NCBI RefSeq assembly: GCF_037975245.1 | Contig: NC_092565.1 | Coordinates: 11,154,499-11,218,498 of the forward strand | DNA: 64,000 bases | Source of the DNA: Apostichopus japonicus | Taxonomy: Eukaryota > Echinodermata > Holothuroidea > Aspidochirotida > Stichopodidae | Reading direction: 5' to 3' | In this document: positions 1-64,000 of the stretch, piece after piece | Position numbering within the stretch: position 1 is the first letter of the stretch | How the letters are laid out: every line of letters starts with the position of its first letter | Program-made: the position numbers and the translations under genes | Notes under the pieces: model-generated | What the model was told of the DNA's origin: nothing | What the model saw: the letters and a program-made list of their open reading frames with translations, nothing else | The model's database searches: none

Positions 1-650
1 CCGAATTTGAACATTTTCTTTATCGTGTGTCCATCTGGTGTCAACTTCGGGACAGTGTGACGCCGGCATAAAATGCTGTGGGTTCGTGGACAACTCTGAC
101 ATCCACAGGGGGTCCGTGAGGGGATAAAGTTAGGGAAACCCTGCTAAAGAGAATTTCGACGTATTTAGATCATTCAATAGGAAGGAACAGGAGTACACAC
201 ATGAGGTACGGATGTGAACATTAAAAATGAGGGAGATAACATTTATGTCACGAAGGTTTACACACCATCAAGAACACTGCTCATTCATTTCGAAGCTTTA
301 CAAAATTCAAGTAGAATATTTGTATAGACATTCATATTTGGGATTTCAACTATGACGGGGATGGGTGGAGGGGGAAGAGGTTGGCGTGAAAGTTAGGGGA
401 CCAAATTTGGAAAGGTTCAGGCCTATAGTCATGGAAACGTGTGAATGTCTCCTTACAATGAAAAGCAAAGCTTTACATCATTCCTTTATGAGCAAGAATC
501 TTCATACTATTTTGTTTCAACATAAAAGATGAAAATGGTAGTTTTTTTGTACGAAAATGAAGAAATTCTTGGAAAACAAAGCGAAAAATATGGAACGCTT
601 CACGATTTTGCGTGTCATCCTTGCGCTAAGAATCGCCAGATCTTAGAGCT

Positions 651-775
651 ATTTTAGAGCAATGTTAGAACAGATTTGACCAATGAGGTATCTCCGTTGT
701 TCTAAAATATATAATTTTAGATCAATGTTAGAACACGTCTCAGCCAATGACAATACAGTTTATATTTTTAGAGCA
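651..775 (+). repeat. Two tandem CCAAT-containing repeat units
   Basis: Two adjacent units (about 651-708 and 714-775) share an ATTTTAGA(G/T)CAATGTTAGAACA start followed about 8 bases later by CCAATGA. The first unit closes with TTGTTCTAAAAT, which is complementary to its own start, so it can fold into a stem-loop presenting CCAAT. A third, related unit lies at 1667-1723. They could be promoter elements or decayed MITE copies; the sequence does not decide. Confidence 0.5.
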
Positions 776-1666
776 TGACGTCAGTGCACCTGAAATTCTG
801 AATACAACTTTTAGTTGCGAACAACTTGCGCTGCAGAAACTGTTATCTCTTCAAAATAATACAATTACAACGCGAATCGTAGACCAGTCTCCTGAAATTC
901 GTAAAGGATTGATGGACATATTAACATCGCCGGTAAGAAATAGTCTAAAGGATTTGACAAAGTAGATATATTCTGTATCTTTCTGTATCGTCACTAGGCA
1001 GGTATTTATCACAACGTTACTTTACTGATATAACGGTTCCGCGAATTTGTAATTAGACTTGGCCTACTGACACTGTACTGTGTCGGTTGCAGTACTGAGC
1101 AAGGCCTTGTTGTTATTAATTTATTATTAATTGCACTTAATTGTTAATGCTAACTGCTAACGTAAGTCCATAAAAGCCAACTCTGTAGTTCAGTATGTTA
1201 AACAAACCGAGGTTGGCTTATAATATTAACAAACAATACAGCACTCGATTTTATTATACAATTGGTGTTGTCACATTTGCATTTCCTAGGCAAATAATAA
1301 TTTCGGGAGAACACATGCGATTAAATTCCTCATTCGGTCGGTCGGTTGGTTCATTGATCGTCGCTCAACATAATAGCATAGGCTAGTGCTATGGTTACAT
1401 GATGTAGGTAATACTGAATGAAATTGGCATAAAAAATACTTGACAACATCGGTATTCTGCCCGGAGGCCGGAATGCCAAATATCATTGTTTGAGCTATGC
1501 TTTTTACTTTAATAAATGAGCTATCAGAGCATCTCCTCAAAGTGATGATATATCCACCCCCACTCCTCCACTACGGTATTTTAGCCACTGGTTAAGACAA
1601 TGAATTCCTTCGTTACCGTATCTATTTTATTTTCTTTCAGCCCACTAGCTTCATTATGCCTCTGAA

Positions 1667-1723
1667 ATTTTAGAACATTTTAAGACGATTTCAACCAATC
1701 GCATTCATGGTATGTTCTAAAAT
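1667..1723 (+). repeat. Perfect 12-bp inverted repeat around a CCAAT box
   Basis: ATTTTAGAACAT (1667-1678) and ATGTTCTAAAAT (1712-1723) are perfect inverted repeats around a 33-base loop that contains CAACCAATC. This is the best preserved of three related units; the other two are at 651-775. It resembles a very short MITE or a conserved promoter module. Confidence 0.55.
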
Positions 1724-2540
1724 TGAACAGTAGTTATCTGTATCACTATCAAGTGCTGTGACATTGAATCTTTGGTCTTTTTCTCTCACTAGTTGGGACT
1801 CGAGTGAATTACAGATATTGCAGTTTATTTCCAGTTTTCTGTGTGTTTTATTGGATTGAAGCTACCATTACTGAAAAGGAGTGTCTTTGTAAGTTTTTAA
1901 ATGAAAACAAAGTAATTTTCAGAATGAAATATGACGCAAACTTTTACAGTAGCGTCTATTCAAATAAGCACTGTATGTTTCGCATACTAGTTGCGCGAAT
2001 GATCGTTAATAAAGCAGTTTATAACCAGTTTGGGCTCTGTTACTTCCCTTTTATAGTGCAACGTTTATGATCGATTGGTAAAGTCTTTTGAACTTAATTA
2101 TTTAATGATATGAATGATAGTCCACGGCTTCATCTATTATGTATAAAACACGGCATGGCGAGCACTTGAACAGAAATTGAAATAATATTCATTTGATGAT
2201 AGGCTCATAGGCCCTATCTCAATTGCAAATTAGTCTTTTTATGCACCAGTTCCAACAATTACAGGTGAGTCATTGTGCCAAAGTGATGGTAAATATAAGG
2301 AAAAGTAGGTAGGGCCTACATCATGGGCTGCATGACTTTCCATATTACACAGTAGGCTTGTCAAATAAACCTATTTTGAATAGCTTTCCTTTATTCCAAA
2401 CCCTGTTAGCATTAAGGCTTTTTACAGTAAGGCTTTCTAGAATTTTTTTTCATAAAATAATTTCATCCGTTAATGGTTCATTGGTATTGTGTAAGAAGTC
2501 AAATATACATTAATCATTTTTCAATCAATTTGATTTATCA

Positions 2541-2629
2541 AGAGGCAAACAATCGAATTAATTTATGCTAAAGAGCACAACGTGATGTTATGGATCGAAT
2601 CCTGTTGGTTGGACGTGCTCATTGCCTCT
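2541..2629 (+). repeat. Hairpin-forming flanking repeat, upstream copy
   Basis: An 89-base unit with two nested stems: AGAGGCAA (from 2541) pairs with TTGCCTCT (to 2629), and GAGCAC pairs with GTGCTC inside it. The loop contains GTGATGTTATGGATCGAAT. A closely related copy in the same orientation lies 3' of the gene at 9111-9204. Between the copies one inner stem pair has changed from A-T to G-C on both sides, which suggests the fold matters. It lies about 115 bases before the start codon of the transposase-like gene. Confidence 0.6.
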
Positions 2630-2745
2630 AAGTCTGCTTTCTCTTTGATGGACTGTACATGTCTGTGACATTTTACAGTTTGAAATTTCTTATTTTTTTC
2701 TTCATTTTACAGGCCTGAAGATTGTGTGACAATTTTTGTCTAATC

Positions 2746-5700
2746 ATGCCTCCAAGAAAGCCAACATTTCGCTTCCACAACAAGTTGACAGGGGACTTGA
2801 TGTTGGCTTGTACTGAAAGAGCAAGACAGGTAGCAGAGATTGTTAAAAGGCAAAAAAGCAGTGGTATTTTTGGAAAACAACTGTCGAAGGAAGAGGTATG
2901 TTTAAATATAGCTTAAAACCAGACTGGATGCAGTCAGTGCATAGTCTGCCAACTCTGCACAGAAATCAATAACAATAAAGGTATTTGCAGATTTTTTAGC
3001 AGCATGAGATAAAAACTATACAGTATGGGGGCACAGTACTATTCGTCTTTGAAGTTGGAGGGGTTATGAATCATTACTGTCTATGGGACATTAAAATCTT
3101 TAGTCATTTTGAAGAAAAGCCTGGGTTTTCTAACTGTAATAATTAATAACCGACTCTTCCAGCTGGAGAACTGTACTGATACCTAAATGCTTTGTAATCA
3201 AATGCTTAATCACATTGAAGTCTTGCCACCTTAATGATTAGATGTTATTTTTCTTTTAAAAGGTCGAGAGAGAGGCAAAGAAACGTCTCTTGCAAACTAG
3301 TAAGGGTGATCCAGAGGATAAAGAATGGGTGCTCAGCCTGAGCTGTCTACAATTTGGCAAGTACCGTGGCAAACCATTCATTTGGCTTGTGGAAAACGAT
3401 GTTGGTTGGGCAGTAATGTTGATGGCTGACCATGAGGCGGTTCGGGAAAAACCATGTTCGACATCCCCAGATGCACAGTGGGACAACAAAGAAGCACTGT
3501 ACAGGTAGTAATTGCAAATTTAAAATCATCCAATATGAATAAAGGGTATAAATGATGGTCACTGCAGAGTCAATATGTACATTGTTATTTATTTTAATGC
3601 TTTTCTCAAGGTATGTCAACATGTTCCCAGAGATGAGGAAAGCCATAAAAGCTCGCAGGGACAAAAGGCCACAACCTAAGCTGAGTACGACAGAAGGAGA
3701 TATCCTTGTTGGTTTTGGACCCTACAGCAATCTCTCCAGACAAGCACTTTTTCTGTCAACTGAAAAAGAACATGAAAGCTATGTAAAGGGTATGCTGCGA
3801 CACCCTGTGACTTACCCTGGCGGAAAGCTGGACATGTTGAAAAAGTACCTGATTAAGATGCAGGCAGAGCAAACCGCTGAGGATGAAGCAATGATCAGGG
3901 TTGCTGAGAAAGTAGAAAAAAGCTACATTATGGAAAGAGGTACAGTATACCATTTGTTTTAGATTCAGATGCATGTTTATTATTTCATTTAACTGATTTT
4001 CATCTCCTTCATTTTCCCCTTTCATTTAGAGAGATGTCACCATATACCCATAGCTAGCTATAGATTGCACTTTATTCAAATATTAGAGAAATAGGAAAGC
4101 ATAATTCACATAAAATCACTTAATCATATGTGTTGTTGGTTCCTATATTATAGCCTTATGGATCATTAATAACACAGGTGTGGATGAAAAGTTAAATTTT
4201 CATTGCATGTATTATTTATCACACATTTTGCATGAATATATCAATGATTGGGGCTTAATTTGTTGAAGCCTGAAAAAAAATCATGTTTACATATATTTTT
4301 TTGTCTCCTTTTTTAAAAATTTATTTTGCTTAATCTGACTTGTACAGATTCCCAGCCTAACAAGGGGAGTTCTACTGTGGTGTCACCACCCACACTACTA
4401 TCTGAGTCATCTGAAGTTCCTTCTTGTAGCTCAACCACTCAGTCGGCACAACACCATTTGCCACTTCCGTCAACAGTGAGTGTTTCACCATATCAGGAGT
4501 GGGATCCCTCCAAAACACCAAAACAGAGCACCATAACAGAGGTAAGGCTTTAATTTTAAATCTTTACATCTTTAAAATTGTAAATTGTTGTGAAAGAGTT
4601 TCTGAATGGTGTAAGTTGTTACAAGCTTTAGTATGGTACCGTTTTACTTTTCTTTATAGCATGCCCTTCCTAGTACATGGAAACTGGTTCTACCCGTTGA
4701 ACAGCAAGCATGGATAGCCAAGGCGCTGTTCAAAGTCAATGCCAAAAGTGGGAAGCAGGAGATGACCTCGAACCTGCAGATGTGGTGGTATCCACCAGAG
4801 CCCATCAAAATTCACAGTAACCCACCAGCCTCACCTGCTCCGTATTTCCTCATGCCGTTCTTCCTTTGGGCGCCGCAAAGAGTTTGGGGCCTTCATCTGG
4901 GTCTGCGCTGTACCGCTGAATGTCAAGCAAAGCAGGATGAGAATAAAAAGGTTACCATTACTTTCATGGGGATTCACATAGTATTTTTCTTGGGGGGGGG
5001 GGGGGATATGTAACAATAATGATTTTTTTTTGTCATGAACAGATGTATCTGACCCGAGCTGGTCTCTATCGAACTGTGAGAAGGGTACTTGATGTTGATG
5101 GATGGTACTACATGGGCACAGAATACCTCGAATGCAAGTTTTGCAAGCGTAAATTTGCAGGTTGGTCGAACTTGGTACTGGACCAACTGGACAGGGGGCG
5201 CCGAAGCTTCTTTCCAGCTATACTGACATATAGGTAAGCAATGCAGTTAGTTGCAGTTATGCATTTCATAAATCTTGACAATGGGGTACAGTTACTGTGA
5301 GGACATGGTGTCTAGAGTAATTTATTTTATTTTTCAGGTACTCCTGTGATATGAAGGTGGTCCGGCTTCTCCGTGAACGAACTCTGGGTAACTCCTCTAC
5401 CAAGGTTCAGAAGCAAATTCTCGAACAGCACTCGGAAGTCTATCTTCAAAGAGTCTTGCAATTTTTGCAGGCAAGAGAACCATTCCACACGAAAGCAGAG
5501 AAAGGAATGTTGAAGATAACAGCTCCTGCAAAAAACATCCCATTCATGCAACCCGTGCCAGCAGCACCATGGTTTCTGGCTGTGTTCGTCAGGGATGTTA
5601 TGACACGTCTGGATGAAGTGAAGGCAAAGATCACTTCAACATACGGAACAGTCTTGAAACTGGATTCTACTAAAAAGGTGAGCATCACTTCAGTTTCAAC

Positions 5701-8700
5701 ATAAACGTACACAGTCTAGGAAATATTTCGGATATATTCAATAATTTATATTTACATTTTCAGATCACAAAAAAGCTGGCGGGTAAAGCTGCAGGCACTG
5801 CATCTTGGTGCACAAATATTGGAAATGAGCATGGGCAGGTGCTTATGTCTGTCATGACAGATTCAGAGGGAGAAGGTCTCCTAGACATGGCAACAGGGCT
5901 GATGCAACGGTATCGACTGGCAAACGAGATGCCACCACCAAAGTTGTTGTATGTTGACCGTGGTTGTTGCCTTTGCACTGGGAATTATTCCAAGCTGAAG
6001 GAGATGTTCCATGAATGGAGTGATCTTTTCATACGGCTGGATATCTGGCATTTCTTACGTCGATTTTCTCTTGGCTGCACGTCACAGTCACATGCTCTCT
6101 ACCCAGCCTTTATGTCTCAATTGTCTGCCTGCATTTTTGAGTGGGACGCTGCAGATTTAGCCCAGCTACGACTTGCAAAGGAAGCAGAACTGGGTGCGAG
6201 TGGTGTCTGGAGTCTCGAGAAACAGAATGTAGCCTTGCACATCACTAAGAAGGAGCTGCAGCTGCACTGCAGGCGACGTACTCGAGGAACTGAAGACACA
6301 ACACGTCTCATCAAGGAGGTTATAGATGTGTTTAGTTCAGAGAGGGGTAAAGATACCATGGGCATTCCTCTTCTACACCCTGATTCTATCCAGATGATAT
6401 GGGATGAGCAGCAGCGCCACGTGCAGTGCATCCAAGATCCGGAGGATCCCAGTATCCAGCTGTACACTCAGACAGGTTCGCTAGTGAAAGGTGGGCAGAG
6501 GCTTCCTGTGTACCGATGCGCTAGAGGGTCCACTTCACTAGAGTCATTCCATCTGCACATTAACCGCTTCATTCCAGGTACATTGTAAATCCATTTATCA
6601 TCTGAAAATTAAATGCTTCACCCCAAGTATATTGAAAGCCCATTTATCATCTACATGTTAACGGCTCTTCTCAAGGTACATTGTCTTCAACATTATCAAC
6701 AGTCATCAACACCGTCAAAGATATTAATTATCACAATTAAATATATAATCTTTCAGGAACTACAGCCAATGCCATGCACTTCCAAGCATACCTTCTTGAG
6801 GGCATTGTACGATGGAACGAAGATCGCGCGTTCTCTGCACTTCAAAGCAGTGGAGCCAGGACTCATTGCTACAACAGCGAATTGAGGCACGAGGTTAACC
6901 GGGTCAACAAGATCGTGTATGGTACCACCTTCGACCAGATTTACCAAGATCCTGCCAGGTACACAGGTGAGAAAATTGGCATTGAGTACCTGTACAGCCA
7001 AACAGGTAAGAATTGGAAATCTGCCAGGCTTGACCCGGATGAACCAGAAGACCTGACAGATGTCCTGGATGATGAAGGCTTTGAAGAACAACCTGGAGAG
7101 GACGACCCGACCATCTACTCTCCTTTCAACAGTCAGCAACAAGAACCACCAGGGACTTCACATGAACACACCTCCAGTTCTCTTAAAGGTGAGGAGTACT
7201 TGTTTATTTATTTATTGCAGGGCATCCATTATAATCAATTACTTGAATAATATTTATTAATGGAGTTTTTCTTTAGTAGATTCAGTGGAAGAAACCAGGT
7301 CACCTTCAGTGCCTGGGCAATCTAGTGCCCAGCCAGATGCAAGCAGTGCTTCCCATCACCATTTAACTCTACTTGACACCGCCAGTCCTACAACACAAGT
7401 TGTGAGTACTCATTGTTACTTTAAATTGAATAATCTTTGCACCTCACTCTTTCCCAGGTGTCACCATATTTTTCTACATTCTCTCTCACTTACATCCGCA
7501 TTAATTCATTTTTTTCCCCACAGGCTATAGGGCCCTCTGGACTGTTTGGCTGGAAACAGATCCAAGATATTGGAGAAGTGCTCTTCAGACTGCATGATGT
7601 CCCTGTTCTGACAGAGTCTGCTGTGGACACCATCATACACCTGTGGAAGAGGCTTCCTGGTGCATTGCAGAATTCAAGAGTGTTGTATCCGTCACGGTAC
7701 AGGGATGATGCACATCACACTGGAAGGTTCATGAAGAAGAAGCCAGCAACGTCACACAGACAAACCGTTATACAAGGCACGGTTAGTCTCAGAAGGTAAG
7801 AAAGTGTAATTTACAGTGAGGATCCTGTAACAATATAACCTTGATTATTTTTACAGCATAAAATAAAAGCAATATCTTGATAATTGTCAATTGTTTCAGA
7901 GCGATGGTAGGTGGAAATTCAGGACCAGCAACATCGGTGGATGCCAGCCCACTTGTTGAGGCTATTTGTCTTAAACTGGAGTCCATCTGCCACTCTTCAA
8001 AAAAGATCAAGGGAAAGAACACCATATCCAGATGGAGGCTGATCCTGGACAAGTACCATCACATCAGGAATCTGGTGACATTGCATGACAGACTCATGGC
8101 TACAACAAATCTACAGTTGTATGAACTGAACCAGACGACCCTTCTTACTTGGTAATATTTCATACCAGTTATCAATTTCTTTGCATAGGTAACACCAATT
8201 ATGTTGCCAGGCTTGTTTGTACCATTGTTTTTTTTATGTGTATCCAGGTGGAATTCCAGACAGAAGAAATTGGAGAAGAGGGTGCTGACCCAAACCCTGC
8301 CACCACCTGCTACTATGGAGGCATCAACATCCCTCCCTCCTCCTCGTACACTCCTGCCAAAACCATCCACGGCTCCTCACTCAGAGCCTCATGAGTTTCC
8401 TTCAAGGCCTAATGTCCCTCGGCCGTCACACATCACCTCTCCTCCAACTAGTTGTCCGGTTGCTCTGGTAGCTGACGCCCCTCAATTCAAACTCCAGATT
8501 ATACAGTCAAGTTCTGTACCACCATCAATTCCCAGGACCACCCTGTACTACCAGAAGAAAAGAGCCTTGGAGGATGAGCAAACTGGGACCTCCAAGAGAA
8601 GGACTTACAACAGGAAAAGCTCCTTCAACAGATGCAAGAACTGCCAATTACCAAAAACAAAGGAGTTTGGTCACAGCCGACACATTGGGACGAATGGTTT

Positions 8701-8791
8701 GGATTCATACTGCCCAGCAGTAGAGGGTAAAGAGTTTGGTAGTAAGGAATCCTGGATGGAGGCACGAAAGAAGATCAACCCTTCAAAATAG
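2746..8791 (+). CDS. DUF6729-like / DDE transposase-type protein, 13 coding exons
   Basis: Coding exons: 2746-2895, 3263-3504, 3611-3939, 4348-4541, 4660-4950, 5043-5233, 5338-5677, 5764-6577, 6757-7188, 7277-7401, 7524-7795, 7900-8151 and 8248-8791. All phases join without a stop, giving 1391 residues. The first ATG (2746) follows an in-frame stop within the same exon. In order the protein has an FGKYRGKPFIWLVENDVGW motif (residues ~90-110), a DUF6729-like region with FFLWAPQRVWG and a CxxC pair (C433, C436), then a core that reads as an RNase-H fold. That core contains LKLDSTKK (D575), KLLYVDRG (D644), LDIWHF and STSLESFHLHINRF (E839), so D575/D644/E839 are the likely catalytic triad. The C terminus has a probable zinc ribbon (C1340, C1343, H1353, C1366). 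Family knowledge: large intron-bearing proteins like this are common in fish and marine invertebrates. Whether this is an active transposon or a domesticated gene is open; the intact frame and flanking hairpins fit a young element. The donor after 4950 (GTTACC) is weak. The exon at 7277 could start at 7280 instead. Confidence 0.85.
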
Positions 8792-9110
8792 TGCTTGACC
8801 AGTTTGGTGGGTATTTTTCAAAATCTATTTACCTGCCCATATAATCATATATGCCCCCATATTCCCCAAACCACATATTTACGATTATTTTTCGATTTCC
8901 GGCCGGGTCATAGTAAGGTGGGTTTTTCATCCAAGAGCAATCTATGGTTTTCCCATCTGAAATGACTTTCTAAATTGAAAATATTCCAAATTTGAGCTAA
9001 AATGTAAGCCACCCGACATGTAAGTTGTAATTCATAAGCCCTTGCGGGTTTCTCCCACATTTGTGGTCGCTTAAGGTCGCTGATGATTATTATTCTTATT
9101 TAATCATTTC
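8792..9110. other. 3' flank of the transposase-like gene
   Basis: About 320 bases between the stop codon and the downstream hairpin repeat. This is probably 3' untranslated sequence. I see no clear AATAAA signal and no further exon. Confidence 0.4.
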
Positions 9111-9204
9111 AAAAGGCAATCAGTCAGATACGTATGTATACTAAAAGGGCACAACGTGATGTTATGGATCGAATCCTGATGGCTGAGCGTGCCCATTGCC
9201 TCTT
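9111..9204 (+). repeat. Hairpin-forming flanking repeat, downstream copy
   Basis: Second copy of the 89-base unit at 2541-2629, in the same orientation. The outer arms AAGGCAAT and ATTGCCT and the inner arms GGGCAC and GTGCCC are complementary. The 30 bases from GCACAACGTG through CGAATCCTG match the upstream copy almost perfectly, while the stem ends vary. The unit lies about 320 bases past the stop codon, so the pair brackets the gene. Confidence 0.6.
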
Positions 9205-9350
9205 TTCACTATCAATTATTGGGGTTTCTTTATATATCAATTTTTTGTTTGCAGTTGCCTGGCAACGTACCAAGGCCTAGACTTATCATTCATGCATACT
9301 GCCCTCGCTGGGCTTTTCTTCACCTTTTTTAATCTTTTTTTTTTTATTCG

Positions 9351-9389
9351 CGGGCGGGAAGATTGCGTGACTTTTTTTGCGCAGGGGCC

Positions 9390-9431
<42 letters not shown>

Positions 9432-9446
9432 CGCCGAAGCGAGCAC
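9351..9446 (-). ncRNA. U6 snRNA-derived sequence with altered 3' third
   Basis: Read on the minus strand from 9446, the first ~70 bases match metazoan U6 (GTGCTCGCTTCGGC..., the ACAGAGA box, the AGC triad region and CCCCTGCGCAA) with one difference seen. The sequence then departs: the internal stem-loop continuation is replaced by an A-run, GTCACGCAA is kept, and the 3' end is unlike U6 and runs into an A-rich stretch instead of a T-run terminator. A TATATAT lies 25-31 bases upstream of +1 (9471-9477), the usual place of a U6 TATA box. The 3' change argues for a retroposed or decayed copy, but the promoter-like TATA leaves a transcribed variant possible. Confidence 0.8.
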
Positions 9447-9470
9447 GTCTAGAGTACTGTTGTAGTGGTA

Positions 9471-9477
9471 ATATATA
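9471..9477 (-). promoter_or_regulatory. TATA-like box upstream of the U6-derived sequence
   Basis: TATATAT on the minus strand, 25-31 bases before the U6 +1 position. Pol III type 3 promoters of U6 genes carry a TATA box at this distance. I did not recognise a proximal sequence element, whose consensus is lineage-specific. Confidence 0.4.
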
Positions 9478-12449
9478 CTGCACAACACTGTAAATACATG
9501 ACATATGTTGTAGTGTAATTTTTGGTTTTATTAATAATTTTAGAGGTTATTCATAAATGACAGACACAATAACTGCAATGTTTACAACTTTTTCAATGGA
9601 TCTTTAAAATTATTGGTAATACATTCAAGGAAAACTATGAGATTATCATCTTTCAGACATATGACTCTGTTATCCTTTTCCGTGTAGTCATTTGTCGAGT
9701 CGACAACAGACTACATGGCCACGCTGATGACGTCATTCGTTGATTGAATAAACAAATTTCTGTCCTCCGAGGCCTTTACTACTATCTGTAGAACAAACGA
9801 AACATGAGATATGAATTATCATGTAACAGAGAGTCATTTATGTCACTATTGACGTTTGTTATTGTGTTAATGCTGTAAAAATAAGCGAAATCAAACTGAA
9901 TTCATCTAATAAATATTCATGTTGCAAGTAGAGGGCGCTATACAAAAATCAAGGTTGGTGATTCCTCAAAGTCGTCGATCTGTAAAGTTCTATAGTTCAA
10001 GTGTGAACTTCACAACAAATGTTTAACATTAAAACTAAAATTGATGACACATACTTTAATTTTTGTTGACAGATCTTTCTCATCCATGCAGTTTTTACAA
10101 ATAAGTTAACATGAAATGCCATTAATCTACAGCACATGGCTGCATTCTAAATTTGGGGCATTGATACCCATGCTTTCTAGCCGTCTACGGCGAATTGTAT
10201 AGCGAAACTGCAAACAGTAATGTAGCCATGCTTACCATTTACATAAGACCTACGTACACGGTATTAGCACCAAATCACCTGAACAGGAGGATTGATTGTA
10301 GATGAGTGAATATACTTACAAGTGCATGAATATTCAGTAAGCGGATCTTTCAGAAAAGAGAGTGCGAGGTAGAATTCCAAAGAAGTGTCCAAAATATCTT
10401 ACAATTATCCACCAAGTAGACATAGCTAGTGATTTGTGACGTAGTGAGTTCATATTGAAATAGGAGGTACATGCGGCGGGTGGATTCCTAAATTATTGCC
10501 AAGTTTAAACTTGTTATTTAAATACCACGATTAAATGTCAAACATGATTTATTTCAGTAACGAAACAAGCTATCAATCAGATCAATCCAAGTTTTCTTTA
10601 GTTGACCTGACCTATTTATAGGCCTACCTTTTCTAAATTTCACGTGAAAATGGTCAGCCTCGCAAATGTATATCTAACGGCCAACCTGCTGTATTGGCTT
10701 TGACAATAGCTTATAAGCTATATATATATATATAGATATATAGCCAATTATATTGGAACTAACGTTCGTTATAGTCTGTTTGGAAATGAGACAAATGCCT
10801 ACTAAATAGCATTCTCGAGTATGATCAGTACACGGGAAGCCTGTAGCTACAGCTGGATTCGAGCTTCAACTTAATCTCAAACTCATAGGCATTATTGGCT
10901 AAATTAACCCGGCATACTTTAGACTAGTCTCCCCCTTCCCTTCCAATTAACTATACCCCGCCAACGGCCCGCCGCTACCGGCTATGTACCCCTGAGGTTG
11001 TATGCTCACCTATCTCACGGTGTGTCCTTCCAATGGTCGTTCACGTAGCTTCGCAATATTGTCTGTAAATAATTAACCTACCCTCAGCGACTTCGGAATA
11101 GTCTCTTCATCAACCAATATCTTCATCCCGCGCATTTCTGTCTATCCAGGCTCATAGAGCAGAATATAAGAACTTTCTGCTCTAAGAACCACCTACATGG
11201 CACCTCTCTGCGGCGTTTCTTCAAGTCCTAACACGTCATTCTGCAGCCTTGCTTCGAAGTTTTAAAAAAAAACAGTGTGCCAATCTTTCGCTGAGAAAGT
11301 TCAACGAACAACCGTACTCGACGAACCTAACCCCACAGTTTAACCTCACAGCTATCGACCTGGTTTCTTCCATCGGCTGTGTTGAAGTCACTGATCTGTT
11401 AGTGTACAGATCACTGGTTGAAGTACACGATATGCATAAACCTTCAACTACTGCCCAGTCCTAAACGATAAAGCCCTGCCATTGCATTACACTCAAACAG
11501 CGCCTTGTCAAAAATGAAACGGACATAACCCAGGCTTCGGTATCTATCGAGAATATCGAGGTTGGTTTATAACTCTCTAGTTCTTGCTTAGGTCGAAAAC
11601 CTACCATGACGCGCTGCCATGTTTAGAATTATCAGCCAATCACACACACGGGTGCTCTAAATAGCAAACGAACGCGAATCAGGTTTCCCCGCACAGAGAC
11701 AGAACAAGTTTCTGTTTGCAATTGTAAACATTGGAACTGCTATTACCACAGTCTTTCACATGTGGTCTTCTGGGTCAGATTAATGACATTGCAAGTGTTC
11801 AATCAGTTGGAATGTCAACTTACGGAGGCGAAACAGGGGAAGAAAGATCCGCAGTGATAATGATCATTAATCAAACTTTAGATAAACGTGAAGAGCTGCA
11901 TTCGGAGTGTAACGTGGACCAGTGTCTCCCGAAGTCCAGCTGCTTGAACTAATAAAAATAGAAAATAGGCGGTTCTCTCAGTTCTTTCTCTGTCAGGGGC
12001 CAATCTTGGAATCCCTCGTGAGCGTGGTGAGCTAAAACTAATAAAACAATCTGCGCTACCATTAACAAAGGAAAACATCTCCAAACTCGGGTGCTGATTC
12101 AACAAAGTTTATAAACAAAACAGGGGTAAGATTTTCATTGGCTGTCCCCACCTGCAACTCGCAAAAGCTCTGCACATATTTTTGGAGAGGGGCCATCGAC
12201 GGGTAGAACTGTGGGATCGCTCAATCCTAAAACGATAATATTACACTAACAATTTACTTAAAGTATACATTTCCGTTACAGGAGGCAGATTCATGATATA
12301 CGTATTAGTGAGTTTCCCGCTGAGTAATACGATTCCTGGCAGCAAAGTTTGCGTCCTATCGTACAAGTTTCATTTAAAAGCCTATTTTAGCTTACAATTC
12401 TATCCAGTTCAACCTTAAAGGCATTGAAGACTCGCCCAAGGGCGTGCGG
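9478..12449. other. Intergenic stretch without a supported gene
   Basis: About 3 kb with only short, featureless open frames. It includes a short TA microsatellite near 10716-10743 and a 9-bp perfect hairpin near 11156-11184. I recognise no coding exons, tRNA or other RNA gene. Confidence 0.5.
10716..10743. repeat. (TA)n microsatellite
   Basis: A run of TATATATATATATAGATATATAG. It is simple-sequence DNA with no associated gene. Confidence 0.8.
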
Positions 12450-13028
12450 CCATCTGAAAAAGTTAACTTTCTGTTGCTTGCAAGTGACCAAGGGCGTAGG
12501 AACCGGGGGGCTGGGGCGCCAGCCCCCCCCCAGTGAAAAATATGGTTGGGCGGAAGTATCATTCCGCCCCCCCCCCCCGCTTCGCAAGTCAGAAAACCCC
12601 TTTTTCATTTCCAAATGAGAAAAAAAATCTCATTTGGAGCACCAAATTACATCTAAGGCCAGGTGAAAATGCAAAATTATTTACAAAATGAAGTGGGTGT
12701 TGCAGTGTGCTATATTGCACCAAATTGCATCTGAGGCCACCTGGAAATTCAAAAAAATCCAAAGGGGAGGGGGACACCCCCTCCCCTAGACCGGCCATCA
12801 GTCTTCAGCCCCCCCCCCCCCTTCTCAAAAGTACCTTCCTATGCCACTGCAAGTAACGTTTTGTTCGTGTCGCTACAAAATGCAGACAGTAATGAAACGT
12901 GACACCTTGTTATCTTTAGCTGGACCTGAGATGTCCAACACTATATCGTTTGTATACTGTGCTGTGGGTATTGACCGCAGCTGTATGTAGTGACTGTACA
13001 CTAGTGTCTAATTACTGACGGTAGCAAG
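12450..13028 (+). repeat. Left part of a split ancient repeat (interrupted by a MITE)
   Basis: Matches the left two thirds of the intact copy at 61361-61722, from CTGAAAAAGTTAACTT through GCTGGACCTGAGAT and GTGTCTAATTAC to GGTAGCAAG. It is interrupted by an hAT-like MITE at 12489-12849 and then stops at 13028, where the LINE begins. The right third resumes at 32762. The family is unknown to me; the intact copy is about 360 bp. Confidence 0.75.
12489..12849. mobile_element. hAT-like MITE with 8-bp target duplication
   Basis: 361 bp beginning CAAGGGCGTAGGAAC and ending with the imperfect inverse (TTCCTATGCCACTG). It is flanked by CAAGTGAC (12481-12488) and CAAGTAAC (12850-12857), an 8-bp duplication with one mismatch, as expected for hAT elements. 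The intact relative at 61361 is uninterrupted at this point, which supports insertion. It contains C-rich and G-rich homopolymer runs and no coding capacity. Confidence 0.75.
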
Positions 13029-13945
13029 TAGGGACGGAATTAAATATCATAAAAGCAATCACACATCTCGAAAAGTGGTGCTTGAATAAAAATAAGCCCC
13101 TCAAAATCTAACCTAGTCGATTTCTCAAAATACCGTAACCATATTTCTAAATTTAATCTTTTTAACACCTCAATCACTGCCTCTCCCAATGCAACCTTCC
13201 GCGGTACCACTTTTGATAGTATTATCCTTTAATCTTCACTGTAATAGAACTGTAGGACGCTGCTGGTCCCACCTTAAATCCATTCAAATCCTTTCACACA
13301 AATATAATTTCCCTCCGAAAACCACTATCCAAATCTACAAATCCAAAGTAAAACCAATTCTCAGTTACGGAAGCATCTCCTTGCTTACCATTTCAAATCT
13401 CAATAAACAAATTTTAAATAGAATCCACACCACAGCTTATAGACTTCCCCTAAAAATCCCCTCATATATATAGCTACTTCTCACGTTCTCCGCGCAGGAA
13501 ACACAAAATCTTTATTCACCCGACTCGTAGAATTTAACACCAAACTATATAAAAACAACAGAGAATGAACCATTAATCTAAACTAACTCCTAAATGAAAT
13601 ACAAAGTCGCAATAACTCACTTCCCAAACAACCAAAACCTTTCCGTATTCAAAACTGATACTTAAGGCCTCATCCAAATCCTTTTCCTATGTAGGTCTAG
13701 CCCCCGACTCCAGGTGTACTTATACATTAAGAACAAATAAAAAATTCCAACAAAGTAGCAACCACTTCCGACCCAAACAGTAGAAACCGCTTCGTCTCCA
13801 AATCCCATTTAATAAGAAATTCCTCCCCTTTAGAGATCCCTCCCTAATTGCCTTTTTTAGTTCCGACCTCTTGTTTATTTATGGCTTATATACAATGTAA
13901 TTGCATAATACTTCACTTCTCAGCTACTCCCTGACTGAATAATAT
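13029..13945 (+). mobile_element. 5'-truncated LINE with reverse-transcriptase C-terminal remnant (5' portion)
   Basis: Translated pieces give a Jockey/CR1-like RT C-terminal region: LEKWCLNKNKPLKS, DFSKYRNH, FRGTTFDS, LSFNLHCNRTVGRCWSHLKS, then IYKSKVKPILSYGS and a later FTRLVEFNTKLYKNNRE. These lie in more than one frame, so the copy is decayed by several frameshifts and stops. The LINE is 5'-truncated at 13029, next to the duplicated target GGTAGCAAG (13020-13028; GGTAACAAG at 32762-32770). The LTR element at 13946-32646 sits inside it. Its 3' tail resumes at 32651. Confidence 0.75.
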
Positions 13946-14681
13946 TGTAATATTGTGTCGAGCCCGGCTCCTCCGATAGTAAAACTATATCGGGACTCGC
14001 GATAGAAAGGTACTGGGATGTCTTGATGCCGTATTTACGCCTCTTCAGGAGATGTCTCGAACGGAAGAAAACAATGACTTCACACAAAAAACAATTTGAC
14101 GAGATAGGATTTGATTTGATGATTCGGTATAATTTCTTCTCTGTCGATTCTCTTTACAAACAAAACTAAATTACAATGATTTGACTTGACTTGACTCCGT
14201 CAATTAAACAATTAGCGGCAGTGATGAACTTTCGGCGGAGTGATAAATTTGCTGACCAAGTGATAAATTTGCTGACGGAGTGCCCAAACTTTCGGCCTCC
14301 TTTTACTTTTAAACCTTACTTCCCTAAAATCTCACTGCGCATAATCAGAAGGCAGCCAATGAACTGACCATCCTGTATTAACTTAATGATATAAAAATAA
14401 TTGTGCTGGCACTGATCTGCCCTGATTGGTTGGGAGTTTGGAAGTCCATCCCCTTTCTTATGGAAACTTCCATACCACGTGAGAGAACCTTCTCGAATGT
14501 TCCACAGACATAATGGAATCTATTTTGGGAAAAGGCCCTGTACCAAGATTCAATAAGATAGTTAAAAACTTCTCGTGGGAAAACTGAATCCATGACCTAG
14601 ATAAATACATAAGAGGCCCGTAAGGTGTCTCGATGGAGTGTTTCGGTAACATCAAAGAGATGGTATCACTATTTCATAACA
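13946..14681 (-). repeat. 3' LTR of the outer element
   Basis: 736 bp with TGT...ACA ends, paired with 31911-32646 by equal length and sequence. On the minus strand it is preceded by a purine-rich tract (GATTGAGGGGGA, from 14693 to 14682), the usual start of plus-strand synthesis in this family. Confidence 0.9.
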
Positions 14682-15962
14682 TCCCCCTCAATCTTTTAAA
14701 ATTTTTGGATACTCCAAAATTTTAACATCATACCGCTTTAACTTATCATTATCTCAAGAAGGTAGAGTACTGTAAGCACATTCACTAATATTCATTGACT
14801 TCAATAAATGGTCTTCATGTATCTCAAAGGTTAACATCTTGGTTACGAATTATTAAAAATGATCATATGTTATATACATTGACACTATTCTCCATGAAAA
14901 TATTGTGTACCTCTTTAATATTGATGACATCATATGATGTAATCTAAAAAAAAAAAAAATATCATTAAGATATCTTAAAGTTACATGACAAAGCAAAATA
15001 TGCAGTATCTCTTACAAAATACATTTATGCATTTCATACATCAATAATACATTTATATCAAAAGTGAAATCATGCCGTGAATTGGGGAGAGATCAGAGAA
15101 TACTAGACTTATAGTTATCTCTTAACTGAACAGAACACCTTAGCGTTCCATAAAAAAATTCGTATTTTAAAAAAGAACTTTAAAATATTACAAACTCATT
15201 TAAAAAACCTCCTCTTTAATGAAGGCATAGTTTCAAAACTGCTTTGAAACCTTGTGAATCATATACATTCACTTCAAGAAAATCAACAAAATGTGACTCG
15301 ATAGCATGGTGACCCTAGGTATGCACTCCGAAATGATCTAGTAAAGTACCAAAGTACTAGATATTCGATACCATAAAAGAGACCCCATAGACTATGACAT
15401 CAACAAATCTTTCTTCAAATTTACATAATACTTAACATCTTGTCTTTTCAACTTCATGATGAAATTTACTTTTGCATGAATAATTGAGGAAAAGAAAATA
15501 TATACATAAATTCCTCAAAACATCTATACTTTTCATCTATACATCTATACAAAACATCTATACAACATAACTGTTGCTGTAAGCAAAAGTTGCATATCAC
15601 CAATGCTGTCTTCTGAATAGCCTTCAACATAACTTCAATGATGCAATGTAAATATCCTTAAAATATTTCTCAATATATGAAAACCCATGTTGCTAATATT
15701 CCGGATATGTTCTAATTGCCGGGTAAACGTTTGAACGAATTCATAAGGAGAAATAAGGTATACTCATTACACATTTGTTACAAAAGATGAAACTAGGTCA
15801 CTTGGTGGCGTTTTTAACAATAAAGCTTATATTGTTACACCATACAGTACAATGACTTCCACTTAATAGGTATGCAGGTAATTGCAATGACGCATTCCAT
15901 TCATACAATCGTGGGTAAAACACCTGTTCATCTGAACTTAAACAATTATGCAGTTATACATT
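14682..15962 (-). other. 3' untranslated internal region of the outer element
   Basis: About 1.3 kb between the end of pol and the polypurine tract. It is AT-rich, has no supported open frame, and is closely matched by 22622-23852 in the inner copy. Confidence 0.7.
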
Positions 15963-18900
15963 CTAACCATATAATGTTTGCAACATCCTGCCTGGATTGC
16001 CTGTAATGTTCAATCCCTTTTCATGGAGAAAATTCATTATTTCCTCTGTGTTGGAATATTTTCCTACATTCCACCAAAAATCATGACTCTTAAAGCCTGA
16101 TGGAAAACATGGTGTCTGATAGGTGACCAGAACCTGTAATTCACCCAATTTGTATCGAGCACGTTGGACTTTCATGTCTCCCTGTGGAGCATTTGCAAAA
16201 ACTTTCTTTTGCCTTAATATGCTATCTTTCATGGAAGGATATGGAAGTGCTAATCCTTCATTATGTGCTCTATTCTCTAAAAAGGATGCAACATTCATTG
16301 GCTTAGTGGTCATAAGACACATGACATGATCTGAAGTTACCCCTGGCAAAATGTTACCAAACTCATCATGAAACTCAATATGTGCATCTTGCATGACATT
16401 AACATTTTCTGCATTAGAAGTGTTACTACTCAAAACATTTCTCATTCGTGCAAGCTTTTCACTTGATGAACCCTTTGTTTTCAAGACCTGACGCAATTTC
16501 TGAATGTTAGTGATATTCTTAGTTTCAGAAGATGCTCTTACAAAACATGGTTTAAGCCTGTTATAATTGAATACATCACTAAGAATTTCTCCTTTGAGAG
16601 TGGCCAACAAATAATGAGTCCTGTCTAAAACTTGATGGATCACTAATGGTCCACACCATTCTGCAGCAATTTTGCGAGAGTTCGCAGTCAAGGAGGAAGA
16701 CGTTGGCTTATACAGATACACTAATTGACCCGTTGAATAAATTGCACCTTTGTCCAGTTTTGCACTTATCTTAACATTTTGAGCATCTTGTTGCTTCTTT
16801 TGTAAGACCAACATTACCCTAGACAAATGATCAAATCGTTTCTTTAACAATGCGGCATATTCTCCATGAGATTGTGATAATCCTGCCATTGGATTGAATG
16901 ATAAATTTGTAAGATTTGGTGGCTTACGTCCAAATGCAAGTTCAAATGGGCTGTAGCTACCTAACTGAGGAGAGGAAAATGTGTTATATGCATAGGCTGA
17001 TGTTGGGACAAATCGTACCCAATCCGTACCAAACTGATTTAAGTTCACTTTGAGGAAATTTGAAAGAGTCTGAATGTGTCTTTCAACCTGTAAGCTTCCA
17101 TGATTGCTTACACTGATGAACTTTTGTTCAATGCCTAAAGCTTTACTTAAGAGCTCCACTAATTTTCCTGTAAGAGAAGCTGCCGCATCACTTATGATAC
17201 AAGACGGTGGACCAAAAGTTGTAACTACCCTCTGCAATAATGCTTCACATATTGTTTCAGCATCAAGAGTCTTAAGAGAAACACATACAACAAATCTAGT
17301 GATCTCATCACAAACAACCATCAAATGTTTAAATCCTGTAGCCGTTGTGGGCATAGTCTTGAAATCCAGACTAAGTCTGTCAAAAGGACGATAAGAATCA
17401 GGAATGCGAGCATGATATTGTCTCAATTTGTCCGGTTTCTTACGGAATTCTTGACAACGGAGACATGCCTGAATATAATTACTGATGCGTTGAAACATAT
17501 TGCGCAGATAGAAATGCTGTCTCATGGTCAAATATGTACGCATTACACCCTGATGATTACTTAACAAGTCATCATGATATCGAGATATTATCTGTTCTAC
17601 CAGAGTCTCAGGTACGACTAACTGAAGAGTCATCTTAGCATCATTAGTCTCATGCAAAAATATCCTGAATAACAAACTATTACATAACAAATAATCCTCT
17701 GCTTGAGAACGAACAGTTCTAGCATGTTTAGCATTACTTGGAATAATGTCATGTGCAAGAAAATCATAAATTGGTTTGTAGTAAGGACAAGTTTGTTGTT
17801 GAATTTGCAACTCTTTTACATCAAAGGGCAGATCATAGTTTTTGATCAGCTTTCCTTGAATTGCCTTCATGACTTTATTCAATTCCTTTTGTTTTGGAAT
17901 GTGCCCTGTAACCAAATGATCAATGTTTGTTATTACTGGCTTTGGCTTAACAAATAATTCTGGTGGTGGTTCTCTGACTACCTCTGGCACTCTATGTCTA
18001 CTCTGATCCACTAATCTTGGCTCTGAAGGTTGAGAAACACTTGTAAAATTTGGCACAACTAATACATCAGGACTATATGTATGTCGATTTTCACTCGGCA
18101 TAGAAATAGTAGGCCTTTGAATATATGTTTCTCTCTTATCATTAGAAAAAACTGGTGTAGTCGTCTTTTGTGACTCAGATTGTGGTCTCTGTGTAACATG
18201 ATCATGTGTTGCCTTAGGAATGGATGTCCTATTAACTCTATTTGTTGATTCTTTGGCTGGGGAATCCTGCTTGGACTCCTTTGTGACTTTATTCGGAAAT
18301 AAATCTGGAACTTTGACTCCCATTGACCTTGCCTTTGACCTTGTCATGATTGGATTAAATGTCTCCTTAGGTGGAGTTGAAAAATCCTCATAAGAACTGA
18401 CCTCTTGAGCAACCTGATCTATTTCAGAGTGAAATTCCTGTGGTGCTCTAGACAAATAATCTGCCAAAACCAATTCTGAGCCTTTTTTGTAACCAACCTG
18501 GAATGTATATTCTGACAATTTGAACAGAAGCTTACGTAAGCGTGAAGTTGCTGGTTCTTGTTTTGATTTAAACAATTCAACAATGGCTGAGTGATCAACA
18601 TATGCCTCAAATTCTACATTTTGCAATAAATGTTTGAATGCTGTCACATTAATAAATAGACCCATCATTTCTAATTCAGTTACACTATACCTCTGACATG
18701 CTGGTGGTAATATCTTAGAGTAATATGCAATAATATTCTCTTTGCCATTAACTCTTTGTGTCAGGTATGATCCTGTTGCTACTCGTGATGTGTCGCTATA
18801 TAATACAAAACGACCATATTTCTGTGGCATATGCAGTATAGGTGGATTACACAACAACTCTTTAATACTTTGAAATGCACACTGATGTTCCCCTGTCCAT

Positions 18901-20831
18901 TTAAATACCTTTCTCTTACGACTCAAATGATGTAATGGTCTCAATAGTGCTTGAATATTTGGGAAAAACGAAGCCACATAATTAACTGCACCTACAAATC
19001 GTCTTACTGACTTAACATTGTGTGGTTTCGGTGTGTTCCTGATTGCTGCACATCTGTCATGTAAAGGTTGGATACAAGCCTCACCTTCTGGGGTTATTGA
19101 GAGCAAATGTCCCATGTATTGGACTGAATTTTGGAAAATGCTACACTTTTTCGGAGAGATTTTCAATCCGTTGTCCATTAAAACCTTAAAAATTGCCTGT
19201 AGGTGTTGTTTGTGAGATCGTTTGTCTGCACTGTACACAATAATATCGTCATGATGAGCAATACAGAACTTATTTGAATTTGGGATCGTTGCCAAAATAT
19301 CATTAATTTGCGACTGAAAGATCGCTGGAGATAAATTCAATCCCTGTGGTAAGCGTTTATAATAATAATGCTTTCCTCCATGAAATGAAGCAATACCTGT
19401 ATATTGTTGTGCATGAACACTGAGTGGCAGACAGAAGAATGCAGACTTTAAATCTAGAACACCCAAAATTTTGGCTCCAGAGTACCCTATGGTACGGATA
19501 GTCTCATTCAGTAATGGAAATGGGTGATTGAGACGTTTTATCCTACTGTTCAAGTAGCGAAAATCTGTGACAACCCTTTTGTCTTTTGTTCCCTTCTTTG
19601 GAATTAGGAAAACCGGTGAGGTATAAGACTGATGTCCTACCGCTAAGATTCCTAATCGCACTAATTTGTTAAGCTCACTGGCGACAATGACTTTGTCCTC
19701 ATCTGAAAGTCTATAGGGACGTATGTAAAATGGCTCATCATTAGTAAGAGTAATATCAGCCTCATAATTTGGACAGTGAGATAATTCACCATAAAGAGAA
19801 AATGCATCTCTATGTGAGTCTAGAAATTCATAAATGCTCTCTGTTTCTGAAGCATTCAGAATACTTTGTTCCAAATTAATGTTATCTCTCATGATTTCCT
19901 GTTCGGATTTGGAAACCAGGGGATCATCGGCTGTCAAATGTGGATATCGATGTAAATTATATCGTGTAATTTCATCACGATTCTCTTTAGAGTTAGATTT
20001 GGTTCGAAAAAGAGACGGTTTTTCGATGTCTCTCATGACGTTTAGAAAATCTAGAGAATCAGTAGGTATGTCTTCTGTGACCGTAATGATATCTGCTAAA
20101 TCTAAACGAGCCACTGTGCGAGAAGGATGCAGACAAAATTTCTGGTTACCCATGTTCCTTAGTAGAATCTTTGTTCTACCTTTATGCATTTTCACTAACA
20201 TTCGTGAAGGACACATACGAGATATTAGAGGAAACGGTTTAATAACCACATCTGCATTTCGTGCATATAGTGGAAGACGTCCCTGTACAGTAATGTATCT
20301 CTGCTGACCTGGATAAATAACAAATCTCTGCACTGGCCTAAGGAAAACTTTGGCTCGTTTAACTTTAAAACAGTTTGTGGTAAAATCCAAAGATCCATTC
20401 AATTCCTTCAGAGTTTGACTACCTAATATTAAGTCAATACCTGTCAGGTTTGCAGCAATTAAAGCAGAAAGCTGAAATTCATGACCTTGAATTTTGACCT
20501 GAAATGTTATCGTGCTATACGCATGAATAAACTGACCATTACCCAACTTTAGGTTTACTACATCAACTGAGACTGGTTGTATAGAGGATAAATACTTTGA
20601 ATTTTGCACTGTAGAAGAAGAAATGATAGAGCGTGTCGCTCCACTATCAAACAACAATGAAATTCCTTTACCATCATGTAAAGTACATCTTACAAAATTA
20701 CGTGTGTCCAGTTGAATATCCACATTACGGTCGTTCCCTGTATATCTAGAACTAGGAATATTACTATTCTTCCAAATATTATTTGTTTTACGTTTCGATC
20801 GTCCCTTACTTGGTACTTTGTCTGGAGTCAC
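15963..20831 (-). CDS. pol: Ty3/gypsy pol polyprotein of the outer element
   Basis: One open frame of 1622 residues. Domain order on the minus strand is aspartic protease (LLFDSGATRS near residue 60), reverse transcriptase (PVFLIPKKG, KILGVLDLKSAFF, RLPQGL), RNase H (LYSDTSRVATG), zinc-binding and catalytic integrase (ACLRCQEF, LSLDFKTMP, IISDAAAS), then a long C-terminal extension. Protease-RT-RNaseH-integrase order defines Ty3/gypsy; I do not assign a clade. It starts downstream of gag in a different frame. It is nearly identical to the inner copy's pol. Confidence 0.9.
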   Translation of the reverse strand: MTPDKVPSKGRSKRKTNNIWKNSNIPSSRYTGNDRNVDIQLDTRNFVRCTLHDGKGISLLFDSGATRSIISSSTVQNSKYLSSIQPVSVDVVNLKLGNGQFIHAYSTITFQVKIQGHEFQLSALIAANLTGIDLILGSQTLKELNGSLDFTTNCFKVKRAKVFLRPVQRFVIYPGQQRYITVQGRLPLYARNADVVIKPFPLISRMCPSRMLVKMHKGRTKILLRNMGNQKFCLHPSRTVARLDLADIITVTEDIPTDSLDFLNVMRDIEKPSLFRTKSNSKENRDEITRYNLHRYPHLTADDPLVSKSEQEIMRDNINLEQSILNASETESIYEFLDSHRDAFSLYGELSHCPNYEADITLTNDEPFYIRPYRLSDEDKVIVASELNKLVRLGILAVGHQSYTSPVFLIPKKGTKDKRVVTDFRYLNSRIKRLNHPFPLLNETIRTIGYSGAKILGVLDLKSAFFCLPLSVHAQQYTGIASFHGGKHYYYKRLPQGLNLSPAIFQSQINDILATIPNSNKFCIAHHDDIIVYSADKRSHKQHLQAIFKVLMDNGLKISPKKCSIFQNSVQYMGHLLSITPEGEACIQPLHDRCAAIRNTPKPHNVKSVRRFVGAVNYVASFFPNIQALLRPLHHLSRKRKVFKWTGEHQCAFQSIKELLCNPPILHMPQKYGRFVLYSDTSRVATGSYLTQRVNGKENIIAYYSKILPPACQRYSVTELEMMGLFINVTAFKHLLQNVEFEAYVDHSAIVELFKSKQEPATSRLRKLLFKLSEYTFQVGYKKGSELVLADYLSRAPQEFHSEIDQVAQEVSSYEDFSTPPKETFNPIMTRSKARSMGVKVPDLFPNKVTKESKQDSPAKESTNRVNRTSIPKATHDHVTQRPQSESQKTTTPVFSNDKRETYIQRPTISMPSENRHTYSPDVLVVPNFTSVSQPSEPRLVDQSRHRVPEVVREPPPELFVKPKPVITNIDHLVTGHIPKQKELNKVMKAIQGKLIKNYDLPFDVKELQIQQQTCPYYKPIYDFLAHDIIPSNAKHARTVRSQAEDYLLCNSLLFRIFLHETNDAKMTLQLVVPETLVEQIISRYHDDLLSNHQGVMRTYLTMRQHFYLRNMFQRISNYIQACLRCQEFRKKPDKLRQYHARIPDSYRPFDRLSLDFKTMPTTATGFKHLMVVCDEITRFVVCVSLKTLDAETICEALLQRVVTTFGPPSCIISDAAASLTGKLVELLSKALGIEQKFISVSNHGSLQVERHIQTLSNFLKVNLNQFGTDWVRFVPTSAYAYNTFSSPQLGSYSPFELAFGRKPPNLTNLSFNPMAGLSQSHGEYAALLKKRFDHLSRVMLVLQKKQQDAQNVKISAKLDKGAIYSTGQLVYLYKPTSSSLTANSRKIAAEWCGPLVIHQVLDRTHYLLATLKGEILSDVFNYNRLKPCFVRASSETKNITNIQKLRQVLKTKGSSSEKLARMRNVLSSNTSNAENVNVMQDAHIEFHDEFGNILPGVTSDHVMCLMTTKPMNVASFLENRAHNEGLALPYPSMKDSILRQKKVFANAPQGDMKVQRARYKLGELQVLVTYQTPCFPSGFKSHDFWWNVGKYSNTEEIMNFLHEKGLNITGNPGRMLQTLYG

Positions 20832-20860
20832 TGTATGATGAGTGCAATCATAAGTGCTCC

Positions 20861-21815
20861 CTACTGAAAATTCTGTGTTGGTACTCTGTTTACCTTAGCC
20901 TCCATTTCATGGCTTAGGCGAATTTGGCAATATTGTGCAAAATGACCTCGATTTTGGCAGTAGTAACATGTAATTGAAGGATTAAAACATGGTAACCTTC
21001 TCCTGTTATCATTTTGACCTGTCCTAGGACCACGAGAATCACGAGAACTATATCTTTGCCTCATATCTTTTGGATTGTCTTGCGATTCTGACCTACGTGA
21101 CTGATCAAACTTGGTTTCTAACTCCTGAATTTTATTACACAACTCGTGTATCTCAGAAGATGCAGAAATAGTAGGAGTCTGAACAGAAGACGCTTTGTCG
21201 TGCATTGCCATAAATAGTTCGGAAGAAGCTGTGGGTTGACTTTGGATTTGTAAGTCAAAATAACATTGGACTTTCATGACCAAATCTGCAATTGTTGCTT
21301 GTGGTGTTGCAGACATTAACACTGCTGAGCGGCATTGAAAAGGCAGGGTCGAGATGAATTTATCTCTAATTTGGTCCTCGCCAAAGCTTAATTGTGAGCA
21401 CTGCAGCTTTGGAAATTTTGGCCAAATGAGCTTGAGCTGTATCACCTGGCGTATAGCTTAATGCGTGAAATGCCTGTGATTTAGCGTAGGAAGAAGTGCC
21501 TGGACTGAAACGAGCAAGGAATTGCTTGCGAAGATCAGCACTAGTTGAAAAATTTTTGTTTTCAATCCAGAGTCTGGCTTGGCCTTTAAGTGTTCGCTTA
21601 AATATGCGACATATTTCATTAAATTCTTCCGCTACAGGGGTGGTTTGGGACGGCAATTTATGCACCTCTAAATAATCTTCAAATCCCAAATAATGAGCTT
21701 CGGCTAAATCTGCATCAATTACATCGCCCTGAAATCGTGATGGCAAAAAATCAGTGGGCCTATGTTTCTGCATAACATTAACAGAGGTCGAAGTTTCCTG
21801 TTCACTGACGGACAT
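20861..21815 (-). pseudogene. gag: gag region of the outer element (about one break)
   Basis: Gag-like capsid region followed by a CCHC zinc knuckle (CYYCQNRGHFAQYC). It closely matches the gag of the inner element but is not a single open frame, with about one break. It belongs with the pol at 15963-20831. Confidence 0.8.
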
Positions 21816-21838
21816 TATGCCACATACAATTAGGCTAG

Positions 21839-22621
21839 TGTAATATTGTGTCGAGCCCGCTCCTCCGATAGTAAAACTATATCGGGACTCGCGATAGAAA
21901 GGTACTGGGATATCTTGATGCCGTATTTACGCTTCTTCAGGAGATGTCTCGAACGGGCGAAAACAATGAGTTCACAGAAAAACAATTTGACAAGATCGGA
22001 TTTGATTAATGATTCGGTATAATTTCTTCTCTGTCGATTCTCTTACAAATAAAACTAAATTACAATGATTTGACTTGACTTGACTCCGTCAATTAAACAA
22101 TTAGAAAGAGTGATGAAATGGTGACGAAGCAACGAACTGATCACGGAGCGCTGACGGAGTCATAAATTTGCTGATCAAGTGATAAACTTTGCTGACGGAG
22201 TGATAAATTTTCTGATCAAGTGATAAACTTTCGCCCTCCTTTTACTTTTATACCTTACTTCCATAAAATCTCACTGCGCACAATCAGTAGGCAGCCAATG
22301 AACTGACCATCCTGTATTAACTTAATGATATAAAAATAAGTGCGCTGGCACTGATCTGCCCTGATTGGTTGGGAGTTTGGAAGTCCATCCCCTTTTCTAT
22401 GGAAACTTCCATACCACGTGAGAGAACCTTCTCGAATGTTCCACAGACATAATGGAATCTATTTTGGGAAAAGGCCCTGTACCAAGATTCAATAAGATAG
22501 TTAAAAACTTCTCGTGGGAAAACTGAATCCATGACCTAGATAAATACATAAGAGGCCCTGTAAGGTATCTCGATGGAGCTTTTCGGTAACATCAAAGAGA
22601 TGGTATCACTATTTCATAACA
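21839..22621 (-). repeat. 3' LTR of the inner element
   Basis: 783 bp, TGT...ACA, paired with 30426-31208. It is longer than the 736-bp LTRs of the outer copy, with extra AAGTGATAAA/GACGGAGTGATAAA-type repeats in its middle. A TATAAAAG lies on the minus strand near 22246-22253. A purine-rich tract abuts it on the internal side (22622-22633). Confidence 0.9.
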
Positions 22622-23852
22622 TCCCCCTCAATCTTTTAAAATTTTTGGATACTCCAAAATTTTAACATCATACTGCTTTAACTTATCATAATCTCAAGAA
22701 GGTAGAGTACTGTAAGCACATTCACTAATATTCATTGACTTCAATAAATGGTCTACATGTTACGAATTATTAAAATGATCATATGGTATATACATTGACA
22801 CTATCTCCATAAAAAAAATTGTGTACCTCTTCAATATTGATGACATCATATGATGTAATCTAAAAAAAAAAAACATCATTAAGATATCTTAAAGTTACAT
22901 GACACAGCAAAATATGCAGTATCTCTTACAAAATACATTTATGCATTTCATACATCAATAATACATTTATATCAAAAGTGAAATCATGCCGTGAATTGGG
23001 GAGAGATCAGAGAATACTAGACTTAGTTATCTTTTAACTGAACAGAACACCTTAGCGTTCCATTAAAAATTCGTACATTAAAAAAGAACCTTAAAATATT
23101 ACAAACTCATTTACAAAACCTCCTCTTTAATGAAGTCATAGTTTCAAAACTGCTTTGAAACCTTGTGAATCATATACATTCACTTCAAGAAAATCAAGAA
23201 AATGTGACTCGATAGCATGGTGACCCTAGGTATGCACTCCGAAATGATTCTAGTAAAGTACCAAAGTACTAGATATTCGATACCATAAAAGAGACCCCAT
23301 AGACTATGACATCAACAAATCTTTCTTCAAATTAACATAATACTTAACATCTTGTCTTTTAAACTTCATGATGAAATTTACTTTTTCATGAATATTTGAG
23401 GAAAAGAAAATATATACATAACTTCCTCAAAAGATCTATACTTTCATTTGCTTCGATAACTGTTGCTGTAAGCAAAAGTTGCAAATCACCAATGCTGTCT
23501 CTAAATAGCCTTCAATATATAACATAAATGATGCAATGTAAATATCCCTAAAATATTTCTCAATATATGAAAACCCATGTTGCTAATATTCCGGATATGT
23601 TCTAATTGCCGGGTAAACGTTTGAACGAATTCATAAGGAGAAAAAAGGTATACTCATTACACATTTGTTATAAAAGATGAAACTAGGTCACCTGGTGGCG
23701 TTTTTAACAATAAAGCTTATATTGTTACACCATACAGTACAATGACTTCCACTTAATAGGTATGCAGGTAAATGCCATGACGCATTCCATTCATACAATT
23801 GTGGGTAAAACACCTGTTCATCTGAACTTAAAGCAATATGCAGTTATACATA
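22622..23852 (-). other. 3' untranslated internal region of the inner element
   Basis: Counterpart of 14682-15962 in the outer copy. It is AT-rich and without supported coding capacity. Confidence 0.7.
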
Positions 23853-26800
23853 TTAACCATATAATGTTTGCAACATCCTGCCTGGATTGCCTGTAATGTT
23901 CAATCCCTTTTCATGGAGAAAATTCATTATTTCCTCTGTGTTGGAATATTTTCCTACATTCCACCAAAAATCATGAGTCTTAAAGCCTGTTGGAAAACAT
24001 GGTGTCTGATAGGTGACCAGAACCTGTAATTCACCCAATTTGTATCGAGCACGTTGGACTTTCATGTCTCCTTGTGGAGCATTTGCAAAAACTTTCTTTT
24101 GCCTTAATATGCTATCTTTCATGGAAGGATATGGAATTGCTAATCCTTCATTATGTGCTCTATTCTCTAGAAAGGATGCAACATTCATTGGCTTAGTGGT
24201 CATAAGACACATGACATGATCTGAAGTTACCCCTGGCAAAATGTTACCAAACTCATCATGAAACTCAATATGTGCATCTTGCATGACATTAACATTTTCT
24301 GCATTAGAAGTGTTACTACTCAAAACATTTCTCATTCGAGCAACCTTTTCACTTGATGAACCCTTTGTTTTCAAGACCTGACGCAATTTCTGAATGTTGG
24401 TGATATTCTTAGTTTCAGAAGATGCTCTTACAAAACATGGTTTAAGCCTGTTATAATTGAATACATCACTAAGAATTTCTCCTTTGAGAGTGGCCAACAA
24501 ATAATGAGTCCTATCCAAAACTTGATGGATCACTAGTGGTCCACACCATTCTGCAGCAATTTTACGAGAGTTCGCAGTCAAGGAGGAAGACGTTGGCTTA
24601 TACAGATACACTAATTGACCCGTTGAATAAATTGCACCCTTGTCCAGTTTTGCACTTATCTTAACATTTTGAGCATCTTGTTGCTTCTTTTGTAAGCCTA
24701 ACATTACCCTTGACAAATGATCAAATCGTTTATTTAACAATGCAGCATATTCTCCATGAGATTGTGATAATCCTGCCATTGGATTGAACGATAAATTTGT
24801 AAGATTTGGTGGCTTACGTCCAAATGCAAGTTCAAATGGGCTATAGCTACCTAACTGAGGAGAGGAAAATGTGTTATATGCATAGGCTGATGTTGGGACA
24901 AATCGTACCCAATCCGTACCAAACTGATTTAAGTTCACTTTGAGGAAATTTGAAAGAGTCTGAATGTGTCTTTCAACCTGTAAGCTTCCATGATTGCTTA
25001 CACTGATGAACTTTTGTTCAATGCCTAAAGCCTTACTTAAGAGCTCCACTAATTTTCCTGTAAGAGAAGCTGCCGCATCACTTATAATACAAGACGGTGG
25101 ACCAAAGGTTGTGACTACCCTCTGCAATAATGCTTCACATATTGTTTCAGCATCAAGAGTCTTAAGAGAAACACATACAACAAATCTAGTGATCTCATCA
25201 CAAACAACCATCAAATGTTTAAATCCTGTAGCCGTTATGGGCATAGTCTTGAAATCCAGACTAAGTCTGTCAAAAGGACGATAAGAATCAGGAATGCGAG
25301 CATGATATTGTCTCAATTTGTCCGGTTTCTTACGGAATTCTTGACAACGGAGACATGCCTGAATATAATTACTGATGCGTTGAAACATATTGCGCAGATA
25401 GAAATGCTGTCTAATGGTCAAATATGTACGCATTACACCCTGATGATTACTTAACAAGTCATCGTGATATCGAGATATTATCTGTTCTACCATAGTCTCA
25501 GGTATGACTAACTGAAGAGTCATCTTAGCATCATTAGTCTCATGCAAAAATATCCTGAATAACAAACTATTACATAACAAATAATCCTCTGCTTGAGAAC
25601 GAACAGTTCTAGCATGCTTAACATTACTTGGAATAATGTCGTGTGCAAGAAAATCATAAATTGGTTTGTAGTAAGGACAAGTTTGTTGTTGAATTTGCAA
25701 CTCTTTTACATCAAATGGCAGATCATAGTTTTTGATCAGCTTTCCTTGAATTGCCTTCATGACTTTATTCAATTCCTTTTGTTTTGGAATGTGTCCTGTA
25801 ACCAAATGATCAATGTTTGTTATTACTGGCTTCGGCTGAACAAATAATTCTGGTGGTGGTTCTCTGACTACCTCTGGCACTCTATGTCTACTCTGATCCA
25901 CTAATCTTGGCTCTGAAGGTTGAGAAACACTTGTAAAATTTGGCACAACTAACATGTCTGGGCTAAATGAAGGTCCATTTTCACTCGGCATAGTAATAGT
26001 AGGCCTTTGAATACATGTTTCTCTCTCATCAGTAGAAATAACTGGTGTAGTCGTCTTTTGTGACTCAGATTGTGGTCTCTGTGTAGCATGATCACTAGAA
26101 TGTGTTGCCTTAGGAATGGATGTCCTATTAACTCTATTTGTTGATACTTTGGCTGGGGAATCCTGCTTGGACTCCTTTGTGACTTTATTCGGAAATAAAT
26201 CTGGAATTTTGACTCCCATTGACCTTGCCTTTGACCTTGTCATGATTGGATTAAATGTCTCCTTAGGTGGAGTTGAAATATCCTCATAAGAACTGACCTC
26301 TTGAGCAAACTGATCTATTTCAGAGTGAAATTCCTGTGGTGCTCTAGACAAATAATCTGCCAAAACCAATTCTGAGCCTTTCTTATAACCAACCTGAAAT
26401 GTAAATTCTGACAATTTGAACAGAAGCTTACGTAAGCGTGAAGTTGCTGGTTCTTGTTTTGATTTAAACAATTCAACAATGGCTGAGTGATCAACATATG
26501 CCTCAAATTCTACATTTTGCAATAAATGTTTGAATGCTGTCACATTAATAAATAGACCCATCATTTCTAATTCAGTTACACTATACCTCTGACATGCTGG
26601 TGGTAATATCTTAGAGTAATATGCAATAATATTCTCTTTGCCATTAACTCTTTGTGTCAGGTATGATCCTGTTGCTACTCGTGATGTGTCGCTATATAAT
26701 ACAAAACGACCATATTTCTGTGGCATATGCAATATAGGTGGATTACACAACAACTCTTTAATACTTTGAAATGCACACTGATGTTCCTCTGTCCATTTAA

Positions 26801-28727
26801 ATACCTTTCTCTTACGACTCAAATGATGTAATGGTCTCAATAGTGCTTGAATATTTGGGAAAAATGAAGCCACATAATTAACCGCACCTACAAATCGTCT
26901 TACTGACTTAACATTGTGTGGTTTCGGTGTGTTCCTGATCGCTGCACATCTGTCATGCAAAGGTTGGATACAAGCCTCACCTTCTGGGGTTATTGAGAGC
27001 AAATGTCCCATATATCGGACTGAATTTTGAAAAATACTACACTTTTTCGGAGAAATTTTCAATCCGTTGTCCATTAAAACCTTAAAAATTGCCTGTAGGT
27101 GTTGTTGGTGAGATTGTTTGTCTGCACTGTACACAATAATATCGTCATGATGAGCAATACAGAACTTATTTGAATTTGGTATCGTTGCCAAAATATCATT
27201 AATTTGCGACTGAAAGATCGCTGGAGATAAATTCAATCCCTGTGGTAAGCGTTTATAATAATAATGCTTTCCTCCATGAAATGAAGCAATACCTGTATAT
27301 TGTTGTGCATGAACACTAAGTGGCAGACAGAAGAATGCAGACTTTAAATCGAGAACACCCAAAATTTTGGCTCCAGAGTACCCTATGGTACGGATAGTCT
27401 CATTCAGCAATGGAAATGGGTGATTGAGACGTTTTATTCTACTGTTCAAGTAGCGAAAATCTGTGACAACCCTTTTGTCTTTTGTTCCCTTCTTTGGAAT
27501 GAGGAAAACCGGTGAGGTATAAGACTGATGTCCTACCGCTAAGATTCCTAATCGCACTAATTTGTCAAGCTCACTGGCGACAATGACTTTGTCCTCATCT
27601 GAAAGTCTATAGGGACGTATGTAAAATGGCTCATCATTAGTAAGAGTAATATCAGCCTCATAATTTGGACAGTGAGATAATTCACCATAAAGAGAAAATG
27701 CGTCTCTATGTGAGTCTAGAAATTCATAAATGCTTTCTGTTTCTGAAGCATTCAGAATACTTTGTTCCAAATTAATGTTGTCTCTCATGATTTCCTGTTC
27801 GGATTTGGAAACCAGGGGATCATCAGCTGTCAAATGTGGATAACGATGTAAATTATATCGTGTAATTTCATCACGATTCTCCTTGGAGTAAGAATTGGTT
27901 TGAAAAAGAGACGGTTTTTCGATGTCTCTCATGACATTGAGAAAATCTAGAGAATCAGTAGGTATGTCTTCTGTGACCGTAATGATATCTGCTAAATCTA
28001 AATGAGCCACTGTGCGAGAAGGATGCAGACAAAATTTCTGGTTACCCATGTTCCTTAGTAGAATCTTTGTTCTACCTTTATGCATTTTCACTAACATTCG
28101 TGAAGGACACATACGAGATATTAAAGGAAACGGTTTAATAACCACATCTGCATTTCGTGCATATAATGGAAGACGTCCCTGTACAGTAATGTATCTTTGC
28201 TGACCTGGGTAAATAACAAATCTCTGCACTGGCCTAAGGAAAACTTTGGCTTGTTTAATTCTAAAACCGTTTGTGGTAAAGTCCAAAGATCCATTCAATT
28301 CCTTCAGAGTTGGACTACCTAATATTAAGTCAATACCTGTCAGGTTTGCAGCAATTAAAGCAGAAAGCTGAAATTCATGACCTTGAATTTTGACCTGAAA
28401 TGTTATCGTGCTATACGCATGAATAAACTGACCATTACCCAACTTTAGGTTTACTACATCAACTGAGACTGGTTGTATAGAGGATAAATACTTTGAATTT
28501 TGCACTGTAGAAGAAGAAATGATAGGGCGTGTCGCTCCACTATCAAACAACAATGAAATTCCTTTACCATCATGTAAAGTACCTCTTACAAAATTACGGG
28601 TGTCCAGTTGAATATCCACATTACGGTCGTTCCCTGTATATCTAGAACTAGGAATATTACTATTCTTCCAAATATTATTTGCTTTACGTTTCGATCTTCC
28701 TTTACTTGGTACATTGTCTGGAGTCAC
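23853..28727 (-). CDS. pol: Ty3/gypsy pol polyprotein of the inner element
   Basis: One open frame of 1624 residues with the same domain order as the outer copy: protease (LLFDSGATR), reverse transcriptase, RNase H, integrase and a long C-terminal tail. Differences from the outer copy are scattered single residues plus a two-residue length difference in the low-complexity linker between RNase H and integrase. It begins about 30 bases after gag in another frame, so expression would need one of the gag-pol strategies known for the family; I cannot tell which. Confidence 0.9.
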   Translation of the reverse strand: MTPDNVPSKGRSKRKANNIWKNSNIPSSRYTGNDRNVDIQLDTRNFVRGTLHDGKGISLLFDSGATRPIISSSTVQNSKYLSSIQPVSVDVVNLKLGNGQFIHAYSTITFQVKIQGHEFQLSALIAANLTGIDLILGSPTLKELNGSLDFTTNGFRIKQAKVFLRPVQRFVIYPGQQRYITVQGRLPLYARNADVVIKPFPLISRMCPSRMLVKMHKGRTKILLRNMGNQKFCLHPSRTVAHLDLADIITVTEDIPTDSLDFLNVMRDIEKPSLFQTNSYSKENRDEITRYNLHRYPHLTADDPLVSKSEQEIMRDNINLEQSILNASETESIYEFLDSHRDAFSLYGELSHCPNYEADITLTNDEPFYIRPYRLSDEDKVIVASELDKLVRLGILAVGHQSYTSPVFLIPKKGTKDKRVVTDFRYLNSRIKRLNHPFPLLNETIRTIGYSGAKILGVLDLKSAFFCLPLSVHAQQYTGIASFHGGKHYYYKRLPQGLNLSPAIFQSQINDILATIPNSNKFCIAHHDDIIVYSADKQSHQQHLQAIFKVLMDNGLKISPKKCSIFQNSVRYMGHLLSITPEGEACIQPLHDRCAAIRNTPKPHNVKSVRRFVGAVNYVASFFPNIQALLRPLHHLSRKRKVFKWTEEHQCAFQSIKELLCNPPILHMPQKYGRFVLYSDTSRVATGSYLTQRVNGKENIIAYYSKILPPACQRYSVTELEMMGLFINVTAFKHLLQNVEFEAYVDHSAIVELFKSKQEPATSRLRKLLFKLSEFTFQVGYKKGSELVLADYLSRAPQEFHSEIDQFAQEVSSYEDISTPPKETFNPIMTRSKARSMGVKIPDLFPNKVTKESKQDSPAKVSTNRVNRTSIPKATHSSDHATQRPQSESQKTTTPVISTDERETCIQRPTITMPSENGPSFSPDMLVVPNFTSVSQPSEPRLVDQSRHRVPEVVREPPPELFVQPKPVITNIDHLVTGHIPKQKELNKVMKAIQGKLIKNYDLPFDVKELQIQQQTCPYYKPIYDFLAHDIIPSNVKHARTVRSQAEDYLLCNSLLFRIFLHETNDAKMTLQLVIPETMVEQIISRYHDDLLSNHQGVMRTYLTIRQHFYLRNMFQRISNYIQACLRCQEFRKKPDKLRQYHARIPDSYRPFDRLSLDFKTMPITATGFKHLMVVCDEITRFVVCVSLKTLDAETICEALLQRVVTTFGPPSCIISDAAASLTGKLVELLSKALGIEQKFISVSNHGSLQVERHIQTLSNFLKVNLNQFGTDWVRFVPTSAYAYNTFSSPQLGSYSPFELAFGRKPPNLTNLSFNPMAGLSQSHGEYAALLNKRFDHLSRVMLGLQKKQQDAQNVKISAKLDKGAIYSTGQLVYLYKPTSSSLTANSRKIAAEWCGPLVIHQVLDRTHYLLATLKGEILSDVFNYNRLKPCFVRASSETKNITNIQKLRQVLKTKGSSSEKVARMRNVLSSNTSNAENVNVMQDAHIEFHDEFGNILPGVTSDHVMCLMTTKPMNVASFLENRAHNEGLAIPYPSMKDSILRQKKVFANAPQGDMKVQRARYKLGELQVLVTYQTPCFPTGFKTHDFWWNVGKYSNTEEIMNFLHEKGLNITGNPGRMLQTLYG

Positions 28728-28756
28728 TGTATGATGAGTGCAATCATAAGTGCTCC

Positions 28757-29725
28757 CTACTGAAAATTCTGTGTTGGTACTCTGTTTACCTTAGCCTCCA
28801 TTTCATGGCTTAGGCGAATTTGGCAATATTGTGCAAAATGACCTCGATTTTGGCAGTAGTAACATGTAATTGAAGGATTAAAACATGGTAACCTTCGCCT
28901 GTTATTATTCTGACCTGTCCTAGGACCACGAGAATCACGAGAACTATATCTTTGCCTCATATCTTTTGGATTGTCTTGAGATTCTGACCTACGGGACTGA
29001 TCAAACTTGGTCTCTAACTCCTGAATTTTGGTACACAACTCGTGTATCTCAGAAGATGCAGAAATAGTAGGAGTCTGAACAGAAGATTCTTTGTCGTGCA
29101 TTGCCATAAATGGTTCGGAAGAAGCTGTGGGTTGACTTTGGATTTGTAAGTCAAAATAGCATTGTACTTTCATGACCAAATCTGCAATTGTTGCTTGTGG
29201 TGATGCAGACATTAACACTGCTGAGCGGCATTGCAAAGGCAGGGTCGAGATGAATTTATCTCTAATTTGGTCCTCGCCATAATTTAATTGTGCTGCAGCT
29301 TTGGAAATTTTGGCCAAATGAGCTTGAGCTGTATCACCTGGCGTATAGCTTAATGCATGAAATGCCTGTGATTTAGCGTAGGAAGAAGTCCCTGGACTGA
29401 AACGAGCAAGGAATTGCTTGCGCAGATCAGCAATAGTTGAAAAATTTTTGTTCTCAATCCAGAGTCTGGCTTGGCCTTTTAGTGTTCGCTTAAATATGCG
29501 ACATATTTCATTAAATTCTTCCGATACAGCCTCAGGGGTGGTTTGGGACGGCAATTTATGCAACTCTAAATAATCTTCAAATCCCAAATAATGAGCTTCG
29601 GCTAAATCTGCATCAATTACATCGCCCTGAAATCGTGATGGCAAAAAATCAGTGGGCCTATGTTTCTGCATAATGCCTTTGCAATGTCTGCATAACATTA
29701 ACAGAGGTCGAAGTTTCCTGTTCAC
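28757..29725 (-). CDS. gag: gag protein of the inner element
   Basis: 322 codons, open throughout. The capsid-like region (LPSRFQGDVIDADLAEAHYL, QARLWIENKNF, FLARFSPGTSSYAKSQAF) is followed by an Arg/Ser-rich stretch and a C-terminal CCHC zinc knuckle (CYYCQNRGHFAQYC), which binds RNA in this family. The start codon position is tentative. Confidence 0.85.
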   Translation of the reverse strand: MNRKLRPLLMLCRHCKGIMQKHRPTDFLPSRFQGDVIDADLAEAHYLGFEDYLELHKLPSQTTPEAVSEEFNEICRIFKRTLKGQARLWIENKNFSTIADLRKQFLARFSPGTSSYAKSQAFHALSYTPGDTAQAHLAKISKAAAQLNYGEDQIRDKFISTLPLQCRSAVLMSASPQATIADLVMKVQCYFDLQIQSQPTASSEPFMAMHDKESSVQTPTISASSEIHELCTKIQELETKFDQSRRSESQDNPKDMRQRYSSRDSRGPRTGQNNNRRRLPCFNPSITCYYCQNRGHFAQYCQIRLSHEMEAKVNRVPTQNFQ

Positions 29726-29756
29726 TGACGGACATTATGCCGCACACAATTAGGCT

Positions 29757-30425
29757 AGTTACGAGTATACAACATGAGCCTAGACTTAATTGAACACACT
29801 ATCGACCGCAATTAAATACAAATAACAAATATGCAATACATGGACACGATTAAAATAACTTATCGGTACACTCTGATCTCAAATAGGGGTTGGGATACAA
29901 ATTGGCATGATTTCACTCACCCTTAAGTTTAACTAAGAACTGGTACTGGTACTGAAAACGATGATGGAAGTCCCTCGGTTAGTAGTAGTAGTAGCGGCAG
30001 GTAGTAGCAGGTAGGTAGTAGCAGGTAGGCCTACATCTCGTAAGAACCTCAGATTCGTTTGCCGTTAACATCGGGTAGAGTCTAGGCTTAGATCGCGAAA
30101 ATGTTCAGTTCTGATGTTTAGAGCTGTAAATATGACTAACTACGTACTAGTTGCGCGAATGTTCAAACGCGAACTGCATGCTGGGTTGATCAACGTTAGT
30201 GTACAGATCAGTGGTTCCGGCATCCGTTGTACAGGCTTAGGCTAGTATAGGCCGACTTCCCTCGTTGAGTGTGTATGTTAGGCAAGGTCGTGAACATACG
30301 TTGTGTTCCTCGTTAGGTCTTCGGGCCAAAAAAAAAATCTCCTGTTCGTTATTGATCGTAACGAACGAAGTTGTGAAAAGTTCCGTTTCCGTTGTGTTCC
30401 TGAAGAAAGCAACCGATCTCCACCA
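29757..30425 (-). other. Leader of the inner element
   Basis: About 670 bases between the 5' LTR and gag. The first bases inside the LTR read TGGTGGAGATC on the minus strand, a TGG-starting primer-binding candidate. It contains a GTAGTAG/GCAGGTAG simple repeat at about 29983-30030 and matches the outer leader at 31209-31910 closely, with a different simple-repeat length. Confidence 0.7.
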
Positions 30426-31208
30426 TGTAATATTGTGTCGAGCCCGCTCCTCCGATAGTAAAACTATATCGGGACTCGCGATAGAAAGGTACTGGGATAT
30501 CTTGATGCCGTATTTACGCTTCTTCAGGAGATGTCTCGAACGGGCGAAAACAATGAGTTCACAGAAAAACAATTTGACAAGATCGGATTTGATTAATGAT
30601 TCGGTATAATTTCTTCTCTGTCGATTCTCTTACAAATAAAACTAAATTACAATGATTTGACTTGACTTGACTCCGTCAATTAAACAATTAGAAAGAGTGA
30701 TGAAATGGTGACGAAGCAACGAACTGATCACGGAGCGCTGACGGAGTCATAAATTTGCTGATCAAGTGATAAACTTTGCTGACGGAGTGATAAATTTTCT
30801 GATCAAGTGATAAACTTTCGCCCTCCTTTTACTTTTATACCTTACTTCCATAAAATCTCACTGCGCACAATCAGTAGGCAGCCAATGAACTGACCATCCT
30901 GTATTAACTTAATGATATAAAAATAAGTGCGCTGGCACTGATCTGCCCTGATTGGTTGGGAGTTTGGAAGTCCATCCCCTTTTCTATGGAAACTTCCATA
31001 CCACGTGAGAGAACCTTCTCGAATGTTCCACAGACATAATGGAATCTATTTTGGGAAAAGGCCCTGTACCAAGATTCAATAAGATAGTTAAAAACTTCTC
31101 GTGGGAAAACTGAATCCATGACCTAGATAAATACATAAGAGGCCCTGTAAGGTATCTCGATGGAGCTTTTCGGTAACATCAAAGAGATGGTATCACTATT
31201 TCATAACA
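30426..31208 (-). repeat. 5' LTR of the inner element
   Basis: 783 bp, matching 21839-22621 over its length as far as I compared. It is followed by CTAG, the duplicated target. Confidence 0.9.
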
Positions 31209-31910
31209 CTAGTTAACAGTATACAACATGAGCCTGGACTTATTTCAACACACTATCGACCGTAATTAAATACAAATAACAAACATGCAATACATGGACA
31301 CGATTAAAATAACTTATCGTTACACTCTGATCTCAAATAGGGGTTGTTGGGATACAAATTGGCATGATTTCACTCACCCTTAAGTTTAACTATGAACTGG
31401 TACTGGAACTGCAAACGATGATTGAAGTCCCTCGGTTAGCAGTAGTAGTAGCGGCAGGTAGTAGCAGTAGCAGGTGGGTAGTAGCAGGTAGGTAGTAGCA
31501 GTAGCAGGTAGTAGCGGTAGCAGGTGGGCCTACATCTCGTATACTGCAGATTCGTTCGCCGTTAACATCGGGTCGAGTCTAGATTTGATCGCGAAAATGT
31601 TCAGTTCTGATGTTTAGAGCTGTAGTATTCTACGTACTAGTTGCGCGAATGTTCAAACGCGAACTGCATGCTGGGTTGATTAACGTTAGTGTACAGATCA
31701 GTGGTTCCGGTGTACAGGCTTAGGCTAGTATAGGTCGTCTTCCCTCGTAGAGTGTTTCAGTTAGGCTAGGTCGTGAACATACGATGTGTTCCTCGTTAGG
31801 TCTTCGGGGCCAAAAAAAATATCTCCTGTTCGTTATTGATCGTAACGAACGAAAGTTGTGAAAAGTTCCGTTACCGTTTTGTTCCTGAAGAAAGCCCCGC
31901 TCCTCCACCA
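31209..31910 (-). other. Leader of the outer element
   Basis: Matches the inner leader at 29757-30425 but carries a longer GTAGTAGC/GCAGGTAG tract (about 31438-31530). The inner element begins at its 3' end, next to the CTAG duplicated target. Confidence 0.75.
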
Positions 31911-32646
31911 TGTAATATTGTGTCGAGCCCGGCTCCTCCGATAGTAAAACTATATCGGGACTCGCGATAGAAAGGTACTGGGATGTCTTGATGCCGTATT
32001 TACGCCTCTTCAGGAGATGTCTCGAACGGAAGAAAACAATGACTTCACACAAAAAACAATTTGACGAGATAGGATTTGATTTGATGATTCGGTATAATTT
32101 CTTCTCTGTCGATTCTCTTTACAAACAAAACTAAATTACAATGATTTGACTTGACTTGACTCCGTCAATTAAACAATTAGCGGCAGTGATGAACTTTCGG
32201 CGGAGTGATAAATTTGCTGACCAAGTGATAAATTTGCTGACGGAGTGCCCAAACTTTCGGCCTCCTTTTACTTTTAAACCTTACTTCCCTAAAATCTCAC
32301 TGCGCATAATCAGAAGGCAGCCAATGAACTGACCATCCTGTATTAACTTAATGATATAAAAATAATTGTGCTGGCACTGATCTGCCCTGATTGGTTGGGA
32401 GTTTGGAAGTCCATCCCCTTTCTTATGGAAACTTCCATACCACGTGAGAGAACCTTCTCGAATGTTCCACAGACATAATGGAATCTATTTTGGGAAAAGG
32501 CCCTGTACCAAGATTCAATAAGATAGTTAAAAACTTCTCGTGGGAAAACTGAATCCATGACCTAGATAAATACATAAGAGGCCCGTAAGGTGTCTCGATG
32601 GAGTGTTTCGGTAACATCAAAGAGATGGTATCACTATTTCATAACA
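31911..32646 (-). repeat. 5' LTR of the outer element
   Basis: 736 bp, paired with 13946-14681. It is flanked on the host side by ATAT (32647-32650), the target duplication. Confidence 0.9.
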
Positions 32647-32650
32647 ATAT

Positions 32651-32761
32651 ACAACTTTCCCAAGGAAAAAAAAGGGGGAGGGAGCTATTCTATAAAAACA
32701 ATACTATTATCCCCCGTAGGACCTCTCGCGAGGTCGAGCAGGGGTTAAACTCCTTTTTGTT
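32651..32761 (+). mobile_element. 3' tail of the split LINE
   Basis: The remainder of the LINE interrupted at 13945, after the LTR element and its ATAT duplication. It contains CCGTAGGACCTCTCGCGAGG and ends just before the duplicated target GGTAACAAG (32762-32770). It is 3' untranslated in character, with no coding sequence. Confidence 0.6.
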
Positions 32762-32921
32762 GGTAACAAGCTGTGTATGTAATTTCTAGGATCGATGATG
32801 GTGTTCAACACATCTGTTACACCTCATTCGAAACTAGGTCAAATTACCGGCATTAGACGTTTCTTTTTGCGCGAGTCTTCCCCCCTTTAAATATTCGTAA
32901 GAACTCAGAGTTGTGAACAAA
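32762..32921 (+). repeat. Right part of the split ancient repeat
   Basis: Matches the right third of the intact copy at 61361-61722 (GGATCGATGATGGTGT, CTGTTACACCTCATTCGAAACTAGG, GCGCGAGTCTTC). With 12450-13028 it makes one old repeat into which about 19.7 kb of nested elements were inserted. Confidence 0.75.
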
Positions 32922-33477
32922 TGGAATGGTTTACAACTATTGGTCGCCCTTTCTAAAAAGGGGGGGGGGGAGGGCTTTGTGAATTCTTTGCACGATAACT
33001 TTAAGAATTACAACAGGATTTAAGGTTTTGTGTTTAGCATTCTTTGGCATAGGTCCATGATGGGGACGCTAGGTCCCTCCTGAATATTTCATCACTGAAA
33101 CATTAAACACAAAACTTGTAGGAAGCTTTAAGTCATCTTCTATTAAGTTTTGATAATATTCAAAAGTTAAGTCCAATGATAATGCAGTTGCATGACTTAA
33201 CTTGTATACCATACATACTTTCCAGGTGAAACAAATGGATATTATTACAGATCTCCATCACCCCCTCCCCCTCTCCACCCTGGAATGGGTTTTTACGTAG
33301 TGAGTAAATACTAATATGAAAGTCCCTGAACAAAAGAATCTTCCAAACATTTGGCTACTAAACATGCACTTGGTGACCAACTCTGTGACATACTTTTCAT
33401 ATAGCCCATATTTTCCCAAACCCCTACATATTTTGCCATCCCCCAAATTGACCCAAAGCCCTGGGCTGTATCCAACT

Positions 33478-33982
33478 CAGGGGCGTCAGAGCCGGTACGG
33501 CAGGTCCGGCGAAAGCCGGACCAATATTCACAGCGCAAAAAAAAAAAGAAAAAAAAAAGCGGGCTAAGAAAAAACCGGCAAAAAATAATGAACCAAAATG
33601 AAACATACTTCAAAAATGTGTTTCAGAAGATTAATCGGGTACAAAAACAGACAAGGGAGAATCTTGTTTTTTCATATGACACATGTGAACTGCTATTTCA
33701 TGCAATCTGGGAGGTATATTTTTCAATAATTTTCAATAATGATGACGGCAATTAGGCTAAATGTGACTACTCTGGCATGGCAGAGGTCTTGTTTTCAAGC
33801 TCGGGAAGTGCCATTTCCTGCTATCTGGGAGGCTTTTTTTTCAAAATTTTCTTTGCTACGCTACGCGCCAACCATGGTGGCGCATAGCGTAGTTTGACCT
33901 ATCAAACGTCAGCCCGATAATTATGATAGATGGCCACACTCTGATTTGCCGTACCAATCCCAAATAGCTTCTGACGCCCCTA
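33478..33982. mobile_element. hAT-like MITE with internal tandem duplication
   Basis: About 505 bp between CAGGGGCGTCAGA and the inverse TTCTGACGCCCCTA, flanked by CCAACT/CAACT. Inside are two copies of a ~130-bp unit (about 33655-33725 and 33787-33860, both with CTGGGAGG followed by a T-rich tract) and a palindrome GCGCCAACCATGGTGGCGC. It shares a ~100-bp module, in inverse orientation, with the MITE in UBLCP1 intron 1. It has no coding capacity. Confidence 0.65.
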
Positions 33983-36724
33983 CAACTAACCCCTCCGCTG
34001 CCCTCCCCCACCTCATCCAGTCAGGCCTGTCTGTTATCCTCAGTCAGAACATGGATCTATTAATAAACGCACAGGTCAAGAAGACATTGTTTTAATAGAC
34101 ACAAACACTTATCATTCTTTCTATCACGATTGTAGTTTTTTTATTCTTTCATATAGATTAGCTAGGTTAGACAGAACAAATAGCATGTATACAAGAAAGA
34201 CATGCATTCGATCTTCATCATTCACATATAATGGTCGCTTATCTGTGGAGATCCACAGCAGGGGCGGCCGAACCGTGGGGAGGGGAGGGGGGGGGCAATG
34301 GACAGTTTTGAGAGAAACCTCAAAGGTCCCTTTCTTATAAATATGAATTACCCTTCTATTAATAATACTTGTTTTTACTGCCATTTGTAAACCAAATGTT
34401 TCACACATCCCCATCCACATTGAACCTCCTTCCACTGCCTCTGGTCAACACAATGTTACATCGAAGGCTGCTGGATTTGGCAGCAGGGAGAGGAGAGGGT
34501 GTGCTAGGGGTCATAAAACCAATGCACATGAAATGTGACTGTGAAATCAAACATGTCATAGGGTTAAGGTATAAAGGGGATTGATAAGAGGAGTAATAAT
34601 ATGTGTCAGGAAAGAACAGACATTGTACCATATAACATATTGTAGTGCCAACCCCCACCCACCCACCCCCCCCCCCCAAACCTTACTCCTGCAGACACCG
34701 AGACTTGAGCATATTGGCTAAGGGACAAAATCCTTGAGGACCAAATTTTGTGTGGAACGATGACTTTTTCTCTAAATAGTTTGCTAGTTTATAGCACTAG
34801 TCTATAGGAAGAGATAGTACTGGCTGTATATTTAACCAACATAAGCTTCAACTCAACATGAAGGACAGGATTCAAGCATTGAGTCATCTTTAATTTAACA
34901 TAAATAACGGAAGTTTAACCAAACACCCCCCCCCCCTTTCCATCCCTCACTCTCATCAATGCAATGACCAAAATTAGTCAGATACTTGACTTTTACAATA
35001 TTTATCTATATAGTCGTCATTCATCTCAAAATGATTAATTTCTGTTTTACTTTGAGTTCCAACAGCAATAACAGCATGAGCTAATGAACTACCCCTCTCG
35101 CTCTCCACCTCTGCCACCCCCATTGCCACCCCCTCTCCCCCCTCTCTCTGTCTGTCTGTACAGCATTATGCATATGACTAAATCAATGTTGCTCTCCAAT
35201 AACACCTAATATTAACAGAGGGCACTGTCACATAAGTCCGGTCTAATTCCGAGAAACACAACAAGCTGCAGTGTATGCCTGCAGATCTTACCTAAACCAT
35301 TTATTGATCACTAACAGTATACACAATTTCATTCATAATTACTGAAGGAGAGATCTTTTGAAACATATCTGCCAAGTTCAAAGTCAAGCTAATTACTTGA
35401 TGCATATCACCCCCTGTTTTCGAATGGATCTTTGTCTTTCGATTGAACTGCACAAATGGAACCATGATCTAGCCAAATCACCAGGCACGTCAGTGTGTAA
35501 TTTCATCAGGCGTGTTCGCAGCCTGTGTTACTCCCCTTCAGTGATCGTCAAACTGTACAGATCACAAACCTACAGACCGATTTAATGACGCTCTCTGTTA
35601 ACACCCTGGAGAGGCCCATTGGTTAAACTACCTTCTACTGTATCTGGACGATGAATGTCCTATTAATGTTGCATAAAACTAAGCTAAGTTATCTATGTAT
35701 TGCACATCTGTTCAAAACAACTGTAGAGAATTACATGAATCAGTTTTTTTTTTAAATGGTGAACACTACTTTAATGATGCCACAATATCACTACCTGCAT
35801 TCAGCTTCACTAAACTAAAAGCAACATTTGTACCTCCCCTATCACAAACTTTCCTCCCCATGCTACCGAAGCATTCAACCCTTCACATGGTATTAATAAA
35901 TAGCAAAAAAACTGACAAATGTTCAAATGATAAAAAAATAAAAGCAACTTACTATGTAGTTTTTACTTTGTTACACTATGACCTATTTGGATATATTTGT
36001 GTAGTTTTTAGTCATGCAGGATACATTTCTGGCAATTAGTATAATTTTTTTAAAAACATTTTTACTTGTTGAAATTGAAAAGAGCAAGACATATATATTT
36101 CTTTTGGGAGGGGGAGGTAGGGGCAGGTAGTATGGGGGGCTAGGATGGTATTGGAACCAGATTCCTCTTGAAATCCATTCCCTGCTGTTTTCTCGGTCTG
36201 TATCTATGAAACCGGCATGTGATCCCTGGTTTATACAACGTTTGTATTCTGAATGGATTCTGACTGGCATCTCTCAGCAAAGGAATAGCTGGTTAGGGAT
36301 TGCCACCAATAAAGAAGTGGATAGCTCAGTTTGCATAACACAGCAATTGTAATTCTGAGGTTACTTTTGTTTTTTTCGTTGCTCTTTTCAAGTTTGTTTA
36401 TAATTTTCCCTGTCAGTTTATCCACTCTTTATTTACTCATAGAATTCCCCAGATGGCAAAGAGAGGTTAGGCTAGTTTCTCTCTATACGAATGGATCATT
36501 GATCGATCAAATTTCAGAAGATATCTAGTTGGATGTAAAAGCATCAAGATGTTTGTAGACCCTGAAACTCTGACTTGGCTAAACTACTGTATACCCTGCA
36601 AAATAACACCGTAGATAACGTTATCTTAAATAGGAAAATAAACAATGTTATGCTATATAGTAGGTCAAAGGCATGGTGTTACTACCACCACCTTGGCATG
36701 ACATTATCAGGAAACTTGCGATAA

Positions 36725-37040
36725 ATTTCTAGGGCAATTCTATGGTGTTTTCATGAAAATCACATGATGTTACTATGGAACCCACATGGTGTTAGTAGGG
36801 CAATTTAATGGTATTATCATGATATTCACATGATGCTTATATTATGGCGGTAGTAGTGATATTCCATAGTGTTATCATGAAAAATCACATGATATAATGA
36901 TGGAACTTATAAGGTGTTACTAGAGCAATTCTATGGTGTTGTCATGATATTCACATGATGTTACGATGGAACTCACGGTGTTAGTAGGATATTGCATGGT
37001 GTTATGAAGATCACATGATGGAACCCACATAATGTTACTA
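36725..37040. repeat. Degenerate satellite, unit about 65-70 bp, ~5 copies
   Basis: Repeats of GGGCAATTCTATGGTGTTATCATGAAAATCACATGATGTTACTATGGAACCCACATGGTGTTAGTA with point changes and small deletions. It lies downstream of EXOC4, outside the coding part. Confidence 0.75.
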
Positions 37041-37372
37041 TAATTTACTGTAATTTGGTTGAAGCAGTTATATTGTATAGCTTGATACTTGGGACTGATT
37101 CCTTTGAACAAGTAACACATGATTATGCGATTCATTCTACAGCAAAGCTTCTCTCAATAAAGTAAATGCCCATAAGTGGTACCAACTCTCTGTCCATTAA
37201 ATAAAGTACCAAACATATCGATTAACTGCCACTTTTGGCAAACTGTTGACACACTTTCATTACCCACATAAAGTTCCTGTTACGTATTTACGTAATTTCC
37301 TTCATAACCTGGGCACATTATCAGTCTCCAGAGGCCCCTAACCATACCACTCATTACGGCTACTCATTTAAA

Positions 37373-40300
37373 CTACACCGCCTCTGTCATGATTTCTTCT
37401 AGTTTCTTCAGTTGTTCTTGAGGTTTGTGGTCTAACGGTGAACTACGGTGAATCAGTTTTATCATGTTACGGTAATCAAATTCTTTGAAGGCAGCGCCTT
37501 GCTCCACGATACTGTTTATGATTTCCTGAAATAAAAAAAAGCTAAGTGAAAATAGCGTTGGAAATGGCTAAATTCTACGAAGAATACAAACATATCATAC
37601 AGATCGTTATTCTTGGACATGTTTGTAGTAACTACCTAGTATGATAGGATACCAGACTCAATTCACTCACATGCATTATGCCCTGGGTAGGCCTACTACC
37701 AGACTTAATTCATTCACATGAATTATCCCCTGGTTAGGCAAACTAGCAGGGTCAATTCACTCACATGCATTATCCCCTGGTTAGGCCAACTACCAGGGTC
37801 AATTCACTCACATGCATTATCCCCTGGTTAGGCCAACTAGCAGGGTCAATTCACTCACATGCATTATCCCCTGGTTAGGCCAACTACCAGGGTCAATTCA
37901 CTCACATGCATTCATACTTACATCTCATGAATTGTGACAGACAAGCTTTATATGACATCAAAGCAGAATTCATTCATACTTACATCTACGTTCTTGTACA
38001 TGAGTTCGTAATATTCCCTTGCTTGGTCCAAGTCTGTTTCTCGGGCCATCGTGATGTTTGTCAGACACTGTTGCAAGATGAAGATGTTACGACACCTTTC
38101 AAAGAAGACAGAACAAAGAGTAATGGGTGTAGAAGGATCGAAGACGTAGAATCTAAGTACAAAACTACCAAACACAAAGGTCAGTTTACTTCTCATCACC
38201 TTAAATGTGGAGAAAATATGTTAAACGAGGAAATCTAAAGCACAAGTTGGTATAGGTTTCTTTTGTTTTACCTTTTCTGAAAATACATGAAGTCTGACGG
38301 TAAGTGTTTTATGCACAGGGCAATAGCATGAGGAAATGACTAGAACTACATCATGCCCTACCACCTTTGTAAAGAGGCTTCAAAATTTGGCAAGGCCTTT
38401 CCAAAGAGGGACTAACAATGTTAATCCTTAAAAGGGTGGTTTGTGGAATGTACAATATCACAAGGTGTTAACTCCCCTTAAATTTGAAAAAAATCAAAAT
38501 ATAAACCAGATAATTCTCCTGCCAAAGAGAGTATTTACAAGAGAACTTACATTTTCTTGATACCATTGTCATTAATCCTCTTGATTTGTTGAGCACTATT
38601 GATGAGTAGGTAAGATATAAGATGTCCCAGGCCTTCAAATATATACCTGTTGATGATAAATGTGACAAAACAATAATATGAGATGTGAAGGACCATTGAT
38701 AGGCAGAAAACTACACCATAGCTAACAGAGACAAGAATGTTCGGCATATCAAAAAATTGTGTGCTATTTCTATTAATATTTCCACATTTTTTTTTAATCA
38801 TTATGCGACTTAATTCATTTATCATCCAAAACTGAATCCATGTGTGAAGCACTCATTTAAGTAACAAATCAAATACTCTCATTATTTCAATGGTTTTCAT
38901 GAATATCTAGACTGACAAATTCAACAGGGAATATTCACGAGGTACAGTCTACAGAACTTCCAGTAATAAAGGTACCATGCTCACTTCCCAATTAAGGTAC
39001 CCTTCTTCCACAATACTATCACACTCTTTTCTCATCCAATTTTTTAAACCCAGCAAGTAACACACAATCAGCAAAGATTTATCACACAAAGCATTTCTAA
39101 AGATTGGGTCTCTTTTATTCCGGCGCATTGCCATCACTCACTTAAATTTGATCGGTTGAAGACTGGAGTGTAAAGCTTCCTCTAAGCCGCTCAGATCTTT
39201 ACTCAGAGTCAAAACATTCTGATCTGGTTCAACATCATCAGGTCTGATATGAAAGCTGGACTATGAAACACACATTTCAGACCGATGAAAAAAAAAGGGA
39301 AAAGATAGTGAAAGCAGTAACATTTAGATGTAAAGAGCTTTGAGAAATGTACAAATATTAATTTTTGCTGATGCCAAAATGTATACAGAGATGTATTCCA
39401 TGCATTTGCTGGATTTTAATAGTCAACAGGATGCATTTGTGAAACAAATCTCAATTTTTTAAAATGTTTAAATATAGCACTCAGTTCATTTTGAAATTGA
39501 CGAGGATACCTGCTTCGTAACTGGCAAGAGATAAAAGAAACAATGTAGCCTGACTTCTAGATGGAGAACCAAGAGGCAAGTATCTGAGAGGCTGCGGAAG
39601 TCTTTCGCCAACGAGATGAGACTGTGGAGGAGATTTGCTTGAACAGGTGGAATGTCCTGAAGAGCGAAGTAGAGACAGAAAAATATTGAAATTGAAATTT
39701 ACAGTTAATACTGTAAATTAACAAAACTCAAACAAAGTTTAACAAAATTTCATTCTGGATTAGCATTCTGCACAACATTTCAGCCCCTAATTCATTGATA
39801 TGCATTAAAAGTTAAATATATGTATACCGTCTAGAAAGCCATTTTATTATTAACAAAACAATACATGATAATTAATATCTGTTCTAAGGAACTGTTAAGT
39901 CTGATGTTTGAAGGAAACTGTTTCTAAGATCACCTTCCAGTCTTGTAATGACTGGAGTCAGTGACTAGACTCGATTCAGACTGGAGTCGTCCTGTTTTTA
40001 ATGACTCTAGACTTGACTCAAGTCTTTTTGCATGTAAAAGACTCCAATTGACTCTGATTGGTTTAAGGTAAGGTGAAAAGACTCCACTCCACTGGGGTCA
40101 TTACTTATTGCAACTCGATTTGACCTGACTCTCTCGCTTTGATGACTCTACTCCATCCAATTCATGTCTTCAGACCTGGTCCAAACAGACCAGTCACTCC
40201 CTGTAGGACTCACAGAGAGACTGGACTCTGACTTGGACTTACTTGAACTATTTCATAAAGACTAGAGTTTAATTGAAATGAGACTCAGTTCTAGACTCGA

Positions 40301-43300
40301 CTACCTCATGACTTGACGCGACTAGAGAAACATTGAGGGACTAGATTACGACACTGCCACCTACCAGAGGTTGACTCCCAGGTACATTAAGAGTATTGAA
40401 TCCTTGGCTTGGTAACTGACCGGCAAAGTTCCTGATCCTTCCAGCGAACCATTCCTACAATGAAGGGAAATAGAATAGTCAATTCTATTAACTAGAATAG
40501 CTGCATTGGCTGTCAAAAAAAAACCTGGTACAGGATACTTAAACGTAGAAAAATGATATGAGTAAAAAAATTGCCAAAAAACACAAGATGCATAGCGGAT
40601 TTAGTACGTAGAACCTTATCATTTCCTAATTATTATTTTGTATGACAGATCAAATTTATTTTGGTGAAAGTTGTTATGAAACAAATCAAAAACAATACAT
40701 CTACCGACAGGTTCTCTAAATATTAAAGCTATTCGAGGAGATAGTTCATACCAGGCTCTCTTGTAGGTTGTCCAGTAGTTTTAAAGAATTAACTTCCAGG
40801 AGCACCTCGTGCTTCTGAGGAGGTTTCTCTCCTAGATTGGTAATTAAAAGTTCTGACTCCTGAAAGAAAAGGAAAAGAAAAGAATAACCCAGAATTTTTC
40901 TTAGCAAAGAAAAAAAAGTTATTTGTAATTTAAAGAAAGTCATCAAGTCTTTGAAGATCAGACCGCAAAGGAAAATGAGCTGAACAATGGAGGAGGTGAA
41001 GTGTGAATGTTTAAATATGCCTGACCATTTATTTAGTTTGATCTTTCTCAAATATTTAAAAGTAAAATACCGATCCTCTTTAAATTCTTCCAGACGAACC
41101 TTTTCATTTCTCTCTCTGACCACTTCCATGGTATCGGGAGTGTTGTCTGTGGTTTCTTTGCCAGCTTTCCGATGTTCTTGGAGGTTGTCCCAGTTAGGCA
41201 GGAGTTTCAGGCATTGGTTTATACCTTCGTCTTTCACCCAGCTGGCACTGATAATACAGCGGTCTTCTGGTTCAGGCTGTACTACACCTTTAAAAGTAAT
41301 AACAACGGAAGGAAATCACAAGCTGCTGTCCGCAGATCTCTACAATCTAAAAGTTAAAGGTTTGTAGTCTTCTACAAGGCCAGGACCTTATCACACAACC
41401 TTGCAACGTTTGAACGCCCAGGTCATCAATGACTTGTTACACCCACACACTTATGGAGATGTGACAGTACTGATACACCTACATGTTTTAGTTTATATTA
41501 TTATATGATTTTTGTTATAGCAACTTACTCTGAAACTCAATGTATTGTTATGTGGAAACAGGAGTTGCAAGGAAGAATAGACACCAGAATACTAATAGAA
41601 ATGATTGGTCATCTCAGACAGGTGCTATCTTGAGAGAGGCGGGTGGGTGTATGCAAAATTAAATTAAAATTGTGTTTCTATATTTATCGTTATTTTATAC
41701 AGCAAATCTAGACTGGTTAGGATGTCTGTTTGTCTTTCATCCTCATTCTACAAATTTGATTACAAGATAACAAATATTGAAACGAACTTCTTCCAGGATC
41801 ACAGATGACCAGGAGGAAACCATTCTCTCGTACTCACCTCTGTATGTCGCCACGCAGTTATCTTTATACTCCTTTAACATTTTCACCACCATGGCCAGGA
41901 GTTGGTCAGAGTAAGCTGGCAGAGCTGTGATGAGTTGCTTCAGGGACCCCACAGCCTTATCGACTCTTACCGCAGAGGCCAAGATAGGACAGGGGGCACC
42001 TAGAGACTTCTGAGTGACACCATCAACTAAACTTGGCATATTTTCACCATCTATTGGGGAAGAAAGAGAAAAATTAATTGAAAGTAATTTTAGCGATTTT
42101 TTCTGTCTTACCTTACAATCTAACATTAAATTGTTTATTTATATCCTTATTGCTTGATCAACATAAGACAAGGTAAATGAAATGAAAATAAGTGAGGACA
42201 GCATTCAGTTACCGCATATTTAAAACTGACCGTTTTGTTGAGACTATTAAGCAGCACTGACAATTTCTAAAGGACACTGACCAATGAATGAATCAAGAGT
42301 TTTTTGGGAGTGAAAATATAGGAATCTTATTGAAACATGAACTGCATCAGTTGAGTTCCAGAATTTGTACTTTCCAAAATTAAAAAGAGCAAACGTGTGC
42401 GCATAACGGAGTATCACATAGGGACAACATCAAAGACTTCTTTTTTTTGGGGGGTGTGGGGGTGTGGGGTGGGGGGGGGTTCTTGGAAGCTGGGCTTGAT
42501 GGTGTAAGGTGAAAGACTTGACAGTTAGAGACTGTAACACCATGTCATGAGTTTTCATGGTCAGGTATGACCAAGTCACTTGATTCACCTTTTACAATTG
42601 TGAACAAATATTGATAGTATTAATGAGGAAGAATGTGGTAGCACAAAGTAAACATGCCGTTGACAAAGTCTACTCTTCATTAATAACATAAGTAGATCTT
42701 TGGATAAATTAACATCAGGAATACTTGCTGGGATTATGAAACAAACTTTGAATGGGCATAACAAAATTGTTTGGCTAGAATAGGATCCAATTTAGTGACC
42801 TAGAGGTTTAAAAATCCTGTTCTCTACCTTTAGTTACTTTCTTGATATCTTTGTCAATCTCTGTCATTAAATGTTCCAAAAAGATATCCTTGATGAAGTC
42901 ACTGACAAAATCGTGTAACGTACAATGTTGCCTGAAAGGAATAAATGATAGAGAGAGACTGATTTACTGGACAAGTATAAAACTCTACCTGAGCTCAACA
43001 TACAAAGTATCCTGCAAATGAAGAGAAGAAAGGGACTAAATTCCCTGGATGAGTTAACCATCAGTGTAAGATAAGTAATATGTTTTCTGAGTACAGAGTT
43101 GTGATCATCAAAGATCAACTTGCCAGCTTATTTAAAGAAGACAATAGCTACAACCCTACACATCATCTATGTGATAGAATAACTGGCAGATATGAGAAAA
43201 TTAAATATTATTTCACACACAAGGCTTAAGACGTGATCAAGTCCAAATATGACATCATCCAGCAGCCACGTATGCTTCAATACTGTATGTTTTTCACTAT

Positions 43301-46300
43301 TTATTACGATATATATTTTCTGTATTTGAGATGGGTTCTGCAGATGCTGAACCTCTTCACATGACTTATAGAGATGGCACTGGTTTTAGGGTCAACAATG
43401 TTAATAACATTCTACCTTGAAAATATGAAAAGCAAAACAAGGAGACAATAAAAGGTATCAGATCCCAGAGACTTTATGACATCACAGAATTAATAACATG
43501 ATAGCTCCCAGACATGACTATTAAATTAGGATATCTCCCAAACGGATCAAGATTTTTCTTAGCTGTTGGTTAAATTCTGTATCTCCTTTAAGAGGGATAG
43601 AATTCAACTTACCTAACTTTTCATAAACATTGGGGTTACCTTATAATGATTGCAACGTATTATGACAAGTTAAGGAGATTTCCAGTGCATGCTGCCGCTA
43701 AACATCAACTCAAATATTTGACAAAAACTAGAGAGGAAGAATGTACAAAATCAAAGGTAGCTAATACATACAGCTTGCCCTCTCCCCCTTCCCCCTCCCT
43801 CCAGAAACCAATCATCATTTCACCTCTGTGAAACAATGACAGAGCTTGAAATCTAAGATCTGATTAAGGCTGATGGAATTACTGGATATATTTAATGATG
43901 ATACCTACCCCTCTGGCAGTGTCATGGAGAATTCTATATCCTTGATGAATCGGTTCAGCGGCTTGAATATGACGGTTATGTTGTGGATGCTGGGCTTACA
44001 TAACATCTGCTCCTCTCCCTCATCCTCTGTTTGTAACTTCCCACCCTGTGATGGAATCGGTAAAAGAGGGCTTTTTATTTCTCACCTTCAATGATGATCT
44101 ACTTTACGCACAAACATATTTTATCTTAACGATGAACAGCAAAAGAAAAGGAGGTGTACAGGCATTTGGGAAAAGCCAAAATGGCTTGCAGCTTAATAGA
44201 CAATTATTTCTTGACAATTTTGGAAGCCACTTCAGATGGGAATAACTTTCGATGGAAAAAATACAAATTGCTACTGGATGATCATCCCAGCTTTCTTAAG
44301 CTGGCCAGAGTTTAAATCCAAGATCTGCTAGATGGTAGATGTGGCCGCTTCATATGCTGCAACGTTCATCCACTTGACCAACACACTGGTCTTTTCATTC
44401 ACTACAGTGTTCTATACCGATGCGAAAAATGCTTCTACACCAGAAAGGTATTTAGGCCTAGTCTCTCAAAGAACATGAATGAGTAAAAGCAACCTGTTTT
44501 TTTAAACAAAAATGAGTCTGAGAGATTAATTGACAGGTCTGACTCAAAACACCTTCTATAAAATGAAATGATCAAGAATTGAAACAGCGAGAAACAATCG
44601 GATCTGATGGGGTGTAGGCTTAGCTGTATCAAAAGGGTACTGTTGGGAGAATGAGTTGGGTCAGTGTATCAGGGAGGGGTACTACTTGGTAGACTAGGAT
44701 TATTATTATTATTATTATATTTTCTCATTCTTCTTTTCTATTATTTTAATTTACAGCAAGTATTAACACAATACGCACTATTTCATATTCTCTTTAACCC
44801 TTCCTTTTATGTCTAACTTCTTATAACTGCATCTTTTAGCTCAATATTACCTGCAGGGTTGACAGAATGACAAAAAAACAGGCAAATAATAATAAGGCAC
44901 TGAGCATATTTCATCAATAGTTTCCCTCCACACCGAAGGAACAGCCAAAACTCACCTCTCCGTAGAATTCCTGTTTCTGTTCTCTCATGTAGCTGGTCAT
45001 ACTGATGGCATGAGAAGACATCTCAAAGGTGAACAAGGGCATCCTCTGTGTTCTCATCGTCTTCCTCCTGCTCATGAAAATGCCAAGATCACTACCAGGC
45101 AGAAAACAAAAGACAACATTGACGTTAATAATCTTCACCGGGCTTACATAGAGAAACTCAAACACAGAATAGTCAGTCTATAAATGTCCCCAAATAATTC
45201 AATTTTGGTGAATGTCAGATAAATTGTCAGACTATAGCCTCCTGAGCAGGAACATTCTCTCTATATTCAATGACTAAAATGTCCCTAAATTATGCAAATT
45301 TGATAAACGGTCAGTCAGACGAGACATTACAATATGTTATAATATAATAAATACCATATATAAAAGTGCTGTTATCATGAAATAAAACATGCTCAAGAGC
45401 ACTGTACAAAAGAACCAATACCTGGAATATAAAATTACCAAACTTAAGAAAACCTCAAAGTAATAAAAAGCAATAAAAGTAAAAATGATGACATTGATAC
45501 TGTTAAGTTTAGAAGGGTACTTTACAAACTCAAAATTGAGCTTTTTCCCTCTGTTCTTCTCTCACAAATGAGATCTCTTAGGTAGGCGGGAGAGACATTA
45601 GTGTTGTTTGTTACATGAAATATTACCAAACATGCAGAAAAGCCTGACGATGATGTTGGGAACTAGGAATCCAATCTAGAATCCTGCTTAATAGAGCAAA
45701 ATACACAATTTCCTACACAACTTGTGCATTACACAAAGGAACGTGAACAGAGGGAGGATACATTTTCCCTCCAGAAGTAAGCTGAACATCTCTGTATGGA
45801 AACGTTACAGTGTCGTTAAGATTTTTAAGATCTTTCTCTGCATATTTGCTGTAGTTATCATTTTGTTGCCAAATTTTGAAATGATGACATTCCAATGGGA
45901 ATACAATTACCATTTTGTTAATACAATGTTGAACTGCCAGCACCTTTACAATTCCATAGCTCTGACATAAATCTACAGATTGCATATTTTTTATCCGTTT
46001 TAGTCACATCTTGTGTAAAAGTAAGTGGGCCTGACATTTTGATCCTAGCAGGATCTTCTTCAGAGGCTTCTTCAGCCTCTGAAAAAGATCCTGCTAGGAT
46101 CTAAACATCAGGTAACCCTTACTTTTACACATTCTCTTAAACAGGCTCTTTAGTGGATAAGCAATTTGCTAACAGTTTTTGTTTTATTTTTATTAAGTCA
46201 CACCTTGAATGAATTCACTTGTGATGGTAAATCAAATCCCAGCTTAACAGAAGTTTCTGATACCGCATAACAGACATATCACCCTGCCCTACTTGGCTTC

Positions 46301-49300
46301 GCCGACCACTTGAAGGACCAGAAAAAGGCCACAAAGTAACGTACCTGGCACTGACTTCACCGAATGCAGTCTCTGCATGCTGGACAGATGATGAGGCATT
46401 CTTCATGTCAAGGTAGCCAGATAACAGAACTTTTAACTGATTCAAGGAAATGGAAAAAGGAAATATTAATTCTTTGTACATATTCCTCATTAAAGTTTCT
46501 TAGTGAATGTAAAAAGTCCCAATACCGATTCAGTAACATTTTGAAATATGTTTCAATAAATTTTCCTAAGTTCATGAGAGATTTAGAGCATATCATTAAG
46601 TCAATTTTTAATTGCCTTTTGATATCTTTGGGAAGCAGGGGGAGGGGAGGGTGTGGGAGTAGATTAGATGAAGGAGGAGAAGGGAACAAATGAAACATTG
46701 CGCTACAAGCACTGTCATTTTTCAAAGTCTACGAGAGGCAAACATTATAGAGGCAACAACATGAGTAATGTGGTTTTTATTCGAGACAAGTAAATGTTAG
46801 ACAGACCATACATAAATCAGCCTGATAAGGGTCAATCACTATTATGTCATTATTTCAATGTACCTTGCAGACATTTGTTCACAACAGGATTGCAATCAAT
46901 TAAACGTATTGAACCAAACAATATCTTGTTCTCTTTGTCACCGGACCAATGTCCATTGTCTGGACAAGTGAAATTGGAAAGAAGTGCAGAAACTAAGAGA
47001 AGAAAAAGAGAAACCCACTTTTGTAACTTACCACATTTTGTATTTGGCTCCAAACATCTTCCATGGAATACAAGTCTGATTCAGAGATACCCTAGAAAAA
47101 TAAACTACACAAGTTAATATTAGTCCAATTACAAGGAAACAACTAATTAATAACTATTCTGCCATCACCTAACTCATCTCATCCATAGGAAACCTACCAT
47201 CAGATATTCATGAAGAGAAATTATTCAACCGTTTCATTTTCCTTGACAAAGAACGAACACATTGTTATCCAAAACCATAACAATGTTCCAATTCGCAATG
47301 CCTTCCTCTGACTCACCCCTCTTCCCAAGCCTTTCCTACCCCTCCCCACCCTTGCCAGCCGTGTATGTCAAATCAATCAAACATAGCCAGTATTAAACTT
47401 ACTGACACCCTTTGTAGAGACCCTAATGTGCTCATGTGTGCGGCTGCTATACACTGAAAGTTATCAAACAGCATATCAAGAAGCTCTTCTAATAGTTTCG
47501 GTTGGTTCTGTAGAGTGATGGATTCCCCACGTTGCTTTGCACTGAATAGAAAGGAAGAGATATGTATCATATGCAGTAAAAAAACGAAACAAGATATGTC
47601 CAAAATTAAATAACAGGAAAGACTTCTTCTTATAGAAGTAAATAAAAAATATCAAATGCCTTGCCCCCTTCTCCCATTCCTTTCCCTAAAACATTATTCT
47701 CAATGTCTGAAAAAAAAATTGTCAGTGAACCAGATGGTGTGGAAAATATCCAGTAACCTACCTCATAATTGGGGTGGTTGACAACTATAAAACTTTAAAT
47801 CCCCACCCACCCCCACATCCCACAACCTCCATCCCTCGTGTCCAAGTCATCTATGCCCATCTTCAAACTACTGTCATATCAAGTTAATACAATGAAGAAT
47901 TGATAACTTACTTCTGAGCAACTTCTGAAGTTGTTCGGTGAAGTATTTTTGTAAGTTCCGGTTGAATTGTTGACTTCAAGAACTGTAAACAAAAATGAAA
48001 GCATTAACAGAAATCTAACATTAACAACGTAAGGATAACATTGGCTACCCACACGTATGAACATAAGAATAACATTGAGCATCAAATGTGGTTGACATGA
48101 GAAAATTACATGAGCAGCTCAACATTCACAACATGAGACAACAGTGAACATCCAACACTGACAACACAAGGACAACACCAAGCACTAATGTTGCAAAATT
48201 AGGCAACATGAAGCATTTGCTTGTTGCATCATAAGACAACAGTGTGCATCTAATGTAGACAACATTTTAAGGCAGCATTTTTCATTTTTTGACATCATAA
48301 CACAAAATTGGAAAAGAAAAGATGAAAACAACATGGAGTATTCTGTTGTTTCCATAAGACAAGGAGTGTCCATTATTAACAACACAAGACAAATGTAATC
48401 ATACGATATTAACAACGTTGAACATTGTATGTTAATAACATGAGCATACATTGCGCATCTGATGGGAACTAAATGTAAACAATAATAAGCATCTGATGTT
48501 AACAACATGAAATGACAATAAATATCTGAAGATAACAATTTATCCCAAGTAACAAGAAAACAGCAATCTATGTAATATTTGCACATTAATATTTGAGATA
48601 TGAGACAACATTGTAATCTGATGGGAACTACATGTAAACAATAATCAGCATCTGATGTTAACAACATGTAATGACAATAAACATCTGAAGATAAAAATTT
48701 ATCAAAAAGTAACAACAGTTTATATAACATTTTCAGATTGATACTTTCAAAAATTATAGTTGAAGCACTTCATTTCCACAAGTAAACACTTCTAAATGTT
48801 CATAATGAAGAGAATTTAGGAAAATGTCTTACCTCTGTTCCTTCTGGTATTTTCTTAAGTAAAGCCAAGGATTCCACCAAGATTGCTATAAAATGCTCTA
48901 CGTCGTGTTCGGCATCTCCGACCAATTCCTCAGAGATCGGTTTGTTGAAATCCTCCACGACTGAGCTTGCCTCTGATACCTTAAAGTTTCCTGAATTTTT
49001 TTATTTGAAACAAGATTAAATCCATTGTTAGTGTCACTGATAATAGGTGGTTAATATTGCTTAACAACTGAACCTAACATACTTTGAATGTAAACACTAT
49101 AAAAACAAAAAATTTCTTTATTAGTAATAGCTCAGTTGTGGGTCAGGTACAGGACATGTTCAAATTACACCGATACCATCCGAAACTATCGACGTAAACT
49201 ATTGGATATTTGTATACTTTTATAAAATAAATTAATGCCCCAGATTTAAATATTATGTGATGCAAGTTGACAGAAGGTTACTATTTCAAAGTTTTCATTA

Positions 49301-52300
49301 ACAGAAGAACAGAATACAGTTTGGTTCTCAAGGCAAGCAGTTTGTTTAGAGTTATCTTTATGTTGGTAGTTAAGTTGCATCCGGGATCGACGCTTACAAT
49401 TATTAACAAGTGACTCCGGATGAGAAGTTATGTCATCAAATCTAAGCCCAACTAGCTGCTTAGGGTTAAGATAACCATAAGTATCATGAGTAACCTTGGT
49501 AACATTGCACAAAGCCAGAGAGCTACGTAGCCTCGCATCTCCCATGATAAAAGTCTCGCTACGTAAACTGCTTCAGTTCTACAAGTTCAGTTCACATGAT
49601 AAATATGACGATGAACCTACAGTTCCTTTCCGTGCATTGTTACCTTAAGCAGCATCAGACTTCATGACACCCTGCTGATGTATACCTATTACTGATGTTG
49701 CTTCTTTAAACAACAACGTTAACAAGTTTTACACTTTCCCAATATCACTTCAAAATCTCAGAGGGATCAAAATTGGAAACTTATAGGGACAAATGGTTAT
49801 GCCAAGACAGGAGATTAGTAGTAATAAGTCAGTGGACGTTTTTCCAAACCCTTACGTTTATATCCTCGCTTTGAGCCCCTTCTTCCTGCGGCTAGATCCA
49901 TCAAAGCCTGCTTCTGTAAGAGTCTCGGGGAGACCTCTTGACCTGAGCTACGCAAGGATCCCCCTCTCCCGAATGTGGATTGGAAAGTTCGAGATGACTT
50001 CTCATAGAGCTGTTTGTTCAATTCCTGAAGCAGTGTCCTGTATAAAGTCTGCAAGACAACAAAAACAGAGTAAGCTATGCTATTTTAAAAAGAATTGAGA
50101 TTTTCAGCTGAAATCCAATAGTCAAATATAATGTTACTCATAAGAGAGTCAGATCCTTAGCCCATGAGAACTAGGGACTACATGAGAGACACTGGGGTAT
50201 GAATGCACCGGATTTGAGGATTTTGTTCTTCTTCTTTAAATCCGGCATTTGGTGGCCAGATTTGGTTTAGTTTACATTAGAACTTTAAAACATTTTAGGG
50301 AAACCCTACAAAAAAGGCCTTCATGATTTGCTTTTGCGTAAGATTATACATTTGTGTAAAAACTTGTCATGGCAACGAAATATTTGAACCACATGGATTC
50401 AATTGAAGATTAAGTCTTGTAGGATGTCTTAGATTGATCTGTTGCAATCTTACTTTGAGTATCCGGGAATAATTTATTATCCAGTATTGCATAGCAAAAT
50501 GCTATATAAAATGGGCAAAATGCTATACAAAATGCTCTAAAATTACAAATACATATAACAGTTTTTTTTTACACAGGTACTATAGCATTTCATAAGGGAC
50601 CAAATTCAGAGTGTTCAAAACGGCCACACAAAATCTGAACACTAAACTCTTCCCTGATACTTATTCAATGGCTTTGGTAATGATGCTGGAAACTGGTGGC
50701 CAAGTGCAGATATCTGTAATGAATCAATTGACCACACATACACTCACCCTATACTATACATGTTGATGTGTATTAATGTTATCCATCTTTACTCATGATG
50801 GTGGGGTAAACACTCACCTCCTTCCTACTCTTCATCTCCAGGCCAATCTCTGTGAGAGCCTCCACTCCCTTCAAATCTCCATCTAAATGGGCCACTGTCT
50901 TTGTCAGCAGCTCTGTGGCATGGAGGTACCTCTTCTCTGAGACGTAATGATTCATCTTTTGGGGAGCACCTTTAACTTCTTCTCTGTGAATCAAAGAAAA
51001 AAATTGACAACATGTATTAATATTATTATTACATTTTTTTTTTCATTTTAAAAAGATAAAGTAAGTTTGTTATGAAAGAGTGGTCTTGCAAGTGTGATTG
51101 ATGTTAATGAACAGAAGAAAAGCTATTTAAATCAAATGGTTGTATCATGCACATGTACAAGATTGAAAATTTATGCTCATGTCTCCTATTTGTAACCTGG
51201 GTGATATGTTATGATGACATCAATGTAACAGACTAGTGATGCAGTATTACTGAGAAGTGAGGACACCAGGCAGAATGTGTAAACTGGAATAATGAGGACA
51301 TTAAAGAGTATCCACATGAAGGGGTCATAGGGGTGGAGTGGGGACAGGGCCACCCAGACAGGGGGATACAGAGTTTTCAGTGCTGGCAGGCTCTATTAAA
51401 AGGAGAGTGTGGTGGTAGCGAGGAGACAGGTCACAGAGGAGCAGATTACCTGCTTTGTTTCACTAACTCCAAACTGATAACTACAGTTAAAGCATTAACT
51501 AATCAACGTGGAACTGTCATTTAAAGAAGTATAATTGCTACAACTTTACCATTTTCTATGCTTAGTTGATCTTACATGCAGATTTGATATACTAGAATTC
51601 CCATCTTAAAACAGTACTCATGTATTTAAAATTGACTGGATAATTTATCCTCAAAATACCACCAAAAATGACTAAATCTGCTCTGAATGCAAGACCAGAG
51701 AAGGCTACATCGTTCATGTTTATATACAATATACCTTTCATTGAAAAATGAAATCAAACTCTTGTGTTGATAAGATCTATATTAACCTTGTAAATTCAAA
51801 AATATCAAACTCAAACTTACATTTGATCAAGAAGTGATAGCACCTGTTTTTGTTCAATCCCTTCCAGCCACAGTTTCTTGAGTTCATCTCTACGGCAGTG
51901 TAGGAGGTCTTTGCAGGATATCAGGTCCCCTTTGACCTGTTTAATTCTCTCCCGAGATGTCTTTATCCGTCCAGATATGCTACTGTACGCCTGAATGGTC
52001 TTTGTTAGTATTTCATAGTTGGCTAAAAACAGAAATAAAAAAATATATATCAAAGAATTGACAGAATAGTTCATTAGTAGAAAACTTCGACAGTTCATTC
52101 TAATGACTAGGATGACTTTATTCAGGACTCAGAACATTTTAACTTAGGTCTCTCTTACCAGATATCAGATCTTGGGAAATGGAAAAGTGGAATTGCATAA
52201 TAGGTAGTTACGTGCAGAAAGGCAACAACCTCTGTAAAACATATATGAGATGCAAATACTCAATACTAGATTAACTCAGATTATTAAAAAAGGTTGACAC

Positions 52301-53602
52301 CGAATTCATACAGTTTACTGTTCATAGTTATCAAATGTGAACACACAATTGTGGGCCAATACTGATGACCAAAAAAGTACACACAGAAACTTCTCAAAAG
52401 AAGTTTTACAAGATTGTGTCATATCAGATGTACAGAAGTTTTATAAATAGCAAATCAATAGCCAAACAAAAAGTAATTAATTTAAGCAAATCATAAGACC
52501 AGAAAGCTAACATGGAAATAATGAACAAATGTTGAAACAGCATATAAATAAAGCAGAAAATTGAAATCAAGGCAACTTACCATGAATGAGATTGTCCAGT
52601 CTGCTATCACACTCCTGGAAAGCACTCTCTAGCTTTGCTTTCTCGATATTCCTTTGTTCATCATTATCACTGGTTACCATCAGAAATAAAGAGATGTCCA
52701 AAATTAAATATTGATCAGTATCAAACTGAATGAAACTATAACACAACCATCAAGCTATAACAAAAGATTCTTCCGCCTTGGCAGTACTGAATTGTTCATT
52801 AAAAACCAGTGCTATTATATATACTACCTGCAGTTACTTTAAACTTCCCAACCTCCACACAAGAGAACACGTTTCTGACTGGATCTAACATATATACAGT
52901 TAATTTCATGTAACATAAACATGTAAACAACTAACAAAATATGATATACACCAAACAATTTCAATCATGGAATTGTTGTACTGCTCATGTACAATAACTG
53001 GAGTGATTTGATCAGCAAAAACAGCATGTTACAAGTTTATACTAGCAGTTGCCACTTGATCAATGTCTAGGATATTTTTGGTCATCCAAACATTTTGTTA
53101 TCTTACAAAACTGTACTATCCATGAAAAATTCTGCATGAACATACCTGACTGCAACCACTCTTATGACTGACATTAACTTTCCAGTCCTGGCTTGAGCCT
53201 GGGGAGAACAGATATGAAACTAATCATCCTTGACAAAATCATCATTCTGTCATTTCCATTGGATGTGAAATTCTGCTATTAGCTTGAAATGGTTAAAATG
53301 GAATGAGAGATGTAGTACCTTGATATTCTGCAGATACAGTCCACAGTTATATGTTACTTGCGATACTTTAATATGTTAATGACACCTAAATAGTACTGAA
53401 AATGGCACAGGCCTGGGGAGAAAGCGGTGTATTCAGCAATTAAACACGTTAAAAGTACTAATACTTGTTATCCTCTATGCTGTCTAGCTTAAGCCTAACT
53501 AGGCCCTAAACCCTTACTCCTTAGTAAGAGATCATGCTAAAACAATATCACAATACTTACGTTGCTCTCTTTTAACTTCTCTTTCGACTTTTGTTCCGAC
53601 AT
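37373..53602 (-). CDS. EXOC4: Exocyst complex component 4 (SEC8), 23 coding exons
   Basis: Exons in transcript order: 53602-53561, 53198-53146, 52669-52581, 52022-51821, 50983-50818, 50048-49856, 48990-48833, 47982-47912, 47541-47403, 47091-47032, 46436-46345, 45091-44956, 44045-43909, 42931-42828, 42050-41838, 41287-41100, 40859-40752, 40454-40365, 39656-39510, 39260-39142, 38646-38551, 38095-37984, 37525-37373. They join in frame to 955 residues; human EXOC4 has 974. Conserved blocks include MSVIRVV near the N terminus, [20 protein letters not shown] (Sec8 N-terminal domain, residues ~70-110), [58 protein letters not shown] and [11 protein letters not shown]. Family role: a subunit of the octameric exocyst that tethers secretory vesicles to the plasma membrane. 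All splice sites are GT-AG; the weakest is the donor after exon 16 (AAG|GTTCGT). The better-looking donor at 41070 would give the wrong phase. UTRs were not placed. Confidence 0.95.
37656..37915. repeat. Minisatellite in the last EXOC4 intron (47-bp unit, ~5.5 copies)
   Basis: Units of CAATTCACTCACATGCATTATCCCCTGGTTAGGCCAACTACCAGGGT; the inner copies are nearly identical and the outer ones more diverged. The array ends at a 17-bp exact copy of the exon 22 splice donor region. Confidence 0.9.
37909..37925 (-). repeat. Duplicate of the EXOC4 exon 22 splice donor
   Basis: CATTCATACTTACATCT occurs here and at 37971-37987. On the sense strand it reads AGATGTAAGTATGAATG, which contains the real exon 22 donor GAT|GTAAGT in the second location. 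The copy lies 62 bases into the intron, at the edge of the minisatellite. Use of the copy would reach a stop within the added bases. Confidence 0.8.
39945..40343. repeat. GACT-rich cryptic repeat in EXOC4 intron 18
   Basis: About 400 bp dominated by GACT, GAGTC and ACTCGACT words (GACTGGAGTC, GACTCGATTCAGACTGGAGTC, CTAGACTCGACT). It has no fixed period and looks like a decayed simple or minisatellite repeat. It fills most of the intron between exons 18 and 19. Confidence 0.65.
42447..42480. repeat. T-run followed by a G-rich tract
   Basis: TTTTTTTT then GGGGGGTGTGGGGGTGTGGGGTGGGGGGGGG in EXOC4 intron 14. The four or more G-runs on the + strand (antisense to EXOC4) could form a G-quadruplex. 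Confidence 0.6.
44697..44720. repeat. (ATT)n microsatellite in EXOC4 intron 12
   Basis: Seven or so perfect ATT/TTA units. Simple-sequence DNA. Confidence 0.8.
46013..46130. repeat. Long inverted repeat (foldback element) in EXOC4 intron 11
   Basis: The left arm from GTGTAAAAGTAAG to TTCAGAGGC (46013-46067) and the right arm from GCCTCTGAAAAAG to CTTACTTTTACAC (46076-46130) are complementary over about 54 bases with few mismatches. The spacer is about 8 bases. The arms contain the palindrome GATCCTAGCAGGATC. Such foldbacks are typical of small MITEs; no target duplication is evident. Confidence 0.8.
48040..48720. repeat. Degenerate tandem repeat filling most of EXOC4 intron 7
   Basis: Irregular repeats of words such as AACAACATGAGACAACA and AGCATCTGATGTTAACAACATG. 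Two ~100-bp blocks (about 48449-48545 and 48613-48708) are close copies, giving a ~165-bp higher-order period. Confidence 0.7.
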
Positions 53603-54101
53603 TTTGTAAACTGAGGGAACTTCTTTTCCGTATTATGATCTTCATCGACTACACCATTTGGCCCCTTCTAAGTTCTACCTGTGTCTCTGAGTGGATTAAG
53701 TCTCACTTTATTAAACAGTACATTTGTAACTGTACAAAACAAAGTCCCCATACAAATTATGTTGTTTTATGGTTCTGTACTCTCCCTATCGGAAGTAAGT
53801 GATTAATGTCGGCCAATTCACGTAGGCCTACGGGAATACAGTATTTTTGATGTTAATGATGCTGCCCTCGCATACTATGTCTCCATTCAGCGCTACACTA
53901 TAAATGTGATAAGGGCGATTTGAAAACAGATATTTGTTCACTGAAATATTATCAATTAAATTTACTCATTGAATTTAATATTACAATTGATTTAAGGAAA
54001 ATTAGTTCACAAAGAGTTATTATTTTACATTTTAGTGGGCAACAACAAAAACATGTATGTACCACATCAAGGCTTCTCGCATACAAATAAATAAGATAAA
54101 A
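53603..54101. promoter_or_regulatory. Shared head-to-head promoter interval of EXOC4 and UBLCP1
   Basis: Only 499 bases separate the two start codons, which diverge. Both 5' untranslated regions and both promoters must lie here unless upstream exons are missed. At the UBLCP1 end, AAAATGGCGGC (54099-54109) matches the known YY1 site and overlaps the start codon, a common arrangement in housekeeping genes. I see no TATA box in a clear position. Confidence 0.65.
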
Positions 54102-57100
54102 ATGGCGGCCCCCTTAGTAAAACTTGTTGTGAAATGGAGTGGAAATGAATACGAAATATCAGACCTGATATCGACCAATACGGTTAAAGATTTGAAAAAC
54201 GTTATAAAATTAAAGACAGGGGTACTTCCTGAGAGACAAAAGTTGCTTGGCCTGAAACTGAAAGGTATGCTAGGCCTAAGTCTAGCCTAGGCTAAGTAAC
54301 CTTTATAAATTGCACCTGTACTGTAGCCTGTAGCATACCACCAATTACAATAACTGCAGCAAAGGCTTAACGTTAACGGTTAATGTCAACCCTAACTCCG
54401 ACTCAGAGTAGACCTAGCGAGAGCCCATAGGCTATATCTCGCTGTGCCTCACTAGCAGTACTTTTAGTCAATTGGGAGCAGTAATACACATTTTTTCTTT
54501 GATGCCATGTACAGTATGTATACAGAGATGCCAAGGTCAGATGTTTTTTAGGCGGGTGAAAATTGTCTGGTGCTGTTGGTTACATACACCATCTAAGCGG
54601 AGCGCCACCATGGGTTGGCGCGAAGCGTACAAGAAAATTTTGGGATCTTACGGCCCCTCAGATGGCCGGAAACATCACTTCCCGGGTCATCTAAGCTGAA
54701 TCTATACTGTCTCCATATTTGTATTGTGTCTATTTTTTTTTCTTCCAGAGGAAAAAATATCTTGAAATAAAAAAAATCTCTGAAATTTTGCGGACGCTGT
54801 AGCGTTCACGTGTGTCGTAACGGTATTATTTTTCACGAATCGTATAGGTAACGTTGCTTTCAGCCGGGCATATTTAGCACGATCGGCTTTGAGTAATTTC
54901 CGATCCTGGCGGTTCTGAGATAATTCGCATTTTGGTGTGATGAAATGAATTTCACGCTAGCAATGATACACTTTCACAGGAAAAACTCTGTGGGCCTACA
55001 ATGCGGGAGATTCTTCAAAAATGCGGGAGTTTTTTGGAAAATGCGGGAGATTCGGACAGGTAGGCGGGTGAGCGGGAGACGACCCGAAAATGCGGGTGAC
55101 ACCCGCCCAAAGCGGGTGACTTGGCAGCACTGTGTATAGTTATTTGGTGTTTGTAGTAGTACAGTAGTTAGTACTGTACTTGAGCCGCTCATTGCACAGG
55201 TACATAGCGTAAAGCACAAACATGGCTGAGCTGTGATCTCTCGTCACAAAGCAACGATCGAATAATGAAAAAGCTCTCACTTTGCATTGGGGTTGCAAGT
55301 TACACATCTGAAAGCATCTCATCAAATGGTGTGATAAAGACAAAGCAATAAGTAGCAAGTTGATTGCTACAGTTACCATGAGACTTATGATGTTGTATAC
55401 CTGTTTGTAGTACTTAAGGTCATCATTATGGCCCCTAAATATGATAGAAAGTCATATAAAAGTCACACATACTCAAACGTTCACAAGCATTTTATTGCCA
55501 CTCAAAACGTAATTTTCCAACCACTGTGATACTTAATTTTAAAGATCCTCAATAGCTGAGAACATATTGAGCAATCTAAGCCTCTAGGAAAATACATCTG
55601 AAAACTTGTAACAATTAGTCAGTGTGCTAAAGTTTTCACATTGAATGAAATTACTTTGATATCACAGGAAAAGCACCTGTGGATGATGTACAACTCTCTG
55701 AATTAAAGATCAAACCAAACATGAAAATAATGATGATGGGAACTTGCGAAGAGACCATTGCTGCTGCAAATGAAAAACCAGAGGATATCGGAGAAGTTAT
55801 CGATGACTTTGACTTTGAGGAGACAGAGATACAAACAAATCAGAGGTAATATTGTTTTTGTACTGAACGACTCTGTGTCTGCTCCCCCCCCCCTATTACT
55901 TGCAACAGTGCTGCTGTATGATGCACTTTATTTCTCACATACCTATTTCTACGCGACCAAAGCAAATCTAGTTCTATTGTGCCATGTTAATAGCTATTTA
56001 GGTAAGCATTGCTCTCTCTTGTGACATTGCCAATGTACACTTCTTTATCAAATAGTCTACTTAAGGAGAAAATCAAACATTAAACTGGGGTAGGATTATG
56101 CTTTCATTAAAAAAAAAATACTACTACATCCACAATAGCAAGTTTGTTTACGTTTTAAAGTTTGAAACAGTATCTTAGTTGACAGTTCATTATACGACCA
56201 AAAGGGATAGCTGAAAAGGCTCCCTCTCCAAATTAAGCTCTGCTGCCCTCCTCATTTTACAACTCAATGTTTTATACCAACAGAGAAGAGTTTCTCAAGA
56301 AGGTAGAGAGAAGAGTGAAAGAATACGAAATTAAGGTTCTGAATGCGCCTAGACCGGGCAAGAAACTGTTGGTGTTAGATGTTGATTATACTCTCTTTGG
56401 TAAGTCAATTTTCAGATGAAAACCTCATTGGTAGTTTAATGTATCGATCATCACAATGACATGTAGAATGTAGTCTTTAGAAACTGTGTAAAATCAATAT
56501 GACTGTTTGCACAGCTTCCAACTGTTATGTTCCCTGATAATGTGGATTGGGTACCAGAAGTGGTATTGCAGTTAATATTGCCAAATGTATTTAATAATTA
56601 ACATTACTTTCAAGGGGGCCTTGGAGGAATCTGGTGAACCTCAAACCTTTTTTGTACAAAGCCAGCAGTTCTATTGGTCTCAGCACAAATTACTAAGTAA
56701 TGCTATGATATAATTCTCAATTACTTTTTTAAACTAGGATAATTTTTCAATTGATTGAATTTTGCGGTTAATATCATTTCTACCAACCTACCACCTTAAC
56801 TTTAATGTCCTGAGAAGTGCCATACTGCTACTCTACGACCAAGTTGGCAAAATCAGGCCTTGGCATCTTCAAACAGAAATGACATATGACACTTTTTTAA
56901 CTCATTAAAGGTAAAATTATCAAAATTTCATTGGAAATGGGGTTTTTTTTTTCTCACTTTGGTTTTGCTAGATCACAGATCAGTTGCAGAGCATGCCTTA
57001 CAGCTGATGCGACCTTTCCTTCATGAATTCCTTACAGCAGCGTACAAGCACTACGACATTGTGATATGGTGTAAGTCTGGTGCGGTATTGTAGTAAGATT

Positions 57101-59535
57101 ACCACCCTGGTAGACATTGCCATCAAATCTGGTGGAAGTTTGGTGCGCTATTGTAGTTATATTACCAAACTGGTAGACATGCCATCAGATCTGGTGTAAG
57201 TCTGGTCCGGTATTGTAGTTACATTACCACCCTGGTAAATATCAAATCTGGTGTAAGTTTGGTAGACATATAAAGAAACTCTGACTCCTATGTTTATGAA
57301 AGCAACAGGTTGCATTTCATTACTGGAATTACACAATTCAAATCCTGCTGGATTTGTAACCATATTTACTCATTTTTGCTGAGGCTGATATCATTCCCAA
57401 ACAAACATGGCAAAGCACTTTGCTTTATCCAAGTAAATGTGGAAGACCTATCCATAAACAAATTGAACATTTTTTAGTCATGGTGAGCAGTATCTACAGA
57501 CGTAGAGAGGAAGTGGTTGTACTTCAGTAGTTTTCTCAAAGAATTAAGGGATAGTTTAGTCAATAACACCACCGTGACTGCAGGAAACATCTCATGAAAG
57601 TGGTCAGTGGCATATCAATCAATGTGGCTGGCTGTGCTTTCTTGTTTAGCATGCATACCATCAATTAACCTCAGAAGCAAAACCAAAGGTTGAGCAAAAA
57701 CTAGCGAGACAAACTTGAAAGTTTAAAGTCCCAATTTGGCACTTTAATTCCAGGCCAATAGTTTACAGTGAAAGCTTTTCTTCCATTCTTTCATATTTGA
57801 GTTGTCAACTGCCTGAAAGATCGATTGCATTGATTACATTTGATTTCAAACAGCTGCCACCAGCATGAAATGGATTGAGGTGAAGATGAGGGAGCTTGGA
57901 GTGAGCTCACACACAGACTACAAAATCACATTCATGGTGGACAGTGGTGCCTGCATTACAGTCCAAACACCAAAATATGGCATAATTGAGGTAAGATCTC
58001 TTTGAGACGGTTAGATAAATACCATTATAGACACTTATTATTGAATTATAACATTTATGAAGGGCTCTCTGAAGGCAGTTTGAAAGGTATAGATGGAGGG
58101 CCCAGTAATTTCCCCAGATGTTTTGTTTCTTTGGAATGGGGGTGGGGGGGGAGAGAGGGATTGGCACACAAAGTTGTACTAAACGGCTGTGTCAGCGTTG
58201 CTACTGTAAATGCTGATAAAATGTTTGTATCACAGGATAAAATATCTCATGATTTTTCATCCTTTCCCTTTCTGAGTAAGAGTTTGTCCAGATTAAACAT
58301 GGGTTATTGAACAGTACTGGATTACAAAGTCTGAGGCTTTCTAAATGTCTCTGTTAAAATATTTCAACCTCTGCCGACTTCTGAAGTTTGTGGATTTATA
58401 TAAGAAAGTTCAATTTTGGAGGTTTGTTAAGTGATCAAATGTTTTATCCTTTTACAGCCGATTGATTATTTCTCAATCCTAACTTAGTAAGGAAAATGGC
58501 TGATGTTAGTTTTAATTACCTCAGAGGAAGTCAATAGTTCAGGCCGCATAGAACATGAACCCTGTTCCTGAGGCTCTACCAAACATTTCTTCATGCATTA
58601 AGAAAGATAATTTCAAAATTCCTAGTCGATTATGAAAGAGTTCCCTGTTTAACCAATTACATTAATTACGTTTCAAATGTAAATAAAACACTTTTTTCAT
58701 GCCAACAGACAAAACCCTTGGGTGTGATCTGGGGAAAATTTGAGAGTTACACTCCAGAAAATACAATAATGTTTGATGACCTACGAAGAAATTTTTTGAT
58801 GAACCCACAAAATGGTCTGAAGGTAAAGAGGCTCCGACATCATTATCATTACAACAAGGATTAAAATCCTCCATTTCGTAATTCAAGTGCGCTTGCAGCA
58901 TGGAAAGCTAACTCAAAAATGAAAATGCCAAAAATTTAACCAATACCTTTAGTAGCATGTGCTTCACCAAAGTTCTCTTAAAACATCAAATACAAGAAGA
59001 TATAAATGTCATTTATACATCAGTTACATATATGTTCAGGATATGTTATTTTTCAGTGTTGCTGGAGACTGGAGTGAGCAGAAGTGAGATTGATATTTAC
59101 AGAAAAGCTTTGACTTCTCATTATAGCCTTCCAAACACTAGATGGAATTATAGCCTTCCAGACACTAGATCTATGGCTACTAGATGGATATTTCACATTA
59201 TACAAGTAGTGGAAATATTTTAATTATAAATGTTTTTCCTCAGGACATTAAAACATCAGTAAATGTTTGGTAATACATACTTTTGTATAGTGGCAATGGG
59301 TCTGGCAGTTATCAAGTTAAAACAATTATGATATCCGGGGTCAATTTGTTGTAAATCTTCTCTCTTTTCTGTGCTGTGTTAGATCAGGCCATTCCGAGAA
59401 GCCGCAAAGAATCGATCACACGACACAGAGCTGCTTAAACTGACCAAGTACCTCGAAGCAATAGCACCCTTGGACGATTTGAGTTCGTTGAACCACAGAC
59501 ACTGGGAGAGGTATCTGCTGGACAAGAGAAAGTGA
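54102..59535 (+). CDS. UBLCP1: Ubiquitin-like domain-containing CTD phosphatase 1
   Basis: Exons: 54102-54264, 55668-55845, 56284-56399, 56972-57070, 57854-57990, 58709-58822, 59383-59535. All phases join, giving 319 residues; human UBLCP1 has 318. The N-terminal ubiquitin-like domain (residues 1-~80) ends with the conserved [17 protein letters not shown] and MKIMMMGT blocks. It is followed by an FCP1/SCP-type HAD phosphatase domain with DVDYTLF (D146 and D148, nucleophile and acid/base of DxDxT), [18 protein letters not shown] and [17 protein letters not shown]. Family role: a nuclear Mg-dependent phosphatase that binds the proteasome 19S particle through its Ubl domain and dephosphorylates Rpt1, lowering nuclear proteasome activity. 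It is divergent from EXOC4. Intron 1 holds a MITE and intron 4 a tandem repeat that starts at the splice donor. Confidence 0.97.
54523..55132. mobile_element. hAT-like MITE in UBLCP1 intron 1
   Basis: 610 bp starting CAGAGATGCCAAGGTCA and ending in the inverse TGACTTGGCAGCACTG, flanked by TGTATA (54517-54522 and 55133-55138). The right half has repeated ATGCGGGAGA-type words and AGCGGGTGAC near the end. The left part carries GCGCCACCATGGGTTGGCGCG, related to the palindrome in the MITE at 33478-33982. It has no coding capacity. Confidence 0.7.
57069..57260 (+). repeat. Tandem repeat in UBLCP1 intron 4 that begins at the splice donor
   Basis: Three full units of about 57-63 bp and a partial fourth, each starting GTGTAAGTCTGGT (or a variant). 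The first unit starts at the exon 4 donor itself (T|GTAAGT at 57070/57071). Units three and four keep GTGTAAGT and unit two has GTGGAAGT. Use of the third-unit donor would add 125 bases and bring in an early stop. Confidence 0.85.
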
Positions 59536-61188
59536 GGGGGTACTGCTCAGCAAGACGGTAACCCAGTCAGCCTGGATGAGTTTTGCAGCCATCCACGAAC
59601 AGATGAAGGCAATGCTGACTGAGCTGATTGTGGAGGAAGTGTATGCTAAAAAGGGCAACATACCCCAGGACGAAGGGAGAGAGGACGAGATGTGGCAAGA
59701 CAGAGGAGGAACATTAGATGTTGTGATTGTGAGGGAAGTTCTCATCAAGTTGATTGGTTTGTGAAAAAACTCATGGGCTTTATGAAACAATTTGAGGTAT
59801 TCAATCAAATTTTATTGAGGGTACAAAAGATTGAGACCTTTTATAAGGTGAAAGTATGCACACCCTCAAGCGACCCATTTTTGCTGCCTTATTCATCCTT
59901 GTACAAAAACGGTGTGAACAAACAATGGTGTCTTTATTTTCCTCAGGGATGTCACTTGGACGCTTTCAACCAGAAGAAACTTCATTTGAACTTTCAAAAT
60001 TGAAAAAGAGTCAGGCGCTTTACTTGTTTTCTTGATCTCTTTCAGACTAAAGTACCAATGCAGTGACATTAATTTATCTATTAAACCCGCCACAATGTTT
60101 CGGGCTGGAAACTTCTAGTTTAGTTCAGCATGCTAGAAAAGTAGTAATGATCATGTTAGAGACATGGGATTAATCTGCTCTTATATGTCATCAGCAATTT
60201 GTCAAAATTTAAAGCAAGCTTTATTTTCTCTACTTTATCAAGCAAGTTTTGTTGGAGTTCTTGGCTATTTTAAAGTTGATTTAAAAATTCTGAGAAGTGG
60301 AGAAAATTGACAAATATATCTCTCATCGTTGGAAAACAATTGGAGAGGTGACATTGTAAATCGCTTGAAGTTTGAACACTAGTGACCGTTATTTGATTTT
60401 CTAGCAAGAATAGGGTAGTACAGATGACATTTTATGTCATCACTGAATTGCTTCGAAAGCAAAAAGAAAAGACGCACAGAGGCTGCAGAGGTAAATCAGT
60501 TGCTTCACTAGAATTGAAGAATTTTTGTATTGGTTGTATCAATGTATCACCTAATCAGTGATTAAATGACAAAGAGCACATTGTGTAAAATTTATAACTT
60601 TTAACAGGACTTTCTTGCAGACTCCTGTTGGGTTTTCTGTGCATAATATAAGTATTTGAATTTGTGTGTTAATACTTCTGTATACTTGGATTTTCATGGC
60701 AGCAACAGCAAAGTGAATGCCATCATCATCATGAGCAAGAAGTTCTTTAGTTTGCTTTACATTGTACAAATTAAACCCTTGCAAGGAAAAGAAAGAAAAA
60801 AAATATTCTTAAATGGAATTTGCAATTGTTGTTGCCTTGACATTAAGGGTTCATGAACAGGTAAAAGCAAACATTCCAATTATATGTGATTAATAAATAT
60901 AAAAATTACAGCTTTTGGAAGAACATGAGCCATGATGGTGTCACAGACTGCCTACTGTGATCCACAACCTGAAGTGATGACAGGATTTTCCAGCAGGAAA
61001 TAAATCCACAATCCAAAAATTTATCCGCAGGAAGGGAGATCTTGAGGTGTGATATTTTTATTACCTAGCACTGTGGATTATGTTTGCCCTCCTTGCAAGG
61101 ATCGAGTTTACAGAACAGAAGTAACATGGATGTTACTTCTGGTTATTTGTTGAATTCAAATTATTGTATTTCTGTCAATTTCAATAAA
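59536..61188 (+). other. Probable UBLCP1 3' untranslated region
   Basis: No further coding exon is recognisable after the stop at 59535. AATAAA occurs at 60892-60897 and 61183-61188, and either could end the transcript. A 62-codon open frame (59576-59764) has no recognisable domain and is probably chance. Confidence 0.5.
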
Positions 61189-61360
61189 TTTCACACAACT
61201 TATGAAAATTATTTTGAAGGATTTGTTATTGATGTAATTTCAGCACAAATTTGGTTTCTTTAAAAACAAAATAAACCTTGTAAATCCAAAATGAATGCTT
61301 TTCATAAGTTGAGAATTTCTTGTTTATAAATTTTTCAACCTTCAGAGCATATGAACACCA

Positions 61361-61722
61361 CCTCTGAAAAAGTTAACTTCCCGTTGCTTGCAAGTAGTTT
61401 TCTGCTTGTCGCTACAAAATGCAGACAGTAATGAAATGTGATACCTTGTTATCTTTAGCTGGACCTGAGATATCCATCGCTGTATCGTTTGCACACTGTG
61501 CTGTAGGTATTGACCGCAACTGTATGTACTGACTGTACACAAGTGTCTAATTACCGAAGGTAGCAAACTGTGTGCATATTTTCTGGGATCGATGGTGGTG
61601 TCTAACACTTCTGTTACACCTCATTCGAAACTAGGGCGGATTACCTGCATTAGACTTATCTTTTGCGCGAGTCTTCACACCCTTTAACCCAACACAGTCT
61701 AGATACACAGCTTTGTGAACAA
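61361..61722 (+). repeat. Intact copy of the ancient ~360-bp repeat
   Basis: Uninterrupted counterpart of 12450-13028 plus 32762-32921. It covers CTGAAAAAGTTAACTTCC, GCTGGACCTGAGATATCC, GTGTCTAATTACC, GGATCGATGGTGGTGTC and CGCGAGTCTTC through TTTGTGAACAA. I recognise no gene or known transposon end; the origin is unknown. Confidence 0.75.
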
Positions 61723-64000
61723 TATATACATGTGGTTTTCATCCAGCAGTGTGGAAATGTGTTGGGATTGCAGCCAGAATATTCCATTTAATTGTAACAA
61801 AGAAGCTAACTTAGCCACCATGTTGTATAATTTCAACTTTAGAGATAAACAACTTCAAGCAGCTGAGAAATATCTTGCGGTTTGCAAGATAGGATGGTCT
61901 AAAAGTCACGTTGGGGAGCTCTCATTTTGTGATAGTGATAGTAGGTGAAACCGTTTATTTTCCCCATGTTTGTGTTTTTTCAAATTCTCATGGTGCATAT
62001 GAAGTGTGTGATTAAATGCCAGTAATTCTCATTTTATGTCATAGTACCTGGTGAATGTTTCTGGATGTGTCATGAAAACCATTTTTTACAAGATAGATTA
62101 TGGGGGGGGGTGGGTCAGGGGGGGTTTGGGGAAGATACTTGAATTCATTCACACAAGTGTCTCTTAAATTCTGTGTAAAACTGGCTGTTAATTATCCATG
62201 AGATTTATCACAACAGCTTCAGTCCTGCAAAGAAGGCAAGTCTAGTAACATTTACATTTGAAATGTGGTAGATCAAAGTTAGGATGAAACCATTCATATC
62301 TTTGCAAAGTCAAATGCTTTTGCAATATTTTAGTCATCTATCTGTTGTAAAAAATAATGCATATCAAAGTTTCTGTTAAATTATAAATTTGAAGATGAGA
62401 CAGAAGCTACAAGTGTAACCAGCTTCTTTACTTGGCAAACCTCACATGATGGAGAGTGTTTTGCTCTTATGGATGCAAACTGAATATATAAGAAAGACCA
62501 TTGACATCTACTTTTTAACAGAAAACTGTAACCATTTACCTTTTGAAACTTCAATTTCTGATGAAAATGGAACCATATAGTAAACTCTGTGGACAGAGTG
62601 ATGTTTCATCACAATAGTGATTAAGTATGATTACAGTGTGCAGACATAGTCATCCCTCTGTTGTGATTGTTGTTAGGTTTTATATTTCATATATTCTGTC
62701 ATAGCATTACTTTTTGACAACACAAAGAAAAGAAAGGTCGAAGGCAAAAAAGTCTCAACTTTCCATCTGTTTATTTTCTTTCACTTTTAGAATTCATCAA
62801 CTTCATACATATTAAACATATATGGTAAACAATGTAATGTCACATGTTCCTATTAAACTTAATACACTGGCATGAAATAATAATGAAACAGTCTGTCACA
62901 ACATCACTCGATTCCCAGTTCCACTGAAAAACTGTATGTGAGGTCATTCTCATACTCGAGTTAGAAAGGTTGAGGTCAAATGAATATTCATCGAACTATG
63001 TGATGGAATTTTAAATTAGGAGGATAATACAGGGGAGGTGAGACATAGTAGTTCTAACATTTATCAACTAATGACTGACTGATGACTTCACTAGGATATA
63101 TATTCACACTAATATTCATACTAAAATCATTGAACTGTGGCATATGACAGGCTAACCAGGCAAGTTCGTAAACAAGATGAAATCGACTGAATAAACAAAA
63201 CATTTGTCACTCCAATTGAAATCACTCTAAATGACTCACTTCCTGTCTATTATTTAATAGTCAAAGCAACAGTTCACAACAGGAAACTGCTTTCTCACTT
63301 AGGTATGTCATGGAAAAGTTCCCAGAGTTCAACATGCAAACTGCACTTCTTTTACTACTGCAAGCAATTTAATTTTATTAACAAAGTATCAAAGAGGAAG
63401 GGTTTTGGGGTTTTTCTTGCAGACAGAGCGGGACAAAGAAAACCTTCCTGTTCTTGAACCCATATGATTGGACATGGATATGAAATGGATAATTGTGGCT
63501 GAGGATTTGTACTCTAAAGAAGCTTTTAGGTATATTATTATTCTTAAAATGAAATTTGCAATTAGCCAAACTCACACATCCTTTTAGATTTTATCAACAA
63601 ACAAATATAACTGAAGAATTCAAATGCAATCCAACCTTTAACATTTCATCGGCAGGATGCCTTTTTTTAGTAGTATAAAACGCATTAAATTAGGTGAATA
63701 AAAAAGTTAAAAGTTTTCTGACATTTCTTCCCTACTTGGAACAAGTTAATTTGTTATGGGATTTACTATTAGACTAGCATTGAAATATCATCAATTTCAA
63801 CTCAGAAAGCTGCTTGAACAGTGTTGTAGCTAAGAATTAACTGGTGGAGATCAGGTAAATGGTGTAAAACATTCCATTTTGAGTGTCACATTGAATGTCA
63901 CATTTCTGGATCTTGGGGAAATGTAATCTTCAATGCCGACCTGTTGCTATAATGCAGTTAACAATCTGAATAGCAAGACCTGTTGATTTTTGGATTGCTA
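61723..64000. other. Intergenic stretch at the window end
   Basis: No supported gene. It contains one G-rich tract (62102-62138) and ordinary AT-rich sequence. The short open frames show no known domain. Confidence 0.5.

Follow-up and report, generated by a model that had tools for sequence, protein, structure and literature searches.

A Dada DNA transposon of the U6-targeting type within a split U6 snRNA gene of the sea cucumber Apostichopus japonicus

Introduction

The Dada superfamily of DNA transposons was described in 2013 and extended in 2022. In the parts of the 2013 description drawn on here (PMC3706591), elements of the Dada-U6 group are placed between U6 positions 1–70 and 65–104 and are flanked by a 6-bp duplication, GCGCAA or GCGAAA; they are without terminal inverted repeats and carry 9-bp subterminal repeats, which are found at the same distance in U6 and are said to be common to all Dada-U6 families. 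The Dada element reported there has a length of 8,963 bp and a transposase of 1,402 aa with the catalytic residues D567, D635, and E811, a DxxH motif, the cysteines C389, C394, C429, and C432, and zinc fingers in its N- and C-terminal parts; in zebrafish the transposase gene is oriented opposite to U6 (PMC3706591). The copy number of the target is presented in the same parts as the authors' view of a main constraint on the choice of target by Dada, not as a defining feature (PMC3706591). Chordata, Arthropoda, Mollusca, and Annelida are the phyla from which Dada-U6 is listed in the portion of the 2022 Dada paper used here. Domesticated Dada-U6 genes exist as well: the dDada genes of Cypriniformes are described, in the text drawn on, with often mutated D residues and with DxxQ.

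A second superfamily to be considered is KolobokP (Kojima 2022), which is described in the available part of that work with long terminal direct repeats and a TTAA duplication, and which is listed there from A. japonicus. In the passages available from a paper touching on sea cucumber transposable elements, Dada is mentioned twice, as a superfamily, and no report of Dada from echinoderms was found in the literature looked at, much of it in part, with Repbase outside its scope.

Ends of the element and insertion site

In a preliminary description of the window (the whole stretch of 64,000 nucleotides that was analysed), positions 2541–9204 had been taken for an element of about 6.7 kb. The ends were located instead at positions 627 and 9376, within a U6 snRNA gene that is split by the element. 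An Rfam scan of the window matched U6 positions 1–68 at 9377–9446 on the minus strand (RF00026, 70.2 bits, E = 1e-15), and a genome-wide U6 family search recovered the 3′ part of U6 at 584–627, also on the minus strand (RF00026, 34.6 bits, under the gathering score of 44). Relative to a whole U6 gene on contig C2, the 5′ part of the interrupted gene (9377–9446) comprises positions 1–70 and the 3′ part (584–626, left duplication included) positions 65–107, each with 100% identity. Both halves lie on the same strand and each carries GCGCAA, which reads TTGCGC on the plus strand of the window. This target-site duplication, with its left copy at 621–626 and its right copy at 9377–9382, matches the published Dada-U6 duplication. 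Excision of 627–9376 together with one duplication yields a sequence of which 111 out of 111 bases are identical to the C2 gene.

The flanks of the C2 gene and of the split gene were also compared: 171 of 200 columns are identical upstream and 55 of 61 downstream, and none of 300 shuffles reached either score. Because these flanks are homologous yet diverged, the C2 locus is read as a duplicated U6 gene standing in for the empty site, and not as the same site in another animal. Unlike their flanks, the two halves of the split gene show no drift, and this suggests a recent insertion relative to the duplication of the U6 gene. Of the features that the preliminary description had proposed to look for, target duplications (TTGCGC) are present at the true ends, and an empty site is provided by the C2 gene.

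From the U6 junctions, the duplications, and the comparison with the whole U6 gene, it is regarded as almost certain that 627–9376 (plus strand, 8,750 bp) represents a U6-targeting Dada DNA transposon of autonomous type, situated on the opposite strand of the U6 snRNA gene. A duplication of 6–7 bp at a fixed site within a small RNA gene, which characterises Dada, is seen here as the 6-bp TTGCGC in U6; insertion at U6 positions 65–70 with duplication of GCGCAA or GCGAAA, which characterises Dada-U6, is seen as well, and the transposase gene is oriented opposite to U6. The element is a new member of this known superfamily, an assignment made by comparison of site, duplication, and residues with published descriptions, Pfam naming only DUF6729. 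The earlier suggestion of a little-described superfamily was apt insofar as Dada is a DDE transposon without classical inverted ends, and failed insofar as the direct repeats are not its boundaries. For such an element, it is the split target gene that reveals the ends, and not repeats beside the transposase gene.

An element bounded by the two units of about 90 bp as terminal direct repeats, comparable with KolobokP, would account for the presence of two direct units on either side of the gene; KolobokP, moreover, shares the C/DxxH signature with Dada, has direct repeats, and is listed from A. japonicus in the part of the source available. This reading is nevertheless considered extremely improbable. 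Beyond the units on either side are found the copies of the 6-bp duplication (621–626 and 9377–9382) together with the halves of one U6 gene, the duplicated sequence is TTGCGC and not TTAA, and the units measure about 90 bp versus around 450 bp in one of the two KolobokP length classes given in that part. In addition, the first 200 bases of the element (627–826), which lie far outside the 5′ unit, recur whole or mostly at three places in the genome, all of them on contig C1 and within about 100 kb. With ends at 627 and 9376, neither the long terminal direct repeats nor the TTAA duplication of KolobokP is found at this locus. The position of the U6 junctions and the reach of the related copies refute the units as ends of the element, and other copies are not bounded by the unit.

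Terminal and subterminal sequences

When the two ends of the Dada element (627–9376) were compared, no perfect terminal inverted repeats were seen, as is usual for Dada-U6 and as the preliminary description had stated for classical inverted repeats around its shorter interval. The motif ATCTT occurs near the left end (640–644, plus strand) with an offset of 14 from the duplication, near the right end (9359–9363, minus strand, read from that end) with an offset of 14 from the right duplication, and at the same offset in the uninserted U6 target. This arrangement was reproduced by none of 200,000 shuffles of both ends, the motif having been picked after inspection of the ends. Subterminal repeats of the TTTTAGAGCAATGTTAGAACA type occupy 640–775 on the 5′ side, and a related stretch is found at 1666–1731. 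From the published 9-bp subterminal repeat of Dada-U6, 4/9 letters are retained at the left end and 6/9 at the right, and its distance from the duplication is the published one at both ends; the partial match of the letters counts against a perfect fit to Dada-U6.

Transposase gene and protein

The transposase gene (2746–8791, plus strand) is predicted from the sequence to comprise 13 exons, located at 2746–2895, 3263–3504, 3611–3939, 4348–4541, 4660–4950, 5043–5233, 5338–5677, 5764–6577, 6757–7188, 7277–7401, 7524–7795, 7900–8151, and 8248–8791, and to encode a protein of 1,391 aa. All introns are of the GT–AG type and the sole stop of the open frame is at its end, in line with the complete 13-exon gene reported previously. 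The only Pfam match in the protein is DUF6729 (residues 312–554, E = 2.1e-77), a family for which no paper was found by literature search. The catalytic residues are D575, D644, D672-x-x-H675 (DxxH), and E839. Candidate zinc-finger cysteines in the N-terminal part are C389, C393, C433, and C436, and a candidate C-terminal zinc finger is formed by C1340, C1343, H1353 (or H1356), and C1366; the N-terminal CCCC and C-terminal CCHC zinc fingers of Dada thus appear to be represented, with a spacing a few residues off that in zebrafish.

Conservation was assessed in an alignment of the transposase with relatives within the same genome (14 loci supplied). D575 is conserved in 5/5 aligned rows (4 distinct places); for D644, D672, and H675 the figure is 12/12 rows (8 distinct loci), and for E839 it is 8/10 rows, the other two being one locus seen twice and gapped at this position; the triad D575/D644/E839 put forward earlier is upheld by these counts. 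E865 was also considered as the catalytic glutamate and was rejected, E being present there in 1 of 10 aligned rows. As for the N-terminal cysteines, C389 is found in 5/5 rows, C433 in 6/6, C436 in 4/4, and C393 in only 2/5. It is predicted that the transposase is made and active.

The gene might also be a domesticated, immobile host gene derived from Dada and resembling dDada of Cypriniformes, a class of genes that does exist according to the text drawn on; the finding of only one whole copy in the genome would agree with this. It is held to be very improbable, given that the catalytic D, D, and E and the DxxH motif are intact, unlike the mutated D residues and DxxQ with which dDada is described there, that the ends and the target duplication are intact too, and that undrifted U6 halves between drifted flanks fit a recent insertion.

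The Dada transposon of the window resembles Dada-U6_DR of zebrafish (Kojima and Jurka 2013) in its U6 site with the 6-bp GCGCAA duplication and a transposase opposite to U6, in its size of about 9 kb with about 1,400 aa and many exons, in D-D-DxxH-E at nearly equal positions together with N- and C-terminal zinc-finger cysteines, and, in the absence of terminal inverted repeats, in a subterminal motif whose spacing from the duplication is fixed. It differs from Dada-U6_DR in having 13 exons versus 11, in the partial 9-bp motif, in its echinoderm host, and in the internal direct units of about 90 bp; neither "direct repeat" nor "hairpin" is used as a term in the main text of the two Dada papers (2013 and 2022). 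U6 targeting outside the vertebrates is shared with the Dada-U6 elements of Daphnia, Crassostrea, and Capitella, which belong to other phyla, and the Capitella transposase shares the orientation of U6, whereas that of the window is oriented opposite to it.

Internal units of about 90 bp

Two hairpin-like units lie within the element on both sides of the transposase gene and in the same orientation (plus strand), as first described. The 5′ copy (2541–2629) is located about 116 bp ahead of the start codon and 1.9 kb from the left end of the element, and the 3′ copy (9112–9203) about 320 bp past the stop codon and about 170 bp from the right end. In their best stretch 54/60 bases are identical, including an identical core of 30 bases. 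Since a genome search with the 5′ unit returned the 3′ unit at E = 7.4e-15, the resemblance of the two is not attributed to chance.

When 70 bases of the 5′ unit were compared with the whole genome (671.6 Mb), only the two units matched, a half unit on contig C1 having escaped this search. A pattern of 23 core bases, with up to 2 mismatches allowed, was found at 4 places in the genome, namely in the two units of the window, on C1, and on C15; read backwards, the pattern gave no match in the genome. On C1, the right half of the 3′ unit is present along with the flank downstream of it, and exon-9-like sequence lies on the left; because of this adjacency the place is interpreted as a decayed, internally deleted relative of the element. 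The C15 match (two mismatches, no convincing wider similarity) was considered as a further unit and was taken as chance. The unit is accordingly known from three places, all of them Dada copies and one of them a half unit. This distribution (4 core places in 671 Mb, of which 3 belong to Dada copies) is not that of a common dispersed repeat, which had been raised as a contrary possibility. No other copy retaining the 5′ region 1900–2745 was found in the genome.

The outer ends of both units carry inverted arms, which are perfect over 8 bp in the 5′ unit and would suit two insertions of an independent small element of MITE-like kind with AGAGGCAA/TTGCCTCT ends. Such an origin is improbable in view of the few genome places at which the core occurs, three of them within Dada copies and the fourth, on C15, with no convincing wider similarity. 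Moreover, inspection by eye showed no target duplication flanking the units, and the right half of the 3′ unit is found with its downstream flank in the decayed C1 relative, which indicates that it is old in the lineage.

The stability of folds of the whole units was compared with that of dinucleotide shuffles. On the plus strand, z values of −0.60 (5′ unit) and −0.93 (3′ unit) were obtained, and on the minus strand values of −1.20 (5′ unit) and −2.14 (3′ unit), the last being reached by 3 of 200 shuffles. As RNA hairpins, the units are at most weakly more stable than shuffles, with the 3′ unit on the minus strand alone being unusual. One stem pair differs in a compensatory manner between the copies, being A–T in one and G–C in the other.

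Several identities were tried for the units and rejected: a tRNA-like nature (ARAGORN, 0 genes in the window), a known RNA in the 5′ unit (best Rfam match around it 21.7 bits versus a gathering score of 52), and kinship with the sequence upstream of U6 (shuffle fractions 0.33 and 0.81). The whole-window Rfam scan at gathering scores gave no match to a known RNA for the 3′ unit.

Functional sites kept by selection, whether for transposase binding or as promoter or boundary elements, would be consistent with a 30-bp core that is identical between copies whose arms differ, with the compensatory stem change, with the persistence of half of the 3′ unit in the decayed relative, with the position of the units right beside the gene on both sides, and with the slightly raised stability of the 3′ unit when folded from the minus strand. 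On the other hand, constraint cannot be told from recent duplication with two or three related copies, three of the four folds are ordinary, similarity to the sequence upstream of U6 is lacking, no RNA family match comes near the gathering score (5′ unit scanned), and the 5′ region is retained in no other copy found. Selection for such a function is possible but less likely than not. In this lineage the unit is present as an internal duplication, and it may be a site of regulation or of protein binding next to the transposase gene.

Relatives and U6 genes in the genome

The genome searched comprises 671,581,487 bases in 35 contigs. Contig C35 is mitochondrial, and under the echinoderm and flatworm mitochondrial code AAA is read as Asn at 9 places of its cox1, as would suit a sea cucumber host. 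A search with the transposase protein gave at least 48 matches (33 of 287 candidates scored). Only one whole copy of the element was found in the genome, and the ends given here are those of that copy. Broken relatives of the transposase cluster at C1:11.20–11.27 Mb, a region with U6 fragments, and the C1 stretch of about 100 kb in which the first 200 bases of the element recur also carries 5′ and 3′ fragments of U6. Distant Dada-like genes with about 36–48% identity are located on contigs C10, C12, C16, and C20. No Rfam match to an RNA gene was obtained in stretches near distant Dada-like genes at 7 loci, and no tRNA was detected near Dada-like relatives in 13 loci scanned.

U6 genes were searched for in three ways. 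The family search gave at least 9 matches (48 of 66,793 candidates scored), the C2 gene used as a DNA query gave 8 matches (8/8 candidates scored), and a pattern search with up to 2 mismatches gave 3 matches, being blind to variants on C9 and C23 that carry an extra base. All three agree on a single perfect U6 gene that is whole (C2), a pair of whole variants at 93% on C9 and C23 as far as these could be matched, the split gene, and the fragments on C1. This count is a lower bound, a collapsed array in the assembly being possible, and it is with this qualification that three whole U6-like genes (C2, C9, and C23) are set against the high-copy target constraint proposed by the 2013 authors.

Proposed mechanism

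By analogy with the Dada family, the ends and the target would both be recognised by the transposase. The DDE enzyme, with its DxxH motif and zinc-finger cysteines, would probably recognise the sequence around CTGCGCAAGG and the U6 stretch ATCTTCTCTG (plus strand of the window). The first letters of ATCTTCTCTG recur within both transposon ends at an equal distance, and the transposase may bind the ends and the U6 target via this sequence common to both. The two strands would then be cut 6 bp apart, and joining in of the element would leave the GCGCAA duplication on both sides.

Implications

If the low U6 count is true, the element entered one of few U6 genes, contrary to the view of copy number taken in 2013, and the small number found gives an opportunity to examine whether abundant targets are required by elements of this sort. 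The broader, joint proposition that Dada-U6 persists with a handful of U6 genes, with no need of a large multicopy target, and that the pair of units of about 90 bp serves its own protein or expression, is judged unlikely as a whole. An apparently intact Dada-U6 from an echinoderm adds a phylum to the four listed in 2022 and provides a candidate enzyme for tests.

Repeats within and beside the Dada element of the window

Near its 5′ end, the Dada element contains subterminal repeats (window positions 640-775 and 1666-1731) whose arms are palindromic (TTTTAGA...TTCTAAAA); its transposase may bind to them. Three 49-bp tandem repeats (6550-6696) span the end of exon 8 of the transposase gene and the following intron.

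Elsewhere in the window, two LTR-retrotransposon-like units are arranged in tandem at 13946-32550, with a spacing of about 7.9 kb and an identity of 97-100% across the listed repeat blocks. Each carries a stop-to-stop pol frame on the minus strand (15966-20894, 1,643 aa, in the first unit; 23856-28790, 1,645 aa, in the second), and reverse transcriptase, RNase H, integrase and aspartic protease were assigned to the first frame with Pfam. A 300-bp repeat is present in four copies (at 14286, 22225, 30812 and 32251), as if the elements shared LTRs or had recombined at them.

Dada relatives and U6 fragments elsewhere in the genome

More distant Dada-like genes were found at loci L047, L020, L031, L037 and L038, on contigs C12, C16, C20 and C10; their catalytic motifs are conserved.

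A second U6 3′ part, on contig C1 (locus L010, 1501-1578; C1:11160305-11160382), ends at the same GCGCAA as at the insertion in the window. A further GCGCAA follows after 11 bases, and AAGAT lies 13 nt beyond it; the arrangement looks like the product of two successive Dada-U6 insertions or like an excision remnant. U6 5′ parts were located at L007 (from 1501; C1:11231658) and L008 (from 1501; C1:11235103). In both, the first bases are altered and the U6 part stops at GCGCA, beyond which one new sequence, TAAGTTGG(A/G)GCATAATCCC, is shared; this new sequence is probably the terminus of another, related subfamily of Dada-U6.
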